A stretch of DNA of 64,000 nucleotides, taken from positions 124,001 through 188,000 of the forward strand of contig MWDJ01000002.1 of the NCBI GenBank assembly GCA_002070505.1. Reading direction: 5' to 3'. The notes under the pieces are model-generated. The model saw only the letters and a list, made by a program, of their open reading frames with translations. It was not told the origin of the DNA and ran no database searches. The DNA comes from Bacteroidetes bacterium ADurb.Bin145 (lineage in GTDB: Bacteria; Bacteroidota; Bacteroidia; Bacteroidales; VadinHA17). Shown here in pieces: positions 1-64,000 of this stretch. The position numbers were made by a program, and so were the translations under genes. The first letter of the stretch is position 1; each line of letters opens with the position of its first letter.

Positions 1-120
1 ATCGGAATCGGGAGAGAAAAAGGTGAAGTTCTGAATGATGAAGAGGGGTTGAATACAATGAGAGTACTTGGAGAGAACATGGCGTTCCTGCTGAAAAGAC
101 TAAATGAAAGGCAGTCTTAG
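1..120 (+). CDS. Flavodoxin-family / iron-sulfur flavoprotein, C-terminal fragment
   Basis: Only the last 39 codons of this gene lie inside the window; the reading frame is open from the first base and stops at TAG 118-120. The tail contains the block [20 protein letters not shown] followed by a Leu/Lys-rich helix, which resembles the C-terminus of NADPH-dependent FMN reductase or iron-sulfur flavoprotein family members. These carry electrons through FMN. The gene converges on the minus-strand gene ending at 150. The family call rests on the tail alone, so the substrate cannot be given. Confidence 0.55.
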
Positions 121-149
121 AAGTTAACGATAACAGTGTTGGTATCCTG

Positions 150-611
150 TCAGGTAGCTGCTGCTGCAGAAGAGTGTTGTCTGAAGAAGTTCCTCAGGAA
201 GAACCCTGATAATATCAACACATCCTCTGAGGTATAAGAATCGATTGTACCTGTCAGCCATTTCGAATAATATTTCACCAGAGTACCATACTCGTAGCTT
301 ATGCTCCATCTGGTACTCCAGAAATTATCAAACTGCCATGGGTATTCTTTGTCCCCTAACTTTATAACCGAGCTTCGTTTAAATGGGAAGATTGTAATAT
401 TGCCGATAACTGAATCATTATTCAGATTGATGATCTCAGCTACAGGTTTGAATAGTTTCTTCATCTCAAATGAGTATCTCCTTCCGTTCATTTCTCCGAT
501 GGATTTTCTCGAGAAAGCTATTTTTTGAAGCTCTCCGCATTTCATGTCATTCCTGAAGATCTCGAATTTCCTGCTGAAGAATTTTGTCTTCCAGGTATAA
601 TGTGCTTCCAT
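150..611 (-). CDS. Conserved-looking hypothetical protein (possible tubby/LURP-like fold)
   Basis: This 153-residue protein starts at ATG 611 and has no signal peptide or clear transmembrane helix. It is rich in aromatic and basic residues and consists of short alternating strand-like segments. The pattern loosely recalls the tubby C-terminal-like or LURP-one barrel, in which repeated strands surround one central helix, but no diagnostic motif is visible. It lies downstream of the hydrogenase terminator and converges with the flavodoxin-like gene. No function is assigned. The ORF length, the ATG start and protein-like composition support a real gene. Confidence 0.5.
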   Translation of the reverse strand: MEAHYTWKTKFFSRKFEIFRNDMKCGELQKIAFSRKSIGEMNGRRYSFEMKKLFKPVAEIINLNNDSVIGNITIFPFKRSSVIKLGDKEYPWQFDNFWSTRWSISYEYGTLVKYYSKWLTGTIDSYTSEDVLILSGFFLRNFFRQHSSAAAAT

Positions 612-698
612 GTACGAAAAAATTATTTATGCAATTTACGAAAAAAGCATATCAGAAGACAGTTCTACCCGAAAATCCCGGATGATTCCTGTTTAATC

Positions 699-730
699 AA
701 AAAGAGAGGGTGTCCTTATGAGACACCCTC
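699..730 (-). terminator. Rho-independent terminator of the [FeFe] hydrogenase operon
   Basis: A perfect 9-bp stem (706-714 pairs with 722-730) encloses a 7-nt loop. Read on the minus strand it is followed by CTCTTTTTGA, a short T tract. It starts 8 bp past the stop codon of the hydrogenase catalytic subunit at 738, where the hydCBA transcript should end. Confidence 0.8.
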
Positions 731-737
731 CTGATAT

Positions 738-2519
738 TTAGTAGCTTTCCCTTTCGGTATAGTGTGTATGCAGCAACTCATGGGCTGCATGACTGTTCGG
801 CTTGCCAAGGAATTCCTTGTATATTGCAATCACATCGGGATTCTCATGTGATTTGCGCAGCACCATATGCTCATCTTCTGAATAGATGGCTTTCATCCTG
901 TTCTTTCTTATCTCCATGCTAGTCGGGATAGGCTGACCACCACCACCGATGCATCCTCCGGGACATGCCATTATTTCTATAAAGTGGTAAGGTGCCTTAC
1001 CTTTGCTTACCAGCCTCATGAGCTTATTGGCGTTTACAAGTCCATGAGCTATAGCGACCTTCAGTTCAGCCCCTTCAAGGAATTTCCAGTCGTCGACGCA
1101 GCCTTCTATCTTCAGAGATGCTTCCTTAACGCCTTCCATTCCCCTTACGGGAGTTATATTCAGATTTTTAAAAGGAATTTCCCTTCCGGTAACTATTTCG
1201 TAGGCAGTACGTAATGCAGCCTCCATAACACCGCCTGTAGCTCCGAAAATGACTGCCGCTCCGGTCGATTCGCCCATTATCGAATCATAGTGAGAAGGTT
1301 CAAGGTTTCTGAAATCGATACCTGCCTGTTTGATCATTACGGCCAGTTCGCGTGTTGTAAGAACATAATCTATATCCTTATAACCGCTTGACCTCATCTC
1401 TGGTCTGTCGGCTTCGTATTTCTTTGCAGTGCAAGGCATCACTGATACTGAAACAACTTTTGCCGGATCGATCTTTTTCTTAGATGCAAAGAATGTTTTA
1501 GCCAGTGCACCGAACATCTGCTGTGGTGATTTGCATGTAGAGAGATTCGGCAGCAATTCCGGGTACTTATGTTCAATGAATTTTATCCAGCCCGGTGAGC
1601 ATGATGTAAACATTGGTACCCTGGTTTTCTTATCACCATCGACAAGCACTTTTTTCAACCTTGTCAGAAGTTCAGTTCCTTCTTCCATGATCGTAAGGTC
1701 GGCACTGAAGTCTGTATCAAGAACGGAGTCAAAACCAAGCTGACGCAGGGCGGTTACCATTTTGCCGGTTACCCTCTCACCCGGATCATAACCGAGATCC
1801 TCACCAAGAGCAACACGTACAGCAGGGGCTGTCTGAACAACAACATGCTTATCCGGGTCATAGATTGCATCCCATACCTGATCAATATAGGTCTTTTCCA
1901 CAAGGGCTCCGGTGGGACAGCGGTTAACGCACTGCCCGCAGTTGGTACAGACCACGTGGCTCATAGGACGGTCGTGGAATGATGATATTTTCTGATGCAT
2001 TCCCTTATTGGCCACTGCAATAGCGGATATATGCTGTAATTCGGTACATGTCCTTACGCAGCGCTGACACCTGATGCATTTACTGTCATCCTTCATGAAT
2101 GAAGGAGATGATCTGTCAATTGTATAGGGCCTGTCGGCAACAAGATCCAGGAAAATGGTGTCCCCGAAAGCAAACTCATTGGCAAGAGCCTGCAGTTCAC
2201 ATTTCTGGTTCTTATAGCATTTTGTACAATCTGATCTGTGCTCTGAAAGAAGAAGTTCAACAATATGCTTTCTTGCATTCCTGACTTTCAGGGTATTTGT
2301 TTGAATATCCATTCCTTCAGCCACAGGCATTGCACAGGCTGCGATAAGAGTCCTGGCACCTGTCTGTTCAACCACGCAAACCCTGCAGTTACCAGCCACA
2401 CACAGGTCGGGATGATTGCATAATGTAGGAATATTTATATTGAGTTTTTTTGCAGCCTCGAGCACTGTTGTTCCCGGCTGAACTGAAACCCTCTGATTAT
2501 TTATACTGAGATTTATCAT
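738..2519 (-). CDS. hydA: NAD-linked [FeFe] hydrogenase catalytic subunit (HydA/HndD type)
   Basis: This 593-residue protein produces or oxidises H2 at the H-cluster. The order of parts is an N-terminal [2Fe-2S] domain (Cys at 34, 45, 48 and about 62), a His-Cys3 [4Fe-4S] site around 85-107, two ferredoxin [4Fe-4S] motifs (CIRCQRC and CTNCGQC) near 148-200, and the H-cluster domain. H-cluster motif L1 is TSCSPGW (305-311), L2 is MPCTAKKYE (361-369) and L3 is EIMACPGGCIGGGG. L1 carries Ser where the textbook motif has a second Cys. The gene follows subunits B and C in one operon, the layout of trimeric NAD(P)-dependent enzymes. No hydE, hydF or hydG maturase lies in the window. Confidence 0.93.
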   Translation of the reverse strand: MINLSINNQRVSVQPGTTVLEAAKKLNINIPTLCNHPDLCVAGNCRVCVVEQTGARTLIAACAMPVAEGMDIQTNTLKVRNARKHIVELLLSEHRSDCTKCYKNQKCELQALANEFAFGDTIFLDLVADRPYTIDRSSPSFMKDDSKCIRCQRCVRTCTELQHISAIAVANKGMHQKISSFHDRPMSHVVCTNCGQCVNRCPTGALVEKTYIDQVWDAIYDPDKHVVVQTAPAVRVALGEDLGYDPGERVTGKMVTALRQLGFDSVLDTDFSADLTIMEEGTELLTRLKKVLVDGDKKTRVPMFTSCSPGWIKFIEHKYPELLPNLSTCKSPQQMFGALAKTFFASKKKIDPAKVVSVSVMPCTAKKYEADRPEMRSSGYKDIDYVLTTRELAVMIKQAGIDFRNLEPSHYDSIMGESTGAAVIFGATGGVMEAALRTAYEIVTGREIPFKNLNITPVRGMEGVKEASLKIEGCVDDWKFLEGAELKVAIAHGLVNANKLMRLVSKGKAPYHFIEIMACPGGCIGGGGQPIPTSMEIRKNRMKAIYSEDEHMVLRKSHENPDVIAIYKEFLGKPNSHAAHELLHTHYTERESY

Positions 2520-2540
2520 TATGATGAATTATTTTAGTTG

Positions 2541-3701
2541 TTAGTAAATGATCTCTTCCCTGAAATTCTCGACTATCGTTCTGAAAGCATTTCCGACCGA
2601 TTGCCCGAGTCCGCATTTTGATGCAACTTTCATTGTATCGGCAAGCTTCATCAGTTCATTAAGATAGGTTGATTTTACTTCACCTTTCTTGACTTTTTCA
2701 ACTCCTTTCAGAAGCTGCTGGCAACCTACCCGGCATGGAGTGCATTGTCCGCAGGATTCTTCAGCAAAGAAATCCAGATAGTTATGGAGAACGTTATACA
2801 TCGATCTTGAACTGTTGAACAGTTTCATCGAACCGCCTGTAGGTACACCTTCAAAACCTATGATTGTATTCCCGAACTTCTTTCTTGGAACACAGAAACC
2901 TGAAGCACCTCCGACCTGTACAGCTTTTGTATCACCGTCGCCGAATTCATTTACAAATTCCTGGACCGACATTCCGAGTTCCAGTTCGAATATACCCGGA
3001 GTAGGTGTATCGCCTGATATCGAGAACACTTTCGATCCTCTTGAGTCTTTTGTACCAAGCTGGCTGTATGATTCCGGACCATGGGTCAGGATCATCATAG
3101 CTGTAACAAGGGTCTCTACGTTGTTAATTGACGTAGGTTTATTAAAGACGCCGGATGTTGTAGGATAGGGAGGTTTATTACGTGGTTCGCCTCGTCCGCC
3201 TTCAATAGATTCGAACAGGGCACTTTCTTCACCGCAGATGTATGCTCCGCTTCCCATGCAATAACTTATATTGAAATCATATCCAATTTGTTTGATCATC
3301 TTATGAAAAGAATCAAGCTCTTTCATCAGCTGTGGCAGAAGGAACCTGTATTCACCCCTGAGGTACACAATGCCCTTTTTTGCGCCTATAGCCTTTCCGG
3401 CAATGACCATACCTCCATAAACCTTGTAAGCCACCCTGTCAAGGATCTCCCGGTCCTTGAATGTTCCCGGTTCACCTTCGTCGGCATTACATACTACATA
3501 TTTATCAGGTTCTTTAACAGCTGCTGTGTATTTCCATTTCAGTCCCGTAGGGAAACCTGCACCACCGCGTCCTTTCAGCCCGGAATCAAGTATCTGCTGA
3601 ATAATTGCATCTGGTGAAATCTTATAAGCTTTTGTCAATACTTCTTTCGGATCAATTTTTTCAAAGATCAGATCTACTTTATTTAGTCCTTTATTTTCCA
3701 T
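2541..3701 (-). CDS. hydB: NADH-binding flavoprotein subunit of [FeFe] hydrogenase (NuoF-like, short form)
   Basis: This is the diaphorase subunit, which binds NADH and FMN and passes electrons to HydA. Visible motifs are the glycine-rich GRGGAGFPTGLKW, the FMN/NADH segment CNADEGEPGTFKDREI, and the C-terminal [4Fe-4S] site SCGQCTPCRVG with a later SKCGLGQ. At 386 residues it contains only the NuoF core. It lacks both the N-terminal thioredoxin-like [2Fe-2S] extension and the C-terminal 2x[4Fe-4S] ferredoxin domain found in ~600-residue HydB proteins of bifurcating hydrogenases. It lies 11 bp after hydC and 21 bp before hydA. Confidence 0.9.
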   Translation of the reverse strand: MENKGLNKVDLIFEKIDPKEVLTKAYKISPDAIIQQILDSGLKGRGGAGFPTGLKWKYTAAVKEPDKYVVCNADEGEPGTFKDREILDRVAYKVYGGMVIAGKAIGAKKGIVYLRGEYRFLLPQLMKELDSFHKMIKQIGYDFNISYCMGSGAYICGEESALFESIEGGRGEPRNKPPYPTTSGVFNKPTSINNVETLVTAMMILTHGPESYSQLGTKDSRGSKVFSISGDTPTPGIFELELGMSVQEFVNEFGDGDTKAVQVGGASGFCVPRKKFGNTIIGFEGVPTGGSMKLFNSSRSMYNVLHNYLDFFAEESCGQCTPCRVGCQQLLKGVEKVKKGEVKSTYLNELMKLADTMKVASKCGLGQSVGNAFRTIVENFREEIIY

Positions 3702-3712
3702 TGTTCAGGATA

Positions 3713-4180
3713 TTATTTTTTTTGCATATAACCTTTAATTATCTCGACCACTTTTTCAGGGGTAAGTTCTGTGTAAGGCATCTCGTTGATGAGCATTGCA
3801 GGAGCTTTATGGCACCATCCTATACAATTCGTTTCAATCAGGCTGAATTGCCTGTCGGATGTTGTTTCACCAACTTTTATTTTAAGCATATCTTCGAGGG
3901 TCTGGATAATTTCTCCTTTCCCTTTCATTGAACATGTTATTGTTTTACAAACCCTTATGACATACTTACCTCTAACCTGGGTGTCGAGAAAAGTATAAAA
4001 TGAAGCAGTTCCGTATACTTCAGCTGCGGAGATATCCAACTCCTTTGCGACTTCAACCATGGCCTCATCAGTAAGATAATTATGCTTCTCAACTATACCC
4101 TGAAGTATAGGCATAAGACTCTCTCTTGCACGACCATGCTTGTCGGATAGTTCCTTAACAAGATTTCCTAATTGGTACAT
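3713..4180 (-). CDS. hydC: NuoE-like [2Fe-2S] subunit of [FeFe] hydrogenase
   Basis: This is a 155-residue thioredoxin-like ferredoxin of the NuoE/HndA/HydC family, usually about 160 residues. An N-terminal helical bundle precedes the [2Fe-2S] ligands CKTITC (C-x4-C) and NCIGWC (C-x3-C). It relays electrons between the NADH flavoprotein and the catalytic subunit. It is the first gene of the hydCBA operon and starts at ATG 4180. A Rex-like palindrome lies 64-81 bp upstream of this start. Confidence 0.92.
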   Translation of the reverse strand: MYQLGNLVKELSDKHGRARESLMPILQGIVEKHNYLTDEAMVEVAKELDISAAEVYGTASFYTFLDTQVRGKYVIRVCKTITCSMKGKGEIIQTLEDMLKIKVGETTSDRQFSLIETNCIGWCHKAPAMLINEMPYTELTPEKVVEIIKGYMQKK

Positions 4181-4243
4181 TTCTTATTGATTTTTAGATA
4201 GTTAAATGATATTATTTTTTATAATTATTGCTTTCAAAAATTG

Positions 4244-4261
4244 CTGTTAATTTAATAACAA
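4244..4261. promoter_or_regulatory. Putative Rex operator upstream of hydCBA
   Basis: The core 4245-4260 is a perfect inverted repeat, TGTTA-n6-TAACA. In 18-bp register it is CTGTTAATTTAATAACAA, close to the known Rex pattern TTGTTAAnnnnTTAACAA. It lies in the 205-bp spacer (4181-4385) between hypB and hydC, which must hold the hydCBA promoter; no perfect TAnnTTTG box was found there. The surroundings are very A+T-rich, so chance palindromy is possible. The spacer also contains a doubtful 26-codon plus-strand ORF (4325-4405). Confidence 0.5.
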
Positions 4262-4385
4262 TACTTTGTAAAAAACAAAAAAAATCTCAAACTTGCTAAT
4301 TTAGAATTAAACTAAACAAAGAATTATGCCCGATAAACCATATAATAAGAATGATAAAAGAGCTGAAACAGAACCTGATCGGTTG

Positions 4386-5042
4386 TCAGATCAAATAGGA
4401 TTTTAATCTCATTCTGATCCAGTCATACCACATTTTTATATTGTCTCCTGATGTGCATGAGACTTCAAAAAGTGGCACCCGGGCATTAATATCGCGCAGG
4501 TCAGATCTGAATTTGTCAATATTGAAATTTGTGTAAGGTATGAGGTCGGTCTTGTTAAGTATAACTGCTTCAGCTTCCCTGAACAGCATCGGGTATTTGG
4601 CCGGTTTATCGTCACCTTCAGCAACGCTTACAAGTGCAAGCTTGAAAGTTTCGCCAAGATCAAACTGAGAGGGACAGATCAGGTTTCCGACATTCTCAAC
4701 GAACAGTACATCAATATCTTTCAGGTTGAATGAACCTAGCACTTTAGAAATACTGTGGGAATCCAGATGGCAGCCGCCTTCAGTATTGATTACCACAATC
4801 GGTATATCATACTTCTTAAGCCGTTGGGCATCCCGGTCAGTAGTGATGTCCCCCTCAATGACACCTATCCTGAAATCCCTGCCAATCTCCTCACAGGTAC
4901 ATTCAAGCAATGTTGTCTTTCCTGCTCCTGGTGAGCTGATAATATTGACCATCATCACTTTTTCAGAAGCAAGCAGCTTTCGAACCTCTGCAGCTTTGTT
5001 CTGGTTCCTGTTGAGGATGTTCCTCATAATCTTTATTTCCAT
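4386..5042 (-). CDS. hypB: Hydrogenase nickel-incorporation GTPase HypB
   Basis: This 218-residue SIMIBI GTPase delivers nickel to the [NiFe] hydrogenase large subunit together with HypA. The P-loop SSPGAGKTT is near residue 37, followed by EGDITTDRDAQR, the invariant EGGCHLDSHS-type metal-binding segment, and NKTDL for guanine recognition. There is no His-rich N-terminal extension, so nickel storage is not expected. It is the last gene of the rex-hypFCDEAB operon, 2 bp after hypA. Confidence 0.95.
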   Translation of the reverse strand: MEIKIMRNILNRNQNKAAEVRKLLASEKVMMVNIISSPGAGKTTLLECTCEEIGRDFRIGVIEGDITTDRDAQRLKKYDIPIVVINTEGGCHLDSHSISKVLGSFNLKDIDVLFVENVGNLICPSQFDLGETFKLALVSVAEGDDKPAKYPMLFREAEAVILNKTDLIPYTNFNIDKFRSDLRDINARVPLFEVSCTSGDNIKMWYDWIRMRLKSYLI

Positions 5043-5044
5043 AG

Positions 5045-5386
5045 CTATTCTCCCTCTATGCTTTTAATGAATAATTCCTTACCCTGTATTATTTCGAGAT
5101 CAGTTGAACCGCATGACCGGCATTCAAATTTATTGTCATTTACGATAAAATCATTCCCGCATGCCGCGCATCTCATCTTCACCGGTGTTATTTCAATATT
5201 TATTTCTGCCTCTTCAGCCGCTGTCCCCGATACTGCTTCCCTGAAAGCAAAGCGGAAGATATCTGGCACTATCTGGATCATCTGACCGAAAGTGATATTA
5301 ACATCAGAGACTTTCGATAAACCTCCATTTTTTGCCTCTTCCAGCACTATTGCCGCCAGGTCTTCAGCTATTCTCAGTTCATGCAT
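5045..5386 (-). CDS. hypA: Hydrogenase maturation nickel metallochaperone HypA
   Basis: This 113-residue protein begins MHEL, where the N-terminal amine and His2 form the nickel site. It carries the zinc ribbon CAACG...CRSCG near the C-terminus. It hands nickel to HypB and the hydrogenase large subunit. It lies 14 bp after hypE and 2 bp before hypB. The length matches the family. Confidence 0.94.
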   Translation of the reverse strand: MHELRIAEDLAAIVLEEAKNGGLSKVSDVNITFGQMIQIVPDIFRFAFREAVSGTAAEEAEINIEITPVKMRCAACGNDFIVNDNKFECRSCGSTDLEIIQGKELFIKSIEGE

Positions 5387-5400
5387 AATTTCCGGTCATC

Positions 5401-6408
5401 TTAACATATCCTCGGGATCTGTGTTCCAGACAGCATATCGAGGATTCTTTCTCCTCCTATTGATGTTTTCAGTACAACCCGGGCTCTCATTTCCGGCAGT
5501 ATCTCACCAATGACCTCTGCAGAACGGCCCAGAGGGTCAGATCTGAGTATCTCCACGATATGTTGGGCGTCATCGCTGCCTGCAACAAAAAGAACCTTTC
5601 CCTCGTTGGCCAGGTACAAAGGATCGAAGCCAAGCATTTCACATAATCCCCGTACAGGATCATCAACCGGGACTGATGATTCGTTTACAAAAATTCCCAT
5701 ATTGATCATAACGGCCAGTTCATTAAGTACTGTTGCCAGTCCGCCCCTTGTAAGGTCCCTCATGAAACTTATCTCATTCCCGGATTCAAGGACAGAAGCT
5801 ATCAGATGATTCAGGGCAGCACAATCAGATTCAACGGGGATCCTGAAGTTTAAATTATTACGCGCACCGAGGACAGCCAGTGCATGATTGCCAAGGGATC
5901 CGTTAACAATCAGCTTATCACCCGGTTTAATTCTCTTCCCTGTGCTTATATGTTCATATCCGGGTTTAATAATCCCGGTACCTGATGTGTTAATAAACAG
6001 CTTGTCACATTTACCTCTTTCAACAACCTTGGTATCACCTGTGACTATTTTTACATGAGCCTTTTCAGCCTCATCAGCCATCGACTCAACAATTATCTTC
6101 AGATCAGCCACCGGAAGTCCCTCTTCAATGATGAAGGCGGTTGAAAGAAACCCGGGTACTGCTCCTGAAACCGCCAGATCATTAATAGTACCGCATACTG
6201 CCAGCTTCCCTATATTTCCTCCCGGAAAAAACAGGGGATCAACAACATAAGAATCTGTTGTAAAAGCAAGCATTTCGCCGCGGGCACTTACCAGAGCTGA
6301 ATCGGTAAGCGGTTCAGACATACCGAACCTTTTTGAAAAAACCTCTTCAATAAGCCGGTGTGTGAGCCTGCCCCCGCTGCCCTGACCCAATGTTATAACA
6401 TCATTCAT
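5401..6408 (-). CDS. hypE: Carbamoyl dehydratase HypE
   Basis: This 335-residue PurM-like ATPase converts the carbamoyl group received from HypF into a thiocyanate on its C-terminal Cys, the source of the CN ligands of the [NiFe] site. The protein ends in PRIC, the diagnostic HypE tail with the reactive terminal Cys. The N-terminus GQGSGGRLTHRLIEEVF and TTDSYVVDPLFFPGG match the family. It overlaps hypD by 8 bp, suggesting coupled translation. Confidence 0.95.
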   Translation of the reverse strand: MNDVITLGQGSGGRLTHRLIEEVFSKRFGMSEPLTDSALVSARGEMLAFTTDSYVVDPLFFPGGNIGKLAVCGTINDLAVSGAVPGFLSTAFIIEEGLPVADLKIIVESMADEAEKAHVKIVTGDTKVVERGKCDKLFINTSGTGIIKPGYEHISTGKRIKPGDKLIVNGSLGNHALAVLGARNNLNFRIPVESDCAALNHLIASVLESGNEISFMRDLTRGGLATVLNELAVMINMGIFVNESSVPVDDPVRGLCEMLGFDPLYLANEGKVLFVAGSDDAQHIVEILRSDPLGRSAEVIGEILPEMRARVVLKTSIGGERILDMLSGTQIPRIC

Positions 6409-7489
6409 CCAGTCTGTATCTGAACCATGTATTACATGAACCTTCCATCGATACCATGCATGCCCCGACAGGATGGTCGGGTATACAATCCCTTCCGAAA
6501 AGCGAACAATCCGGAGGTACTTTATTCCCCCTTAATATTTCACCGCATAAGCAGTATTTATCCTCAGTATGGGATTTACTTTCAGATTGCGGAACAAATC
6601 TTTCAGCATCATGTATCCTGAATTCTTCTTTTAATCTCAGACCGCTGTCCGGAATTATCCCGAAACCTCTCCACCAGGCATCGCAGGGCTCAAATACCTG
6701 CGCCATATATTTCTTTGCCAGAGTATTACCCTTTTTTGTTACTGCACGTCTATACTGTATTTCCACTTTCTGGCCGGCATTATTAACCTGCTTGACAAGC
6801 AACAGAACAGCATGAAGAATGTCTGCCGGTTCAAAACCTGTTACGACGCATCCTAAATTATATCTTTCAGGGATGAAATCAAATATTTCCGATCCCGTTA
6901 TTGCTGCGACATGTCCCGGACAGATAAAACCATCTATCGAAGATCCGTCTTTAAGAATAGCATCCATTGCATTAGGCATTGTCTTATGTGCATTCAGGAC
7001 AAAAAAATTTGTGATCCTCTCTTTCTCTGAATTTACCAGTGTAACGGCTGTACCCGGAGCTGTTGTTTCGAAGCCGATCCCGAGGAAGATGACTTTTTTA
7101 CCGGGATTTAAAGCGGCAATTTCAAGAGCCTCAGATGCAGAGATAACAATCCTTATGTCTGCTCCTTCCCTCCTGGCTCCTTCCAGCGAAGAATGTGACC
7201 CCGGAACCCTTATAAGATCCCCGAAGCTGGCAATTATAACATCTTGCTGCCCTGCACAGTCAAGGGCCTTATCAATAAAATCCTTTCCGGTTACACATAC
7301 CGGACAACCTGGTCCCGAGATCAGCTTTATTTCCTTAGGTAAAAGAGAGGGAATCCCAAACCTGTGTATGGCATTTGTATGTCCACCGCATACTTCCATA
7401 AAAACATAGTTACGGCAGACCTCTCTTCTTATTGCTTCAGCCAGTTTTCCAATCAATCTGCCATCCCTGTATTCATCAATATATTTCAT
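6401..7489 (-). CDS. hypD: Hydrogenase Fe(CN)2CO assembly protein HypD
   Basis: This 362-residue iron-sulfur scaffold works with HypC to build the Fe(CN)2CO unit. Conserved features are CGGHTNAI, GPGCPVCVTG and the C-terminal [4Fe-4S] region CLCGEIL...PPDC...GRDC...GACMVSMEGSC. The start at ATG 7489 overlaps the hypC stop by 4 bp, an ATGA junction. Confidence 0.95.
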   Translation of the reverse strand: MKYIDEYRDGRLIGKLAEAIRREVCRNYVFMEVCGGHTNAIHRFGIPSLLPKEIKLISGPGCPVCVTGKDFIDKALDCAGQQDVIIASFGDLIRVPGSHSSLEGARREGADIRIVISASEALEIAALNPGKKVIFLGIGFETTAPGTAVTLVNSEKERITNFFVLNAHKTMPNAMDAILKDGSSIDGFICPGHVAAITGSEIFDFIPERYNLGCVVTGFEPADILHAVLLLVKQVNNAGQKVEIQYRRAVTKKGNTLAKKYMAQVFEPCDAWWRGFGIIPDSGLRLKEEFRIHDAERFVPQSESKSHTEDKYCLCGEILRGNKVPPDCSLFGRDCIPDHPVGACMVSMEGSCNTWFRYRLDE

Positions 7490-7719
7490 TGATTATCAAT
7501 ATTGTTTGAATCATGGATCTCCTTAAATATTCTTATTGTCTCCTCAGCTTCTTCCTCACTTATCTTCTGAATAGCAAATCCGGCATGGAGCAAAACATAG
7601 TCTCCCGGTTTTGCATCTTCAATCATTTGCAACCCTGCTTTGAATATTGTTCCACCGGCCGAGACTTCTGCTATACTATCTTTGATCGATATTATTTTTA
7701 CTGGTATACTTAGACACAT
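7486..7719 (-). CDS. hypC: Hydrogenase assembly chaperone HypC
   Basis: This 77-residue HypC/HybG/HupF-family chaperone starts MCLSIPVKI. The essential Cys2 binds the iron centre and the immature large subunit. The rest is the expected small beta-barrel plus a C-terminal helix. It shares one base with the hypF stop and four with the hypD start. One HypC is present for one [NiFe] enzyme in this window. Confidence 0.95.
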   Translation of the reverse strand: MCLSIPVKIISIKDSIAEVSAGGTIFKAGLQMIEDAKPGDYVLLHAGFAIQKISEEEAEETIRIFKEIHDSNNIDNQ

Positions 7720-9953
7720 TATTTCAATAGTTTAGAAGCAATCACAAGTTGTCCCAGGGATATTCCGCCATCATTTGACGGTACCTGGTGATTAAGATAA
7801 ACATTAAAGCCTTTCCGCAGAAGAAGATTCATTGATCGTTCTGTAAGGTACCTGTTCTGAAAGACACCTCCCGAAAGTATTACTGTATTAAGGTTCTTCT
7901 CATTTCTGATCTTTTCTGATAACTCAAGGATAACATGGGCAATAGTGTTATGGAATTTAGCCGATATTATCGGAACAGGTGTTTCTCCAATATCTGCAAG
8001 CACAGCATTTATAGTATCCCCAAAAGAGATTGGGCCGCCTTTATTAAAAGGATAAAAGCTTTCTGTTCCGCTATCGGCGACTGATTCCAACCTCATGGGA
8101 GCCTCTGAATCAAAGGAAGCAGTAGTGCATAAACCTAGTATTGCTGAGACTGCATCAAAAAGACGGCCGGCGCCTGATGATAAAGGTGAATTAATGTTCT
8201 TTTCGAGCATTTCAATCACCATCAGGATCTTCGCATCATCAATCTGTCTGAATGCCGGAATTAATTTAAGATCGAATGACCTGCTGCAATATCTGTGAAT
8301 AAATGATAATGCGATCCTCCAGGGCTCATTTACAGCTTTGTCTCCTCCCGGCAAGGCTATATAGTCAAAATGATCGTAGCGTTCAAAAGATCCCAGATCG
8401 GCTATCAGGAACTCGCCTCCCCATATGTTTCCATCTGTACCATACCCTGTCCCATCCATACTGATCCCAATGATTTTATCCTCAATGCCATGTTCAGCCA
8501 TACAGGAGGCTATATGCGCGTGATGATGCTGTATCTTTACAAGGGGTATCTGCAAATCAGATTCCAGCGACTCCGCATATCTTGCCGACAAATAATCAGG
8601 GTGCAGATCACACGCAATATATGATGGCTTGAAACGAAACAGGATTGAGAATCGCTTAATTGATTCTGTCAGGAATTCAAATGTTGCCTGATTTTTGAGA
8701 TCTCCGATATGCTGGCTCATTAATGCCTGGTGTCCCTTTCCGATACAGAAAGTATTTTTCTGTTCAGCACCGAGAGCAACTATCCCGTCTACATCAAGAC
8801 GAAGGTCGACTGGTCTTGGTACATATCCCCTTGAACGTCGTATAAGGGAAGGCTTATTATTTATAATCCTGACAACAGAATCGTCAACTCTGTTCAGGAT
8901 TTCACGGTTATATGAAATAAATGAATCAGCAATGTTCCGGAATTCTGATTCAGCCTTTTTATCATCAGAAATCACAGGTTCATCAGAAATATTTCCGCTA
9001 GTCATTACAACGACCGGATTATTCAGTTTCCGGAATATCAGATAATGAAAAGGCATATAGGGGAGCATTGCGCCGGTGGTGTTGAGTCCGTTACTTACAC
9101 TCTCCGACAGAGGTTTTTTCTGCTTCAGTATCACAACTGGTCTGCGCCATGAGGTTAGTTCTTTTGCTTCCTCATCATTTACAATGCAATATTCCTTCAC
9201 CGCATCCATATCCCTGAACATAACTGCAAATGGTTTTGCATCGCGTTGTTTTCGCTCCCGGAGTTCTGATACAACTTTGTTATTCAAAGCATCACACATA
9301 AGGTGATAGCCGCCGAGTCCTTTAATGGCAATGATTTTTCCACCATTAATCTGAATCACTATTTCCCCGAGGATATTTCTTATGTCAGAAAAGCTTTCGG
9401 AATCATCCTTATATGTGTAAACAGGACCGCAATTATTGCACGCGACAGGTTGTGCATGGAATCGTCGGTCAAGGATATTGTTATATTCCACCCTGCAGTG
9501 CCTGCACATAGTGAAGCTTCTCATCGTTGTTTTCGGACGATCGTATGGCAGCTCTTCAATAATTGAAAATCTTGGTCCGCAATTGGTGCAGTTTACAAAA
9601 GGATAATCGATCCTCTCAGGATCATTAGCCATATCGTGAAGGCATTCATCACAGACAGCTATATCAGGGCTGACCTCAGTGATGTGTCCGTAATGATCTT
9701 TACTTTTCGCGATCATGAATCTGTCATAATTCGTGATCTCTGTAGGAATTATCTCAATTGATTTAATCTGTGATGCAGGAGGAGCGTTCTGCAGAATATC
9801 ATTGCTGAAGTGGTCTGCACTCCTGAGATCACCCTGGATTATCACGGAAACCCCATCAGTCCGGTTATCGACTTCCCCGAAAAGGTTATGCTTTGCAGCC
9901 AGTCTGCATATAAAAGGACGGAATCCCACTCCCTGTACCAGTCCCCTGATCAA
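7719..9953 (-). CDS. hypF: Carbamoyltransferase HypF
   Basis: This 744-residue enzyme makes carbamoyl-AMP from carbamoyl phosphate and ATP and transfers the carbamoyl to HypE. The domains in order are an acylphosphatase-like domain (RGLVQGVGFRPF at the very N-terminus), paired zinc fingers (CDEC...CTNCG, CRHC...CNNCG), a YrdC-like domain, and a Kae1-like domain with HHHAHIASCMAEHG. The annotated start is TTG 9953, inside the rex stop region. No ATG is available before the upstream in-frame stop, so initiation is by TTG or another weak codon through coupling to rex. Confidence 0.94.
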   Translation of the reverse strand: MIRGLVQGVGFRPFICRLAAKHNLFGEVDNRTDGVSVIIQGDLRSADHFSNDILQNAPPASQIKSIEIIPTEITNYDRFMIAKSKDHYGHITEVSPDIAVCDECLHDMANDPERIDYPFVNCTNCGPRFSIIEELPYDRPKTTMRSFTMCRHCRVEYNNILDRRFHAQPVACNNCGPVYTYKDDSESFSDIRNILGEIVIQINGGKIIAIKGLGGYHLMCDALNNKVVSELRERKQRDAKPFAVMFRDMDAVKEYCIVNDEEAKELTSWRRPVVILKQKKPLSESVSNGLNTTGAMLPYMPFHYLIFRKLNNPVVVMTSGNISDEPVISDDKKAESEFRNIADSFISYNREILNRVDDSVVRIINNKPSLIRRSRGYVPRPVDLRLDVDGIVALGAEQKNTFCIGKGHQALMSQHIGDLKNQATFEFLTESIKRFSILFRFKPSYIACDLHPDYLSARYAESLESDLQIPLVKIQHHHAHIASCMAEHGIEDKIIGISMDGTGYGTDGNIWGGEFLIADLGSFERYDHFDYIALPGGDKAVNEPWRIALSFIHRYCSRSFDLKLIPAFRQIDDAKILMVIEMLEKNINSPLSSGAGRLFDAVSAILGLCTTASFDSEAPMRLESVADSGTESFYPFNKGGPISFGDTINAVLADIGETPVPIISAKFHNTIAHVILELSEKIRNEKNLNTVILSGGVFQNRYLTERSMNLLLRKGFNVYLNHQVPSNDGGISLGQLVIASKLLK

Positions 9954-10633
9954 TATTTCATATCCTTGTATAATAACTCAAGATTTTTGGATCCTTCAGC
10001 AGTGATCTGTTTATGTACGCAGTAAATAACACTTTCAAGTTCATCGCAAAGGTTCACATTGTTAATTATCACATCCGGCGGCACCTTCAGAAGAACCGGG
10101 GCAAAGTTGACGATTCCTTTGATCCCGAACCGAACAAGCTGATCAGTGACTTCCTGGGCTGAGATCTCAGGCACTGCCAATATTGCAACTTTTACCTTGA
10201 AGCGGTCTATGATCTCTTTAAGCCTTGCAGGTGTGTAAACCGGGATGTCAGATCTTACTTTCTGTTTGAAGGGATCTATATCAAAAGTAGCAACGATATT
10301 CATGTTACGCTGAACGAACCTGCTGTATTTTGAAAGAGCTATTCCCAGGTTTCCCATCCCTACCAGGACAATATTATGGTCTTTGTTGCGATGGAAAATA
10401 TTCTCCATTATTTCCAGCAACTCGTTTATCTCATAGCCTCCGCGCTTATTCCCTTTTATACTGAATTCGGAGAAGTCCTTGCGCACCTGTTCAGAAGATA
10501 CGCCCGTTTCATTGGCAAGGGTATAGGAAAATACTTTTTCAACACCCATCAGCTTCAGTCTGACAAGGCAGGCTCTGTAAAGAAATATTCTTTTCAGACT
10601 GTTTTTAATTACATATTTTGTGAATCTTTTCAC
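9950..10633 (-). CDS. rex: Redox-sensing transcriptional repressor Rex
   Basis: This 227-residue repressor has an N-terminal winged-helix (LANETGVSSEQVRKDFSEF) and a C-terminal Rossmann domain with VLVGMGNLGIALSKY that senses NADH/NAD+. Rex leaves DNA when NADH is high and typically controls hydrogenases and fermentation genes. It starts with GTG 10633 and heads the hypFCDEAB operon, overlapping hypF by 4 bp. A strong Rex palindrome covers its own start codon and another covers the start of the divergent hydrogenase operon, indicating autoregulation and direct control of hydrogenase expression. Confidence 0.93.
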   Translation of the reverse strand: MKRFTKYVIKNSLKRIFLYRACLVRLKLMGVEKVFSYTLANETGVSSEQVRKDFSEFSIKGNKRGGYEINELLEIMENIFHRNKDHNIVLVGMGNLGIALSKYSRFVQRNMNIVATFDIDPFKQKVRSDIPVYTPARLKEIIDRFKVKVAILAVPEISAQEVTDQLVRFGIKGIVNFAPVLLKVPPDVIINNVNLCDELESVIYCVHKQITAEGSKNLELLYKDMKY

Positions 10634-10635
10634 AT
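10618..10635. promoter_or_regulatory. Rex operator overlapping the rex start codon
   Basis: The sequence TTGTGAATCTTTTCACAT has perfect 6-bp arms, TGTGAA-n4-TTCACA. It matches the Rex consensus TTGTGAAnnnnTTCACAA at all but the last base. It covers the GTG start of rex on the minus strand, so bound Rex could block transcription of rex-hyp. Confidence 0.82.
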
Positions 10636-10769
10636 CAAATCGCTTTTATCTTGTTATAAAATACAAATTAAATAAATATTTTATTAATATTCTATGATTT
10701 TATCTGTCTGTATTACATTATTTTATTATTAACATTACCGGGTAATCCATAATTTCCTGACATTTTTTA

Positions 10770-10798
10770 TTGTCTTTTAAAATTGTTAAATATATTTT
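10770..10798 (+). promoter_or_regulatory. Putative promoter of the membrane hydrogenase operon
   Basis: TATATTTT (10791-10798) is one base from the Bacteroidota -7 box TAnnTTTG. A TTG at 10770-10772 lies 18 bp upstream, in the -33 position. Transcription would start near 10805, inside the adjacent Rex palindrome. The rest of the 187-bp rex/operon spacer is A+T-rich, and no clear rex promoter box is visible. Confidence 0.5.
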
Positions 10799-10801
10799 TA
10801 T

Positions 10802-10819
10802 ATGTGAATCTTATCACAT
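10802..10819. promoter_or_regulatory. Rex operator at the membrane hydrogenase operon
   Basis: ATGTGAATCTTATCACAT contains TGTGA-n6-TCACA and is nearly identical to the operator at rex (10618-10635). It ends one base before the ATG at 10821 and overlaps the predicted transcription start, a position suited to repression. The arrangement leaves no Shine-Dalgarno sequence for the first gene. Confidence 0.78.
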
Positions 10820-10820
10820 T

Positions 10821-11813
10821 ATGCAAAACCTCAGGTGCATAAATAAAGAAGACTGGAATAGTACCCTTAAAAGGTTATTAGTGTCACATCTGATTTATGC
10901 TACAACTGAAAATAATTCCCATCTGGATTATGAATTAATTACTGAAGCGGATGTAAATCGCATATCTTATAACAGACCTAAACCAGTTACACCTTTAAAG
11001 AGCTTCTTTTTGCCTGTCAGTGAGAATGTGACAGCAACAAACAGTCATGGGAAACCCAGAATTATTATTGGCACGCCAAATTGTGATACTGAGGGCTTAG
11101 GTATCCTTGATGAAATGTACCTTGATAAAGATTTTAAAGACATATTCTACAAAAGCAAAAGAGAGAATACGATCTTAATCTCAGCCGACTGTTTTGGGAT
11201 ATTGGAACATTGTCACTGCCTTTCTTATGGGATCAAACCCTATTCAAACGGTATCGCCGATTTGTCAATCCTTGAAAAAGGCGGCATGATGATATTCAGG
11301 ATATTAAGTACGAAAGGGGAACAATTTTTAAATACATTAACTGCCGTAGTCATTCCTGAGGATAAGAATATAGTGGAATTCATTGAAGAAAAACATTCAT
11401 CGACCGAATCTTTGCTTAAAGAGGCCAATAAGGGGCTCCCTGATTATAAGAGAACAGGATCATTAGTATCTGAAGCAAAAAAAGAGATCTGGAAGAAATA
11501 CTCAGCTAAATGTGTTTCATGCGGGGCATGTGCAACAATATGCCCGACCTGTACATGCTTTCTCCTTATAGATAAGCCCGGATTTGAAAAGATCAAACAG
11601 CTTGACGCTTGTCAATACCCCGGTTTTGAAAGGGTTGCGGGTGGCGAGGATGGCCTGGCTGAATTACCTCAAAGGTTCCGGAACAGGTATATGTGTAAAT
11701 ATGTCTGGAAACCGGAAAGGTTCAATTCAGTTGCCTGCACCGGATGCGGACGATGCATTGAAGCCTGCATTGGGAAAATAAATAAGAATGAATTATTCAT
11801 GGAACTTGCGTAA
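10821..11813 (+). CDS. Sulfhydrogenase beta-type / AsrA-like 4Fe-4S dicluster protein
   Basis: This 330-residue protein belongs to the family of sulfhydrogenase beta subunits and anaerobic sulfite reductase subunit A, which link a flavoprotein to downstream Fe-S centres. The C-terminal third has two [4Fe-4S] motifs, CVSCGACATICPTC and CTGCGRCIEACIG. The N-terminal two thirds carry further scattered Cys. An in-frame ATG at 10770 exists, but the predicted promoter and the Rex site place the start at ATG 10821. It is the first gene of the operon, 9 bp before the gamma-type subunit. No soluble hydrogenase alpha or delta partner follows; instead a membrane hydrogenase does. Confidence 0.82.
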   Translation: MQNLRCINKEDWNSTLKRLLVSHLIYATTENNSHLDYELITEADVNRISYNRPKPVTPLKSFFLPVSENVTATNSHGKPRIIIGTPNCDTEGLGILDEMYLDKDFKDIFYKSKRENTILISADCFGILEHCHCLSYGIKPYSNGIADLSILEKGGMMIFRILSTKGEQFLNTLTAVVIPEDKNIVEFIEEKHSSTESLLKEANKGLPDYKRTGSLVSEAKKEIWKKYSAKCVSCGACATICPTCTCFLLIDKPGFEKIKQLDACQYPGFERVAGGEDGLAELPQRFRNRYMCKYVWKPERFNSVACTGCGRCIEACIGKINKNELFMELA

Positions 11814-11822
11814 GATTCTTTT

Positions 11823-12647
11823 ATGAATACTGACGGGAATATATATAAGCCAATTAAAGCGAAACTGACAGAAGTGATAGAGGAATCACCACTGATAAAA
11901 ACATTTGTGCTTGTCCCCGAAAAGGAATTTTCATTCAAAACCGGTCAGTTCATTGAATTATCTGTCGACAGCATAGGTGAAGCTCCCTTCACTCCTTCGT
12001 CCTCACCGGTAATCACTGATAAGCTTGAAGTGACTGTTATGAAAACCGGTTATGTAACCGAATATATGCATGAACTTAAACCCGGTGCATATATGGGCAT
12101 AAGAGGCCCGTTCGGCAGAGGTTACCCGGTAGAGAAATTTTTTGGTAAAGAAGTGCTGATACTTGGTGGTGGCTGCGGACTTGCACCTATCCGTTCACTG
12201 CTTTATGCTCTTGAACACTATAAAGACAAGATCCTTAAAGTGATCCTTTGCTACGGTTCAAAGACTCCCTCCGATTGTATCTATAAGCCTTTGTTCAACA
12301 GGTTGAACTCCATTGATAAGTTTGAAGCATATCGTACCGTTGACAAGGCAGATGAGGAATGGAACGAATCTGTAGGAGTTGCCACAGTTCTGCTCGATAA
12401 AGTAAAGGTCAACATTGAAAACTCTGTTGCAGTAATATGCGGACCTCCAATAATGATGAAGTTTGGTACGAAAAGGATCCTGGAAATGGGATACAGGGAC
12501 GAACAGGTATACCTATCGATGGAAAAGAACATGTCATGCGGCCTCGGCAAATGCGGCCATTGTATGATGGGAAAATATTTTGTATGCAAAGACGGGCCTG
12601 TTTTCACATATAACGAAATCAAGGATCAACCTGATATCTGGAACTGA
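11823..12647 (+). CDS. Sulfhydrogenase gamma-type / AsrB-like FAD-NAD(P)-[2Fe-2S] reductase
   Basis: This 274-residue protein belongs to the ferredoxin-NADP reductase superfamily. The order is a FAD-binding barrel (about 10-100, with KTGQFIEL), an NAD(P)-binding domain (ILGGGCGLAPIRSLL, then CGPPIMMKF), and a C-terminal [2Fe-2S] site CGLGKCGHC plus a later Cys. It is the expected entry or exit point for NAD(P)H. Pairing with the preceding beta-type subunit is seen in soluble sulfhydrogenases and in Nfn-like enzymes. Here the pair heads a membrane hydrogenase operon. NADH versus NADPH cannot be decided by eye. Confidence 0.87.
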   Translation: MNTDGNIYKPIKAKLTEVIEESPLIKTFVLVPEKEFSFKTGQFIELSVDSIGEAPFTPSSSPVITDKLEVTVMKTGYVTEYMHELKPGAYMGIRGPFGRGYPVEKFFGKEVLILGGGCGLAPIRSLLYALEHYKDKILKVILCYGSKTPSDCIYKPLFNRLNSIDKFEAYRTVDKADEEWNESVGVATVLLDKVKVNIENSVAVICGPPIMMKFGTKRILEMGYRDEQVYLSMEKNMSCGLGKCGHCMMGKYFVCKDGPVFTYNEIKDQPDIWN

Positions 12648-12648
12648 A

Positions 12649-13146
12649 ATGGCTCAGAGTATTCTCATAGATATGATAAAACTGCGTGCAGCAATGTCAG
12701 ACAATCCTGACCAGCTGCTGCCTGAGGCATTTTACTATAATTCGGTCAATTTAAACGGATTGAAGACTCTCAGGGAACTGGCCACATTCAGATTTACATG
12801 CAGGCGATGCGAGGATGCACCATGCGTTGCTGTATGTCCTGCAGATGCCCTTGAGAAAGATGAAGAAGGTATTATAACGCGACATACAAACCTGTGTGTT
12901 TCGTGCAAATCGTGTGTTACTATCTGCCCCTTTGGGACAATGATGACAGATTTCTTCAAGCATCACAGGAACAGGGATCTGTTCTATGATCTGAAGGATG
13001 AGAATGACCTGAAAAGGTTCATTGCAGCATCGCCTGAAGGGACAGTTATGATCACCGATCAGGATGAGTCGCCTGAAAAGAATATCTACAGGCTCAACGA
13101 AAAAGTACTTATAAGGGATTATTTATATACGACTGAAAATCTGTAA
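12649..13146 (+). CDS. HycB/CooF-like 4Fe-4S electron-transfer protein
   Basis: This 165-residue ferredoxin-like protein carries CRRCEDAPCVAVCP and CVSCKSCVTICP, two [4Fe-4S] sites of the HycB/CooF kind. ATG 12649 lies one base after the gamma-subunit stop and was chosen over an in-frame upstream ATG at 12580, inside that gene. It plausibly bridges the NAD(P)H module and the membrane hydrogenase. It overlaps no neighbour and ends 1 bp before the NuoH-like gene. Confidence 0.82.
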   Translation: MAQSILIDMIKLRAAMSDNPDQLLPEAFYYNSVNLNGLKTLRELATFRFTCRRCEDAPCVAVCPADALEKDEEGIITRHTNLCVSCKSCVTICPFGTMMTDFFKHHRNRDLFYDLKDENDLKRFIAASPEGTVMITDQDESPEKNIYRLNEKVLIRDYLYTTENL

Positions 13147-13147
13147 C

Positions 13148-14080
13148 ATGGCGCTGAACCTTTTATATTTCTTTGTTTTTCCCGGCTTGCTCTTTGTTGC
13201 AACTGCAGGAGCATTACTGTCGTGGTTCGACAGGAAAATAACTGCCAGGGTTCAGTTCAGAAAAGGGCCTCCCCTGCTCCAGCCTTTCTACGATTTCTTT
13301 AAACTGCTGCTTGTCAAGGAGACAATTTTACCAAAACACGGATCGCCATTCATATTCCTTCTTGCTCCGGTCTTTGCTGTGTTTGGGGCCACAATGGCCG
13401 GGGTATTCATACTGCTGCCTCTTTTTAATATATCGACAGGTTTCAAAGGCGACCTTATTGTGATATTTTATCTTCTTACAATACCGTCATTCTCATACAT
13501 AACTGGTTCACTGGCTTCCGGTAATCCACTTGCTGCAGTCGGCAGTTCAAGGGAAATGAAGCTTATACTCAGCTATGAGCTTACCTTCCTCCTGCTGATC
13601 GCTGCTATCATTATGAAAGCCGGACAGAAATTTGACCTCAATTCAGTGATCACTATACAGCAGGAAGGAACTCCATTCATTCGAAGCATTTCAGGTGTCC
13701 TCCTGTTTATAGTCGGGATCTTTTGTGTTCAGGCAAAACTGGCTTTAGTACCATTTGATATGCCTGAAGCCGAAACAGAGATATCTGAAGGGATCTTTAT
13801 TGAGTATTCCGGATCGGCTTATGCTATGATCAAGCTTGCAAAGTACATAATGTTCTTTGTACTCCCGGCTTTCCTTGTTGCACTGCTGATGGGCGGATTC
13901 CGCCTCGAAGGAATAAATATTCTTTGGGCAGTACTGAAAATAATAGGTACGGTGCTGCTTCTTACTCTTATAAGGAACACCAATCCAAGGATAAAAATAA
14001 AACAGGCTGTCAGCTTTTTCATGATATGGATGAATCTGCTGGCCGTAATAGCAATTGTATTAATAGTATTCGGTTATTAA
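13148..14080 (+). CDS. Membrane anchor subunit of group 4 [NiFe] hydrogenase (NuoH/MbhM/HycD-like)
   Basis: This 310-residue protein with about eight transmembrane helices belongs to the respiratory complex I subunit 1 family. It connects the hydrogenase head to the ion-pumping membrane arm. Conserved blocks are SWFDRKITARVQFRKGPPLLQ and the acidic loop PFDMPEAETEISEG, the hallmark of NuoH-like proteins near the quinone or proton funnel. It overlaps nothing and lies 4 bp before the small-subunit gene. Confidence 0.92.
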   Translation: MALNLLYFFVFPGLLFVATAGALLSWFDRKITARVQFRKGPPLLQPFYDFFKLLLVKETILPKHGSPFIFLLAPVFAVFGATMAGVFILLPLFNISTGFKGDLIVIFYLLTIPSFSYITGSLASGNPLAAVGSSREMKLILSYELTFLLLIAAIIMKAGQKFDLNSVITIQQEGTPFIRSISGVLLFIVGIFCVQAKLALVPFDMPEAETEISEGIFIEYSGSAYAMIKLAKYIMFFVLPAFLVALLMGGFRLEGINILWAVLKIIGTVLLLTLIRNTNPRIKIKQAVSFFMIWMNLLAVIAIVLIVFGY

Positions 14081-14084
14081 ATTT

Positions 14085-14504
14085 TTGATTGTGGGTTTTA
14101 AGGATTATTGCTTCAGAAAATCGTTATGGGTCTTTCACTTCGGAGGAGCTTCCTGCAATAATTGCGATATTGAGATCCTTGATTGTCTCACACCAAGGCA
14201 CGACCTGGAACGTTTCGGGATCCTTCTTGTGGGCAGTGTCAGGCATGCTGATGTGCTTCTTGTCAACGGTTCAATAAATATGCGCGATAAAGACCGGCTG
14301 CTGGAGATATATAACCAGGCGCCGAAGCCGATACTTGTAGTGGCAATAGGGGCTTGCGGCTGTACCGGAGGGATATTTGCCGAAGGGATCACTTTTGCGG
14401 GTCCGGTCGATAAGATCATTCCTGTCGATGCATATATCCCCGGATGTCCGCCAAAACCGGAGGCGATAATTGCAGGGATTGTTAAGCTGGCAGGCAGGAA
14501 ATAA
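14085..14504 (+). CDS. Group 4 [NiFe] hydrogenase small subunit (NuoB/MbhJ/EchC-like)
   Basis: This 139-residue NuoB-like subunit holds one proximal [4Fe-4S] cluster next to the [NiFe] site. Visible ligands are ASCNNCD, the CGCTGG motif and PGCPPKPE. The family is normally 140-170 residues. No ATG is available upstream of FRKSLWVFHFGGASC; starts are TTG 14085 or GTG 14091, 4 to 10 bp after the previous stop. Both are weak, suggesting coupled translation. Confidence 0.92.
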   Translation: MIVGFKDYCFRKSLWVFHFGGASCNNCDIEILDCLTPRHDLERFGILLVGSVRHADVLLVNGSINMRDKDRLLEIYNQAPKPILVVAIGACGCTGGIFAEGITFAGPVDKIIPVDAYIPGCPPKPEAIIAGIVKLAGRK

Positions 14505-14541
14505 GTAGTGAGCGGTGAGCGATGAGCGGTGAGCAATGAGT
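14505..14541. repeat. Low-complexity GAGCGGTGAGC repeat inside the hydrogenase operon
   Basis: The spacer between the small-subunit gene and the NuoC-like gene contains imperfect tandem units of GAGCGGTGAGC(G/A)ATGAGC. The same motif recurs at 40412-40424 and 40484-40531. It carries no ORF and does not interrupt a gene. Confidence 0.75.
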
Positions 14542-14560
14542 GAAGATATAAGATTACAAA

Positions 14561-14998
14561 ATGGATGTAAGGCAGGTTATAGAGAATTTTGAGAAGAGCT
14601 TTATGGCAGACATTATTGAAACTGTCAGGAAGAATGAGAAACGTATGATAATTACGATTAAACCTGAGGCTATCCTGAGAATAGCACATTATCTCTATAA
14701 AACTGCCGGCTTACGGTTTATCATAGCTTCTGGCCTTCACACCAGGAGGGGATTTGAAATACATTATCATTTCAGCAAGGATGATATAGGTCTCATCCTT
14801 AATTTACATGTGATTCTCGATAAGGATAAACCGGAGATCGAATCCTTATCAAATATGTTCAGTGCTTCAAACTGGATAGAAAGAGAGATGCACGAGTTGT
14901 TCGGGATCAATTTCCTTAACCATCCGGAACAGGAAAAGCTGTTATCTGAAGGCAACTGGGCAGAAGGTGTTTATCCATACAGAAAAGAGTTTAAATAA
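14561..14998 (+). CDS. NuoC-like subunit of group 4 [NiFe] hydrogenase (MbhK/EchD)
   Basis: This is a 145-residue member of the complex I 30-kDa family. The diagnostic block ASNWIEREMHELFGINFLNHP followed by PYRKEF at the C-terminus matches NuoC/EchD proteins. It has no cofactor and supports the large subunit. The gene lies 56 bp after the small-subunit gene, separated by a repeat, and its end precedes the large-subunit ATG by 13 bp. Confidence 0.9.
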   Translation: MDVRQVIENFEKSFMADIIETVRKNEKRMIITIKPEAILRIAHYLYKTAGLRFIIASGLHTRRGFEIHYHFSKDDIGLILNLHVILDKDKPEIESLSNMFSASNWIEREMHELFGINFLNHPEQEKLLSEGNWAEGVYPYRKEFK

Positions 14999-15011
14999 GA
15001 ACCTCAGACAA

Positions 15012-16214
15012 ATGAGTAAAAAGACTCTAATACCGGTCGGTCCTTATCATCCTCTTCAGGAGGAGCCTGAACTTTTCAAGCTCTACTGCGACGGTGAAAT
15101 TGTAAAGGATATCAAATGGGAAACAGGGTATAACCACCGGAGCATAGAAAAACTGAGTGAATCGAAAACATACGAACAGGTGTTCTTCCTGGTGGAAAGA
15201 ATTTGCGGGATATGTTCCACCTCTCACCCTTTTGCCTTTGCGAATGCTGTTGAAGAGATCGTCGGGGTTGAAATAACAAACAGGGCAAAATACATCAGGT
15301 CGATCATTGCAGAGCTGGAACGGATCCACAGCCATCTTCTCTGGGTCGGTCTGGCGGGGCATTTCCTTGGTTATAACACCGTGTTCATGTGGGCGTGGAA
15401 GTATCGTGAACCAATACTGGATCTTTTTGAGATGATCACAGGCAACCGTAACAGCTATGCAATGTTCCGCGTCGGAGGGGTTAGAAGAGACATTGAGAAC
15501 AGTAAGATACAGACTATTCAGAAGATATTAAGCGAATGCAGGAAGAAGAATGACCTTCTCACGGGAGCAGTAATGGATGACCCGGTCATTCATGCAAGGA
15601 CCAAAGGTGTTGGTATACTGACAAAACAGGATGTGCTTGACTATTGTGCTGTCGGACCTACTGCCAGGGCATCAGGAGTTGCTATTGACATAAGGAAGGA
15701 TGATCCCTATGCTGCCTACCCGCTTGTTAACTGGAAGGTCATCACTGCTGAAGCCGGGGATGTGTTTGCGAAAGCGGAAGTCCGGCTGCTCGAGATGTAC
15801 GAATCGTTCTCAATAATAGAACAATGTCTGGAAGGATTGAAGAAAGAAAAGGAAGGAGATATAACAGTAAGGATCACGGAAATACCGGAAGGTGTCGGAC
15901 ACGGCCGGGCTGAAGCCCCCAGGGGAGAGGTTTTCCACTTCGTTGTATCTGATGGTTCAAATTCTCCGGCCAGGCATAAGATAAGGGCTCCGAGTTATGT
16001 CAACATTGCAACATTCAGGAAATCCTGTATTGGACAGACAATTGCAGATGCCACAATCACCCTGGCAGCTGTCGATCCCTGCTATTGCTGCACCGAAAGA
16101 ATGGCATCGGTATATGATATGAGCTCCGGGGAAAGGATAATGAATGCGAATGAACTTATAAATCTTTCATCATCGAAGACATCTGAATTAAAGAAACAAA
16201 TGGACAGGAAATGA
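15012..16214 (+). CDS. Group 4 [NiFe] hydrogenase large subunit (NuoD/MbhL/EchE-like)
   Basis: This 400-residue catalytic subunit reduces protons or oxidises H2. All four nickel-binding Cys are present: RICGIC near residues 63-68 and DPCYCC near 355-360, so it is a true hydrogenase and not a complex I relative. After CTER363 there is a 37-residue tail that should be removed by the maturation protease encoded at 22640. The start is ATG 15012 (MSKKTLIPVG); a longer in-frame ATG at 14967 lies within the previous gene. It overlaps the next gene by 4 bp. Confidence 0.95.
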   Translation: MSKKTLIPVGPYHPLQEEPELFKLYCDGEIVKDIKWETGYNHRSIEKLSESKTYEQVFFLVERICGICSTSHPFAFANAVEEIVGVEITNRAKYIRSIIAELERIHSHLLWVGLAGHFLGYNTVFMWAWKYREPILDLFEMITGNRNSYAMFRVGGVRRDIENSKIQTIQKILSECRKKNDLLTGAVMDDPVIHARTKGVGILTKQDVLDYCAVGPTARASGVAIDIRKDDPYAAYPLVNWKVITAEAGDVFAKAEVRLLEMYESFSIIEQCLEGLKKEKEGDITVRITEIPEGVGHGRAEAPRGEVFHFVVSDGSNSPARHKIRAPSYVNIATFRKSCIGQTIADATITLAAVDPCYCCTERMASVYDMSSGERIMNANELINLSSSKTSELKKQMDRK

Positions 16215-18097
16215 ATGATTTTATCTCCATAGCATCTCAACCTTCGGTCAGTGCAGCAGTGCAGTTCATGATCCTTCTGCCTCTTTTGGCCGGCCTTGCA
16301 TTATTCTGCATCCCGGAGAAACTAAGACTTTATAAAGGGCTTATTACCCTGGTAGTAAGTATACTTACTGCATATCAGGCTGTTATTGTTTACGGAACAG
16401 AAAATCTTGTCCTCTGTCTGCCGGGATTGCCGGGAACGACTCAGGGTTCTGAACTGATAAATGATGCCTGCAGATATATTACTTTCAACCTGGATAAGCT
16501 CAGTGAACTGGTACTTATCTTCATCAGCCTCTTTGCATTCCTTATCATCCTGTATTCTCTCATATATATGCGGGAAGGAAAGGTAAGGAACTATTATGCA
16601 TATTTTCTCATCACCCTGGGATGTTCATACGGAGCAGTGCTTTCTGATAACCTGCTTCTGTTTCTTATATTCTGGGGATTGCTCGGACTCACCTTATATA
16701 AGCTGATCCATGGACATGATGAAGAGAGCTCTGCCACGGCGAAAAAGACTCTTATACTGATAGGAGCATCTGACAGCATAATGATAATAGGCATAGCATT
16801 AATCTGGAGAATAACCGGATCACTGAGCATTAGCGGTGTATCTGTTCCAACCACCAATATACTTACCATTATTGCATTTCTTGCTTTGCTTACCGGTAGT
16901 TTTACAAAAGCCGGTGCTTTTCCTTTTCATACCTGGGTGCCTGATTATGCAAAAGATGCACCTGCTTCTTCATCAGCTTATATGCCGGCTTCGCTTGATA
17001 AATTACTTGGAATATACTTCCTTGCCAGAATTACGATGAATATATTTGAGCTGAGTGACGGACTAAGACTGCTTCTGCTTTCGGTAGGAGTAATCTCAAT
17101 AATCAGTGCTGTGATGATGGCCCTTATACAGCATAATTACAAACGGCTCCTGGGTTTTCATGCAGTTTCCCAGGTAGGATATATGATTCTCGGCTTCGGA
17201 TTAGGTTCAATGATAGGTATTGCTGCGGGACTGTTCCACATGGTAAACAATGCTATTTACAAAAGCGGGCTGTTCCTTTCTGCTGGCTGTGTCGGATACC
17301 GGACGGGGAAGGATGAAATAGAGGATCTCGGAGGGCTTTCGAAAATGATGCCGGTAACCTTCATAACATCGCTGATATTTGCAATGTCGATCTCAGGCGT
17401 CCCTCCTTTCAATGGTTTTGCATCGAAATGGATGATATACCAGGGGATAATTGAATTCGGATCAGGTGCCGGTGCTGCGAACAAACTCTGGATACTCTGG
17501 CTTGCATTGGCTGTATTGGGTTCTGCTCTCACTCTTGCCAGCTTCATCAAATTCATTGGCGGGATTTTCCTGAGTCGCAGGAAGACAGAGTTTGAGAATG
17601 TCAAAGAGGTGCCAGCCCTTATGTGGCTTCCTCTGGCTGTTCTCGCTCTCCTGTGTATCCTGTTTGGTGTTTTTGCTACAAAGGTTGTTGTTCCGCGTCT
17701 CTTTATGCCCGTAAGCGGAACTTTTGAGTTCCCGGGGTTTTGGGATTCCTCCTTTGTATCCCTGCTGGTGATTATCTCACTTGCATTGGGATTCCTGATA
17801 TATGCGGCACTTAATCTTAAGAAGTTCAGGAGAGAAGACAGTTTTATCGGTGGTGAAAAGATGCAGGAGCAGGCTGCGTATCCCACTCCTGAATTTTACA
17901 AGACCTTCACCGAATTCAGGCTGTTATCGGTTATTTATAAAAAGGCAGAGGAGAAGTGGTTCGACATTTACGATCTGTCTAAACGATTTGTTCTGTGGAC
18001 AAGTCATTTACTCAGTGAAACTCATGCAGGGCTTCTGCCCGGGTACGTTGTCTGGGCTTGTGCCGGAATTATTATTATGTTGATGATTATGATATAA
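16211..18097 (+). CDS. NuoL/HyfB-like proton- or sodium-antiporter subunit
   Basis: This 628-residue membrane protein has about 14-16 helices and belongs to the proton-conducting membrane transporter (NuoL/M/N, MrpA/D) family. Conserved segments include KAGAFPFHTWVPDYAKDAPASSSAYMPASL and FHMVNNAIYKSGLFLSAG, with the discontinuous-helix Lys and His residues used in ion translocation. It is one of two antiporter-like subunits in this operon; the other is the MrpD-like gene at 19424. The ATG start sits in an ATGA overlap with the large-subunit stop. Confidence 0.9.
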   Translation: MNDFISIASQPSVSAAVQFMILLPLLAGLALFCIPEKLRLYKGLITLVVSILTAYQAVIVYGTENLVLCLPGLPGTTQGSELINDACRYITFNLDKLSELVLIFISLFAFLIILYSLIYMREGKVRNYYAYFLITLGCSYGAVLSDNLLLFLIFWGLLGLTLYKLIHGHDEESSATAKKTLILIGASDSIMIIGIALIWRITGSLSISGVSVPTTNILTIIAFLALLTGSFTKAGAFPFHTWVPDYAKDAPASSSAYMPASLDKLLGIYFLARITMNIFELSDGLRLLLLSVGVISIISAVMMALIQHNYKRLLGFHAVSQVGYMILGFGLGSMIGIAAGLFHMVNNAIYKSGLFLSAGCVGYRTGKDEIEDLGGLSKMMPVTFITSLIFAMSISGVPPFNGFASKWMIYQGIIEFGSGAGAANKLWILWLALAVLGSALTLASFIKFIGGIFLSRRKTEFENVKEVPALMWLPLAVLALLCILFGVFATKVVVPRLFMPVSGTFEFPGFWDSSFVSLLVIISLALGFLIYAALNLKKFRREDSFIGGEKMQEQAAYPTPEFYKTFTEFRLLSVIYKKAEEKWFDIYDLSKRFVLWTSHLLSETHAGLLPGYVVWACAGIIIMLMIMI

Positions 18098-18117
18098 ACA
18101 ACTGAAACTGAAGTTAA

Positions 18118-18645
18118 ATGGAGGTGGCTATATCCATTATTACGGGATTGATGATCATAGGGGCTCTTTATGCAATTCATGCAAAAGACCTCCTTTCAGC
18201 GGTTATTGCCTGCGGAATTGTAGGATACGGGCTTGTTATATGCTTTCTTCTTCTTAAAGCTCCTGACCTTGCAATCGTACAGATCGTTGTGGAAACCATA
18301 ACCCTGATCATCATGGTTGCTGTAGTTCTCGACAGTTCAAGGGAAGAAAGGTATTTAAAACCCGACCCGCAGGGATACATGTCAATTGTTACTGCAGTCC
18401 TATTGATAGTAGTCCTGTTTTATTTCTTCAGATTGGCTGCGGCTAGCCTTGATGTATTCGGTAACAGCACCTTGCGGATGGCGGATGCATATTTAGAAAG
18501 AGCCACTGACAGAACCGGAAGTGCAAATCTTGTAACCGGTGTTGTCTTCGATTTCAGAGGCTATGATACTCTTGGTGAAGCTACTGTGCTCGTAACAGCA
18601 GTACTTGGAATTCTTACAATATTGAGGATCAAAGGCAAGAAGTAA
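18118..18645 (+). CDS. MbhD-MbhE fusion (MrpA C-terminal-like membrane subunit)
   Basis: This 175-residue membrane protein combines an N-terminal DUF4040/MbhD-like part (about 1-100, with LKAPDLAIVQIVVETITL) and a C-terminal MbhE-like part (about 130-175, with NLVTGVVFDFRGYDTLGEAT). In Pyrococcus-type Mbh these are separate small genes, and in MrpA they form the C-terminal end of one large protein. It is part of the sodium/proton path of Mrp-linked hydrogenases. It lies 20 bp after the NuoL-like gene. Confidence 0.85.
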   Translation: MEVAISIITGLMIIGALYAIHAKDLLSAVIACGIVGYGLVICFLLLKAPDLAIVQIVVETITLIIMVAVVLDSSREERYLKPDPQGYMSIVTAVLLIVVLFYFFRLAAASLDVFGNSTLRMADAYLERATDRTGSANLVTGVVFDFRGYDTLGEATVLVTAVLGILTILRIKGKK

Positions 18646-18647
18646 TT

Positions 18648-19085
18648 ATGAAAGGGATGACTGTCATAGTAAAGAAAACGACCCAGCTGATAGCCGGCAT
18701 GGTATTTCTTTATGGTATATATGTGATAATACATGGTCATCTTACTCCCGGAGGAGGTTTTGCGGGTGGTGTAGTGATGGCTGGCTCATTTATTTTACTG
18801 ATACTTGCTTTCGGAAGCGATTTCATGCATCTTACTAAAGAAGAATCAGGGTCGACACTATATGAGAACCTTGCAATACTTGTCGTTGTATTCCTGTCAG
18901 TATCAGGATTGCTCTACGGGGCCCGGATCTTTTTCCTGAACTGGCTTCCGAAAGGCACTGCCGGCGAGCTTGTAAGTGCAGGTATGCTGCCATTGTACAA
19001 TATTTTTGTCGGGATTGAAGTGGCTTCATCAATCCTTACGATCTTTCTTGCGCTTGTAATTTTTAAAGAGGAGACACTGGAATGA
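18648..19085 (+). CDS. mrpB: MrpB/MbhF-like Na+/H+ antiporter subunit
   Basis: This 145-residue membrane protein has about four helices. The motif HGHLTPGGGFAGGVVMAGSF is characteristic of MrpB/MnhB and MbhF. It belongs to the ion-translocation module that couples hydrogenase turnover to a sodium or proton gradient. It lies 2 bp after the MbhDE fusion and overlaps mrpC by 4 bp. Confidence 0.92.
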   Translation: MKGMTVIVKKTTQLIAGMVFLYGIYVIIHGHLTPGGGFAGGVVMAGSFILLILAFGSDFMHLTKEESGSTLYENLAILVVVFLSVSGLLYGARIFFLNWLPKGTAGELVSAGMLPLYNIFVGIEVASSILTIFLALVIFKEETLE

Positions 19086-19420
19086 TAGTATACTGGTTAT
19101 GTTTCATTTTGTTCCTTGTCGGACTTTACGGTGTAATAACCAAAAGGAACCTCATCAAGATAGCCATATCTCTTTCGATAATGGAATTCAGTACTTTTCT
19201 GTTTTTCACACTTATCGGTTTCAGGGAGGGAGGGGTAGCCCCTATCGTTGATCCGGCTGATCCTGTCAAAACATATGTTGATCCTCTGCCTCAGGCAATG
19301 GTATTAACTGCCATTGTGATCGGTCTTGCCACAACAGCTATGCTTATGTCAGTAATAATCAGGCTGTACAGAAAATACGGGACATTTGATATCAGGGAAA
19401 TTAAAAACTTGAAAGGATAG
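19082..19420 (+). CDS. mrpC: MrpC/MbhG-like (NuoK-like) antiporter subunit
   Basis: This 112-residue protein has three helices and belongs to the NuoK/MrpC family. LPQAMVLTAIVIGLATTAMLM is the conserved core. It overlaps the preceding gene by 4 bp and precedes mrpD by 3 bp, the standard Mrp order. Confidence 0.92.
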   Translation: MIVYWLCFILFLVGLYGVITKRNLIKIAISLSIMEFSTFLFFTLIGFREGGVAPIVDPADPVKTYVDPLPQAMVLTAIVIGLATTAMLMSVIIRLYRKYGTFDIREIKNLKG

Positions 19421-19423
19421 ATC

Positions 19424-20962
19424 ATGAATCCGCTGATACCCTTATTTGTCATAATACCACTGGCCGGCGCCTTCCTGATAATGATAATCGGGAAATTCCT
19501 ATCAGGCTTTGGCAGATATTTTACAAGCGCCATCCTGCTGTCTCTTGTTGTTTTCAGTATCTATTCACTGTTTACGGGTTCAGGAACCCTTTCGTTATAC
19601 AAGGTTGGGGGATGGGAACCAGTGAACAGGATACCAATAGGCATATACATGGTGATGGATGGATTCACAGTAATAGTGCTCTGCATAATTAACATTATCG
19701 GATTTCTTTCAGCATTTTATTCGATCTCATATATAAAAAGGTATACTTCTGAAAATTTCTACTACGCCCTGTTCTGTCTTATGACAGCAGGAATGAATGG
19801 TGTGGTACTGAGCGGAGATCTGTTCAATATATTTGTCTTTATGGAGATCTCGGTCATTGCTGCATACGCGCTTGTTGCTTTCGGAGTTGAAAAGAATGAG
19901 CTGGAAGCTACTTTCAAATATCAGGTTCTGGGATGTCTTGCCTCCTTTATGATATTAATTGGCATAGGATTCATATACTGGAAAGCAAAAACTCTGAACA
20001 TAGCTGATATAAAAGAAGTATTGAGCAGTGGTTATGACCGGACATATTATCTTGTTGTACAGATCCTTATCTTAAGCGGGTTTGGACTGAAAGCTGCAAT
20101 AATACCGTTCCATGCATGGCTTCCTGACGCACATTCATCGGCCCCCTCTCCCATTTCAGCAATGCTTTCTGGCGTACTGATCAAAGCAGTAGGTATCTAT
20201 GTGATAATAAGGCTGTTCTTCAATATGTTCGAATTAAGTGAGAACATGTCAGTCCTGATCACAACTCTTGGTGCATTATCGATGGTCATCGGAGTCTTTC
20301 TTGCCATCGGCCAGTGGGATATAAAGAGGCTTCTGGCTTATCACAGTATCAGCCAGATGGGATATGTTGTACTGTCGGTTGGTGCGGGTATGATACTTGT
20401 CGCTCAGGGAGAAAAGCCTGAAATAGCGACTCTTGCAATTGCGGGCGGGATCTTTCATCTTGTCAATCATGCGGTTTTCAAAGGTTTGTTATTCCTTAAT
20501 GCAGGTGCGATTGAATATACCATCGGTACCCGTGATCTCAAGGAAATGGGCGGTCTGGCTAAGCAGATGCCTGCTACTTCGGCTACATCGTTCATTGCCT
20601 CAATGTCAATATCGGGTATACCGCCTTTTAACGGTTTCTTCAGCAAGCTTATCATAATAATTGCATGCGTTATGGCAAAATTCTACCTGCTGGCCGCTCT
20701 TGCTGTTCTTGTAAGCATAATTACTCTGGCGTCATTCCTGAAATTCCAGCGTTATGCCTTTTATAACAAGACTGACAGGGGGAGGGAAAAAACAATAAAG
20801 GAGGTCCCGTTCCCCATGCTGTTCAGCATGGTGATAATGAGTTTACTGTGTGTGTTGCTAAGCCTTCTTGCAATACCTGATATCAGGGATACGATCCTTG
20901 GCCCTGCAATCGATATCCTTATGGATCCTGTAAAATATTCAACTCAAATTATCGGAATTTAA
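19424..20962 (+). CDS. mrpD: MrpD/MbhH-like Na+/H+ antiporter subunit
   Basis: This 512-residue antiporter-like membrane protein has about 14 helices. Diagnostic blocks are FVFMEISVIAAYALV with its conserved Glu, LKAAIIPFHAWLPDAHSSAPSPISAMLSG with Lys and His, and FHLVNHAVFKGLLFLNAGA. It forms the second ion-pumping module besides the NuoL-like subunit. It abuts mrpE with no gap. Confidence 0.92.
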   Translation: MNPLIPLFVIIPLAGAFLIMIIGKFLSGFGRYFTSAILLSLVVFSIYSLFTGSGTLSLYKVGGWEPVNRIPIGIYMVMDGFTVIVLCIINIIGFLSAFYSISYIKRYTSENFYYALFCLMTAGMNGVVLSGDLFNIFVFMEISVIAAYALVAFGVEKNELEATFKYQVLGCLASFMILIGIGFIYWKAKTLNIADIKEVLSSGYDRTYYLVVQILILSGFGLKAAIIPFHAWLPDAHSSAPSPISAMLSGVLIKAVGIYVIIRLFFNMFELSENMSVLITTLGALSMVIGVFLAIGQWDIKRLLAYHSISQMGYVVLSVGAGMILVAQGEKPEIATLAIAGGIFHLVNHAVFKGLLFLNAGAIEYTIGTRDLKEMGGLAKQMPATSATSFIASMSISGIPPFNGFFSKLIIIIACVMAKFYLLAALAVLVSIITLASFLKFQRYAFYNKTDRGREKTIKEVPFPMLFSMVIMSLLCVLLSLLAIPDIRDTILGPAIDILMDPVKYSTQIIGI

Positions 20963-21448
20963 ATGAGGCACGTAACAGTTTTCATATTATCGCTGATCTT
21001 CTGGCTGCTTATTACATTCAGATTTACTGTTCCGAATATTATTGTTGGATCTGTGGCCTCACTGATCTGTTCACTGATTTTTACAAGGTTCTTCATAAAA
21101 AATGTTTATAAGATACTCCAGCCTCATCGCTATTACTGGTTCCTGATTTATCTTACAGTATTTATCTGGGAATGTATCAAGGCCAATTTTGATGTCGCAT
21201 ACAGGGTGCTTCATCCTGCTATGCCTATCCGTCCGGGAATTGTTAAAGTAAGGATGGAATTGAAATCCCAACTCGCCAGAACTCTGCTGGCGAATTCGAT
21301 AACAATGACACCAGGTACTATCTCGGTTGATATTATCGGAGATGAATTGTTCGTGCATTGGATATATGTCAGGTCTGAAGATCCTGAAGTATATGGCAGG
21401 CTGATTACCGGCAAATTTGAAAAATACATTAAAAGAATCATTGAATGA
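20963..21448 (+). CDS. mrpE: MrpE/MbhA-like antiporter subunit
   Basis: This 161-residue protein has two to three N-terminal helices and a soluble C-terminal domain. The segment LLANSITMTPGTISVDIIGD is the signature of the MrpE family. It starts directly after the mrpD stop and overlaps mrpF by 4 bp. Confidence 0.92.
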   Translation: MRHVTVFILSLIFWLLITFRFTVPNIIVGSVASLICSLIFTRFFIKNVYKILQPHRYYWFLIYLTVFIWECIKANFDVAYRVLHPAMPIRPGIVKVRMELKSQLARTLLANSITMTPGTISVDIIGDELFVHWIYVRSEDPEVYGRLITGKFEKYIKRIIE

Positions 21449-21711
21449 CTGAGTGGCTGAACATATTGCTTTATATACAGATCGGGCTCAGCGGCGTTTG
21501 TTTGTACAGGATAATACGCGGTCCGACGATTCCTGACCGGATGGTTGGCATTGATATCTTCGGAATCCTTGTGGTAGGGATATGTGCCATCATTTCCATC
21601 CAGACTGAAAAATCATTCATACTTGATATAGGTATTGCGTGGATAATACTGAGTTTCATAGGAACATTAACACTTGCAAAATATCTTACGGGCAAAAAAT
21701 TGAATGAGTAA
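21445..21711 (+). CDS. mrpF: MrpF/MbhB-like antiporter subunit
   Basis: This 88-residue, three-helix protein contains RIIRGPTIPDRMVGIDIFG, the typical MrpF motif. It overlaps both neighbours (4 bp with mrpE, 8 bp with mrpG), indicating translational coupling in the Mrp part of the operon. Confidence 0.92.
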   Translation: MTEWLNILLYIQIGLSGVCLYRIIRGPTIPDRMVGIDIFGILVVGICAIISIQTEKSFILDIGIAWIILSFIGTLTLAKYLTGKKLNE

Positions 21712-22030
21712 TATGGTCACTATTATCTTAATATGTATTGGTGTGTTATTCAACATCTTCGGATGTATAGGACTGATCCGCCTCCCGGATGTTTATAACA
21801 GGCTGCAATCAGCCACCAAATGCGTCACTCTTGGTTGTTGCAGTATCCTGCTCGGTGTGTTGTTCCATTTTGGTATCGGAGATGCAGGATTCAAGGCGTT
21901 GTTTGCAATACCAATAATTTTCTTCAGCTCAACAGTCGCAGCTCATGCCCTCATAAGAGGAGCATATCATTTCGGTGCGAAACTTGATAAAAGAACCGTG
22001 AAAGACGATTATAAGGAGGCTGTAAAATGA
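21704..22030 (+). CDS. mrpG: MrpG/MbhC-like antiporter subunit
   Basis: This 108-residue, three-helix protein has IGLIRLPDVYNRLQSATKCVTLG, the MrpG/PhaG signature. It completes the mrpBCDEFG set. The stop overlaps the start of the following ferredoxin gene by 4 bp. Confidence 0.92.
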   Translation: MSNMVTIILICIGVLFNIFGCIGLIRLPDVYNRLQSATKCVTLGCCSILLGVLFHFGIGDAGFKALFAIPIIFFSSTVAAHALIRGAYHFGAKLDKRTVKDDYKEAVK

Positions 22031-22635
22031 AGTATCCCAAACTGAGAGAGCTCAAAGAGGCCATTATATCACTTGTAACACCGGCTTATACATCCGGATT
22101 CCCGAAAGAGCCCCATGTCCCGTTTGAGAAGTTCAGGGGAAAACCTGTTGTGGATAACGATAATTGCGTGGGATGTGAAACATGTGCAAATGTGTGCCCT
22201 CCATACGCAATAACATTCACCGACGACAGGGAAAAAGGGATCAGAACCATAAAAAGAGATTACGGGAAATGTATTTTTTGCGGATTATGCGAGGAGCATT
22301 GCATCACTCAGAAAGGAGTAAAATTATCTGATAAGTTATATGATATCGCTGCGTTTGACCGGCAGAATAATGTTGAGTATCAATACAAGGAACTGCTTAT
22401 ATGTAAAAACTGCGGAGCTATAATCACAACAAAGGAGCACCTTTTTTATATGCACCGCAAACTCGGTCCGAGGGCATTCTCTTCAATCCTTAATCTTAAT
22501 ATGCTTAACCAGAAGCTAAAACTGGCCGAAGGGCAGGATGTTGACGTGGAGATCAGGGATAAGCTAAAAAGAAAAGATATGTTCAATATCTTATGTCCTA
22601 ACTGCCTCAGACAGGTACTTGTAAAATATCTCTGA
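22027..22635 (+). CDS. NuoI/MbhN-like 2[4Fe-4S] ferredoxin subunit
   Basis: This 202-residue protein has two [4Fe-4S] motifs, CVGCETCANVCPP and CIFCGLCEEHC, near residues 47-90, as in the NuoI/EchF/MbhN subunit that passes electrons to the small subunit. The C-terminal half adds CKNCGA and CPNCL pairs, which may form a zinc or extra Fe-S site not found in minimal MbhN. It is placed after the Mrp genes, away from the rest of the hydrogenase head. Confidence 0.88.
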   Translation: MKYPKLRELKEAIISLVTPAYTSGFPKEPHVPFEKFRGKPVVDNDNCVGCETCANVCPPYAITFTDDREKGIRTIKRDYGKCIFCGLCEEHCITQKGVKLSDKLYDIAAFDRQNNVEYQYKELLICKNCGAIITTKEHLFYMHRKLGPRAFSSILNLNMLNQKLKLAEGQDVDVEIRDKLKRKDMFNILCPNCLRQVLVKYL

Positions 22636-22639
22636 AAAG

Positions 22640-23092
22640 GTGCAGGATACTCTCGACACCATTCTAAAACAGGCTGACAGGAACATACTCTTTGTCGGTA
22701 TCGGTAATGTCCTTAAAACAGATGATGGTGCAGGTGTTTACATAAGCCAGAGAATAATCAAAACCGACAGGATCTCTGCCCTTACAGTCGAAACCGGCAT
22801 CGAAAATCACATTGGAAAAATTAACAGCCTTAACCCTGACATCCTGGTACTGGTTGATTGTGTTGACCTCAAATCCTCACCCGGAACATATAAACTATTA
22901 ACATTAAATCAGATACAGGATCTAACATTTAATACTCATAATATCTCACTAAAAAGACTCACTGATTTTTTTAAAATGGAAGTTTATATTCTGGGAATTC
23001 AGCCGAAAAAAATTGATTTTGGTGAAAATATTTCGTATCTTGTAAAGAATATGGCTAATAAGATAATCAAACAAATAAACAACAGGAGGTAG
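22640..23092 (+). CDS. Hydrogenase maturation endopeptidase (HycI/HyaD family)
   Basis: This 150-residue protease is predicted to cleave the C-terminal tail of the large subunit after nickel insertion. The start region VGIGNVLKTDDGAGVYI contains the conserved Asp that probes nickel, and LVLVDCVDL-like and NTHNISLKRL segments match HycI. It begins with GTG 22640, 4 bp after the ferredoxin stop. Its target in this window is the 37-residue tail of the NiFe subunit. Confidence 0.9.
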   Translation: MQDTLDTILKQADRNILFVGIGNVLKTDDGAGVYISQRIIKTDRISALTVETGIENHIGKINSLNPDILVLVDCVDLKSSPGTYKLLTLNQIQDLTFNTHNISLKRLTDFFKMEVYILGIQPKKIDFGENISYLVKNMANKIIKQINNRR

Positions 23093-23094
23093 CT

Positions 23095-23514
23095 ATGGCA
23101 GTAGAATATCTTTGTAAAGTCTGCAGGGGTCACCTGAACGTTAAGACCTCAATTATCCTTAGTGCAACTAATCTGGCTGACCGGACACAACGAGGCTTGG
23201 TCTATCTGAATCCTGAGCTCGGGAACTATACAAAAACAACCCATCCTTCATTTGACATAAAAGAAGGAGAGGAATATATCTTCACCTGCCCGATATGCGG
23301 AGCCCAACTTAACAGTATGAAGTATCTCCACATGGTAAGGATCCTTATGATTGATGATACTGGTAAGGAATTCAACATATATTTCTCCGGTATCGGAGGT
23401 GAGAAGTGCACCTATAAGATCAGGGGGAACAAGGTTGAAAAGAAGGCAGGGCCTGATGTGAGGATTTATGATAAATATTTTGAGGTACCCGATGAGGACA
23501 GAAAATATCTCTGA
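23095..23514 (+). CDS. Unknown zinc-ribbon protein at the end of the hydrogenase operon
   Basis: This 139-residue cytoplasmic protein has two Cys pairs, CKVC near residue 7 and CPIC near residue 64, that could bind one zinc. The rest is predicted beta-rich, and a further Cys lies near residue 103. No known family is recognised. It lies 2 bp after the maturation protease, is the last gene before a terminator, and has an unusually strong Shine-Dalgarno sequence, AGGAGGT (23084-23090), in a genome where these are weak. The context suggests a hydrogenase-linked accessory or redox-stress protein, but that is inference. Confidence 0.75.
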   Translation: MAVEYLCKVCRGHLNVKTSIILSATNLADRTQRGLVYLNPELGNYTKTTHPSFDIKEGEEYIFTCPICGAQLNSMKYLHMVRILMIDDTGKEFNIYFSGIGGEKCTYKIRGNKVEKKAGPDVRIYDKYFEVPDEDRKYL

Positions 23515-23535
23515 GAAACAAGTATTTCATTCTAT

Positions 23536-23561
23536 AAGGGTGTTTATCTGACACCCTTTTT
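23536..23561 (+). terminator. Rho-independent terminator of the membrane hydrogenase operon
   Basis: AAGGGTGT (23536-23543) and ACACCCTT (23551-23558) form a perfect 8-bp stem with a 7-nt loop, followed by T residues. It lies 21 bp after the zinc-ribbon gene and closes the 12.7-kb operon. Confidence 0.85.
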
Positions 23562-23669
23562 AGTTTACAATGAATCCCCCGAAAAAATTTGAACCTCGCA
23601 GCTGTTTATCTTTTTTCATTCAACAATAAAATATATTTTTACTGCCGTTTTAATATTTAAAATTATCCT

Positions 23670-25712
23670 ATGAGCATTGATGTAAACAAACTGGCAGCTG
23701 ATAATATCCGCATCCTGGCGATGTCGATGGTTGAAAAATCCAAATCGGGTCACCCCGGCGGAGCCATGGGTGGTGCTGATTTTATTCATATTCTTTTTTC
23801 TGAATTCCTGAACTTCGATCCTGATGATCCGAAGTGGATCAACCGTGACAGGTTTTTTCTTGATCCCGGACATATGTCCCCGATGCTTTACTCTATACTT
23901 ACACTCACAGGAAATTTTACAGTTGAGGAATTAAAACAGTTCCGTCAATGGGGAAGCCCTACTCCCGGTCACCCGGAACTTGATGTGATGCGCGGGATAG
24001 AAAATACTTCCGGTCCTCTTGGACAGGGACATACAATGGCTGTGGGAGCTGCTATAGCTGAAAGATTCCTTTCCACAAGATTTGGCGATCTGTTTGCTCA
24101 TAAGACATTCGCATTCATTTCCGACGGTGGCGTTCAGGAAGAGATATCACAGGGAGCAGGACGCCTTGCAGGCTACCTGGGCCTGAATAACCTCATTATG
24201 TTCTACGATTCCAACGGTATCCAGCTCTCAACCGAAACAAATGCAGTTACTATTGAAGATACTGCAATGAAATACCGTTCATGGGGATGGGAAGTTATTA
24301 CTATAGACGGCAATGACCATGACCAGATCAGAAAAGCCCTGAACAATGCTGTCGCTTCCAGGGAAAAACCCGTTATTATAATCGGAAAAACAATAATGGG
24401 TAAGGGCCTGCTCGATAACGACGGGAATTCTTTTGAAAGAAAAACATCAACACATGGTATGCCCGTAAGCGAGGCAGGTGGTTCTTTTGAAAAATCTCTT
24501 CTTAACCTTGGAGGAGATATCTCAGATCCTTTTAAAATATTTGATGATGTAAGAGATCTTTATAAAAAAATAATTGAAGATAAAAGAAAAAGAGCTCAGG
24601 AATGGAGAAAGAAAAAAGCTGACTGGGCGTCAAAGAATAGTGAACTAAACAAAAAGCTCGAACTTTTTTATTCCGGAAATATCCCGGAGATCGATTTCAA
24701 AACCATACAGCAGAAAGAAAACTCAGCGACAAGAGCCGCTTCAGCTGCCGTGCTCAGTGTTCTTGCCAAAAAGGTGGAGAACATGATAGTTGCGTCTGCC
24801 GACCTGTCAAATTCTGATAAGACTGACGGCTTCCTTAAGAACACAAAAGCCTTTACAAGAGGTGACTTCTCAGGGGCATTCCTTCAGGCAGGCGTTGCGG
24901 AACTGACAATGGCGGCAGTCATGAACGGGATGGCCCTCCATGGCGGTGTGATACCTGCCTGCGGAACATTCTTCGTCTTTTCCGATTATATGAAGCCTGC
25001 CGTACGTCTTGCATGTCTTATGGGACTGCCGGTCAAGTATATCTGGACCCATGATGCTTTCAGGGTAGGTGAAGACGGCCCGACGCACCAGCCTGTGGAA
25101 CAGGAGGCTCAGATAAGGCTTATGGAACACCTGAAGAACCATCGTGGAGAGAACAGCATGCTGGTCCTGCGGCCTGCCGATGCTGTCGAAACAAATGTAG
25201 CCTGGAAACTGGCTCTTGAAAATAAAAGTACACCTACAGCCCTTATCCTCTCACGCCAGAATATTAAAGATCTCCCATCAGATACCAACGACAGGTTCCA
25301 TGATGCTATGAAATCAAAACATGGAGCTTATATTGTGCAGGATTCCCAGGATAACCCTGATGTAATTCTTGTCGCCAGCGGCTCAGAAGTGTCAACTCTT
25401 GTTGAAGGCGCTGCCCTCCTTAAAAAGGATAATCTTAAAGTAAGGATCGTATCTGCTCCTTCTGAAGGCTTGTTCAGAGGCGAAGAGGAATTCTACCGTG
25501 AAGCAGTTATACCTTATTCAATACCTGTTTTCGGACTTACTGCAGGATTACCTGTTACACTTCAGGGACTTGTCGGTCCTAAAGGTAAAGTATGGGGAGT
25601 TAATACTTTCGGATATTCTGCTCCTTATAAAGTCCTCGACGAGAAATTCGGTTTTACTGCTGAGAATGTTTACCGTCAGGTTAAAGAGTACCTGGCTCAA
25701 TATAAAAAGTAA
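23670..25712 (+). CDS. tkt: Transketolase
   Basis: This 680-residue thiamine-diphosphate enzyme of the pentose phosphate pathway has the full length of the family. The N-terminal part contains KSGHPGGAMGGADF, DPGHMSPMLYS, GPLGQGHTMAVG and the cofactor motif SDGGVQEEIS. The C-terminal part has THDAFRVGEDGPTHQPVEQ. It is a single-gene unit set off by terminators at 23536 and 25732. The 155-bp upstream region is A+T-rich with a weak TATATTTT box near 23631. Confidence 0.96.
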   Translation: MSIDVNKLAADNIRILAMSMVEKSKSGHPGGAMGGADFIHILFSEFLNFDPDDPKWINRDRFFLDPGHMSPMLYSILTLTGNFTVEELKQFRQWGSPTPGHPELDVMRGIENTSGPLGQGHTMAVGAAIAERFLSTRFGDLFAHKTFAFISDGGVQEEISQGAGRLAGYLGLNNLIMFYDSNGIQLSTETNAVTIEDTAMKYRSWGWEVITIDGNDHDQIRKALNNAVASREKPVIIIGKTIMGKGLLDNDGNSFERKTSTHGMPVSEAGGSFEKSLLNLGGDISDPFKIFDDVRDLYKKIIEDKRKRAQEWRKKKADWASKNSELNKKLELFYSGNIPEIDFKTIQQKENSATRAASAAVLSVLAKKVENMIVASADLSNSDKTDGFLKNTKAFTRGDFSGAFLQAGVAELTMAAVMNGMALHGGVIPACGTFFVFSDYMKPAVRLACLMGLPVKYIWTHDAFRVGEDGPTHQPVEQEAQIRLMEHLKNHRGENSMLVLRPADAVETNVAWKLALENKSTPTALILSRQNIKDLPSDTNDRFHDAMKSKHGAYIVQDSQDNPDVILVASGSEVSTLVEGAALLKKDNLKVRIVSAPSEGLFRGEEEFYREAVIPYSIPVFGLTAGLPVTLQGLVGPKGKVWGVNTFGYSAPYKVLDEKFGFTAENVYRQVKEYLAQYKK

Positions 25713-25731
25713 ACATTGTGATCATTCGTTT

Positions 25732-25760
25732 AAGGCCGCCTCATCAGCGGCCTTATTTTT
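25732..25760 (+). terminator. Terminator after transketolase
   Basis: AAGGCCGC (25732-25739) pairs with GCGGCCTT (25747-25754) around a 7-nt loop and is followed by ATTTTT. It is a strong GC-rich hairpin with a T tract, 20 bp after the tkt stop. Confidence 0.88.
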
Positions 25761-25762
25761 AT

Positions 25763-25770
25763 TATATTTG
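25763..25770 (+). promoter_or_regulatory. Bacteroidota-type -7 promoter box for the HAD gene
   Basis: TATATTTG matches TAnnTTTG exactly and lies 18 bp before the ATG at 25789, directly after the tkt terminator. The inferred leader is about 12 nt. Confidence 0.6.
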
Positions 25771-25788
25771 CGCCCATAATTTTGAAAA

Positions 25789-26388
25789 ATGGAACACGAT
25801 ATAAAGCCCGGTGTAAAAGGACTTATTTTTGATCTTGACGGAACACTTGCCGATACAATGCCCTATCATTTCATGGGCTGGAAACTGGCAAGTAAAAAAT
25901 TCGGAATTGACATGGATAAGGCTTTCCTCCGGAAGCTTAACGGAAGTCCCGGAAAAGTAATTGCCACTGAACTTATTAAAACCTATGGTAAGGAAGGTGA
26001 GATTTCCATAGACGAGATAATAAGGGAAAAGATCAGACAGTTCGATAAGTTCCAGCATAAAGTCAGACCTGTTAAACCAGTCGCTGATTTAGTAAGGAAG
26101 TATCATGGTGTTCTGCCAATGGCTGTAGGAACCGGAGGCCACCGGGAAACAGTGGTACGTACACTTGAAATTATCGGGCTGAAAAATTACTTCGATATTG
26201 TCGTGACATCAAACGATGTTGATAATTTTAAACCCCATCCTGAGACATTCCTTAAATGCGCTGAACTCATGAATGTCGATCCTTCTTGTATTGAGGTATT
26301 TGAAGACGGCCATCTCGGGCTGGAGGCAGCCCGAAGGGCAGGTATGATAGTGACGGATGTCAGCTCGTGGTATGATTCGAACTGGTAG
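25789..26388 (+). CDS. HAD-family phosphatase / beta-phosphoglucomutase-like
   Basis: This 199-residue HAD hydrolase has motif I DLDGTLADT (catalytic Asp near residues 16 and 18), motif II VGTGGHRETVVRTL, motif III around KPHPETFLKCAELM and motif IV FEDGHLGLEAARRAGM. The small alpha-helical cap of the beta-phosphoglucomutase/YqaB subfamily lies between motifs I and II. It acts on small phosphorylated sugars or related compounds; the precise substrate is unknown. It is monocistronic with its own promoter. Confidence 0.88.
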   Translation: MEHDIKPGVKGLIFDLDGTLADTMPYHFMGWKLASKKFGIDMDKAFLRKLNGSPGKVIATELIKTYGKEGEISIDEIIREKIRQFDKFQHKVRPVKPVADLVRKYHGVLPMAVGTGGHRETVVRTLEIIGLKNYFDIVVTSNDVDNFKPHPETFLKCAELMNVDPSCIEVFEDGHLGLEAARRAGMIVTDVSSWYDSNW

Positions 26389-26397
26389 GAGTCTCAA

Positions 26398-26463
26398 AAC
26401 CGGAGACCGGAGTCCGGAGATAAGGAGCAAAGCGACGTAATCCCGCGAAGCGGGACGGGAAGA
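26398..26463. repeat. Dispersed palindromic repeat, copy 1
   Basis: The unit runs from AACCGGAGACCGGAG to CGGGACGGGAAGA and contains the hairpin TCCCGCGAAGCGGGA. A second copy lies at 52413-52470 with near-identical sequence; this copy has 7 extra bases (a TCCGGAG expansion). It occupies the gap between the HAD and mnmD genes. Confidence 0.85.
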
Positions 26464-26490
26464 ATAATCCAATGAATTTATGGTTGAGGA

Positions 26491-27156
26491 ATGACAGATA
26501 TTAGAAACATAGTCACAACTTCTGATGGTTCCCATACTATTTATGTTCCGGAATTAAAGGAACACTACCATTCCATCCATGGTGCCGTCCAGGAATCGAA
26601 GCACATATTCATAAATAACGGATTTGATGTTTGTAAAGCTGAGCCGGTTAAAATTTTTGAGGTCGGATTCGGAACTGGTCTGAATGCGCTCCTGACAGCA
26701 ATAAGAAGTATTAATTCTAAAAGACAGGTATATTATACGTCAATTGAGAAATATCCCCTCGATAAGAGTGTCACTGATGTTCTTAATCATGCTGTATTCG
26801 CCGGTCCTCAAGGGGAAACGCTTTACAAGCAGATCCATAATGCCCAGCCTGGAATAATGACACCTGTATGCAGTACTTTCAATATTGAAAAAATTATCGG
26901 AGATCTTGTAACTGATTTATTATCAGGATCATATGATCTTATATATTTTGATGCTTTTGGTCCGGACAAGCAGCCGGAGATATGGTCACTGCAAGTATTT
27001 GAGAAGATATCAGCAATAACAAAACCGGGAGGGATACTTGTCACATATTCCTGCAAAGGCGATGTAAAAAGGAAGCTCAGGGAAGTCGGATTTGATACAA
27101 TGCTCTGCCCCGGGCCACCCGGAAAGAGGCATATTTTACGCGCCTGCAAAATCTGA
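26491..27156 (+). CDS. mnmD: tRNA 5-methylaminomethyl-2-thiouridine methyltransferase, MnmD-like
   Basis: This 221-residue SAM-dependent methyltransferase corresponds to the methylating half of MnmC. It acts on the wobble uridine of certain tRNAs. Motifs visible are [14 protein letters not shown] (SAM binding), [17 protein letters not shown] (active site) and [15 protein letters not shown]. There is no FAD-oxidase domain, so it is the stand-alone MnmD form common in Bacteroidota. The start MTDIRNIV at 26491 fits the family. Confidence 0.92.
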
Positions 27157-27195
27157 AAAAAACAAATAAACTCTTTTTTACAAAGGTCAAAGTGT

Positions 27196-27203
27196 TATCT
27201 TTG
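27196..27203 (+). promoter_or_regulatory. Bacteroidota-type -7 promoter box for the FKBP gene
   Basis: TATCTTTG matches TAnnTTTG and lies 25 bp before the ATG at 27228. It rules out the in-frame upstream start at 27192, which would fall before the box. Confidence 0.68.
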
Positions 27204-27227
27204 CGGAAACTAAATTTAAAATATAAA

Positions 27228-27941
27228 ATGAAAATCAAGGGATTAGTAGTTCTGACAATTGTGATAGCCATGATAGCTGGCTCCTGCGGACAAAGTTCGG
27301 TTAAAAACGCAAAAATGAAAAGTGTAAGTGATACTCTTTCATATGCATTTGGCATCGTTAATTATAATGCACTTGTAAATGACAGTTTGATGCTTGATCC
27401 TATGCTTGTGGCCAAAGCTATGCTGGATGGAAAAAAAGGAGAACCAGCTATGTCTGATGATGAAGCAAGAGCTTTCATTATGGTATATGTGAACAAACGT
27501 GAAGAGGACAGGGCAGCAAAACAGGCTGAACAAAATAAAGTATTATATAAAGACTATATTATGCAGAACGAAGAATTCCTTCAGAAAAATAAAGAAAAAC
27601 AAGGTGTAACGGTAACACCGAGCGGACTACAGTATGAGGTTATCAAGATGGGAACCGGTGCCAAACCTACAGCAGAAAGCACTGTTAAAGTCCACTACAC
27701 GGGTACATTAGTCGATGGTACAAAATTCGACTCATCAGTCGACAGAGGCCAGCCCGCTGAATTCCCTGTATCAGGTGTAATTCAGGGATGGACAGAAGCC
27801 CTTCAGCTTATGCCTGTCGGATCAAAATTCAAGATATACCTTCCTGAGAACATTGCATATGGTGCAAACGGAGCAGGTGATGTTATAAAACCTTTCTCTA
27901 CTCTTATCTTTGAAGTGGAACTTCTTGAAATAACCAGATAG
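27228..27941 (+). CDS. FKBP-type peptidyl-prolyl isomerase, FkpA-like lipoprotein
   Basis: This 237-residue envelope protein begins with a lipoprotein signal ([20 protein letters not shown]; lipid-bearing Cys at about residue 20). An FkpA-type N-terminal dimerisation domain spans about 25-125 and a C-terminal FKBP domain about 130-237, with [34 protein letters not shown] and IAYGANGAG. It folds exported proteins. The start at 27228 was chosen from the promoter box at 27196. Confidence 0.93.
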
Positions 27942-27948
27942 TTCATGA

Positions 27949-27964
27949 CCGGAGTATACTCCGG
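27949..27964. repeat. Perfect palindrome CCGGAGTATACTCCGG
   Basis: This 16-bp perfect palindrome sits 7 bp after the FKBP stop. As RNA it forms a 6-bp stem with a TATA loop, but no T tract follows. It may aid transcript ending or be an operator for the DUF3127 gene. Confidence 0.5.
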
Positions 27965-28014
27965 ATCATCTCAGTAATATTTTCAGATTGATAACATCAG
28001 AAGAGTAAATCAAG

Positions 28015-28395
28015 ATGGCTTTTGAAATTACCGGGAAAATAATTGATATCCTGCCTGTAAATCAGGTAAGTGATAAGTTCAGAAAACGCGAATTTGTTAT
28101 TGAAAAGAAAGAGAGCGGCGGAGCAGCAGTCTTTACCGATTATATTAAGTTCCAGCTTATACAGGATAAGTGCGACCTTATAAATGAATCATTTCTCAAT
28201 GAGGACGTGAAGATATGGTTCAATCTGAAAGGCAATAAATGGGAACGTGATGGCAAGATCAATTATTTCACCAACCTTGATGCCTGGAAGATAGAAAAGA
28301 CATCCGGCATAACAAGAAGCCAGGATTCTGCTCCGGGTCCCACACTCGAAGATTCTCCGTCCGAGATTGACGAACTAAGCGATCTTCCATTCTGA
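28015..28395 (+). CDS. DUF3127 domain protein (OB-fold-like)
   Basis: This 126-residue protein has a DUF3127 domain at about 1-95 (TGKIIDILPVNQVSDKFRKREFVIE, then IKFQLIQDKCDLI) and an acidic C-terminal tail ending DELSDLPF. The fold and the acidic hydrophobic tip resemble single-stranded-DNA-binding proteins. The family is common in Bacteroidota and of unproven function. It lies 3 bp before the M3 peptidase gene. Confidence 0.85.
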   Translation: MAFEITGKIIDILPVNQVSDKFRKREFVIEKKESGGAAVFTDYIKFQLIQDKCDLINESFLNEDVKIWFNLKGNKWERDGKINYFTNLDAWKIEKTSGITRSQDSAPGPTLEDSPSEIDELSDLPF

Positions 28396-28398
28396 GAA

Positions 28399-30435
28399 AT
28401 GGAAAATCCTCTTTTAAAGGATTGGAACACTCCCTTTGGCACGCCTCCATTTCCTGCCATTGGGATATCCCATTTCAGGCCGGCAATTGAGGAGCTGATA
28501 AATCAGGCTTCTGCAGAAATAGACTTAATTATTTCAAATCAGGATCCTGCTGATTTCGAAAATAGTATTGCTGCACTCGATCGTGCGGGTGAAAAACTTG
28601 GCGACATAAGTTCAATCCTGTTCAACCTTAACAGCGCGGAGACGAGCAAAGAACTTCAGATAGTCACTCAGGATATCTCTCCCCTCCTCACCCGCTTTTC
28701 AAATGATATTACCCTGAATGAAAAACTCTTCGAAAGAGTGAAATATGTCTATGAGCGAAAAGACAGTTGCGGCCTGAACACTGAACAGCAGATGCTTCTT
28801 GAAAAACACTACAGGAACTTCATCCTTGGCGGAGCCGGTCTGACTCAGGATAAAAAAACAAGATTCCGGGAAATATCAGAAGAATTATCGAAGCTGTCAC
28901 TGAAGTTTGAGGAGCATATACTCAATGAGACAAATGATTTTGAACTTCATCTTATGTCTCCTGATGATCTTGCGGGATTGCCGGAGGATTCTATAGAAGC
29001 TGCATCGGAGGAAGCTGTCAGCCGTGGCAAAAAGGGATGGGTCTTTACACTGCATGCCCCAAGCTTCATACCCTTCATGAAATATTCTGAAAGAAGGGAC
29101 CTGAGGGAAAAAATGTACCGGGCATATTCTTCCAGAGCGTACCACTCCAATGATAATGATAACAGGCAAATGGTCCTGAGGATTGTTAATCTTCGACTGG
29201 AACTGGCTAATATTCTTGGATTTAAAAATTTTGCAGATCTGACACTTGGCGACAGGATGCTTGACTCGGTGGAAAAAGTCAGATCATTTCTTCACGAGCT
29301 GCATCATGCATCATTTCCGGCAGCACGTCGCGATTTTGACAATGTAATGGATTATGCCCTGAAAAACGGACATAAAGGCACATTCGAGAGATGGGACTGG
29401 GCCTTTTATTCGGAGAAGCTGCGTAAGGCAAAATTCGAAATTGACGATGAACTGCTGAGACCATATTTTGCACTTGAAAATCTTGAACAGGCAGTGCTCG
29501 GTTTGGCTTCAACGCTTTTCGGTATCAGGTTCATTCGCCGGAACGATATCCCTGTCTATAATCCTGAAGTAAAGACCTGGGAGGTGCTCGATGCTGATGA
29601 CTCCCCGTTGGCTGTGCTTTACATTGATTATTTTCCACGCAAAGGCAAAAACGGAGGAGCCTGGATGACAAGTTACAGGGAACAAAGGATCTCCGATGGA
29701 AAGGATATCAGGCCATTGATTTCAATCGTTGCAAATTTTACGAGACCAACCGGTACTAAACCATCACTGCTTACCTTCGAAGAAGTGAATACCTTTCTTC
29801 ACGAATTCGGTCACTCCCTCCATGGGATCTTTTCAAAATGCAGCTATGAATCACTCGCTGGTACAAATGTTGCTCGCGATTTTGTTGAGCTGCCATCTCA
29901 GTTCATGGAAAATTATGCAGGTGAAAAAGAGTGGCTTAAAACATGGGCACGCCATTATCTGACAGGTGAAACAATCCCTGACAATCTGATAGAGAAGATC
30001 AGGGAATCTCTTACCTATAACGAAGGATATGCATGCAACAGACAACTCAGCTTTGGTTTCCTCGACATGGCATGGCATACATTAACCGGGGAAATAAACA
30101 CGGGGGTTGATGAATTTGAAAGAAAGGCTGTCGCCTCAACCGAGCTCTTCCCTCCTGTCGACGGAACCAATATAAGTGTCTCTTTCGGACATATATTCGG
30201 AGGAGGCTACGCATCAGGCTATTATGGTTACAAATGGGCTGAAGTGCTCGACGCTGACGCTTTCAGCTATTTTAAGGAAACCGGGATCTTTAACCGGAAC
30301 ACTGCAACATCTTTCAGAAAAAACATTCTTGAAAGAGGAGGCAGTAATAAACCAATGGTTCTCTACAAAATGTTCAGGGGCAAAGAACCCTCGATAGATG
30401 CCCTTCTTGAAAGAAGCGGTTTAAAAGTATCCTGA
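28399..30435 (+). CDS. dcp: M3 family metallopeptidase (peptidyl-dipeptidase Dcp / oligopeptidase A type)
   Basis: This 678-residue zinc peptidase is close to the family's usual 680. The zinc site HEFGHSLHG lies near residue 468, preceded by EEVNTFL, with the third ligand region in the following helix. FGHIFGGGYASGYYGYKWAEVLDADAF is the typical C-terminal substrate-binding block. No signal peptide is seen, so it is probably cytoplasmic peptide turnover. It is likely cotranscribed with the DUF3127 gene (3-bp gap). Confidence 0.93.
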   Translation: MENPLLKDWNTPFGTPPFPAIGISHFRPAIEELINQASAEIDLIISNQDPADFENSIAALDRAGEKLGDISSILFNLNSAETSKELQIVTQDISPLLTRFSNDITLNEKLFERVKYVYERKDSCGLNTEQQMLLEKHYRNFILGGAGLTQDKKTRFREISEELSKLSLKFEEHILNETNDFELHLMSPDDLAGLPEDSIEAASEEAVSRGKKGWVFTLHAPSFIPFMKYSERRDLREKMYRAYSSRAYHSNDNDNRQMVLRIVNLRLELANILGFKNFADLTLGDRMLDSVEKVRSFLHELHHASFPAARRDFDNVMDYALKNGHKGTFERWDWAFYSEKLRKAKFEIDDELLRPYFALENLEQAVLGLASTLFGIRFIRRNDIPVYNPEVKTWEVLDADDSPLAVLYIDYFPRKGKNGGAWMTSYREQRISDGKDIRPLISIVANFTRPTGTKPSLLTFEEVNTFLHEFGHSLHGIFSKCSYESLAGTNVARDFVELPSQFMENYAGEKEWLKTWARHYLTGETIPDNLIEKIRESLTYNEGYACNRQLSFGFLDMAWHTLTGEINTGVDEFERKAVASTELFPPVDGTNISVSFGHIFGGGYASGYYGYKWAEVLDADAFSYFKETGIFNRNTATSFRKNILERGGSNKPMVLYKMFRGKEPSIDALLERSGLKVS

Positions 30436-30510
30436 TAGTTGATACTTCATCTTACCTGTTAATTTTTTATATGAGTGTTAAGAATTATTAATACAATTTC
30501 TAAGACCGCT

Positions 30511-30671
30511 AGAAAATCAATTTAATTACCCCAGCCCCAACCTTGCTCCGCCGAAGCGGCTACGCGAAGGCGAGGGGGGAGTAAATTGATTTTGGCTGCG
30601 CCGCGCTCTCCCGACAAGTCGGGATCGGTTCTTCGCTCGCCTTGGGGTCGGGGTAATCGAAGAAAATCAAT
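30511..30671. mobile_element. MITE-like palindromic element flanked by 11-bp direct repeats
   Basis: Terminal inverted repeats of 16 bp (30525-30540 and 30642-30657, one mismatch) enclose a GC-rich core with hairpins such as CCCGACaaGTCGGG. AGAAAATCAAT occurs on both outer sides (30511-30521 and 30661-30671), resembling a target duplication. An inverted copy, AAATTGATTTT, sits inside at 30583-30593. It encodes no protein. The rest of the 358-bp gap 30436-30793 is A+T-rich, with a weak TATATTTA box at 30720-30727 for purL. Confidence 0.65.
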
Positions 30672-30793
30672 GAAAGAATGTGCATGATACCTGATACTCA
30701 GTATTTATTAAACAAGTATTATATTTACCATTACAATAAATCAGTAAAATTTTATTTTATAGCACTGATTAACAATCTATTATCATCATTACA

Positions 30794-33700
30794 ATGATCC
30801 TATTCTTTCAATACAGCCCCGGAATCATAATCGCAGCCGGAACTCATTCAAAGATTTCAGAAAAAGACATAAGTAAATTAAAATGGCTTTTCGGAAATGC
30901 CGAACTCATCAAAAAGGAATCCCTGAGCGGAACATATATCGGTCCCCGCAGGGAAATGATAACTCCCTGGAGTACCAACGCTGTTGAAATAACCCAGAAC
31001 ATGGGGATAAAAGGAATTGAGAGGATAGAGGAATTTCGCCGTTCACGTAAAGATTCGGTCCGTGATCCGATGCTTCAGGAAGTCTATAAAGGACTGGACC
31101 AAAGTCTTTTCACTATCGACCGCCTTCCCGAACCTATTCTGTTTATCGATAATATCAGGGAGTATAATAAAAAAGAAGGCCTTGCACTTAATGAAGCGGA
31201 GATTGAATATCTTGAAGAACTCAGCCTTAAGCTTGGAAGGAAGCTTACTGACAGTGAGGTCTTCGGGTTCTCACAGGTGAATTCAGAACATTGCCGGCAT
31301 AAAATTTTCAACGGAACTTTCATTATTGACGGGAAGGAAAGAGAATCAACCCTCTTTCAGATGATCAAACTCACTACAAAACAGAATCCAAATAAGGTAG
31401 TGTCTGCTTACAAGGATAACTGTGCGTTTATTGAAGGGCCTGTCATTGAACAGTTTGCACCCGCATCACAGGATAAGCCTGACTATTTTAAAATAAAGAA
31501 TTTTGAATCCGTTCTGTCTTTAAAAGCAGAGACACACAATTTTCCCACGACTGTTGAACCTTTTAACGGAGCTTCAACCGGTACCGGAGGTGAGATAAGA
31601 GACCGTATTGCTGGAGGTAAAGGAGCTTTTCCGATAGCCGGAACAGCTGTATATATGACCGCATATCCAAGGACAGAAGGTCCAAGGCCCTGGGAACAGG
31701 CTACTGAAGAGAGGCCCTGGCTATATCAGACTCCCGCTGATATTCTCATAAAAGCTTCAAATGGAGCAAGCGATTTCGGAAATAAGTTTGGTCAGCCGCT
31801 TATCTGTGGCTCAGTCCTGACCTTTGAACATTTTGAAAATGGCAGGAAATATGGTTATGACAAAGTGATAATGCTTGCCGGAGGTATCGGAACCGGTAAA
31901 AAAAATTCAAGTAAAAAAGACACTCCTGAAAAAGGTGACGCAATAATCCTTCTCGGAGGAGATAATTACAGAATAGGTATGGGAGGAGGAGCCGTTTCCT
32001 CCGTAGAGACAGGAAAATATGACAGCTCGATAGAATTGAATGCCGTTCAGCGTGCAAACCCTGAAATGCAAAAAAGGGTATATAATGCAATAAGGGCTTT
32101 AAGCGAGATGGATAAGAATCCTGTTGTCTCAATTCACGATCATGGCGCCGGAGGGCATCTGAACTGCCTCTCCGAGCTTGTCGAAGAAACCGGCGGGATT
32201 ATTGATATAAGCAAACTCCCGGTCGGAGATCCTACTCTTTCAGCAAAAGAGATCATCGGGAATGAGTCGCAGGAACGTATGGGACTGGTAATGAAGAAGA
32301 GATCAGTTAACTTACTGAAAAAGATAGCTGAAAGAGAAAGAGCCCCGCTGTATGTCATTGGCGAAGTGACAGGAGATCATAAGTTCATCCTGATCAATCC
32401 AATAACCGGAGATAAACCCGTTGATCTGGATCTTGAATCGTTCTTTGGCAACCCGCCGAAGACAATCATGAAGGATATCAGGATCCAAAAGGCTTATGCC
32501 GCGATCAGCTACGATACGGGGAAAATACATAAATATGCCGAGATGATCCTGCAACTTGAGGAGGTTGCATGTAAAGACTGGCTAACAAATAAAGTTGACA
32601 GGTCTGTAACCGGGAGAATAGCGAAACAGCAGTGTGCCGGCCCGCTCCAACTGCCACTGAATAATACCGGTGTCATAGCACTCGATTACAGGGGCAGATC
32701 AGGGATGGCAACATCGATCGGTCATGCTCCTGCCGCAGGACTCATTGATCCTGCTTCAGGTCCGGTTCTTTCAATTGCAGAAGCCTTAACAAATATTATA
32801 TGGGCCCCTCTTGAAAATAAAATTAAAAGTATTTCATTATCAGCTAACTGGATCTGGCCCTGTAAAAATGAGGGTGAAGACTCAAGACTCTACGATGCTG
32901 TGAAAGCTGCCAGCGATTTTGCTGTTGCCCTCGGAATAAATATTCCCACCGGAAAAGACAGTCTGTCGATGACACAGAAATACCCCGACCAGGTTGTTTA
33001 CTCACCCGGAACAGTAATCATCACCGCTGCTGCTGAAGTAAAGGATATCAGGAAGATCGTAGAACCGGTTGTTGTGAACGATCCTTATACAAGCCTACTC
33101 TATATCGATATGAGCAGGGATTCCTTCAGAACCGGGGGAAGCGCTCTCGGACAGGTTATCAACAGGCTTGGCTCTGAAGCACCGACAGTAACTGATCCTG
33201 CCTATTTTGCTGAAGTGTTCAATACAGTGCAGGACCTTATTCATAAAGGCAAGATATTGTCCGGACATGATATCTCAGCCGGAGGCATGTTAACTACACT
33301 TCTTGAAATGTGTTTTTCAAATATCTCCGGAGGACTTGCCGTTAACCTGTCGGCAATAAATGAAAATGACATTATCAAAATACTCTTCAGTCAGAACCCC
33401 GGAATAATCATACAGGTGAAGGATGAGGATGAGGTTGCTGAGATACTCCTTGAAAATGGAATTTCGTATTTTTCAATTGGCCATCCGGTGCATGAACGTA
33501 TGATATTCCTTACCCATGGTGATTTTCATACAAAATTTGATATAGATCATCTTCGGGATAAATGGTTTAAGACGTCCTATCTCCTCGATTGCAGGCAAAC
33601 ATTGGAAAAGCTGGCAAAAGAAAGATTTGATAATTATCTGAATCACGCTCTTAAGCCCGATTTGGGAAATTTCGCCGGAACATTCAGGTCTCTGGGGGTA

Positions 33701-34477
33701 ACACCTGAAAGAAGGAAAATGAGCGGGGTGAAAGCAGCTATAATCAGGGAGAAAGGTGTTAATGGTGACCGGGAGATGGCTTACGCTCTTTACCTTGCCG
33801 GTTTTGATGTGAAAGATGTGCACATGACGGATCTGGTTTCAGGAAGGGAGAATCTCGAGGATATAAGTATGATAGTCTTTGTCGGAGGATTTTCAAATTC
33901 TGATGTACTGGGATCAGCAAAAGGATGGGCAGGTGCTTTCAGGTATAATTCACGGGCTAAAAAATCTCTTGAGAATTTCTACAAAAGAGATGATACGCTC
34001 TCACTGGGTGTTTGCAATGGCTGCCAGCTGATGGCCGAACTCGGGCTTATCTACCCCGGGCATAAGGAAAAGCCTGAACTTCTTCATAACAGATCGGAGA
34101 AATTTGAATCAGCCTACCTTGGTGTAAGAATCCTGGAAAATAATTCAGTAATGCTGGGTAATATGGCAGGGATGGAACTGGGAATATGGGTTGCACATGC
34201 AGAAGGACGGTTCAGGCTGCCTTACAGTGAGGATAAATATAACATACCTCTGAAATACTCAGCGCATACTTATCCTGCAAATCCCAACGGCTCGGATTAC
34301 GACACAGCTGCTTTATGCTCATATGATGGCCGCCACCTTGTGATGATGCCACACCTGGAGAGGGCTTACCTGCCATGGCAATGTGCCTATTATCCGGCTG
34401 AGAGAAAAAATGATGAAGTAACTCCATGGCTTCAGGCATTTGTCAATGCAAGAAGATGGATCGAGAAAAAGCTTTAA
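30794..34477 (+). CDS. purL: Phosphoribosylformylglycinamidine synthase
   Basis: This 1227-residue single-chain FGAM synthase makes the fourth intermediate of purine synthesis from FGAR, glutamine and ATP. It has an N-terminal domain, two PurM-like ATP-binding halves ([27 protein letters not shown], later [17 protein letters not shown]) and a C-terminal glutamine amidotransferase with the nucleophile in GVCNGCQL and a His/Glu pair in VAHAEGRF. The undivided form is normal for Bacteroidota and Proteobacteria. It is followed 4 bp later by a convergent gene. Confidence 0.97.
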   Translation: [1227 protein letters not shown]

Positions 34478-34481
34478 ATAT

Positions 34482-35033
34482 TTAATTTCTTTTTTCTGGC
34501 GTAAAAGATACTGAGAGCAGTTTTGAAATAGCTGCACCTGACATTTCAGTTTCCTCATAATCCTTTGGAAGGATCTTCTCACTTATTACCTGCACATTGA
34601 AGACACCAGTGTCCTGAATGTACATTGATCCTATGAATGAGTCGCATCTGAAGTAAGGATACACTACATCTTTTGAATCAAGAACTATCTTATCACAGTT
34701 CGGATGACCTTCGATCCTTGTATCCTGGACACTTACCAGGACATTATTCTTGTATCTCAGGTCCGTAGTGTCCTTGGTTGCACTTGAAAGCCATACATTG
34801 TACCTTCCGGCTTTCGAAACGACAACACTCCACTCGGCAGTATTCACTGAAGGATTGACCATGTCACTATAGCAGTCTGCCTTTTCAAGATTAAGCGAGA
34901 TAGTACCATCCTCTCTCTGCTGGATCTCTTTTGCGCTTCTGTTAGTTGACTCTTTCTTGTGAGTTGAATTATTACACGAATATAACAAGCCGATGCTTAT
35001 TATTGTTGTCCACACGAATATTGCTTTTCTCAT
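34482..35033 (-). CDS. Exported lipoprotein of unknown function
   Basis: This 183-residue protein has a lipoprotein signal with the lipobox around LLYSC (Cys near residue 20), followed by a Ser/Lys/Asn-rich linker. The remaining ~140 residues are predicted beta-rich; EWSVVVSKAGRYNVWLSS recalls the beta-sandwich carbohydrate-binding domains that precede or follow glycosidases. No enzyme is attached. It converges on purL with 4 bp between stops. A 17-bp imperfect palindrome lies upstream at 35069-35085. Confidence 0.72.
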   Translation of the reverse strand: MRKAIFVWTTIISIGLLYSCNNSTHKKESTNRSAKEIQQREDGTISLNLEKADCYSDMVNPSVNTAEWSVVVSKAGRYNVWLSSATKDTTDLRYKNNVLVSVQDTRIEGHPNCDKIVLDSKDVVYPYFRCDSFIGSMYIQDTGVFNVQVISEKILPKDYEETEMSGAAISKLLSVSFTPEKRN

Positions 35034-35068
35034 TTTGGATTAATACTGTATTTATTTTTCTCTATAAC

Positions 35069-35085
35069 GGAACAAATTTCGTTCC
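35069..35085. promoter_or_regulatory. Imperfect palindrome upstream of the lipoprotein gene
   Basis: GGAACAAATTTCGTTCC has 5-bp outer arms and one internal mismatch. It lies 36 bp before the ATG of the lipoprotein gene on the minus strand and could be an operator. The rest of the 35034-35219 gap is A+T-rich with nothing else recognised. Confidence 0.3.
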
Positions 35086-35219
35086 ATTGTGTTCAAAGGG
35101 GATTTTAATATTTAACGTCAAATATCTAAATAATATTATGAAGAAATGATGAACTTAAGACCAAATTTGACAAACAGGATATAAATGTACATCAGTGATT
35201 TTGCAGTATACATAACTTA

Positions 35220-37121
35220 TCAGATCATGTCGGCTGGTTCCCTGTATAATTCTTTTACTACATGCTTTTTAAGTTCCGGCGGATTCGGGGCAATTGCCTC
35301 GGCAACTATCTCAGCTATGTCGGCCACCCGCGTATCAGTGACTGTTGTAAATGTCTTTTTGCACAGCGGACATGCAGTTGCCAGGATTTCGGGGTTCCCT
35401 TTTGTAAGCGCCGATGCAGCATCAGCGGCTATCTTATTCTTCTGCCGGTAACTAATCCTGGTGTTTCCGAGGCTTCCCCCACAGCACAGTGAATCATCAT
35501 CATCAAAACCAGTCGGCTGAAGCCTGGCAACGTGCCTGAGAACATCTTTAGGTTCATCATATATACCCGATCCACGTCCAAGATCACAAGGTGCATGATA
35601 AACCACTTTCTTCCTGAGAAATCTCAATCTCAGCATATCCTCATCGATCAGCATTTTTATGAATTGTGTATGATGCATTAGCTCCACCTCGAGATAGTAG
35701 CTTTCCCTGAATACCTTATAACAAATAGGACATGAAGTAACGAGTATCCTTGCCCCCGAGTCCCTAATCAATCCTGAATTGAAGTTTATAAGCTCTCTGG
35801 CCTCTTTATCCTTTCCTGCAAGCATCAAAGGTCTGCCGCAGCAGACACCGCCAGCTTCATCCAGGAACCTGTAATTCATGCCCGAAGCATCCAGTATACG
35901 GATCATAGCTTTTTTAATTGCCGGAGTAAGGTGAGTCATGCATCCTGCATAGTACAAAACCTCTGTTGCCTCTGTTTTAATTTGCGGAAGCCAGCTGAAA
36001 GCGGGATGTCCATTTGACCTCGTATTTACAATTTTAATCAGATCGGGAAAATATCTTGACCAGAGACTTTTTTCAGGTGGCTCAACCGATTCTGCCCTTC
36101 TTCGTATCATCCTGATAGGAGTCAGTTCTATTCCTACAGGGCAATAACGGTCACAGCGTCCGCACATAAGGCAATTGAATGCTATGTCATTTACATCTTC
36201 ATTATTGCGAATGCCTTTCATCAGGTATGCTGACTGTATGTTTGTAATACCCGTTGAGAAATTCAGCTGGCAGGCATCTATGCATATACCACAGGATGAA
36301 CATGAATACGTCTGTATCTCAGTGAATGCGCCGGACTGATCGCCGGTCCTGATACCAGAATTCCTGGCAAATATCAGGAAAAGTTCTGTGGGAATATGCA
36401 TATATCTCGTCACAGGCAAAAGCAGGAAGAAAGTTCCCAGCGACAAGGAATATAACCACCAGAATGGGTATGCGAGTTGGTTGGCAGGAAGGAATGAAGC
36501 GAGAACTGATCCCAGCGATCCCGTTAGAAAGCTGCCTGTACCATACACTCCGCTTGTAAGGCTCTCAGCGATTAGACGGCTCGGGAAAATAAGCCAGAGA
36601 GAAGTAAGGGCAATTTTATCGGGCAGCTTGAGTTTAGTTGTCTTCTTCATCCCGACAACTTTTGATGAAAACCTTTTTATAACAGCCAGGATCAATCCGG
36701 AAAGGATAAAAGCCAGGATCAGATCCATCAGGAATGAATATACAGCTTCAAATCCGGTCCTTCCATGGTCGGGATTGAAAAATTTAAAGAATATTGCCTT
36801 ATAAGGCGGATTGAGATGGCGAGTACCGAATATATCAGCTTCTATAGTACCGAATAAGATAAGCAGAAACCATCCGAATGCCAGGCTCATATGCATATAT
36901 CCAAGCCGGAAATTCGCTTTCAGGATCTTCCGGTGTATCAGGCTTTCCATGAATATCTCTTTCAGGCTTCTGCCAAAAGCACTTCCGAAGAATCCCCGCT
37001 GAAGTCTCAGCTTATCAGGTCTGGAAAGATTACTGAACCAGCGAACGCTTCTTACTACTGCATAGATTAGTATGAAGTAGAGCCCGATATTAAATGGTAT
37101 GACAAAGGGATCAAACTGCAT
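35220..37121 (-). CDS. Membrane HdrED/DsrMK-like fusion: cytochrome-b-like domain, 4Fe-4S dicluster and CCG domains
   Basis: This 633-residue protein has an N-terminal membrane part (about 1-260, roughly six helices, NarI/HdrE-like), then two [4Fe-4S] motifs CSSCGICIDAC and CLMCGRCDRYCP (about 275-335), then two cysteine-rich CCG domains (YYAGC...GGVCCGRP...CPIC and APCDLGRG...SLCCGGS...CPLC). The layout equals HdrE plus HdrD, or DsrM plus DsrK, in one chain. It should pass electrons between membrane quinones and the soluble Hdr-like subunits. It is the last gene of the five-gene operon and overlaps the preceding gene by 11 bp. Confidence 0.85.
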   Translation of the reverse strand: MQFDPFVIPFNIGLYFILIYAVVRSVRWFSNLSRPDKLRLQRGFFGSAFGRSLKEIFMESLIHRKILKANFRLGYMHMSLAFGWFLLILFGTIEADIFGTRHLNPPYKAIFFKFFNPDHGRTGFEAVYSFLMDLILAFILSGLILAVIKRFSSKVVGMKKTTKLKLPDKIALTSLWLIFPSRLIAESLTSGVYGTGSFLTGSLGSVLASFLPANQLAYPFWWLYSLSLGTFFLLLPVTRYMHIPTELFLIFARNSGIRTGDQSGAFTEIQTYSCSSCGICIDACQLNFSTGITNIQSAYLMKGIRNNEDVNDIAFNCLMCGRCDRYCPVGIELTPIRMIRRRAESVEPPEKSLWSRYFPDLIKIVNTRSNGHPAFSWLPQIKTEATEVLYYAGCMTHLTPAIKKAMIRILDASGMNYRFLDEAGGVCCGRPLMLAGKDKEARELINFNSGLIRDSGARILVTSCPICYKVFRESYYLEVELMHHTQFIKMLIDEDMLRLRFLRKKVVYHAPCDLGRGSGIYDEPKDVLRHVARLQPTGFDDDDSLCCGGSLGNTRISYRQKNKIAADAASALTKGNPEILATACPLCKKTFTTVTDTRVADIAEIVAEAIAPNPPELKKHVVKELYREPADMI

Positions 37122-37476
37122 TTTTTATGTTCTTCCTGAAAGCTTCCTGAATAAGTAATATTACATTACGGGTATTTACACCCCTGGGGCAAACAAGAGT
37201 GCATTTCCCACACAACATACACTTTTTGATTTTATCACGAACTCCATCATTTTCACCACGTTTCAACAGGATCTGAATTTCTCTCAGACTGAATTGCGTG
37301 AAGTTTCCAGTAGTACATGCAGCCGAGCAGCAGCCGCATTCTATGCATATTCTGAAACTGGGTTCATGGGCTGAGACATATTCAGCAATGCTCCTGTCAT
37401 TGGAATCATAATCTATCCTCCTGCCTTTTACAAGTGTGAACCCGAACTTATCCATCTCAGTTTTTTTGCTTATCAA
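37111..37476 (-). CDS. HdrC-like 4Fe-4S dicluster protein (small)
   Basis: This 121-residue protein has CIECGCCSAAC and CMLCGKCTLVCP, the paired [4Fe-4S] motifs of HdrC/GlpC-type electron carriers. It overlaps both neighbours (20 bp with the HdrA-like gene, 11 bp with the membrane gene). The second Fe-S-only protein of the operon, it is probably the adaptor to the membrane subunit. Confidence 0.85.
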   Translation of the reverse strand: MISKKTEMDKFGFTLVKGRRIDYDSNDRSIAEYVSAHEPSFRICIECGCCSAACTTGNFTQFSLREIQILLKRGENDGVRDKIKKCMLCGKCTLVCPRGVNTRNVILLIQEAFRKNIKNAV

Positions 37477-38494
37477 GGTAATCCATTACATCAGCAGCTG
37501 CAGCCCGGGCATGAGAAATAGCTTCAGTAATGTTCATCGGCATTGTACAGGTCCCTGCATAAAAAACACCTTTGATATTACTTTCGTTACTTGCAAAATG
37601 AAGATCAGCGGGTTTGAAGAAACGGTTTTCTCCGGTATCAAGACCGGCTGATTGAGCGATCTTTTTTCCGCCTTCCGACATTTCCATTCCTGCCATAAGG
37701 ACAAGCAGGTCAATCTCCATTTTGAGAGGTCTGCCGGTAAGCGTATCTTCTACTTTAACAATGAGTTTATTATCAATGTTCTGAGCCACCTCAGATACTT
37801 TTCCCCTGATAAAACCTATTCCGTAATTTTCCTGGGCTTCCCTGTAAAGTTCCTCGTACATGGCCCCTCCCATCCTCATGTCCATATAAAAACAGAATAC
37901 TTTAGCATCTTCCAGATGCTCAGCTATCTCCATCGCCTGTTTTACTGCTGTAACGCAGCATAGCTTGGAGCAATAAAGATTACCTGCCTTTTCATCACGG
38001 GAACCTACGCAATGTACCAATCCTATTTTTCCTGGTATGCTTCCATCATGCATCCTGATCTGGTCCTTCCTGAACATTCTCTCCAGATCGGCGGAAGTGA
38101 TAACATTCTCATATATTCCATAGCCATATTCCTCTTTTTTTTCGCTTCTGAACAGATCGAAGCCTGTTGCAACGACTACGGCATCGGCAGTGATTTCGTT
38201 ACCGTCACCGGTAAATACCGAAAATGATCCATTTGAAGGGCGTATACCTTCAACTGCGATGCCTGTAAAAAGAGTTATATTGTTATGATTTATTTTATTT
38301 CCAAGATACCTGAGGACATCCCTGCTGTCTTTTCTGTCGGGAAAAAGATGGAACCAGTTCTTAACATGGCCGCCGGTCTCAGTTTCCTTCTCGAATACTG
38401 TAACATTGCATCCTCTTCTCGCCAGCTGACCAGCAGCTTCCATGCCGGCAACTCCTCCACCGATAACAACAACCCTGCGACCCATATCACACAT
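37457..38494 (-). CDS. HdrA/QmoA-like FAD-dependent oxidoreductase
   Basis: This 345-residue flavoprotein has the FAD-binding motif VVVIGGGVAGMEAAGQLAR at the N-terminus and the HdrA/QmoA Fe-S segment CVGSRDEKAGNLYCSKLCC in the middle. It is much shorter than methanogen HdrA and lacks its ferredoxin-like inserts, so it is nearer QmoA in size. In HdrABC enzymes this subunit is the flavin branching point. It overlaps the HdrB-like gene by 8 bp. Confidence 0.85.
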   Translation of the reverse strand: MCDMGRRVVVIGGGVAGMEAAGQLARRGCNVTVFEKETETGGHVKNWFHLFPDRKDSRDVLRYLGNKINHNNITLFTGIAVEGIRPSNGSFSVFTGDGNEITADAVVVATGFDLFRSEKKEEYGYGIYENVITSADLERMFRKDQIRMHDGSIPGKIGLVHCVGSRDEKAGNLYCSKLCCVTAVKQAMEIAEHLEDAKVFCFYMDMRMGGAMYEELYREAQENYGIGFIRGKVSEVAQNIDNKLIVKVEDTLTGRPLKMEIDLLVLMAGMEMSEGGKKIAQSAGLDTGENRFFKPADLHFASNESNIKGVFYAGTCTMPMNITEAISHARAAAADVMDYLDKQKN

Positions 38495-39548
38495 TAATCA
38501 TATTCTCCGGGATGGGCATCTGCCTGCCATCGCTTGTTTTGTACTTATCATCAGGATCATATTCGATCCCAAGTTTTCTGAGAAGCGGTTCCGACTGGAC
38601 CATGTGGTACTGCAGACCGAGATCCCATGGATTATATCCCAGTACAAGGCCTGCAAGTTCTTCATAAGTCAGGACCGGGATTGATTCACCATTTTCACCG
38701 TAAACAACATTTTCCATCTCCTTCATCGTGTACTGCCATTTATCCATTAACATAGTGCAACCCGGACAATTAGTGAGCACCATATCGGGTTTATATGGCT
38801 GCATTGAAGAGAATTTTTTTATTGTATTGGAAAGAGAATACCCTCTGTTAGCCTGGACAAGATACTGCCGGAAACCGAATCCGCAGCAATGTCTTCTCTC
38901 GGGATAATCAATTACTTTGCCACCCCAGGCTTCGATCATACCACTCAGCACCCTCGGGAATTCAGCCCCGCCAACTCCGTATTTAGGGAACATCTTGGCA
39001 TAATGGCAACCAATATGTTCAACTATATTAAGAGGTTCGCCGGTTTTCTTGTTTATCAGGAGGTTTTTTGCCTTTGCTGCTATTTCATCCCTGAATTTAT
39101 ATATAATATCGCTTGTATGTGCCATATTTTCAGGCACATCAAACTCCCTGCCTGTAGCTTTATAAAGGAATTCCCTTACTTTTTCAAGTTCCTGAGGGAA
39201 ATGTTTCCATGTTTCAATTATTTCCGTGTAAATACCAAAAGAAGTCACGCAGGATATTGCAATGTTCTTATATCCCGATTCTTTCATAAGGGCAAAATGC
39301 CGGGCTACTACAGTCTGAATAGTTTGAAATGGAACAACGTCAGCATGATAACCAATTCCGGTACAGGTCGTATGAGAAGGATTTTCAAAGAAATCTTTAC
39401 CCAGAATATCTCTCATGAATCTCAGAAAGAATTGTTCAGAACCGGGGAAAAAGCTCTGTCTGATGCATGACCTCACATAAAAATAATGATCATCAGGGAT
39501 CTCCTTCTGATAATCTGACCATACCCTTTTTTTACCTTCCTCGATCAT
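38487..39548 (-). CDS. HdrB-like CCG-domain protein
   Basis: This 353-residue protein belongs to the heterodisulfide reductase subunit B family, whose CCG motifs bind unusual [4Fe-4S] clusters. The second CCG domain is intact (HCCGFGFRQY and NCPGCTML). The first is altered: TCTGIGYH stands where CCG is expected and SCVTSF where a Cys pair is expected. In HdrB both domains carry a cluster, so this protein may have only one. It lies 13 bp after the HdrC-like gene. Confidence 0.83.
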   Translation of the reverse strand: MIEEGKKRVWSDYQKEIPDDHYFYVRSCIRQSFFPGSEQFFLRFMRDILGKDFFENPSHTTCTGIGYHADVVPFQTIQTVVARHFALMKESGYKNIAISCVTSFGIYTEIIETWKHFPQELEKVREFLYKATGREFDVPENMAHTSDIIYKFRDEIAAKAKNLLINKKTGEPLNIVEHIGCHYAKMFPKYGVGGAEFPRVLSGMIEAWGGKVIDYPERRHCCGFGFRQYLVQANRGYSLSNTIKKFSSMQPYKPDMVLTNCPGCTMLMDKWQYTMKEMENVVYGENGESIPVLTYEELAGLVLGYNPWDLGLQYHMVQSEPLLRKLGIEYDPDDKYKTSDGRQMPIPENMINV

Positions 39549-39561
39549 AGGTATTACTGTT

Positions 39562-40272
39562 TCAGATTGTGTGTTTCTTTTTATTGGAAGTGAATACTTC
39601 TATAAAATATTCATTATCAATACCATCCTTCTTATATTGCAGACCCATTTCGGCAGCTTTCTTTTTTGAATGCTTCTCAATCGTATTGAACATTTCAGTT
39701 CCACCTGTTACATCAAAGATGCTCTTCAACTCCTGTCTCACTTCGTCTGAGATCTCTCTCAGAGGACCTTCACCGGGTACTTTTACATGTCCGCCAAAAC
39801 GTTCGTATACATCTTTTGTATTATTGATGATGTATTCCCAGATGGGACCCTGTTCTCTGTGCATTTCCGGACTTACTGCATAGGCTGCAACACAATAGCC
39901 GTATTTGAAAATATTCTCTCCGACAGTTCTCTTTATTGCAAACTGCTGCCTTCCTTTCTCAGACTCAGTAAAAAATCCAAGCTTAATTGACAAGGTCCTC
40001 AATGCCATAATTATAAGAGCCGGAGTGTTTCCCCTGGGACATCTGGTCTTACATGACATGCATTCACCGCAATACCAGATGGTCTCAGATTTAAGAAGTT
40101 TTTCTATCTCCTCGTTATTTCCCGACTGAACCAGGTCCACTACTTTTCTCGGATCATAATCATAGAATTCTGCTGCAGGACAGATAGCTGTGCAAACGCC
40201 GCAGTTCATACAGGCATGCAGTCCTTCTTCGAACCTGATATCCTCCATCAGCATTTTGCTGTAATCATGCAT
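39562..40272 (-). CDS. HdrC-like 4Fe-4S dicluster protein (large)
   Basis: This 236-residue protein has CMNCGVCTAICP and CGECMSCKTRCP, the two [4Fe-4S] motifs of HdrC, in its first 90 residues, followed by a ~150-residue helical extension. It is the first gene of the Hdr-like operon. ATG 40272 (MHDYSKML) was chosen over ATG 40305 because the -7 promoter box at 40303-40310 overlaps the latter. Confidence 0.83.
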   Translation of the reverse strand: MHDYSKMLMEDIRFEEGLHACMNCGVCTAICPAAEFYDYDPRKVVDLVQSGNNEEIEKLLKSETIWYCGECMSCKTRCPRGNTPALIIMALRTLSIKLGFFTESEKGRQQFAIKRTVGENIFKYGYCVAAYAVSPEMHREQGPIWEYIINNTKDVYERFGGHVKVPGEGPLREISDEVRQELKSIFDVTGGTEMFNTIEKHSKKKAAEMGLQYKKDGIDNEYFIEVFTSNKKKHTI

Positions 40273-40302
40273 GGTTCTTTTTTTAGCTTGACTAACTAAA
40301 AA

Positions 40303-40310
40303 CAAAAGTA
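40303..40310 (-). promoter_or_regulatory. Bacteroidota-type -7 promoter box of the Hdr-like operon
   Basis: On the minus strand this reads TACTTTTG, an exact TAnnTTTG match 30 bp before ATG 40272. It sets the start of the first gene. Confidence 0.65.
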
Positions 40311-40442
40311 TGTCTTAGATATCAATCTCATAAGAGGGTTAAAACCTATTTTGCAGAGGGTATTTATACGTATGGACGGTGCAACGGTACAACGGCGGAG
40401 GGCAGGGGGCGGAGAGCGGTGAGCAGAAAGCGGCACAGATCC

Positions 40443-40472
40443 AATTCCCCCTTTGAAGGGGGCAGGGGGATG
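40443..40472. repeat. C/G-rich dispersed intergenic repeat (CCCCCTTTGAAGGGGG)
   Basis: The 30-bp unit contains the palindrome CCCCCTTTGAAGGGGG followed by CAGGGGGATG. Sequences of this form are recurrent in Bacteroidota intergenic DNA and generate false ORFs with PPAPFKGG. It lies in the 332-bp gap between the Hdr-like operon and the isomerase gene. Confidence 0.7.
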
Positions 40473-40483
40473 TTTTTTCAAGG

Positions 40484-40531
40484 GAGCGGTGAGCGGTGAG
40501 TTGTGAGTAGTGAGTAGTGAGTAGTGAGTAG
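40484..40531. repeat. Tandem GAGCGGTGAGC / GTGAGTA repeat
   Basis: Two units of GAGCGGT are followed by about four tandem copies of GTGAGTA. The first unit type also occurs at 40412-40424 and at 14505-14541 within the hydrogenase operon. No gene is present. Confidence 0.75.
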
Positions 40532-40576
40532 CAAAGGATTAATCCGGATTATTTCAGCCATATTTAATAAAATTAA

Positions 40577-40584
40577 TACTTTTA
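40577..40584 (+). promoter_or_regulatory. Near-consensus -7 promoter box for the SIS isomerase gene
   Basis: TACTTTTA differs from TAnnTTTG in the last base and lies 20 bp before ATG 40605, supporting that start over the in-frame ATG at 40524 which lies in repeat DNA. Confidence 0.45.
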
Positions 40585-40604
40585 TCGCAGAAATCAAAGG
40601 AAAA

Positions 40605-41252
40605 ATGAAGAAAGAGCCGGAAATTGACAAGATGTGCCAAAGGTACCCGGACCTTGCGGGATTGAGATCAACATTAGACAATGCAGCCCGGATGATAATT
40701 GATTGTTATATGCGTAATGGCATACTCCTGATATGCGGCAACGGAGGAAGCAGTTCTGACGCAGAACATACAGTAGCCGAGCTGATGAAGGGTTTCGAGA
40801 TCAGGAGACCTCTTGACAGGAGCTTTAAAGAAAGACTTGCCAGAATTGCCGGGAAACGCGGCGGATACCTGGCTGAAAAACTTGAACATGGATTACCGGC
40901 TGTCTCTCTTTCGGCTCACACTGCACTCACAACAGCCATCTCTAATGATACTGACCCTGATCTTATATTCGCTCAGCAAATTATCGGTTACGGGAGTGAA
41001 AAAGATATTCTTATCGCTATAAGTACCTCCGGCAACTCACGGAATATTCTTGATGCCTGCATTGCTGCAAGAGCCATTAACATGAAAGTCATTGGAATAA
41101 CTGGTAAAACAGGGGGTAAAATGAAAACACTGTGTGATATCCTTGTTAATGTTCCGGCGGTAGATACTGCTGATGTTCAGGAGCTTCAAAGACCGGTACT
41201 TCATACAATATGCCGTATTATCGAAAATCATTTCTACGGTAAAAACAAGTGA
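40605..41252 (+). CDS. SIS-domain phosphosugar isomerase, GmhA-like
   Basis: This 215-residue protein has a SIS fold with CGNGGSSSDAEHTVAEL and ISTSGNSRNILDAC, which match sedoheptulose-7-phosphate isomerase GmhA, the first step of ADP-heptose synthesis for lipopolysaccharide. An insert of about 40 residues after ELMKGFE (RRPLDRSFKERL onward) is typical of the longer GmhA/DiaA-like forms. No other heptose gene is near. The start is ATG 40605. Confidence 0.8.
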   Translation: MKKEPEIDKMCQRYPDLAGLRSTLDNAARMIIDCYMRNGILLICGNGGSSSDAEHTVAELMKGFEIRRPLDRSFKERLARIAGKRGGYLAEKLEHGLPAVSLSAHTALTTAISNDTDPDLIFAQQIIGYGSEKDILIAISTSGNSRNILDACIAARAINMKVIGITGKTGGKMKTLCDILVNVPAVDTADVQELQRPVLHTICRIIENHFYGKNK

Positions 41253-41277
41253 CAAACTTGCTTTTTTCAAACTATAA

Positions 41278-41868
41278 CTATTTTTTTTGGAAATTCAATA
41301 AATCATACATGGTATTGATATTGGTAAACGCTTTCAAGTTCCTGTCAGTTAAAGCCAATCGAAAATACTCGGTATTTACTTCATTCAGAAAATCGTGGAC
41401 TGCCTTCCTTTCTTTTCCAAGAATAAATCTTTCGATTTCACTCACAAGTGTTCTTTTGTATATAGCATGAAGAGGTTCAACAGAATCACCTAATCGCGGA
41501 GCCAGTATATCAGCATTAATTTCATTGAATTGTCTGATCATCGAGGCGATGATTTTCCTGTCGGGAAAAGGGTTATCGCAGGCAAAAACAAATACAGCAT
41601 CTGATGATGTTGATTTCAGAGCTGCATGGATCCCTGCAAGAGGACCTGATTTTTTAATGATGTCTCCAACAATCAGGCAGTCCTTAAATTCAGTAAACTC
41701 TTCCGGTTTGTTTGTTACAATGATTATTTCCGGAAAAAGCTCCTTAATTATGGCTATTATTCTGCCTATTAAAGTTTCTCCCCGGAACAGAAGCTTTGCC
41801 TTGGTCAGTCCTCCGAAGCGTTTATTCTCTCCACCTGCTAAAACAACACCTGAAATAACATTTATCAT
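41278..41868 (-). CDS. mobA: MobA-like molybdenum cofactor guanylyltransferase
   Basis: This 196-residue nucleotidyltransferase has the N-terminal LAGGENKRFGG...K motif, the metal-binding VFACDNPFP and a C-terminal LALTDRNLKAFTNINT, as in MobA. It attaches GMP to molybdopterin to make the bis-MGD cofactor needed by enzymes like the molybdopterin reductase encoded at 45301. It lies 44 bp downstream of the sulfur-reductase operon on the same strand and may be read with it. A related glycosyl-nucleotidyltransferase role is less likely. Confidence 0.8.
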   Translation of the reverse strand: MINVISGVVLAGGENKRFGGLTKAKLLFRGETLIGRIIAIIKELFPEIIIVTNKPEEFTEFKDCLIVGDIIKKSGPLAGIHAALKSTSSDAVFVFACDNPFPDRKIIASMIRQFNEINADILAPRLGDSVEPLHAIYKRTLVSEIERFILGKERKAVHDFLNEVNTEYFRLALTDRNLKAFTNINTMYDLLNFQKK

Positions 41869-41912
41869 CAGAACGTAATAAAGTGTTCAGCCAGGTTCAG
41901 TGACACTTTCTA

Positions 41913-42536
41913 TCAACAACCGCCAGCTGCTTTTTTCTTCTTTGATGCAGCTTTAACCGCAGGTTTGGTTGAAGGAGCCGACTGTTCCTGGCTGGGCATT
42001 ATAACATTCCCTCCGCCGAGAGCCATTCCTGCACTTTTCCTGAAATCGTATTTAGCGAACTCCTCGTCGGAACTTGAATCTGAAGGCTTCTCTGGGTTAA
42101 GAATGGTATCAAACCAGTAGTTCAGTCCTCCTTCCAATACGTAATTGTTTTCATAGCCCAGCTGACGTGTCAGCATCCAGGCTTCATTTGCTGTAAGTGT
42201 ACCGTTGGAATAAAATACGTTCATAAAAACATCCTGGTTCAGTATATCCGTATGTTCATCCGAAAGAAGATCAGCGTACGGGATGTTAATTGCACCGGGA
42301 AGACTGTATTTCTCAAATTCATCCTGGCTCCTGACATCTATAAGCCTTAGTGAGGGGTCCTTTTTTATTATCATATCCGCAACCACCTCAGGGGTCACGA
42401 ACTGAGTGCGTGTATTAGCCTCAGCAAGAAGTTCTTCTGCAGTGAGTTTATAAGGCCTTGTCGTATTCTGTGGAACTGCTGCAATTATTAATCCCATTGG
42501 TATAAGAAATAATGCAAGTAATGAACGTGGTCTCAT
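41913..42536 (-). CDS. Exported rhodanese-like protein without the catalytic cysteine
   Basis: This 207-residue protein has a signal peptide (MRPRSLLALFLIPMGLIIAA) and a rhodanese domain at about 45-140 (LIDVRSQDEFEKYSLPGAIN). The active-site loop reads VFYSNGTLTANEA: Ser stands where rhodaneses have Cys, so sulfur transfer through a persulfide is not expected. The tail is low-complexity, Lys/Ala-rich and ends GGC. ATG 42536 was chosen because it gives the signal peptide; the longer frame to 42629 overlaps the YeeE gene. Confidence 0.82.
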   Translation of the reverse strand: MRPRSLLALFLIPMGLIIAAVPQNTTRPYKLTAEELLAEANTRTQFVTPEVVADMIIKKDPSLRLIDVRSQDEFEKYSLPGAINIPYADLLSDEHTDILNQDVFMNVFYSNGTLTANEAWMLTRQLGYENNYVLEGGLNYWFDTILNPEKPSDSSSDEEFAKYDFRKSAGMALGGGNVIMPSQEQSAPSTKPAVKAASKKKKAAGGC

Positions 42537-42570
42537 CTCTATTTCAATTTTATTGATTAATATTTCAAAA

Positions 42571-43161
42571 TTAGTATTCTGCTTTCGGGAATTTCTTTTC
42601 TGCCCATTCGGCAACCCAGAACATCCCAAGAGCGACTATTATCAGTATTAACGCAAATATCCCGTCAGATAATCCGAGTGCTGTACTGACCTTTGGGAAT
42701 CCAAGGAATTTTGCCATGTACATTTTCTCCCAGATGCCATAACCGGCTCCGAATATTATCACCCCGATAAACAGTCCTCCTACGAAAACCATAGCATCTA
42801 TTTTGCCTATTGATGCTCCGCAAAAACTTGTTCCGGGGCAATAACCTCCCATTATGAATCCTACTCCCATTATTATACCTCCGACAATTGCAGATGTCAG
42901 ATAGGTCGGGTTGACATATACAAGATCAAGGTCTATCCATCCGAAGAGACTGAAAAATAATAATCCCAGCATTGCAGTAATAGCTGCTGTGAAAAAAACT
43001 TTCAGAACAACAGTATCATAGCCATAAAAAACGCCTGCCAGTTTTCTGCTTGATGAAAAACCGCTCTGCTCAAGAACAAACCCAAATCCTATCCCGATAA
43101 TGAAAGCCAGTAAAAGGTTTGTATTTTCCGAAATTATTTCATTTACTGCCAGTGGTCCCAT
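42571..43161 (-). CDS. YeeE/YedE-family sulfur transporter subunit (B half)
   Basis: This 196-residue membrane protein has about five helices and the motif GGYCPGTSFCGAS with the functional Cys pair of the TsuA/YeeE family, which moves thiosulfate or other sulfur species. It also has FVLEQSGFSSSRKLAG, a typical YeeE signature. Together with the adjacent 177-residue half it would form one full transporter. It is part of the psr operon. Confidence 0.86.
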   Translation of the reverse strand: MGPLAVNEIISENTNLLLAFIIGIGFGFVLEQSGFSSSRKLAGVFYGYDTVVLKVFFTAAITAMLGLLFFSLFGWIDLDLVYVNPTYLTSAIVGGIIMGVGFIMGGYCPGTSFCGASIGKIDAMVFVGGLFIGVIIFGAGYGIWEKMYMAKFLGFPKVSTALGLSDGIFALILIIVALGMFWVAEWAEKKFPKAEY

Positions 43162-43233
43162 TTCCTGTTAGTATTAACATTGTTTAATTTCTTTTGTCAT
43201 GAATGTTCAGAATAATATTCAAACATGATATTT

Positions 43234-43767
43234 TCAAATCCAGTTCTTCCTGAACAGATATGCGAATGCAAATGCAGTCCCGAATATAGCCATCATAGTT
43301 ATAAACCCCCCGAGTGAAAGAACAGCCATACCGCTGAGTGCCGATCCGCTTGTACATCCTCTTCCTATCTGTGACCCGAAACCAAAGAGAATGCCTCCTC
43401 CAAAAGCCAGGATCAGTCTCTTTCTCGAGGTGATCCCCGGAAAATGTTCAACTTTAAGTTTAAGTCTTCCGGCAATAGCGCCTGAGATGAAGCCTCCCAC
43501 AATAACACCAAGCATTTCAAAAACCAGCCATGTCTTCAGCGGGTTTCCCTGATGTGATTCCCGGAATTCCCTGACAAATCCGGATGCTTCACTTGTCACA
43601 GGTGCAACCGCGGTATAAGCTGAAACAACTGCGCTTTTAATGGCACCGCTGGCACCCAGGCCCCGGCCCGCGACAAAATTTGCAGCCAATAATACAAGTC
43701 CAAGAAGTACCCCTCCAACGTAAGGATTCAGGTATTTTGTTTTTTTTATCACCTTGGTCTCATTCAT
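43234..43767 (-). CDS. YeeE/YedE-family sulfur transporter subunit (A half)
   Basis: This 177-residue membrane protein has about four helices, with GSQIGRGCTSGSALSGMA, the conserved Cys motif of the YeeE/TsuA family. The full-length fused family is about 350 residues, so this and the gene at 42571 are two split halves. It lies 40 bp after psrC. Confidence 0.86.
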   Translation of the reverse strand: MNETKVIKKTKYLNPYVGGVLLGLVLLAANFVAGRGLGASGAIKSAVVSAYTAVAPVTSEASGFVREFRESHQGNPLKTWLVFEMLGVIVGGFISGAIAGRLKLKVEHFPGITSRKRLILAFGGGILFGFGSQIGRGCTSGSALSGMAVLSLGGFITMMAIFGTAFAFAYLFRKNWI

Positions 43768-43807
43768 ATTATTTCCTATTTATTTTTTTCTAATCTGTTT
43801 TTTCCTT

Positions 43808-44749
43808 TCAATAAAGCCATCTGCTTGCCTGACCCGCATGTACTATGATAAATCTCAGCATCAGGCTGCCGAAAATGACCAGAAGTGCCGGTATAACAGC
43901 AGGTATATGATATTTTCTCAGCTCCATTATCTCCAGCAGGGCCGGAATAATCATACCCATAAACACTACAAAAATCCAGAATGAAGTAGTAAACTCACCT
44001 CCAAGGAACATTCTCGCCGCATCGATTTGCACCTGGGTACTTGCAAGAAAGCCCATGAACATATGTATTATCAGGAAAAGTTCAACCCCTAGAAAAACCA
44101 GATCAATTCTGGCAAAGTGGGTTCTCTCTTCGCTGTTTTTAGATAATATAAGAGTTGCAGCAGCCCCGGCAGAGATACCTGAGGCAAGAAAAAGCGGACC
44201 AAGGATTGATGTGTTCCATAAAGGTCTGGCATTGAATGCAGACAGGAGGATTCCGGTATAAATACCAAGTATGATCCCGAAAATCAGCATTACCCAGGCC
44301 AGCGCTTTCTTATATTTTGTAAAAAATTCATCAAGGAATTTAAGCCACCTGAACTTCCAGTCCCATTTCGGGAACAGTTCCTTTATATTAAGTGCACACC
44401 AGATAAATGACACGGGAGTGATTACCATTAAAGTCCAGGCACCCCATGACATAGGTGACTGAAATTTAATATTAGTATAGAGCTGCCAGAAGTAAAGTTT
44501 ATGCCTCAGATCTATAAAAAGGGCCAGCAACCCAAGCACAAGAAGCAGAGGGGCAAGGAACGGTGTTATACGAACTGCCGTCCTGTACTTGTCTTCCTTT
44601 CCCTGCATGTAATAAAGGGCAGCCAGGCACAAGATCCCCGCAGCCATACCACCAAGAAAGAGGTAGAGCGGAATGGGCCAGTGCCAGATATGGAGGTTAG
44701 GATCCACCAGATCATTCATTCTGCCGCTAACAATTAGCTCTTCTTTCAT
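43808..44749 (-). CDS. psrC: NrfD/PsrC-type membrane anchor of polysulfide/thiosulfate reductase
   Basis: This 313-residue protein has eight to nine transmembrane helices of the NrfD family (HIWHWPIPLYLFLGGMAAGI at the N-terminus, LSAFNARPLWNTSILGPLFL in the middle). It takes electrons from menaquinol and passes them to the PsrB-type Fe-S subunit outside. It lies 21 bp after psrB. The family also serves tetrathionate and arsenate reductases. Confidence 0.86.
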   Translation of the reverse strand: MKEELIVSGRMNDLVDPNLHIWHWPIPLYLFLGGMAAGILCLAALYYMQGKEDKYRTAVRITPFLAPLLLVLGLLALFIDLRHKLYFWQLYTNIKFQSPMSWGAWTLMVITPVSFIWCALNIKELFPKWDWKFRWLKFLDEFFTKYKKALAWVMLIFGIILGIYTGILLSAFNARPLWNTSILGPLFLASGISAGAAATLILSKNSEERTHFARIDLVFLGVELFLIIHMFMGFLASTQVQIDAARMFLGGEFTTSFWIFVVFMGMIIPALLEIMELRKYHIPAVIPALLVIFGSLMLRFIIVHAGQASRWLY

Positions 44750-44770
44750 ATATTTCTGATATTCATTATA

Positions 44771-45304
44771 TTAATAAATAAAATACAACTGCGGTACGGT
44801 ACCTGCCTCAGGAATCAGGGTTTTATACCTGTTCTTCTTCAGTACCACTGACGCATCACTGTTCGGGTCGTCAAGATCACCGAAATAGAGGCATTTAGTC
44901 GGACAAACTTCCACACAGGCAGGTAACATCCCGTTCTTAATCCTGTGTTCGCAGAAAGTACATTTGTCAACATAACCGGAAGGATGAGGATATCTGGCAT
45001 CGTAGGGACATGAAGCAATACATGCTCCGCATCCAATGCATTCAGTCTTCTTAACAAGCACTATACCTCCGGCAATGATATGACTGGCCCCGGTGGGACA
45101 GCATCTTACACAGGGTGCATTATCACAATGGTTACATCTCTCGGATCTGATCTCAGTTGTAATCTGAGGGTATGTGCCGTTATTGACTTCAACTATCCAG
45201 TCGCGGCAAAAACCTATCGGAACGCTGTTCTCTGTCTGACATGCTACTACACAGTCACTGCATCCCACGCATTTACGCGTATTTACTGCCATTGCATACC
45301 TCAT
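44771..45304 (-). CDS. psrB: PsrB-like 4x[4Fe-4S] electron-transfer subunit
   Basis: This 177-residue ferredoxin has four [4Fe-4S] clusters: CVGCSDCVVAC, CNHCDNAPCVRCCP, CIGCGACIASCPYDARY and CTFCEHR...CVEVCP. The pattern is that of DMSO/polysulfide reductase family beta subunits. It overlaps psrA by 4 bp, indicating coupled translation. Confidence 0.9.
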   Translation of the reverse strand: MRYAMAVNTRKCVGCSDCVVACQTENSVPIGFCRDWIVEVNNGTYPQITTEIRSERCNHCDNAPCVRCCPTGASHIIAGGIVLVKKTECIGCGACIASCPYDARYPHPSGYVDKCTFCEHRIKNGMLPACVEVCPTKCLYFGDLDDPNSDASVVLKKNRYKTLIPEAGTVPQLYFIY

Positions 45305-47538
45305 GCCTTTACCCCCGCTTCTTCCGGATTTAGTATAAATGTAACAAAATTACCCCTCATACCTGTTCCTCCCATTATTGGATCCAGCATCACGTTAGTT
45401 ATTAGTTTTGTATCGCTTGCTCCTCTGCCGTAAGTTCTCCTGAGCCTTTTCTCCGCATGTCCGAACCCATGTACCATATAAACAGAATCCCATCTTATCC
45501 TCTCAGTGATCCTGACTTTTATCGGGAATTCGCTTACTACTTCATCCTGATTTTTCAGATATATCCTTTGTCCGTTTTCGAGTGACCATTCTTTAGCCAC
45601 TTTTGGGTTTACCCAGAGGCTGTTCTCATCCATAAGGTCAAACAGGTTCGGATTATTTGAAGTTCTCGAAAAAGTATGCATCGGAGCCCTTCCGTAAATA
45701 AGTCTGTAATAACCCGGAGGAGGCTCAGGATGAGCTGTATATGTGGGTATCGGATCGAATCCCTCATTTGCGAATGCCGTTGAATAGAGTTCTATTTTAC
45801 CTGTATTCGTAAAAAATTCAACTTCTTCGTCATCAGCAAAATAGAGATTATCATAAGCTTTAGGGAAGGTTTTGACGCCAATCCGTTTCATTTCATCAAG
45901 GGATGTTCCGATCTTTTTCAGCTGCCAGTCAAGCAAATCTTCAATTTTTTCAAAAGGAAAATATGCTTCCAGACCAAGCTTTAAGGCCAGCTGCCTGGCC
46001 ATCCAGTATGCCGGCTTTGAATTGTACTTTGGTTCAGCTGCCGGCATCCGGAGAGCTATCTGCGGAAGGCGATGAGGCACAACCCGGATTGAGTCGTACC
46101 GTTCAAGATAGGTGCATTCTGGCAGTACAACATCGGCCCATCCGGTGATCTCCATTGGCATGGTATCTATAACTACCATCAGATCAAGGTTCTGAATTGC
46201 CTCTAAAGTATTTTTCTGGTTCGGCAGGGTTTCAATAAGATTGGTACCATAAACGATCCATCCCTTGAAACTGCAGTCGCGTGTCGTTACCGGAATTGTC
46301 GCATCGCAGATACCGTTTGCCAGAGCCAGGTCTGCGAGCACATACTTTCCGGGAAAAGCATCCCTCCATGTTTTGGAAGGTTCAACGAATTCAGGATGAG
46401 GGTATGATGGTATCTCAACAATCTCTGACCTGTAGAACCCCCCTCTCCTGCCCCAGCTTCCAAGAAGTGCATTCAGGATAGCTATCGCTCGTGAACGCTG
46501 TGTATCGTCACCATACCAGGTAACGTGTCTTCCGGGATGAACTATCACAGCCGGAGCAGCATTCGCCATTTCTTTTGCAGTTTTTCTTATCAGGTCCGGC
46601 GGAATTGTCGTTATTCCATAAGCCCATTCAGGAGTGTAATTTTTTACGGCTTCAGATAATTCCCTGAAACCGTAAGTATATTTTTCAACATACTTTTTAT
46701 CGTAATATTCCTCTTTTATAATAAGATGTATCCAGGAGAGCAGGAGAGCAAGATCAGTGGCCGGCTTGATTGGCAGCCAGTATTTCGATTTTGAAGCAGC
46801 TGTCGAGAAACGAGGATCAACTGTGATTATCACAGCTCCTTTATCAATTGCATCCGACATCTCCTGTACCTGTCCGTTATGCATATTCTCACCCAGGTGT
46901 GAGCCAATAAGGACCATGCATTTTGTATCCCTGATATCTGTAGGCTCCGGAGATTCAAGACCTTCTCCGAAAGTTGCCATAAAAGCCACTTCACGTGGAC
47001 CACGGCACTGGGCATATGATGGTGCAGCAATATTATTTGATCCAAAGGCTTGCAGAAGATCTCCAAAATATTTGCCGCCTGAGCCATGCGTAAAAAGTGC
47101 TATACATTCCGGGCCATGCTCCCTGGCTATGGCCTTCATTTTATCGGCGATATATGTAAAAGCCTCATCCCAGGAAGCTTCCCTGAAAACCTGCTTACCT
47201 CTCTCCTCTACCCGTATCAAAGGTGTTTTCAAACGATCTTCATCGTTGTACATGCCTACACCTCCGGTACCACGGGGACATAAGCGGCCATTACAATTTA
47301 AATCCTCATCGTTTCCGATGATTTTCCATATCTGTCCGTCGGAGTCCTTGTAAATCCAGCCTGCACATTTCCAGAAACATACTTCACAGTATGTTGGAGT
47401 TCTGCTTAATGGTGGTTCAGTAATTCCTGTTTCATCCTTACCGGATATCCATTTTACAGCACCCCATGCAGCTCCTCCTGCTGCCAGAGTACCTGCACCT
47501 GCAAACGAAATCTTGATGAATTGTCTGCGGCTTGTCAT
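45301..47538 (-). CDS. psrA: Molybdopterin oxidoreductase, polysulfide/thiosulfate reductase PsrA/PhsA-like
   Basis: This 745-residue catalytic subunit has a twin-arginine signal (SRRQFIKISFAGAG) for export and an N-terminal [4Fe-4S] site CEVCFWKCAGW...GRLCPRG. A Cys in YAQCRGPREVAF is a likely molybdenum ligand. The bis-MGD folds of the DMSO reductase family follow (DPRFSTAASKS, LPECTYLERYD, NNPNLFDLMDENSLWVNP). Substrate is probably polysulfide or thiosulfate, judged from the YeeE and rhodanese neighbours; tetrathionate or arsenate are alternatives. Confidence 0.87.
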   Translation of the reverse strand: MTSRRQFIKISFAGAGTLAAGGAAWGAVKWISGKDETGITEPPLSRTPTYCEVCFWKCAGWIYKDSDGQIWKIIGNDEDLNCNGRLCPRGTGGVGMYNDEDRLKTPLIRVEERGKQVFREASWDEAFTYIADKMKAIAREHGPECIALFTHGSGGKYFGDLLQAFGSNNIAAPSYAQCRGPREVAFMATFGEGLESPEPTDIRDTKCMVLIGSHLGENMHNGQVQEMSDAIDKGAVIITVDPRFSTAASKSKYWLPIKPATDLALLLSWIHLIIKEEYYDKKYVEKYTYGFRELSEAVKNYTPEWAYGITTIPPDLIRKTAKEMANAAPAVIVHPGRHVTWYGDDTQRSRAIAILNALLGSWGRRGGFYRSEIVEIPSYPHPEFVEPSKTWRDAFPGKYVLADLALANGICDATIPVTTRDCSFKGWIVYGTNLIETLPNQKNTLEAIQNLDLMVVIDTMPMEITGWADVVLPECTYLERYDSIRVVPHRLPQIALRMPAAEPKYNSKPAYWMARQLALKLGLEAYFPFEKIEDLLDWQLKKIGTSLDEMKRIGVKTFPKAYDNLYFADDEEVEFFTNTGKIELYSTAFANEGFDPIPTYTAHPEPPPGYYRLIYGRAPMHTFSRTSNNPNLFDLMDENSLWVNPKVAKEWSLENGQRIYLKNQDEVVSEFPIKVRITERIRWDSVYMVHGFGHAEKRLRRTYGRGASDTKLITNVMLDPIMGGTGMRGNFVTFILNPEEAGVKA

Positions 47539-47689
47539 ACTGAGTAGTTAAATTAGTAACAGAACAGATTTTATCAATCTTTAATAACAATCCGGGAACA
47601 TAAAAGTTCTCGAATTTAATTACAAAAAATTGATTTTTTTCACAAACCGATAATCTTTTAGTCGGCAAAATGTTAAACCAAAAATACAG

Positions 47690-47697
47690 TATCTTTG
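47690..47697 (+). promoter_or_regulatory. Bacteroidota-type -7 promoter box for the membrane-NTPase fusion
   Basis: TATCTTTG is an exact TAnnTTTG match 44 bp before the ATG at 47741. It lies in the 202-bp spacer shared with the divergent psrA, for which no clear box was found. Confidence 0.6.
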
Positions 47698-47740
47698 CCG
47701 TTCAAACAACTACGGATTCACTCTCTTTCAGAGTTTTAAA

Positions 47741-49495
47741 ATGCAGATAATTACTCCCACACCTCTCAGAAAGATATGGCTGAAAGCGGCAGTCGCAGGA
47801 AGTATATGGGCCTCAATAGAGATAATAATCGGGAGCTTCCTGCATAACCTGAAAATACCTCTTTCAGGAATGGTGCTGTCCGTTATCAGTGTCTGGCTGA
47901 TGATCTCTTTCCTGCAGATATGGAGGGAAAACGGACTTATATGGCGCGCAGGGATAATCTGTGCACTTATGAAATCCATCTCCCCAAGTGCAGTCATACT
48001 TGGTCCTATGACAGGCATACTTACTGAGGCGCTTCTTGTCGAATTATCGGTCTGGTTATTCGGTAAAAATATATTTGGCTACCTTATTGCAGGAGCATTG
48101 GCAGTATTCAGCACTCTGATCCATAAAGTAATAAGTTTACTGATAATCTATGGCTTCGATTTCCTGAAAATACTATCTGATCTGTACCAGTTTGCTGTAA
48201 AACAGATAAACATCGATAATGAAAGCCCGGCAATCCTGCTCAGCGTAATATCTGTTTTCTATATTGTCGCAGGAATGGCAGGTGCTGCTGTTGGATATAT
48301 GACCGGGAGAAGACAGAGTTCCGGGGTAAGGCAGACAATTGAACAAGACAACAATGTTTTAAAATTCGAATCTGAACTGAATAAAAACGATACGGAGCAG
48401 AACTATGCCTGGCCTCTGCTTCTGATCAATATCATTATTCTGGCTGTAATTCTTTTTCTTATTAATCTTAACTACACTATTCCGGCATTTGCTGTCGGGC
48501 TGATATATGTATCTTTTTGTATTATCAGGTATAAGAATTCTCTGCGAAGGTTGAAGAAGGTATCCTTCTGGTTAAGTTTCCTGATAATTACTTTTACAGC
48601 TGCCTTTCTCTGGAAGGGTTTTAGCGAGCGTGTTTTCTTTTCAACAGAAGGATTGATAGCAGGGCTTAAAATAAATGCCCGTGCTGTAATCCTGATTATA
48701 GGTTTTGCAGCTATAAGTGTTGAACTTAAAAATCCTCTGATAAAATCATTATTATATAACAGAGGATTTTCCTCTCTTTACCAGTCACTTAATCTTGCAT
48801 TTTCTGCATTACCGGTATTGATCTCAAATATCTCATTAAACCGTGATAAAGCTACCCCGGGAAACCTTCAAAAATTGTTCTCAGGTTCTCTTGGTCATGC
48901 TGATACATTATTATCAAGCTTTGAAAAAGAACATCTCGTACGACCCGACGTGGTTATCGTCACCGGTGAGGTCAACCACGGAAAAACAACAGTTGCGCAA
49001 GGAGTAATTTCATATCTGCTGGAACGTAACATAAAAATAGCCGGATTCCTTTGCCCGGGAAATGATGAAAACGGTGAAAGAAAAGGATACTTCCTCCAGG
49101 AAATCGGAAGTCCTTATAAGCATGAATTATGCACTATGACTTTCAATGAAAAACGTCAGAAAACGGGCAGGTTCTACTTTAATCAGGACACACTTGACAA
49201 GGGCCTGGATTTGCTGAAACAGGCCTATTCAAATAAAAATAATGAGCTTGTCGTAGTAGATGAGATAGGTCCTCTTGAGCTTAAAAACAAAGGCTGGAGC
49301 AGGGAGATAGATAATTCCTTCAGGAATAAAGATCTCGTTCAGCTTTGGATAGTCAGAAAAAAAATCCTTGGTGAAGTGCTTCGGAAATGGCACCAGTTGA
49401 ATATATATATATTTGATATAGAACATGATAAAACCGAAACAATTATTAACAAGATCTTTGACCTTATTATCTCTCACAAAAAGAACTTCTCCTGA
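47741..49495 (+). CDS. ECF-transporter-like membrane protein fused to a THEP1-type NTPase
   Basis: This 584-residue protein has three parts. Residues about 1-195 hold six or so helices reminiscent of ECF S components (SIWASIEIIIGSFLHNLKIP; LMKSISPSAVILGPMTGILTE). Residues about 225-365 hold a second helix bundle that resembles EcfT/CbiQ (GLIAGLKINARAVILIIGF). Residues about 400-580 form a THEP1/DUF2478-like NTPase with the P-loop GEVNHGKTT and Walker B VVVDEIGPLELKNKGW. It is divergent from the molybdoenzyme psrA. A link to molybdate, sulfur or vitamin uptake is inference. Confidence 0.7.
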   Translation: MQIITPTPLRKIWLKAAVAGSIWASIEIIIGSFLHNLKIPLSGMVLSVISVWLMISFLQIWRENGLIWRAGIICALMKSISPSAVILGPMTGILTEALLVELSVWLFGKNIFGYLIAGALAVFSTLIHKVISLLIIYGFDFLKILSDLYQFAVKQINIDNESPAILLSVISVFYIVAGMAGAAVGYMTGRRQSSGVRQTIEQDNNVLKFESELNKNDTEQNYAWPLLLINIIILAVILFLINLNYTIPAFAVGLIYVSFCIIRYKNSLRRLKKVSFWLSFLIITFTAAFLWKGFSERVFFSTEGLIAGLKINARAVILIIGFAAISVELKNPLIKSLLYNRGFSSLYQSLNLAFSALPVLISNISLNRDKATPGNLQKLFSGSLGHADTLLSSFEKEHLVRPDVVIVTGEVNHGKTTVAQGVISYLLERNIKIAGFLCPGNDENGERKGYFLQEIGSPYKHELCTMTFNEKRQKTGRFYFNQDTLDKGLDLLKQAYSNKNNELVVVDEIGPLELKNKGWSREIDNSFRNKDLVQLWIVRKKILGEVLRKWHQLNIYIFDIEHDKTETIINKIFDLIISHKKNFS

Positions 49496-49577
49496 AATGA
49501 TATTTTTTTGTTTTCATATTTAATTACATAGTAATCTATACTTTTAATGCTGCAAAATATTTATAAAACTACTAGTC

Positions 49578-51089
49578 ATGACTGATCTTGAGAGATATTT
49601 TGCGGATTTCCGGCGTAACATTACCGGTATTAATACCGAGATAGAAACGCCCTATGGCAGGAGGAAACTGGTATATGCCGACTGGATAGCCAGCGGAAGG
49701 CTTTATACTCCCATTGAGAAAAGGATCTCAGACGATATCGGACCGATGGTCGGCAACACACATTCGGAATCGTCTGCTACCGGCATTGCCATGACCAATG
49801 CTTATCATCATGCTCAGAGGATAGTTAAGAATCATGTTAATGCCGCTGAGGATGATCTCCTTATATTTACCGGAACTGGCATGACTACTGCTATAGCCAA
49901 GCTTCAAAGATTACTTGGGCTCAAGGTCCCGGAGCAGGCATTTCATTATTGTTCTTTTACAAAGGGAGAATACACAAAATGCAAGGATGTTCCGAATAAG
50001 AACAGGCCGGTTGTTTTCCTGACTCATACCGAGCATCATTCAAATCACACTTCCTGGTTTGAGACGCTTGCAGATGTTGTTGTTCTTGAACCATCACCTG
50101 ACCTGAAGGTGGATCCGGAAATACTGAAACGAGAGATAGTAAAATATAAGGACAGACCTCTGCTGATCGGATCATTTTCAGCATGTTCAAACGTAACAGG
50201 ATATTATCCGCCATTTTATGAGCTTGCCGAAGTAATGCATCAGCATAACGGTTATTGTTTTGTCGACTTTGCGGCAAGCGCCCCATATGTAAGAATAGAT
50301 ATGCATCCCGAAAACAAGATGCAATACCTTGATGCAATCTTTTTCTCCCCGCATAAATTTCTCGGAGGGCCGGGAAGCGCAGGTGTTCTGATCTTCAATA
50401 AGAAACTCTATAAAAACCAGATACCCGATACTCCCGGTGGCGGAACAGTGAAATGGACCAACAGATGGGGAGGATATAGTTATATCAGCGATATTGAGAC
50501 TAAGGAGGATGGCGGAACACCCGGCTTTCTTCAGGGAATCAAGGCAGCCCTGGCAATAACTCTGAAAGAAAAGATGGGCGTTGAGAATATCAGGAGCAGA
50601 GAACGGGAACTTATTGAATTGACATTTAATGAGTTACTTAAGATAAAACAGCTTCATATTCTTTCGGGTGATATCCGCGACCGTCTGGGAGTCTTTTCCT
50701 TCTATGTCGATAATGTCCATCACAACCTTTTCACAAAGCTCCTGAACGACCACTTTGGTATCCAGGTGAGAGGCGGATGCTCCTGTGCAGGAACCTACGG
50801 TCATTTTCTTCTGAATGTCGACTTCAACCTGTCAAAGGAGATAACTGAAAGAATTGATGCCGGCGATCTGTCGCTTAAGCCGGGCTGGATTAGGTTATCA
50901 CTTCATCCTACTATGACAGATGATGAGCTCCGTTTCATAATCGATGCAATAAAAGAAACGATAAGAAGATCAAAGGAATGGGAAAAGGATTATGTCTACG
51001 ATATCCATACCAATGAATTCCATCACAGGACCTTTCCTGAAAAAGAAATCCCTGGGTATGAACATTGGTTCAACCTGGATCAGGCGTGA
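49578..51089 (+). CDS. Class V aminotransferase, cysteine desulfurase-like
   Basis: This 503-residue PLP enzyme has the Schiff-base Lys in FFSPHKFLGGPGSAG and a possible sulfur-carrying Cys in VRGGCSCAGTYGH. NTHSESSATG and VDFAASAPYVRID match the SufS/NifS-related class V fold. It is longer than SufS (about 410), and the second Cys resembles IscS-like active loops only loosely, so isopenicillin epimerase-like activities remain possible. It follows the NTPase fusion by 82 bp with its own weak TACTTTTA box at 49539-49546. Confidence 0.82.
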   Translation: MTDLERYFADFRRNITGINTEIETPYGRRKLVYADWIASGRLYTPIEKRISDDIGPMVGNTHSESSATGIAMTNAYHHAQRIVKNHVNAAEDDLLIFTGTGMTTAIAKLQRLLGLKVPEQAFHYCSFTKGEYTKCKDVPNKNRPVVFLTHTEHHSNHTSWFETLADVVVLEPSPDLKVDPEILKREIVKYKDRPLLIGSFSACSNVTGYYPPFYELAEVMHQHNGYCFVDFAASAPYVRIDMHPENKMQYLDAIFFSPHKFLGGPGSAGVLIFNKKLYKNQIPDTPGGGTVKWTNRWGGYSYISDIETKEDGGTPGFLQGIKAALAITLKEKMGVENIRSRERELIELTFNELLKIKQLHILSGDIRDRLGVFSFYVDNVHHNLFTKLLNDHFGIQVRGGCSCAGTYGHFLLNVDFNLSKEITERIDAGDLSLKPGWIRLSLHPTMTDDELRFIIDAIKETIRRSKEWEKDYVYDIHTNEFHHRTFPEKEIPGYEHWFNLDQA

Positions 51090-51138
51090 TCAGTACTACG
51101 CAAATCCCGCAATCTGCCGGAAAAAAATACCAGTCCTT

Positions 51139-51345
51139 TCAGCTTTTCTTTTTGGCTGTATTGATCCCGAAAGGAATGTAAATCGGACAAAAGCTTATGA
51201 TGCTTGTAATTACAAGAATCGCAGAAATAGCCAGAACGATATAACCGAGAGTACCGGATGCCACATTTGTCAGAAACAGTACCACTCCGATTACTGCTAA
51301 AATAATCCTTATCACCTTGTCGGTAGAACCTACATTCTTTTTCAT
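51139..51345 (-). CDS. DUF2892 membrane protein
   Basis: This 68-residue protein has two transmembrane helices and the DUF2892/YgaP C-terminal-like pattern KNVGSTDKVIRIILAVIG...CPIYIPFGI. Such proteins often accompany rhodaneses and sulfur genes. It converges on the class V aminotransferase gene with a 49-bp gap. Confidence 0.85.
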   Translation of the reverse strand: MKKNVGSTDKVIRIILAVIGVVLFLTNVASGTLGYIVLAISAILVITSIISFCPIYIPFGINTAKKKS

Positions 51346-51438
51346 AATCTGATTTTAATTTTAAGATAATTTGTTTCAGAGATAATAAACAATTTAACTC
51401 AGCATAAGTTCAGTTGACGATAAATATTTTCGTGTATA

Positions 51439-52320
51439 TCATATCATTAAGATCCTGAAGCCCAATAAATTTATAAGCCTTTGTCCCGGATTGAAAATCC
51501 TTCGGGCAGCCGGCCACACTTTTGACAAGCACTTGTCCTGCTCTTCTCTTATCAGTACGATCAGTTCATCGAGGACCGGATTGGGTGAGTCAGGTTTATA
51601 TTTGTAATCCAGGCTGATAATGAGCTGTGCCAGATCATTATATTTTCCCAGATTCCGTGTTATGTTATCAAGTTTTTTCTCTACGGATCTGATCACTGAC
51701 GGGTTTAGCGGCCTGAAAAAATAAAGCTGATAAAGAAAATCTTTGGAACGTTTCCTAAACTCATGAATTTTAGCAGGTTTCAGATTATTCCTGCTGTCGA
51801 GATACCGGTCAGTGACTATCCGGTGTGTCTCTTCAAGATCATTTATAAGTTTCTTCGGATCGAGGTTAGTCAGGCTCTGGAAACGTATCCTGTAGCCTGT
51901 TTTGCTCAGAAGATCGCGTATTGTCTGAACTTCACCAGCCATTCCGTTGTGTGGTTCTTCATCAGATTCTTTCTTCTGCAGAAGAGCATTTATTTCCTTG
52001 TAAGCTGAAAGCCCTGAAAAAACATCGGGATATTTTTTTTTAAGGTCTTTGAGTGTCTTTCTGTGAACCGACATATCGCGCCAGCAGCGGGTTTTTAGTC
52101 CCACCGCACGAAAAACATCGTACTGCTTCTTATAAAAATCTGCATCGACCTGAGATGCAATAAGCTTCATTACTGCCCTCGATTTTTTCATCAGGACCCT
52201 CACATCATGCACAGTACGGTCATCAGGGATCTGCGACTTCTCCAGAAGCTGATGAGCTTCATTCACGTATGCCGACAGCACCGGTTTGATATCTCTTAAT
52301 TTTACAAAATCAGGATCCAT
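51439..52320 (-). CDS. CHAD domain protein
   Basis: This 293-residue all-helical protein has the conserved His and basic residues of the CHAD domain (VHDVRVLMKKSRAVMKLI; KIHEFRKRSKDFLYQLYFF). CHAD domains bind polyphosphate. It lies divergent from pfk, sixA and ppk1, which fits a polyphosphate role. No CYTH triphosphatase domain is attached. Confidence 0.88.
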   Translation of the reverse strand: MDPDFVKLRDIKPVLSAYVNEAHQLLEKSQIPDDRTVHDVRVLMKKSRAVMKLIASQVDADFYKKQYDVFRAVGLKTRCWRDMSVHRKTLKDLKKKYPDVFSGLSAYKEINALLQKKESDEEPHNGMAGEVQTIRDLLSKTGYRIRFQSLTNLDPKKLINDLEETHRIVTDRYLDSRNNLKPAKIHEFRKRSKDFLYQLYFFRPLNPSVIRSVEKKLDNITRNLGKYNDLAQLIISLDYKYKPDSPNPVLDELIVLIREEQDKCLSKVWPAARRIFNPGQRLINLLGFRILMI

Positions 52321-52412
52321 CTGTTATGTTGTGACTGGCACTAATCATGACTAAAGTCAATAAATATACAAAACTTCCTACAAAATTTGCTAGTTCAGAG
52401 GGAAATAAGAAG

Positions 52413-52470
52413 AACCGGAGACCGGAGATAAGGAGCAAAGCGACGCAATCCCGCGAAGCGGGACGGAAGA
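52413..52470. repeat. Dispersed palindromic repeat, copy 2
   Basis: This copy begins AACCGGAGACCGGAG, continues with ATAAGGAGCAAAGCGACG and contains the hairpin TCCCGCGAAGCGGGA. It is nearly identical to 26398-26463. It is followed by another intergenic repeat type (ATCTGCGAAAATCTGCG, 52541-52557). The 297-bp gap 52321-52617 holds nothing else. Confidence 0.85.
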
Positions 52471-52617
52471 AAGAGGGGGTGAAGAGGAGACAAGAAGTGA
52501 AACTACGAAGTTCAGGTCAAAGGAATGAGGCGAGGAAAGATCTGCGAAAATCTGCGAGATCAGCGGGAAACAAAAAGAAAAAACTAAATTTGCTAGAGTA
52601 ACCTGAAAATTCTCTTT

Positions 52618-53658
52618 ATGAGCAGAAAAACCAACGGGATGAGAATAGGCATTCTGACTGCCGGAGGCGACTGTCCCGGGATAAATGCAGCCATACGCGG
52701 TGTAGGGAAAACGGCAATCATCAAATACGGAATGAAACTGATAGGTATAAGCGACGGATTCACCGGGATGATAAACAAGGAATATTCGGAACTTACAGAA
52801 CGGGATCTTTCAGGCATCCTTACACTTGGCGGAACAATACTGGGAACTTCCCGGGAGAAACCTTTCAAAAATAACGGAAAGAAAAAAAGTGAAATTAAAA
52901 AACCTGTCCTTATAAAGGAACATTATGAACAAATGGAACTGGACTGTCTTGTTTGTATAGGAGGCAACGGAACTCTTAAGACGGCTCATCTCCTCTCCCA
53001 GGAAGGTCTGAATGTAATTGGTATTCCAAAAACAATTGACAATGATGTATGGGGGACTGATATAACTTTTGGTTTCGATTCAGCCGTTAACATTGCTGCT
53101 GAAGCGATCGACAGACTCCACTCTACTGCAAACTCCCATAAAAGGATCATGATAATCGAAGTGATGGGACATAATGCAGGCTGGATCGCACTTTATTCAG
53201 GAATAGCTGGTGGCGGAGATGTAATCCTGATACCCGAGATACCGTACAAAGAGGAAAAAATTGCCGAATACCTGCTTCACCGTGTTGAAGAGAACAAACC
53301 TTACTCTATCGTTGTTGTAGCTGAAGGAATAAGGAACCCTGGGAAAGAAAAATCAGTTGCCCAGTACCTGAGCAACAGGATCTTTGAAATGACAGGACTT
53401 GAAACCCGGGAAACTGTTCTCGGATATATTCAGCGCGGCGGAACGCCCTCTCCGATGGACCGGGTACTGGCTACGCGTTACGGGACAGCTGCGGCCGATA
53501 TGATAGCTGCAAAAGACTTCAGTAAAATGGTTGCCCTGAAGAAAAATGAGATCACATCAGTGCGACTGGAAGATGTGGCAGGCAAAATTAAAATGGTCGA
53601 TCCTGATGATCCTCTGATAATACATTTGAAGAACATGGGAACAAGCTTTGGCACATAA
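52618..53658 (+). CDS. pfkA: 6-phosphofructokinase
   Basis: This 346-residue enzyme phosphorylates fructose 6-phosphate. The N-terminus LTAGGDCPGINAAIRG, GGNGTLKTAHLL, PKTIDNDVWGTD and the C-terminal YIQRGGTPSPMDR are PFK signatures. The phosphoryl-donor loop GGNG has Gly, as in ATP enzymes, while PKTIDND has Lys, as in pyrophosphate enzymes. It heads a plus-strand group with sixA (29 bp) and ppk1 (1 bp). Confidence 0.93.
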   Translation: MSRKTNGMRIGILTAGGDCPGINAAIRGVGKTAIIKYGMKLIGISDGFTGMINKEYSELTERDLSGILTLGGTILGTSREKPFKNNGKKKSEIKKPVLIKEHYEQMELDCLVCIGGNGTLKTAHLLSQEGLNVIGIPKTIDNDVWGTDITFGFDSAVNIAAEAIDRLHSTANSHKRIMIIEVMGHNAGWIALYSGIAGGGDVILIPEIPYKEEKIAEYLLHRVEENKPYSIVVVAEGIRNPGKEKSVAQYLSNRIFEMTGLETRETVLGYIQRGGTPSPMDRVLATRYGTAAADMIAAKDFSKMVALKKNEITSVRLEDVAGKIKMVDPDDPLIIHLKNMGTSFGT

Positions 53659-53687
53659 TCTCTGAACCCAAAAATCCTGTAACACCA

Positions 53688-54179
53688 ATGAAAAAGATAA
53701 TCTTTGTCAGACATGGCCGTGCAGAGGATGGTTCTTCCGGCATATCAGATTATGAAAGATCACTGACAACCAAAGGTAAGCTCATCTCAAAGGAAATGGC
53801 ACTGAGGTTCAGGGGCCATGAGAATAACCCGGGACTGATAATTACCAGTCCGGCTTTCAGGGCGCTGGAAACAGCCCTTATCTTTGCTTCATCATTCGGG
53901 ATCAGTTCCGATAATATCAAACTCGACAGCAATCTCTACTTCAAGGCAGATATGAAACATCTGCTGGAGATGCTTAAATCTATTGACGATGAGATCGATA
54001 TTGTTACCCTTTTCGGACATAATCCCTCCTTTACAGAAATGGCCGACAGATTATGTGCTGAAGGCTGTGAATTCATGACAAAGACCAGCATCGTCTGCAT
54101 TTCTTTTAAAATCAAAACCTGGGCTGAAATAAAAACCGGTTCGGGTAAGCTGGAATATTTCCTTAAACCTGACAAATAA
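53688..54179 (+). CDS. sixA: SixA-type phosphohistidine phosphatase
   Basis: This 163-residue member of the histidine phosphatase superfamily has the catalytic FVRHGRAED and the second His in FGHNPSFTEM. It removes phosphate from phosphohistidine or small substrates. It lies between pfk and ppk1 with short gaps, the usual position next to polyphosphate genes. Confidence 0.9.
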   Translation: MKKIIFVRHGRAEDGSSGISDYERSLTTKGKLISKEMALRFRGHENNPGLIITSPAFRALETALIFASSFGISSDNIKLDSNLYFKADMKHLLEMLKSIDDEIDIVTLFGHNPSFTEMADRLCAEGCEFMTKTSIVCISFKIKTWAEIKTGSGKLEYFLKPDK

Positions 54180-54180
54180 T

Positions 54181-56229
54181 ATGAGCCGGACTTACATCCC
54201 AAAGGAGATCAGCTGGCTGTCCTTCAACGAAAGAGTGCTGCAGGAAGCTGAAAACAAGGAAGTTCCGCTTATTGAACGATTCAAATTCCTTGGTATCTAT
54301 TCAAACAACCTCGATGAATATTTCAGGGTGAGAGTGGCAACTTTAAAAAGACTGTCCCACCTTGGAAACAAATCAAAGGACGTACTTGGATATTCACCAA
54401 AGGCAACACTTAAAAAGATCCAGAAGATTGTTCTTGAACAGAACACGAAGTTTGAGAAGATATATACAATGCTCATCCAGGAACTGGCAAAACATAACAT
54501 CCATATTATCAATGAAAAACAACTGAACCATGAACAGTCAGAATTTGTCAGGAGTTATTTCCATTCTGAAGTGAGGACCAGGCTTATGCCTTTTCTTCTT
54601 GAGAAAGATAAAGAGATGCCTAACCTTACCGATGATGCAATTTACCTGGCAATAATTCTAAAGAAAAAAGATTCTGACAAAACGAGGTACGCACTTATTG
54701 AAGTTCCGACAAATATACTGCCCAGGCTTATAATACTGCCTGATTCAGAAACCGGCAGAAACCTTATCTATCTTGATGATATAATCCGTTTTGGCCTGAA
54801 AGATATTTTTTTCATTTTTGACTTTGATGAATTTTCAGCATATACGATCAAGCTTACAAAAGATGCAGAGCTTGAGATAGCTGATGATATCTCTGAAAGT
54901 TATATTGAAAAACTTTCAAAAAGTCTTCATCAGAGAAAATGGGGTTCTCCGGTAAGGTTCATCTATGATCGCAAAATGCCGGCTGACCTCCTGAATATCC
55001 TGACAAAAAAACTGAATTTCGGACCTGACGATGTTATTATTCCTGCTGACAGATACCACAATCTGAAGGACCTGATGCACATCCCCAGCCTTGGGAAGAA
55101 AAAGTTTTATTACGAACCTCTTGTACCTATAAATCATAAGGACATCCAGGCCGGGAAGAGTATTTTATCGGCAATAAAGAAGAAAGACATAATGCTCTTC
55201 TTCCCTTACCATCCTTTCGATTATCTCATCGACCTCTTAAGGGAAGCTTCAATTGATCCATTTGTAACTTCAATACAAATAACACTTTACAGGCTTGCCA
55301 GGAACTCAAGCGTTATTAATGCCCTGTTAAATGCAGTAATGAATGGCAAAAAAGTAACAACTGTGGTTGAATTGCAAGCCCGATTCGACGAGGAAGCAAA
55401 TATTTTGTGGGGGAATAAACTGATGGATGCAGGTGTAAAAGTCATATATGGCGTCCCGGGACTTAAGGTCCATGCGAAACTGCTGCTGATCACAAAAGTA
55501 AAAAATGATGTCATTCAGAGATATGCAGCCATCGGTACAGGGAATTTCAACGAAGACACCGCCAGGGTCTATACTGACCATCTTTTGCTTACTACAGATA
55601 TCAAGATCACAAATGAAGTTTTTAAAGCTTTCAGCTTTTTTAATGTCAATTATAAAAAGGATAATTATTATCATCTGGTCCTCTCTCCTTTTGCACTCAG
55701 GAATAAGATCAATCTTCTGATAGATAATGAAATAAAGAATGCGAAAGCCGGAAAGAAAGCTTATATTTATTTGAAGCTTAACAATATAAGCGATACCGAG
55801 ATAATCGACAGGCTTTACGAGGCCAGCTCAGCAGGTGTCAATATAAAGATGATAATCAGAGGAATGATGTCCCTGGTTCCGGGATTAAAGGATATCAGCG
55901 AAAATATTAAGGCTATTGGCATAGTGGACAGGCTACTTGAACATTCAAGATTCATGATCTTCTGCAATGGTGGTGATGAAGAGTGTTTCATCTCATCAGC
56001 CGATCTCATGACAAGGAATATCGACCATCGTATTGAAGTTACCTGCCCGGTATTTGACAAAAACATAAAAAACGAACTCAAAGAAATATTCCAGATCCAA
56101 TGGAACGATAATGTTAAAGCAAGGAAACTCGATTCAACTCTCTCAAATAAATTCGTTAAACCCGGTAAAAAAGAGCACCGCTCCCAGCTTGATGTTTACA
56201 ATTACCTGAAGAAAATCCACGAGAAATAG
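54181..56229 (+). CDS. ppk1: Polyphosphate kinase 1
   Basis: This 682-residue enzyme reversibly makes polyphosphate from ATP. It has the N-terminal domain (SWLSFNERVLQEAENK, NNLDEYFRVRVATLK), the ATP-binding part and the catalytic phospholipase-D-like domain with the phospho-His region PGLKVHAKLLLI and the second His in RNIDHRIEV. The length is normal. It is coupled to sixA by a 1-bp gap. Confidence 0.96.
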   Translation: MSRTYIPKEISWLSFNERVLQEAENKEVPLIERFKFLGIYSNNLDEYFRVRVATLKRLSHLGNKSKDVLGYSPKATLKKIQKIVLEQNTKFEKIYTMLIQELAKHNIHIINEKQLNHEQSEFVRSYFHSEVRTRLMPFLLEKDKEMPNLTDDAIYLAIILKKKDSDKTRYALIEVPTNILPRLIILPDSETGRNLIYLDDIIRFGLKDIFFIFDFDEFSAYTIKLTKDAELEIADDISESYIEKLSKSLHQRKWGSPVRFIYDRKMPADLLNILTKKLNFGPDDVIIPADRYHNLKDLMHIPSLGKKKFYYEPLVPINHKDIQAGKSILSAIKKKDIMLFFPYHPFDYLIDLLREASIDPFVTSIQITLYRLARNSSVINALLNAVMNGKKVTTVVELQARFDEEANILWGNKLMDAGVKVIYGVPGLKVHAKLLLITKVKNDVIQRYAAIGTGNFNEDTARVYTDHLLLTTDIKITNEVFKAFSFFNVNYKKDNYYHLVLSPFALRNKINLLIDNEIKNAKAGKKAYIYLKLNNISDTEIIDRLYEASSAGVNIKMIIRGMMSLVPGLKDISENIKAIGIVDRLLEHSRFMIFCNGGDEECFISSADLMTRNIDHRIEVTCPVFDKNIKNELKEIFQIQWNDNVKARKLDSTLSNKFVKPGKKEHRSQLDVYNYLKKIHEK

Positions 56230-56277
56230 TTCTCATTAATGCAGAAACATGGAAATAAAAACGAATAACTTACTTTA

Positions 56278-56802
56278 ATGAACAATACATCCCTGCTAAT
56301 AGGAACAATTTTAATAATCCTGTTCTCCTGGTTCTTTTCCATCAGAGAGAAAAGATATCATGGTATTGCCCGGTTCTTTTCTTTTGAAAGTATTTATATA
56401 CTGATACTTATGAATTACCGGATATGGTTCAGGGAACCTTTTTCCTTACATCAGATCTTTTCCTGGATCTTTCTTATTTCATCAATTTATCCCGGTATTG
56501 CCGGTTATCTGTTGCTCCAAAACAGGGGAAAACCGGATAAGCACATCGAGAGAACCACTGAGCTCGTTAAGTCAGGTATATATAAATATATAAGGCATCC
56601 TTTGTATTGTTCCCTGCTTCTGCTTGGAACAGGAGTTATGCTAAAAGATCCCGGAATATTTCAGATTATACTGGGAATAATAAATGCCCTTGCAATATTT
56701 CTGACTGCGAGGATTGAAGAAAAGGAAATGGTCATAAAATTCGGACAGAACTATAAAGAATATATGCACGAAACCAAGATGTTCATACCATTTATCCTGT
56801 AA
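56278..56802 (+). CDS. Isoprenylcysteine/PEMT-family membrane methyltransferase
   Basis: This 174-residue membrane protein has about five helices and the SAM-binding signature KYIRHPLYCSLLLLG plus a C-terminal EEKEMVIKFGQNYKEYM. These are characteristic of the ICMT/PEMT superfamily. The substrate is unknown. It is probably the last gene of the pfk-sixA-ppk1 transcript, with a 48-bp gap. Confidence 0.85.
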   Translation: MNNTSLLIGTILIILFSWFFSIREKRYHGIARFFSFESIYILILMNYRIWFREPFSLHQIFSWIFLISSIYPGIAGYLLLQNRGKPDKHIERTTELVKSGIYKYIRHPLYCSLLLLGTGVMLKDPGIFQIILGIINALAIFLTARIEEKEMVIKFGQNYKEYMHETKMFIPFIL

Positions 56803-56864
56803 CAATTAACAATTAACAATTAACAATTAGCAATTAGCAATTTGTAATTAGCAATTAGTAATTA
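56801..56864. repeat. Tandem AACAATT / AGCAATT low-complexity repeat
   Basis: Seven-base units of TTAACAA and TTAGCAA occur in tandem, about eight imperfect copies, starting at the stop codon of the methyltransferase gene. They carry no ORF. Confidence 0.85.
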
Positions 56865-56920
56865 TCCGATTATAAACCCTAAAACCTGCAAACACACCGC
56901 TAAAGACTCCTAGACTAAAG

Positions 56921-56957
56921 ACCTGCAAAACCTGCAAGACCTGCAAGACCTGCAAGA
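56921..56957. repeat. Tandem ACCTGCAAG repeat
   Basis: Four imperfect 9-base units (ACCTGCAAA, then ACCTGCAAG) run directly into the stop codon region of the glutathione peroxidase gene, which lies on the opposite strand. Confidence 0.85.
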
Positions 56958-57497
56958 CTATTTACCCAGCCACGCAATCACTTTCTCCGAGCCTGGTTTC
57001 TCTTTTGAGTACAGTACATCGACGAGTTTCCCGTTTTCATCGATGAGGTATTTCTGGAAGTTCCATTTGACCTCGGAGTCCATAACTCCATTTAATGACT
57101 TTGTTGTCAGCCATTTGTAGAGAGGATGCATATCATTGCCCTTCACCGAGATCTTTTCCATCAGAGGGAAAGTGACACTATAATTATCTGTACAAAACTG
57201 TCTTATTTCCAGAGCAGATCCCGGTTCCTGGTTCAGAAAATTATTTGCCGGGAATCCGATAATAATCAGTTTGCCATTGTATTGCTTGTACAGCTCCTCA
57301 AGGTCTTTATATTGCGGCGTATAGCCGCATTTTGATGCTGTATTTACGACCATGACTTTTTTCCCTTTCAGGGAAGCCAGATTAAAATCCTCTCCTTCAA
57401 GAGTTTTGACTTTGAAATCATAGAAGCCTGATTGTGCTGTTACTACAATGGGAAACAGGATAAGGCTTAAGATTAATTGCCATTTTAATATCTTCAT
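56958..57497 (-). CDS. Exported glutathione peroxidase family protein
   Basis: This 179-residue protein has a signal peptide (MKILKWQLILSLILFPIVVTA) and the GPx fold. The peroxidatic Cys lies in NTASKCGYTPQY, with the partner Gln in the FPANNFLNQEP segment and the Trp in KWNFQKYLI. It uses Cys, not selenocysteine, and probably takes electrons from thioredoxin. It should protect the envelope from peroxides. Confidence 0.9.
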   Translation of the reverse strand: MKILKWQLILSLILFPIVVTAQSGFYDFKVKTLEGEDFNLASLKGKKVMVVNTASKCGYTPQYKDLEELYKQYNGKLIIIGFPANNFLNQEPGSALEIRQFCTDNYSVTFPLMEKISVKGNDMHPLYKWLTTKSLNGVMDSEVKWNFQKYLIDENGKLVDVLYSKEKPGSEKVIAWLGK

Positions 57498-57578
57498 CTT
57501 ATATCATTTTGAATTGGTACACTTAAAACAAATAATCTTTGATGAAGTTCAATTATGATAAAGAAATTACCTGAGTTA

Positions 57579-58442
57579 TTATTCCACAAGTTCGGTAACA
57601 GTTGAAGAATTCATCTGAACGGGCATTTTCATATCCATTTCTGTTATCAGCATTGTTCCTTTCAGTTTTGTCTCAACAAAAGATTTTATAAAATAGCCTT
57701 CCTCCGGAGAAAAATAAAGTGTATAGGTTCCGGTGTAGGGTCCAGAGATTTTTATATTCATATCCTGTGCTACTGTCTTTATCGTTTGGGTTCCAGAAAT
57801 ACTTGAAGTGATCTTTACACAGTCGTATCCGTTTACCTTTTCTATGCCTTCGATGAGGTTTTCAGAATTTGTCAGGAGTCGCATCGATACTGCGCCCGAC
57901 CCGGTATTAAGAGAGTCTGTGGCGCTCCATTTATAGCCCTGACTGACAGTACCAGCAGGCAGGTCGGGGAAAAAATCAATCATATTTGATGACAGGTTAG
58001 TACTTCCGCTGGAAGGAACATCGAAAACAACATTAGCAGCCCCGGTGATATCTGTTTCTTTGCCCAAAGGTGTAATTACCATTTTGAATATTTTGCCTGA
58101 GATTCCGCTTACTCCGCCGCCGGAGGCGCCCATTGGTGATTCTACGCTCTGGGCTATTGTATCAACCCTTACCTCAAGAGCCAGATCAGGTCCGCTCCCG
58201 CCGGCAGACTTCACCGAACATCCAAAGAGAGAATTTATTTCGTTCTGCATTTGTTGTCCTTCGATATCCATTGTCTGCATAATTTTGCTTGTCTGCTTAT
58301 AGGTTACTGATCTGTCTTCCGGAAATTTATATCTGAGAGTGAGTTGCTTGTTTGCTGTCTGTGCAATAACAGGAATATTACAAACTATGATTGCGACAAT
58401 AATAGTTGTCAAGAGAAGATGTTTTTTAATCAGATTTTTCAT
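57579..58442 (-). CDS. Exported DUF6263-like protein
   Basis: This 287-residue protein has a signal peptide (KHLLLTTIIVAIIVCNIPVIAQ) and then a beta-rich chain beginning LRYKFPEDRSVTYKQ and including LGKETDITGAANVVFDVPS. This is the pattern of Bacteroidota secreted proteins assigned to DUF6263. The function is unknown. It precedes the glutathione peroxidase gene on the same strand with an 81-bp gap. Confidence 0.75.
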   Translation of the reverse strand: MKNLIKKHLLLTTIIVAIIVCNIPVIAQTANKQLTLRYKFPEDRSVTYKQTSKIMQTMDIEGQQMQNEINSLFGCSVKSAGGSGPDLALEVRVDTIAQSVESPMGASGGGVSGISGKIFKMVITPLGKETDITGAANVVFDVPSSGSTNLSSNMIDFFPDLPAGTVSQGYKWSATDSLNTGSGAVSMRLLTNSENLIEGIEKVNGYDCVKITSSISGTQTIKTVAQDMNIKISGPYTGTYTLYFSPEEGYFIKSFVETKLKGTMLITEMDMKMPVQMNSSTVTELVE

Positions 58443-58561
58443 GATGAGTAAAGGTTTATAGTTTTTTTGAGCAGACGTAAATTTCGTGATTTTCTGAAAT
58501 TTCCTGTCATGGATTTACAATTTTATTTTGGGACAGGTTATGAATATTGAAAAACTCGTTA

Positions 58562-58569
58562 TATTTTTG
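58562..58569 (+). promoter_or_regulatory. Promoter -7 box for tRNA-Pro
   Basis: TATTTTTG fits TAnnTTTG and lies about 100 bp before the tRNA. The predicted leader would contain the two hairpins at 58609-58666. Confidence 0.45.
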
Positions 58570-58608
58570 CGGCACTTTGAAGGTATACCTGGAGGTTACA
58601 AGGATAAG

Positions 58609-58636
58609 GTCCTCCTTCGCTGAAGCTACGGAGGAC
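58609..58636. repeat. Hairpin repeat in the tRNA-Pro leader, unit 1
   Basis: GTCCTCC (58609-58615) pairs with GGAGGAC (58630-58636), with the inner sequence TTCGCTGAAGCTAC. It is related to unit 2 at 58641-58666. Confidence 0.75.
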
Positions 58637-58640
58637 AGAA

Positions 58641-58666
58641 CCAGCCTTCGTTGAAACTTCGGCTGG
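58641..58666. repeat. Hairpin repeat in the tRNA-Pro leader, unit 2
   Basis: CCAGCC (58641-58646) pairs with GGCTGG (58661-58666) around TTCGTTGAAACTTC. The loop sequence closely matches that of unit 1, while the outer stem differs. Confidence 0.75.
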
Positions 58667-58671
58667 TAATA

Positions 58672-58744
<73 letters not shown>

Positions 58745-58746
<2 letters not shown>

Positions 58747-58884
58747 CAAAAGAAAAAGCCCTTCCCGCTGCAAGCGGGAGGGGTAAGGTTTTTATTCGCG
58801 TTGAAAGCCCCGCTTTCATAAGCGAACTAAAAACCTTACCCCGTCAGCGAGCGAAGCGAGCGAAGAAGGGCTTTTTCTTTTGTC
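58745..58884. repeat. 140-bp nested inverted repeat and terminator region after tRNA-Pro
   Basis: The outer arms (58745-58764 and 58865-58884) are a perfect 20-bp inverted repeat that begins on the last base pair of the tRNA. Inner arms at 58780-58799 and 58822-58842 form a second long stem. A short hairpin CCCGCT-GCA-AGCGGG (58764-58778) followed by TTTTT (58789-58793) can end the tRNA transcript. Confidence 0.8.
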
Positions 58885-58889
58885 AATTC
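58838..58889. repeat. 52-bp direct repeat, copy 1
   Basis: The unit starts ACCCCGTCAGCGAGCGAAGC, ends TTTTGTCAATTC and recurs without change at 58921-58972. It contains the right arm of the outer inverted repeat. Confidence 0.88.
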
Positions 58890-58920
58890 TCCCAGACCGG
58901 GATCATGAAATAATCCCGCC

Positions 58921-58972
58921 ACCCCGTCAGCGAGCGAAGCGAGCGAAGAAGGGCTTTTTCTTTTGTCAATTC
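58921..58972. repeat. 52-bp direct repeat, copy 2, preceded by a tRNA-Pro 3' remnant
   Basis: This copy is identical to 58838-58889. Just upstream and overlapping, 58912-58926 repeats the last 15 bases of the tRNA-Pro acceptor/T region exactly (AATCCCGCCACCCCG), and CCAGA at 58892 onward echoes its anticodon-stem segment. Confidence 0.85.
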
Positions 58973-59005
58973 CATTGTCAGTATTAGCAACAGGGGTACA
59001 TTAAA

Positions 59006-60133
59006 TTATAATTGAAATAAATTTATGTATTTATCAAAGATGTATTTTCTGCTTCTTTGTCCTCCGGTAATTTCCTTAAGGATTCCCAGCTTTTCTAATT
59101 CGCCTATCAGTTTGTATGCAGAAGGGAATGAAATATCTGCTACTTCACACACTTTTTCTGCATTAATCAGAGGTTTATGAAATAAATAATTAGCAATCTT
59201 CCGTGCATTTATCGCTCTTGTTCCAAGTGTTTGAATTTGACTATCAAGTTGTTTCTGTAGTTGTAGTATTCTGTCGAATGTGGTAATCCCCTTATTTGCA
59301 GTTTCGATAATGCCTACAAGAAAAAACTTGAACCATTGACTTATATCATTCTTCTCCCTTACCCACATTAAATTCTCATAATAGAGTCTGCGATGTGCTT
59401 CCAGAAAATCAGACAGGTACAAAATTGGTTTTTTTAAAATACCTTTATTTACAAGATAGAGGGTTATCATAAGTCTACCAACTCTTCCATTTCCGTCAAG
59501 GAATGGGTGAATAGTTTCAAATTGATAATGAATCAAAGCTATTTTTAAAAGTTCAGGAAAGAAAATCTCCTGATTGTGAACAAAATTTTCCAAGTCTCCC
59601 ATCAACTCAGGAATCGTTGTATGAACCGGGGGTATAAATGTTGCATCATTTATTGTTGCTCCTCCGATCCAGTTTTGACTACGTCTGAATTCACCTGGCT
59701 GGCGCTTTTCTCCTCTTACTCCCTTAAGAAGTGTTTTGTGAGTATTTCTTATTAACCTGGCTGAGAATGGTAGTTTATCCAGCTCTTTGATTGCTGTCTC
59801 CATTGCATGAATGTAGTTCTGTACCTCCTCCCAATCATCGCGTTTATCCAAAGGTACATCCTCTTTTTCACGCAATGCTTCTTCTATATTTGTCTGAGTG
59901 CCTTCGATCTTACTGCTTTGAGTTGCCTCTTTCAGAACATGCATACTTATGAATAAATCAATGTCTGGGATATAATTTGAATACATGTCCAGCCTTCCTA
60001 AGTCCCTGTCGGCTTTGCTTAGAAGCTGAATGACTTCCATATTATCCAAATTCCATTGACGGTTAATCAGGGTTGGCTGAAAACTTTTGTAAGAACCTTG
60101 ACTGATGTATGTACCAGCAAGAAAATCTTTCAT
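59006..60133 (-). CDS. Fic family protein (AMPylating enzyme type) with C-terminal winged helix
   Basis: This 375-residue protein carries the FIC motif HPFLDGNGRVGR near residue 210, used to transfer AMP to target proteins, and an N-terminal autoinhibitory motif SSKIEGTQT near residue 73. The C-terminal ~90 residues form a winged-helix (KVCEVADISFPSAYKLIGEL). It is a stand-alone Fic of the widespread class II type; no Phd-like antitoxin is adjacent. ATG 60133 was chosen because the -7 box at 60149-60156 overlaps the upstream ATG 60151. Confidence 0.9.
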   Translation of the reverse strand: MKDFLAGTYISQGSYKSFQPTLINRQWNLDNMEVIQLLSKADRDLGRLDMYSNYIPDIDLFISMHVLKEATQSSKIEGTQTNIEEALREKEDVPLDKRDDWEEVQNYIHAMETAIKELDKLPFSARLIRNTHKTLLKGVRGEKRQPGEFRRSQNWIGGATINDATFIPPVHTTIPELMGDLENFVHNQEIFFPELLKIALIHYQFETIHPFLDGNGRVGRLMITLYLVNKGILKKPILYLSDFLEAHRRLYYENLMWVREKNDISQWFKFFLVGIIETANKGITTFDRILQLQKQLDSQIQTLGTRAINARKIANYLFHKPLINAEKVCEVADISFPSAYKLIGELEKLGILKEITGGQRSRKYIFDKYINLFQL

Positions 60134-60148
60134 GTCTTCTATTTTAAA

Positions 60149-60156
60149 CAAAGATA
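60149..60156 (-). promoter_or_regulatory. Bacteroidota-type -7 promoter box of the Fic gene
   Basis: On the minus strand this reads TATCTTTG, an exact TAnnTTTG match 15 bp before ATG 60133. It defines that start. Confidence 0.6.
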
Positions 60157-60406
60157 AACATTATTTAAGATATACAATATTATATTAAATAATATTGATC
60201 CTTATTTAATATTTCACTTGATTTATTAAATATTAAAATTTTAATTTAAAACTAAAGTTATCGCGCTGACAATCAACTTGTTGCTCGGTTTAATGAGTAA
60301 TAAATATAATCATATTACGCCAAAACTGGTAGATAAAACCACTATTCGATTTTAGTTCACATAATCAAAGTTGCAAATTCTTAAAGAATAGTAGTAGTAA
60401 AATGAA

Positions 60407-60430
60407 AGCCCCGGTGTCTATTCCGGGGCT
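60407..60430 (-). terminator. Probable terminator of the GH54 gene
   Basis: AGCCCCGG and CCGGGGCT form a perfect 8-bp stem with an 8-nt loop. On the minus strand it is followed by TTCATTTTA, a weak T tract. It lies 165 bp past the GH54 stop. The 444-bp gap 60152-60595 otherwise holds the Fic promoter, A+T-rich DNA and a doubtful 50-codon ORF. Confidence 0.5.
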
Positions 60431-60595
60431 GAGAAAATGACCAATAAAGAGCTTTTTGAATCCTGCAATACATGCTCTGATATATACCGGTATGTCAAAG
60501 ATAAAAGATCCCGGGGCCACTTGATAAAACTACAGATTCATACCTCACATATAAATATTTTAATTAAATCCAGCTTTAGTTACTGTTAAGGTTTC

Positions 60596-63500
60596 CTAAT
60601 ATTGATTGGGATGACCCGGTGTGGGAAGGTTACTGGCTACCTGTGCACCACTGTTATGAGCCCTTGTCAGAGGCATGGTGAGGGTGATCCCAGTGCCGGA
60701 GACCTGTGCTCCCATAGCATGTGTTTTCTTGAGCGGAGCAGTGAAAGTAATGGAGTTGACCGGATTGTAATTGGCACTTCCAATACGACCACGTGCCGGA
60801 GTGAGGGTAGCAATAGTTGCTGTCTCGGCGTTTGCACCGCTGCCTATTGTAATTGTCTGACCAACGCTAAAGCCTGAAAGACCCGCAACAGTGATAGCAG
60901 TAGCTCCCGCCCTGGAGGCAGTTCCTGTTGTAGTTGCCCCGGGTGTACCAACAGCCCTGATAACTGCGGTCTCACTATTTGCACCTTTATCGATAATGAT
61001 CTTCTGACCATTGCTGAAACCTGCAACACTGGCGACTTTAATATTATCTGAACCGGCTGTTGATGCTGCCAGCATTAAGACGTTGTTTTGAACCTTGAAA
61101 TCGCTGCAATTGGAGTCGTTGTCTTTACCGTCCGGGTAGCGACCCGTACTCATATCGGGCTGGACGGGATTGATTGCATTAGCACTGATGTTAACTCCGG
61201 TTGTAGTAATACGGGGCGAAGGTGCTTTGCATCCGCTCGCTTCAATTTCTGAAACACCCATGTACCCTTCTGCTGCCCATGGATCGACTATCAGTCCATA
61301 GTTGAGACCGTCAACAACATTGCCTGCTGCATCACGCAGCACCATATTGCCTGCACTGATAAAGAAGGCAGGGCCGCCGAACCACTGATCTGGTGCGGGA
61401 GTTCCCTGGTAACCGGCGGTTGTTACTTTTTCATCACGTATAACAGAATTGATCTCATGGTCCATGGTAAGTGGCTGGTCGAGAGTGATACCGGTACCGA
61501 GCGGAAGGACCGGCTCGTTGCTCGAGTGATCGAAAGCCGTTGCCGGCTCGAAGGTGATCCCTGTTCCATTGCAGGCAAACGGGAGGTTGGATGAATGATT
61601 GAACTTCAGCGGTTCTGCCAGATCGAGTCCGGTACCAGGATCCTCGTTATCTGCAAGAGGACCATTGAAAGTGTTGCGAACCGACTGTGTGCCAACACGC
61701 GTTACGGTGACCCACTCGATCCCGTGACCTTCGCTTTCAACGTCAAGTCTTATTTTGTCACCAACCGATATGTTACCAATAGGATGCACCTTGATGTTTG
61801 TATCGCCTGCTTTTGCGTCCATTGAAAGAAATCCCTGCGTACCCGGCTTGCCTACTTCTGTAACCGTAACCACCTCGTACTTTTCAATGGGATTAACTGC
61901 AACAGGATATGTGGCGCCATAACCGATACCAATCTTCTGACCTGCTACGATACCTGCCACACTCGCAACAGGCACGTTTGTTGATCCTTTGGGGATCGTA
62001 ATAACCGGACCTTCAGGAAGAGGTTGCCATACGGTTGGAGGTGTATCTTGTCCGGCAGTACGGATTCCCGATGAGGTTCCCGGAGGAAGACCTGCTGCTG
62101 TACCGACACTTTTGATAGTACGTCTTTCCATGTTGGCACCTTCCCCTATTTCAATTACATCACCTGCCGACATACCTGTCGTGCTTCTTACATAAATGAC
62201 CGATTCACCGGCTTTTGCAGGAACAGCCAGCCCGGAAGTGGACAAACCTAACAGGTAGAAACCATTTGAGGCCAGTTTTGTCCCGGACGGTATATTTACG
62301 GATGAAAAGATTGGCATCTGGTATGGACGCATAGTAAGTGTCCAGTTTGAAATATCAACTTCACTGCTGCCGGCGTTATAGAGCTCAACGAAAGAGTTCG
62401 TAGTATTGGATCCGTCACTGATACGGAATTCATTTATCTTTACCGGACTTACATTGCGAACTTTCTCAATTGCTGTCTCGGTTTGAGATTTACCGTTTGC
62501 TGTATTTTTCCATGAGGCTTTGCCAACAAGGTCACCATTGAAAGCCTTATATCCTGAAGTTACAGTGAAAGTTGCATTTACGCTGGCCCCTGGTTCTATC
62601 TGATCCGGGAAACTCTTTGAAGTCTCTGTGGAGTTTTGAACAACAGCCTTCCATCCCCCGGGAAGGGTAAGGCTCAGGTTAAGACCCTTTACCGGTGCGC
62701 CTGTAGTATTTGTAAATGTTAAGGTCGTGTTCTGTGACGATCCCGGTGAGAAAGTCTGAAGACCCGGAGGCATGTCGGTTGCATTGGCCGGAGCGACGCT
62801 CAGACGGGGGACATCGTAGCCGGCGGCCACTATATTGGCCTGTACCTTCTGGTTGGTTTCTTCTGTCGGGAATGTACCTGCAGCTGTCATTGCGCCTTCG
62901 TACATAGTTCCCTGGGACCAGTTGCCATTATCGCCACCGTTACCCAGGTCGATAGCTCCCTGCTTGCGCATAGGATCATAGCTGCTTATTAATTCCGGAC
63001 GCGTCGCTTTTTCATTTTGGACGCGGGGTCCGTCGAACATTATTGACAGATCGCCTCTCTGAGCGTCGCCGCCCATTGTCCTCCAGTGGCCTGGTTCTCC
63101 ATCAAATGTGGCTGTAACAAAACGCCAGGTAATTGTAGGTAGATCAGGGCAATACTTATTGGCAGGTGAGTCGGTTACACAACCTACAATGTTATTCTCC
63201 TGGTCGGTCATGATCCATGGACCAGGTCCCTGTCCATAATACCACGTAACGGCGTTGCCATAATAGGTGGTTTCCATTGTACCGTCGCCGTCATCGCGGC
63301 TGTCGATCTCAGCGTTGCCGTAATCGAAGCAACAGCCACCGTTATAGTGATGACCGTTAATAACCCAATACTGTCCCTCTGCCTGATCATCAACTGCAGT
63401 ACCCTTCGGATCGTCCTGGCGAAGGCCCATACCCGGCTCGATGAAGATGCCATAGACTTTGTGACCCATGAGTGTAACAGGAGCCATGTCGGCGATCGGC

Positions 63501-63949
63501 AGGCTGTTAAATCCGCCCATGGCCGTGGGGTTACCTGCACCACCACGGGGTGACTGAATAAGATTGTTGCCTTTACCTGACTGGTCATATAGAATTGAGA
63601 TCCAGCAGTAGGTATTGGCACAGAATTTATCCTGGGCGGCTGCGTCAGCATATCCGCCCGGATCGTCCCTGGTAGGTTTTACTACACCTATGTCCAGGGT
63701 TTTACCGTCCGACTGACGTATGACCTGGTAAAGAGGTCCGTTATATGATGCATATAACGCACGGGTACTGCTGTGGGCAGCCACACAGGGACTGCCACCT
63801 GCAGCATAGATGTCACATGGACCTTCCGGTCTGGGTGGTGTAACTACATTGCATCCTGCTCCAACTATTGAAATCACCATCATCATGGTGGCAGGCATTA
63901 TGAGAGCCAATGCAAGAACAACTAAGAGACGATTTTTTTTCTTTTTCAT
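60596..63949 (-). CDS. Secreted GH54 alpha-L-arabinofuranosidase-like protein with NEW3, lamin-tail and repeat domains
   Basis: This 1117-residue exported protein has a signal sequence (1-32; GAGC could be a lipobox). Residues about 41-380 match the catalytic domain of fungal AbfB, GH54 (GPCDIYAAGGSPCVAAHS, CCFDYGNAE). The likely nucleophile is Glu251 in TDQENN and the acid/base is Asp340 in NGGDNGN. A NEW3-like domain (about 395-490), a lamin-tail domain (about 503-575) and at least five ~45-residue repeats with GQxIxIGxGA follow. No GH54 arabinose-binding CBM42 is seen. Translation start is supported by AGGAG (63958-63962). Base composition looks richer in G+C than its neighbours. Confidence 0.85.
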   Translation of the reverse strand: MKKKKNRLLVVLALALIMPATMMMVISIVGAGCNVVTPPRPEGPCDIYAAGGSPCVAAHSSTRALYASYNGPLYQVIRQSDGKTLDIGVVKPTRDDPGGYADAAAQDKFCANTYCWISILYDQSGKGNNLIQSPRGGAGNPTAMGGFNSLPIADMAPVTLMGHKVYGIFIEPGMGLRQDDPKGTAVDDQAEGQYWVINGHHYNGGCCFDYGNAEIDSRDDGDGTMETTYYGNAVTWYYGQGPGPWIMTDQENNIVGCVTDSPANKYCPDLPTITWRFVTATFDGEPGHWRTMGGDAQRGDLSIMFDGPRVQNEKATRPELISSYDPMRKQGAIDLGNGGDNGNWSQGTMYEGAMTAAGTFPTEETNQKVQANIVAAGYDVPRLSVAPANATDMPPGLQTFSPGSSQNTTLTFTNTTGAPVKGLNLSLTLPGGWKAVVQNSTETSKSFPDQIEPGASVNATFTVTSGYKAFNGDLVGKASWKNTANGKSQTETAIEKVRNVSPVKINEFRISDGSNTTNSFVELYNAGSSEVDISNWTLTMRPYQMPIFSSVNIPSGTKLASNGFYLLGLSTSGLAVPAKAGESVIYVRSTTGMSAGDVIEIGEGANMERRTIKSVGTAAGLPPGTSSGIRTAGQDTPPTVWQPLPEGPVITIPKGSTNVPVASVAGIVAGQKIGIGYGATYPVAVNPIEKYEVVTVTEVGKPGTQGFLSMDAKAGDTNIKVHPIGNISVGDKIRLDVESEGHGIEWVTVTRVGTQSVRNTFNGPLADNEDPGTGLDLAEPLKFNHSSNLPFACNGTGITFEPATAFDHSSNEPVLPLGTGITLDQPLTMDHEINSVIRDEKVTTAGYQGTPAPDQWFGGPAFFISAGNMVLRDAAGNVVDGLNYGLIVDPWAAEGYMGVSEIEASGCKAPSPRITTTGVNISANAINPVQPDMSTGRYPDGKDNDSNCSDFKVQNNVLMLAASTAGSDNIKVASVAGFSNGQKIIIDKGANSETAVIRAVGTPGATTTGTASRAGATAITVAGLSGFSVGQTITIGSGANAETATIATLTPARGRIGSANYNPVNSITFTAPLKKTHAMGAQVSGTGITLTMPLTRAHNSGAQVASNLPTPGHPNQY

Positions 63950-64000
63950 GTTTTATTCTCCTGGGTTTTTAACGGTAAATGATGAGGTTTTAAATAGATT

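Follow-up and report, generated by a model that had tools for sequence, protein, structure and literature searches.

The window analysed here, a 64,000-nucleotide stretch of DNA from Bacteroidetes bacterium ADurb.Bin145, carries at positions 10821–23514 a tight operon of 18 genes, all on the plus strand, in which sulfhydrogenase-type beta and gamma subunits and a HycB-like ferredoxin are joined to a group 4 [NiFe] hydrogenase core, an Mrp set, a HycF-like subunit, HycI and one unknown protein. From the observed gene content, its conservation, the cofactor ligands and the operators, we put at roughly 0.6 the probability that the products form one membrane complex, which would link NAD(P)H and the [NiFe] site by electron transfer coupled to ion flow, and most likely disposes of NADH. 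Newly found here are a divergent rex gene, two perfect Rex operators and an antiporter-like subunit without the TM5 Glu.

Gene content and layout of the operon

The sequence-only reading had proposed this gene set, and family matches recovered it at the same positions on the plus strand; the names of the small Mrp subunits rest on gene order and conservation only. Locus counts come from a scan of named genomes, of whose 423 related stretches the best 80 were used; by record title all 80 are Bacteroidota. The features are as follows.

4386..9953, minus strand: hypF, hypC, hypD, hypE, hypA, hypB maturation genes (HypA, B, D, E, F by family)
9950..10633, minus strand: Rex, NADH-sensing repressor, divergent to the operon (NCBIfam NF003996, 211.7 bits, cut-off 138)
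10619..10634, no strand assigned: Rex operator TGTGAATCTTTTCACA (exact match, conserved; overlaps the annotated rex start)
10803..10818, no strand assigned: Rex operator TGTGAATCTTATCACA (exact match, conserved; just upstream of beta)
10821..11813, plus strand: beta-like iron-sulphur subunit, HydB/ShyB/AsrA type (ShyB 2e-39, AsrA 7e-34)
11823..12647, plus strand: gamma-like FAD/NAD(P)/[2Fe-2S] subunit, HydG/AsrB type (PRK08345 1.7e-60, AsrB 3.9e-60)
12649..13146, plus strand: HycB-like two-cluster ferredoxin linker (HydN, FDH3 beta and DmsB-type matches)
13148..14080, plus strand: NuoH/MbhM/HycD-like membrane subunit (NuoH models, below cut-offs)
14085..14504, plus strand: NuoB/MbhJ-like small subunit (PF01058; NF005012 over cut-off)
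14561..14998, plus strand: NuoC/MbhK-like subunit (PF00329)
15012..16214, plus strand: [NiFe] large subunit, group 4 (PF00346 and PF00374)
16211..18097, plus strand: antiporter-like subunit, MrpA-N/HycC/NuoL type, without TM5 Glu (PF00361)
18118..18645, plus strand: MbhD/E (MrpA-C) like (gene order; 54/54 loci, best 80 of 423)
18648..19085, plus strand: MrpB-like (gene order; 53/54 loci, best 80 of 423)
19082..19420, plus strand: MrpC-like (gene order; 53/54 loci, best 80 of 423)
19424..20962, plus strand: MrpD/MbhH antiporter-like subunit, TM5 Glu present (PF00361)
20963..21448, plus strand: MrpE-like (gene order; 53/54 loci, best 80 of 423)
21445..21711, plus strand: MrpF-like (gene order; 53/54 loci, best 80 of 423)
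21704..22030, plus strand: MrpG-like (gene order; 53/54 loci, best 80 of 423)
22027..22635, plus strand: NuoI/HycF-like ferredoxin with C-terminal CxxC...CPxC (HycF 7z0s_F 71.9 bits versus MbhN 47.9)
22640..23092, plus strand: HycI-type hydrogenase maturation protease (TIGR00072 81.3 bits, cut-off 47.45)
23095..23514, plus strand: unknown 139-aa protein (four invariant Cys)
23536–23558, plus strand: terminator-like hairpin (9 pairs, T run, 3' of the last gene)

The start of beta at ATG 10821 fits, and neighbouring genes overlap by up to 8 bases or lie at most 56 bases apart, as tight as had been claimed. The gaps on either side of the HycB-like gene, to gamma and to the NuoH-like gene, are 1 base each and leave no room for a transcription break between 12647 and 13148, an outcome that would have refuted the sequence-only reading. 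The terminator that it had also invoked is present as a hairpin with a T run after the last gene, but such hairpins as a class (13 found) are not above shuffled sequence (mean 10.3, sd 3.2). HypC was named only by its position and its MCLSIP start, which we take to be a HypC motif. Among the best 80 of 423 stretches, the protease gene was found in 52/54 loci and that of the 139-aa protein in 44/54. The latter protein has no Pfam or NCBIfam match; its structure model is fair (mean pLDDT 82), a fold search against the PDB gave a best E of 0.49 and nothing at E 0.001, and its four invariant Cys are a possible metal site.

Among solved structures, beta and gamma are closest to subunits of Pyrococcus furiosus sulfhydrogenase 1 (9nez_B, 1.4e-29, and 9nez_C, 1.4e-47), although all matches of the pair to named models lie below the curated cut-offs. 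Sixteen Cys of beta are conserved in 71/71 sequences, and gamma contains the Pfam domains NAD_binding_1, FAD_binding_6 and DHODB Fe-S; no second flavoprotein was recognised in those operon genes that were searched. The HycB-like protein matches HycB3, HycB4 and HycB 7z0s_B in the PDB and keeps its 8 Cys in 78/78 sequences. Whether NADH or NADPH is used could not be decided from sequence alone: gamma K147 is invariant (76/76) and has an Arg as its counterpart in sulfhydrogenase 1 gamma, which NCBIfam names "NADPH-dependent", so that NADPH is not excluded. In the phylum, gamma matches at 1e-50 total 123/395 genomes, including the genome itself and that of another class (G267); among the matches listed are unassigned ones at 32–42%.

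Within the core, the group 4 criteria are present, namely two CxxC NiFe motifs, NuoB/C/H/I homologues and an antiporter-like membrane subunit. The large subunit has C65, C68, C357 and C360 in 90/90 sequences and matches Mbh 6cfw_L (277 bits) and HycE (268 bits); in a tree with one Mbh reference only and very long branches, the Mbh large subunit lay outside the clade, a weak basis for or against placement in group 4d. C24, C27, C91 and C121 of the small subunit are present in 82/82, and acidic residues of the NuoH-like subunit are conserved. Unclassified large-subunit matches at 32–39% were seen in the class, in 37/395 genomes besides the own one. Judged by its sequence, the NuoI-like subunit is of the HycF type, with 8 cluster Cys in 64/64 and tail Cys in 64, 64, 63 and 63 of 64; in FHL, this type of tail contacts HycB.

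Two antiporter-like subunits are encoded. The 628-aa one, whose best PDB match is MrpA 7qru_A, lacks the TM5 Glu in 84/84 sequences, position 156 being G in 83/84 and S in 1/84. The MrpD-like subunit (MbhH 6cfw_H, 1.2e-80) has E141 in 72/72 rows. A Gly at this site in 8/80 rows was rejected as a variant, since these rows are the 628-aa paralogue caught on cut loci; they were left out of the MrpD count only.

Conservation of the locus and its Rex operators

The adjacency of beta, gamma and large subunit across genomes, a check suggested with the original proposal, bore it out. The beta and gamma genes stand before the hydrogenase in 62/63 loci with enough upstream DNA and the HycB-like gene is found in 63/63 (best 80 of 423), the order beta-gamma-HycB-NuoH-B-C-D being kept in these related loci. 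At 80% coverage the counts are 61 for beta and 62 for gamma out of the 63, with N runs interrupting the two short copies. The absence of beta and gamma at locus L075 and the short beta at L071 were not accepted as losses, since 100-base N runs interrupt both sites. Of 16 regions fetched from an even sample of the taxonomic order, some of them already among the 80 named loci, all 13 that reach far enough show the same gene order, as does the genome of another class, G267, at 36, 51 and 28% identity. Fens, lake sediments and digesters figure in the record names of the relatives. A genome of the same genus (G504) has a second group 4 hydrogenase without beta, gamma and HycB-like genes.

No separate partner for the beta/gamma pair, the other finding named as refuting, was detected in the own genome, which is 92.5% complete: the only beta homologue is that of the operon, and the single PF00374 match is its group 4 large subunit. 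The claimed absence of the sulfhydrogenase alpha holds equally, as no group 3 large subunit was found in this 92.5% complete genome. A missing stretch could hide such a partner. The genome also has six H-cluster matches and one Rnf, which could offer NADH other outlets.

Both operators fit TGTGA-N6-TCACA; they are predicted from sequence, with the promoter unmapped and no Rex-binding data. Among the best 80 of 423 stretches, rex lies close to beta, on the other strand, in 53/63 loci, and of the 10 without it two meet a contig end, two N runs and six have DNA enough. In the same set, 42/62 loci have an exact Rex box, 36/62 at least two and 20/62 none. Two carriers that seem, from their record titles, to be in culture, Labilibacter sediminis CG51 (L069) and Marinilabiliaceae bacterium JC017 (L072), have neither an exact box nor a rex gene nearby. 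Of the 82 exact boxes in 1.36 Mb of these loci, 79 sit at beta (450 bases upstream to 40 bases inside it), so that operon expression is predicted probably to track NADH. No rex was found in the 20 kb fetched from G267. At one mismatch or fewer the window gives 4 sites against 2.1 expected; the weak sites were therefore set aside and only the exact conserved pair was used. Eight other exact Rex sites occur in the own genome, one of them (C8:79964) inside an open reading frame. According to the accessible parts of two papers, Rex represses at low NADH/NAD+ and releases at high (PMC5317091, PMC13077300), and Rex boxes are also found upstream of a CO-linked group 4 hydrogenase (PMC13077300). Rex informs on when the operon is on, not on the coenzyme of the enzyme.

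Comparison with known systems

No description of this gene set in Bacteroidota was found in titles and abstract starts, with subscription journals and preprints mostly uncovered. The earlier remark that no complex with exactly this set was known from Bacteroidota has to be qualified, for a similar region has been reported from Saganbacteria RX5A: as far as the accessible text goes, it combines a group 4 [NiFe] hydrogenase with asrA, asrB, cooF and Mrp-like genes, is called "enigmatic", and has its nearest relatives in Zixibacteria and Omnitrophica (PMC6349859). Unlike the operon, it includes a molybdopterin oxidoreductase, and no Rex is reported in that part of the source (PMC6349859; sequences uncompared). 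The operon is therefore a variant and not wholly new.

The large subunit is 40% identical to that of P. furiosus Mbh (group 4d) and 36% to that of E. coli FHL-1 (group 4a). Mbh shares the Mrp-type subunits, an MbhH-like MrpD and the NiFe core; it is not known to have beta, gamma or HycB and has one antiporter-like subunit fewer, and its MbhN chain of 139 aa is less like the NuoI-like protein of the operon than HycF is. Sulfhydrogenases SHI/SHII (group 3b) share beta and gamma (operon matches below NCBIfam cut-offs), and SHI aligns with the operon proteins at all 16 Cys of beta and at the [2Fe-2S] Cys, whereas these enzymes are soluble and work with group 3 alpha and delta, of which alpha has no counterpart found in the own genome. 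Mbh is ferredoxin-coupled according to the part of the source available (PMC5037454), whereas the operon carries beta, gamma and the HycB-like protein, its donor being inferred. FHL-1 has the HycB-HycF link and an input module to the hydrogenase, but its input is FdhF and, in the accessible text, it has no MbhA-G homologues (PMC9474812); no formate dehydrogenase gene was recognised among the operon genes by family matches. The Parageobacillus Ni-CODH/ECH likewise pairs a group 4 hydrogenase with an outside input enzyme and is preceded by a predicted Rex box, but is described in the available part of the paper with CO dehydrogenase input, in group 4a and in another phylum (PMC13077300).

Proposed mechanism and alternatives

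The layout would resemble formate hydrogenlyase, with the beta/gamma pair replacing formate dehydrogenase. NAD(P)H would donate hydride to FAD in gamma, from which electrons would run through its [2Fe-2S] cluster, then through those of beta, to the HycB-like linker, and on through the HycF-like and small subunits to the NiFe site, where protons would be reduced to H2. The NuoH-like, MrpD and other Mrp subunits would link electron flow to Na+ or H+ movement, and Rex would allow expression at high NADH. Complex formation, electron path, NADH instead of NADPH, direction, ion and stoichiometry are all inferred, without biochemistry. The single complex with NAD(P)H-type input put forward by the sequence-only reading gains support from the gene order (62/63 loci of the best 80 of 423; G267), from the conserved cofactor ligands and the HycB/HycF-type docking pair, and from the natural contrast of the second hydrogenase in G504. 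That reading left the choice between H2 evolution and oxidation open; the Rex operators point to NADH disposal, with activity unproven. The step from NADH to H2 was computed at about -2 to +10 kJ/mol (10–100 Pa, NADH/NAD 0.1–1), and ion influx yields 14.5 kJ per ion at 150 mV. Since the reaction is near equilibrium at low H2, the enzyme, though reversible, would most likely dispose of NADH as H2 with the help of ion influx.

We can only tentatively propose the narrower form, a ferredoxin-independent, non-bifurcating, gradient-driven and Rex-switched NADH hydrogenlyase with one antiporter-like subunit detuned; here loss of the TM5 Glu in one of two such subunits would make the ion cost fit the small redox span. 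Ferredoxin and NAD(P)H might instead be taken together, by two inputs or by confurcation, with ferredoxin paying for the NADH electrons. The HycF-like and HycB-like subunits could, by inference, accept ferredoxin, and Rnf with several [FeFe] genes points to ferredoxin metabolism; gamma being the sole recognised flavoprotein among the operon genes searched, and no bifurcation being known to us for sulfhydrogenase-type beta/gamma, we regard this as unlikely. An H2-oxidising, ion-pumping enzyme that produces NAD(P)H is more doubtful still: the chemistry is reversible and H2 to NAD+ runs downhill at high H2 (27 kJ/mol at 1 bar, NADH/NAD 0.1), but Rex would repress the operon at low NADH, just when NAD+ reduction is wanted. 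That beta, gamma and the HycB-like protein are a separate soluble AsrAB-like enzyme, merely co-transcribed with a ferredoxin-type Mbh, is very improbable, for although AsrA and AsrB models match and a formate dehydrogenase type named FdhA-HydBC in the accessible part of its source (PMC7382037) makes such pairs seem portable, the 1-base spacing, the order kept in 62/63 loci (best 80 of 423) and in another class, the HycF-type tail and the lack of a further catalytic gene in the operon speak against it.

How H2 is formed from NADH in fermenting bacteria has long been asked, the answer usually given being either confurcation with ferredoxin or a separate complex that carries out reverse electron transport; one complex that passes NADH electrons to protons, paid for by the ion gradient, would, if true, be a further answer and an undescribed way of turning surplus NADH into H2. 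In the fens, lake sediments and digesters named in the records of the relatives, H2 feeds methanogens. Mrp-linked group 4 hydrogenases of undetermined role would gain a testable donor, and the antiporter-like subunit without TM5 Glu offers a natural variant for coupling studies in the complex I superfamily.

Gene order and conservation of the operon

The source genome is a 3.95-Mb draft in 218 contigs (completeness 92.5%). The 18 genes of the operon are separated by anything from an 8-base overlap to a 56-base gap, and the features of the region are as follows.

10821-23514, + strand: operon, in the order beta-like, gamma-like, HycB-like, NuoH-like, NuoB-like, NuoC-like, NiFe large subunit and 628-aa antiporter-like protein, then MbhD/E-like, MrpB, MrpC, MrpD, MrpE, MrpF, MrpG, NuoI/HycF-like, HycI and a 139-aa unknown
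Opposite (-) strand: rex, hypF, hypC, hypD, hypE, hypA, hypB and a three-gene [FeFe] hydrogenase set
10619-10634: predicted Rex operator, exact match, overlapping the annotated rex start
10803-10818: predicted Rex operator, exact match, directly before the beta ATG at 10821

Operon genes were named from family matches, except that the small Mrp subunits and MbhD/E were named solely by order and conservation. The 139-aa protein (23095-23514) has four invariant cysteines and gave neither a family nor a fold match. The [FeFe] set (738-4180, - strand) adjoins the hyp genes, and its large protein matched the NADH-dependent group A6 [FeFe] model with 889 bits against a cut-off of 765.

Conservation was followed in named loci, the best 80 of 423 related stretches, the nearest of which are labelled Bacteroidales or other Bacteroidota. 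Of these, 63 extend 4.7 kb or more upstream from the large subunit; 62 of the 63 contain beta and gamma, and all contain the HycB-like gene. Runs of N cut both the sole beta/gamma miss (L075) and a locus with a short beta (L071). On the downstream side 54 loci extend for 8.6 kb or more; of these, 53 have the HycF-like and Mrp genes, 52 have HycI and 44 have the 139-aa protein. An even sample of the order, overlapping with the named loci, contained a close large subunit (1e-80) in 18 of 295 genomes, the source genome included; 16 regions were fetched from the other 17, and all 13 of sufficient length carried beta and gamma. The remaining three comprise L147, with a partial gamma at a contig end, and L148 and L153, too short to reach these genes. 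Across the phylum, 395 genomes were examined, just six of them from the order (the source genome and five others); a close large subunit occurred in the source genome and in G267, a member of another class having the entire gene order from beta to HycI. This adjacency supports the sequence-only reading, in which an NAD(P)H-type input module and an ion-pumping hydrogenase were taken as one unit.

In L153 (G642:C87, 6283-11616), NuoB and NuoH lie roughly 5 kb apart with another NuoB-like fragment in between, perhaps through a mobile insertion. Three other loci (L057, L068 and L079) have same-strand hydC/B/A-like [FeFe] hydrogenase genes after the NiFe operon.

A separate beta/gamma partner elsewhere in the genome, which would have refuted a single complex, was not seen: at an E cut-off of 0.001 the source genome gave a single beta homologue, and PF00374 matched it once, in each case inside the operon. 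Since the PF00374 match is the operon's own large subunit, no group 3 alpha subunit was detected there by PF00374. Genome G504, from the same genus, encodes two group 4 enzymes, one with the NAD(P)H module and another, 44% identical, without beta, gamma and HycB-like genes; the latter shares 48% identity with Mbh, against 40% for the enzyme of the window. In a tree whose only outside rows were Mbh, HycE and this second enzyme, 22 beta/gamma-linked large subunits, including that of G267, formed one clade (99/99), with very long branches to the outside rows.

No description of this gene set in Bacteroidota was found in the literature searched, and to that extent the suspected novelty stands; a related region is nevertheless known from Saganbacteria. 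There, according to the available part of the source, the group 4 hydrogenase region of RX5A contains Mrp-like genes, a molybdopterin oxidoreductase, cooF, asrA and asrB, is termed enigmatic and is supposed to function like Mbh (PMC6349859). Group 4g Mrp-linked hydrogenases are listed, in the accessible text, for Cloacimonadota and Omnitrophota with ferredoxin taken as donor (PMC8542988); an excerpt of another paper gives the group's role as undetermined (PMC5037454).

Subunits and predicted electron path

Beta matched the ShyB, AsrA and HydB models and gamma the PRK08345, AsrB, ShyC and HydG models; none of these matches reached the curated cut-off of its model, so that judging by sequence the pair looks like a separate subfamily. 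Among solved structures, the two proteins are closest to the corresponding subunits of P. furiosus sulfhydrogenase 1 (PDB 9nez). Cysteines were counted over the window, the 80 named loci and additional fetched regions, with identical copies counted once and copies outside 85-125% of the window protein length, or with unread residues, left out. Sixteen are invariant in beta (n = 71), all aligning opposite cysteines of sulfhydrogenase beta in the printed alignment; the four [2Fe-2S] cysteines of gamma are kept in 76/76, the eight of the HycB-like protein in 78/78 and the four NiFe cysteines of the large subunit in 90/90. FdhA-HydBC appears among formate dehydrogenase types in the portion of the source available (PMC7382037), which hints, by analogy, that a beta/gamma-type pair may serve other enzymes.

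The large subunit, with Mbh (277 bits) and HycE (268 bits) as best solved relatives, has a C-terminal tail beyond the second CxxC, and a HycI-type protease is encoded in the same operon. The NuoI-like subunit is nearer HycF (71.9 bits) than MbhN (47.9) and has a CxxC...CPxC tail; the corresponding tail of HycF in FHL, as far as the available text goes, binds a metal ion and contacts HycB (PMC9474812). The predicted electron path is therefore of FHL design, combined with a membrane part of Mrp-Mbh type.

The TMH5 glutamate of antiporter-like subunits is termed strictly conserved in the part of that source available (PMC9474812). In the 628-aa subunit (16211-18097) this position is Gly in 83/84 and Ser in 1/84, never Glu, with Gly also in G267; K233, K264, H343, K351 and K406 are invariant. 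The glutamate is kept in the operon's MrpD (72/72, with 8 paralogue rows dropped), E. coli HycC, the three antiporter-like subunits of the second G504 hydrogenase (L140, G504:C10) and the five PDB relatives aligned. That its loss changed the ion stoichiometry is only a guess.

Predicted Rex control and energetics

The annotated frames of rex and beta lie 187 bases apart, and a perfect TGTGA-N6-TCACA copy stands at each edge of the gap; the whole genome has 10 exact sites. Excerpts of two papers give the Rex consensus as TTGTGAANNNNTTCACAA and state that Rex is released at high NADH (PMC5317091, PMC13077300). Among related loci, 42 of 62 regions contain an exact site and 36 two or more, and locus DNA totalling 1.36 Mb holds 82 exact sites, 79 of which fall between 450 bases upstream of beta and 40 bases inside it. 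Because a conserved TTTATA-like stretch precedes the beta-side site wherever that site exists (38 loci and the window), it is inferred that the site probably covers the transcription start. Predicted Rex control is frequent, not universal, since the exact box was not found in 20/62 loci, a neighbouring rex was not found in six of 63 despite sufficient DNA, and G267 has none in 20 kb. A second rex of the source genome lies on contig C5, within 10 kb (7760-17648) that also holds three of the genome's six H-cluster domain matches.

With standard potentials at 37 °C and pH 7, NADH to H2 was calculated to cost -2 to +10 kJ/mol at 10-100 Pa H2 and NADH/NAD of 0.1 to 1, a span too small for pumping. 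One inward ion at 150 mV corresponds to 14.5 kJ and would take the reaction to about 1000 Pa. Three alternatives are not excluded: ferredoxin as co-donor, operation towards H2 uptake, and the use of NADPH instead of NADH. Given these energetics and the predicted release of Rex, the simplest account remains NADH disposal: high NADH would open the operon, and NADH would be disposed of as H2 at the expense of the ion gradient, which Rnf, present in the same genome, may help to build.
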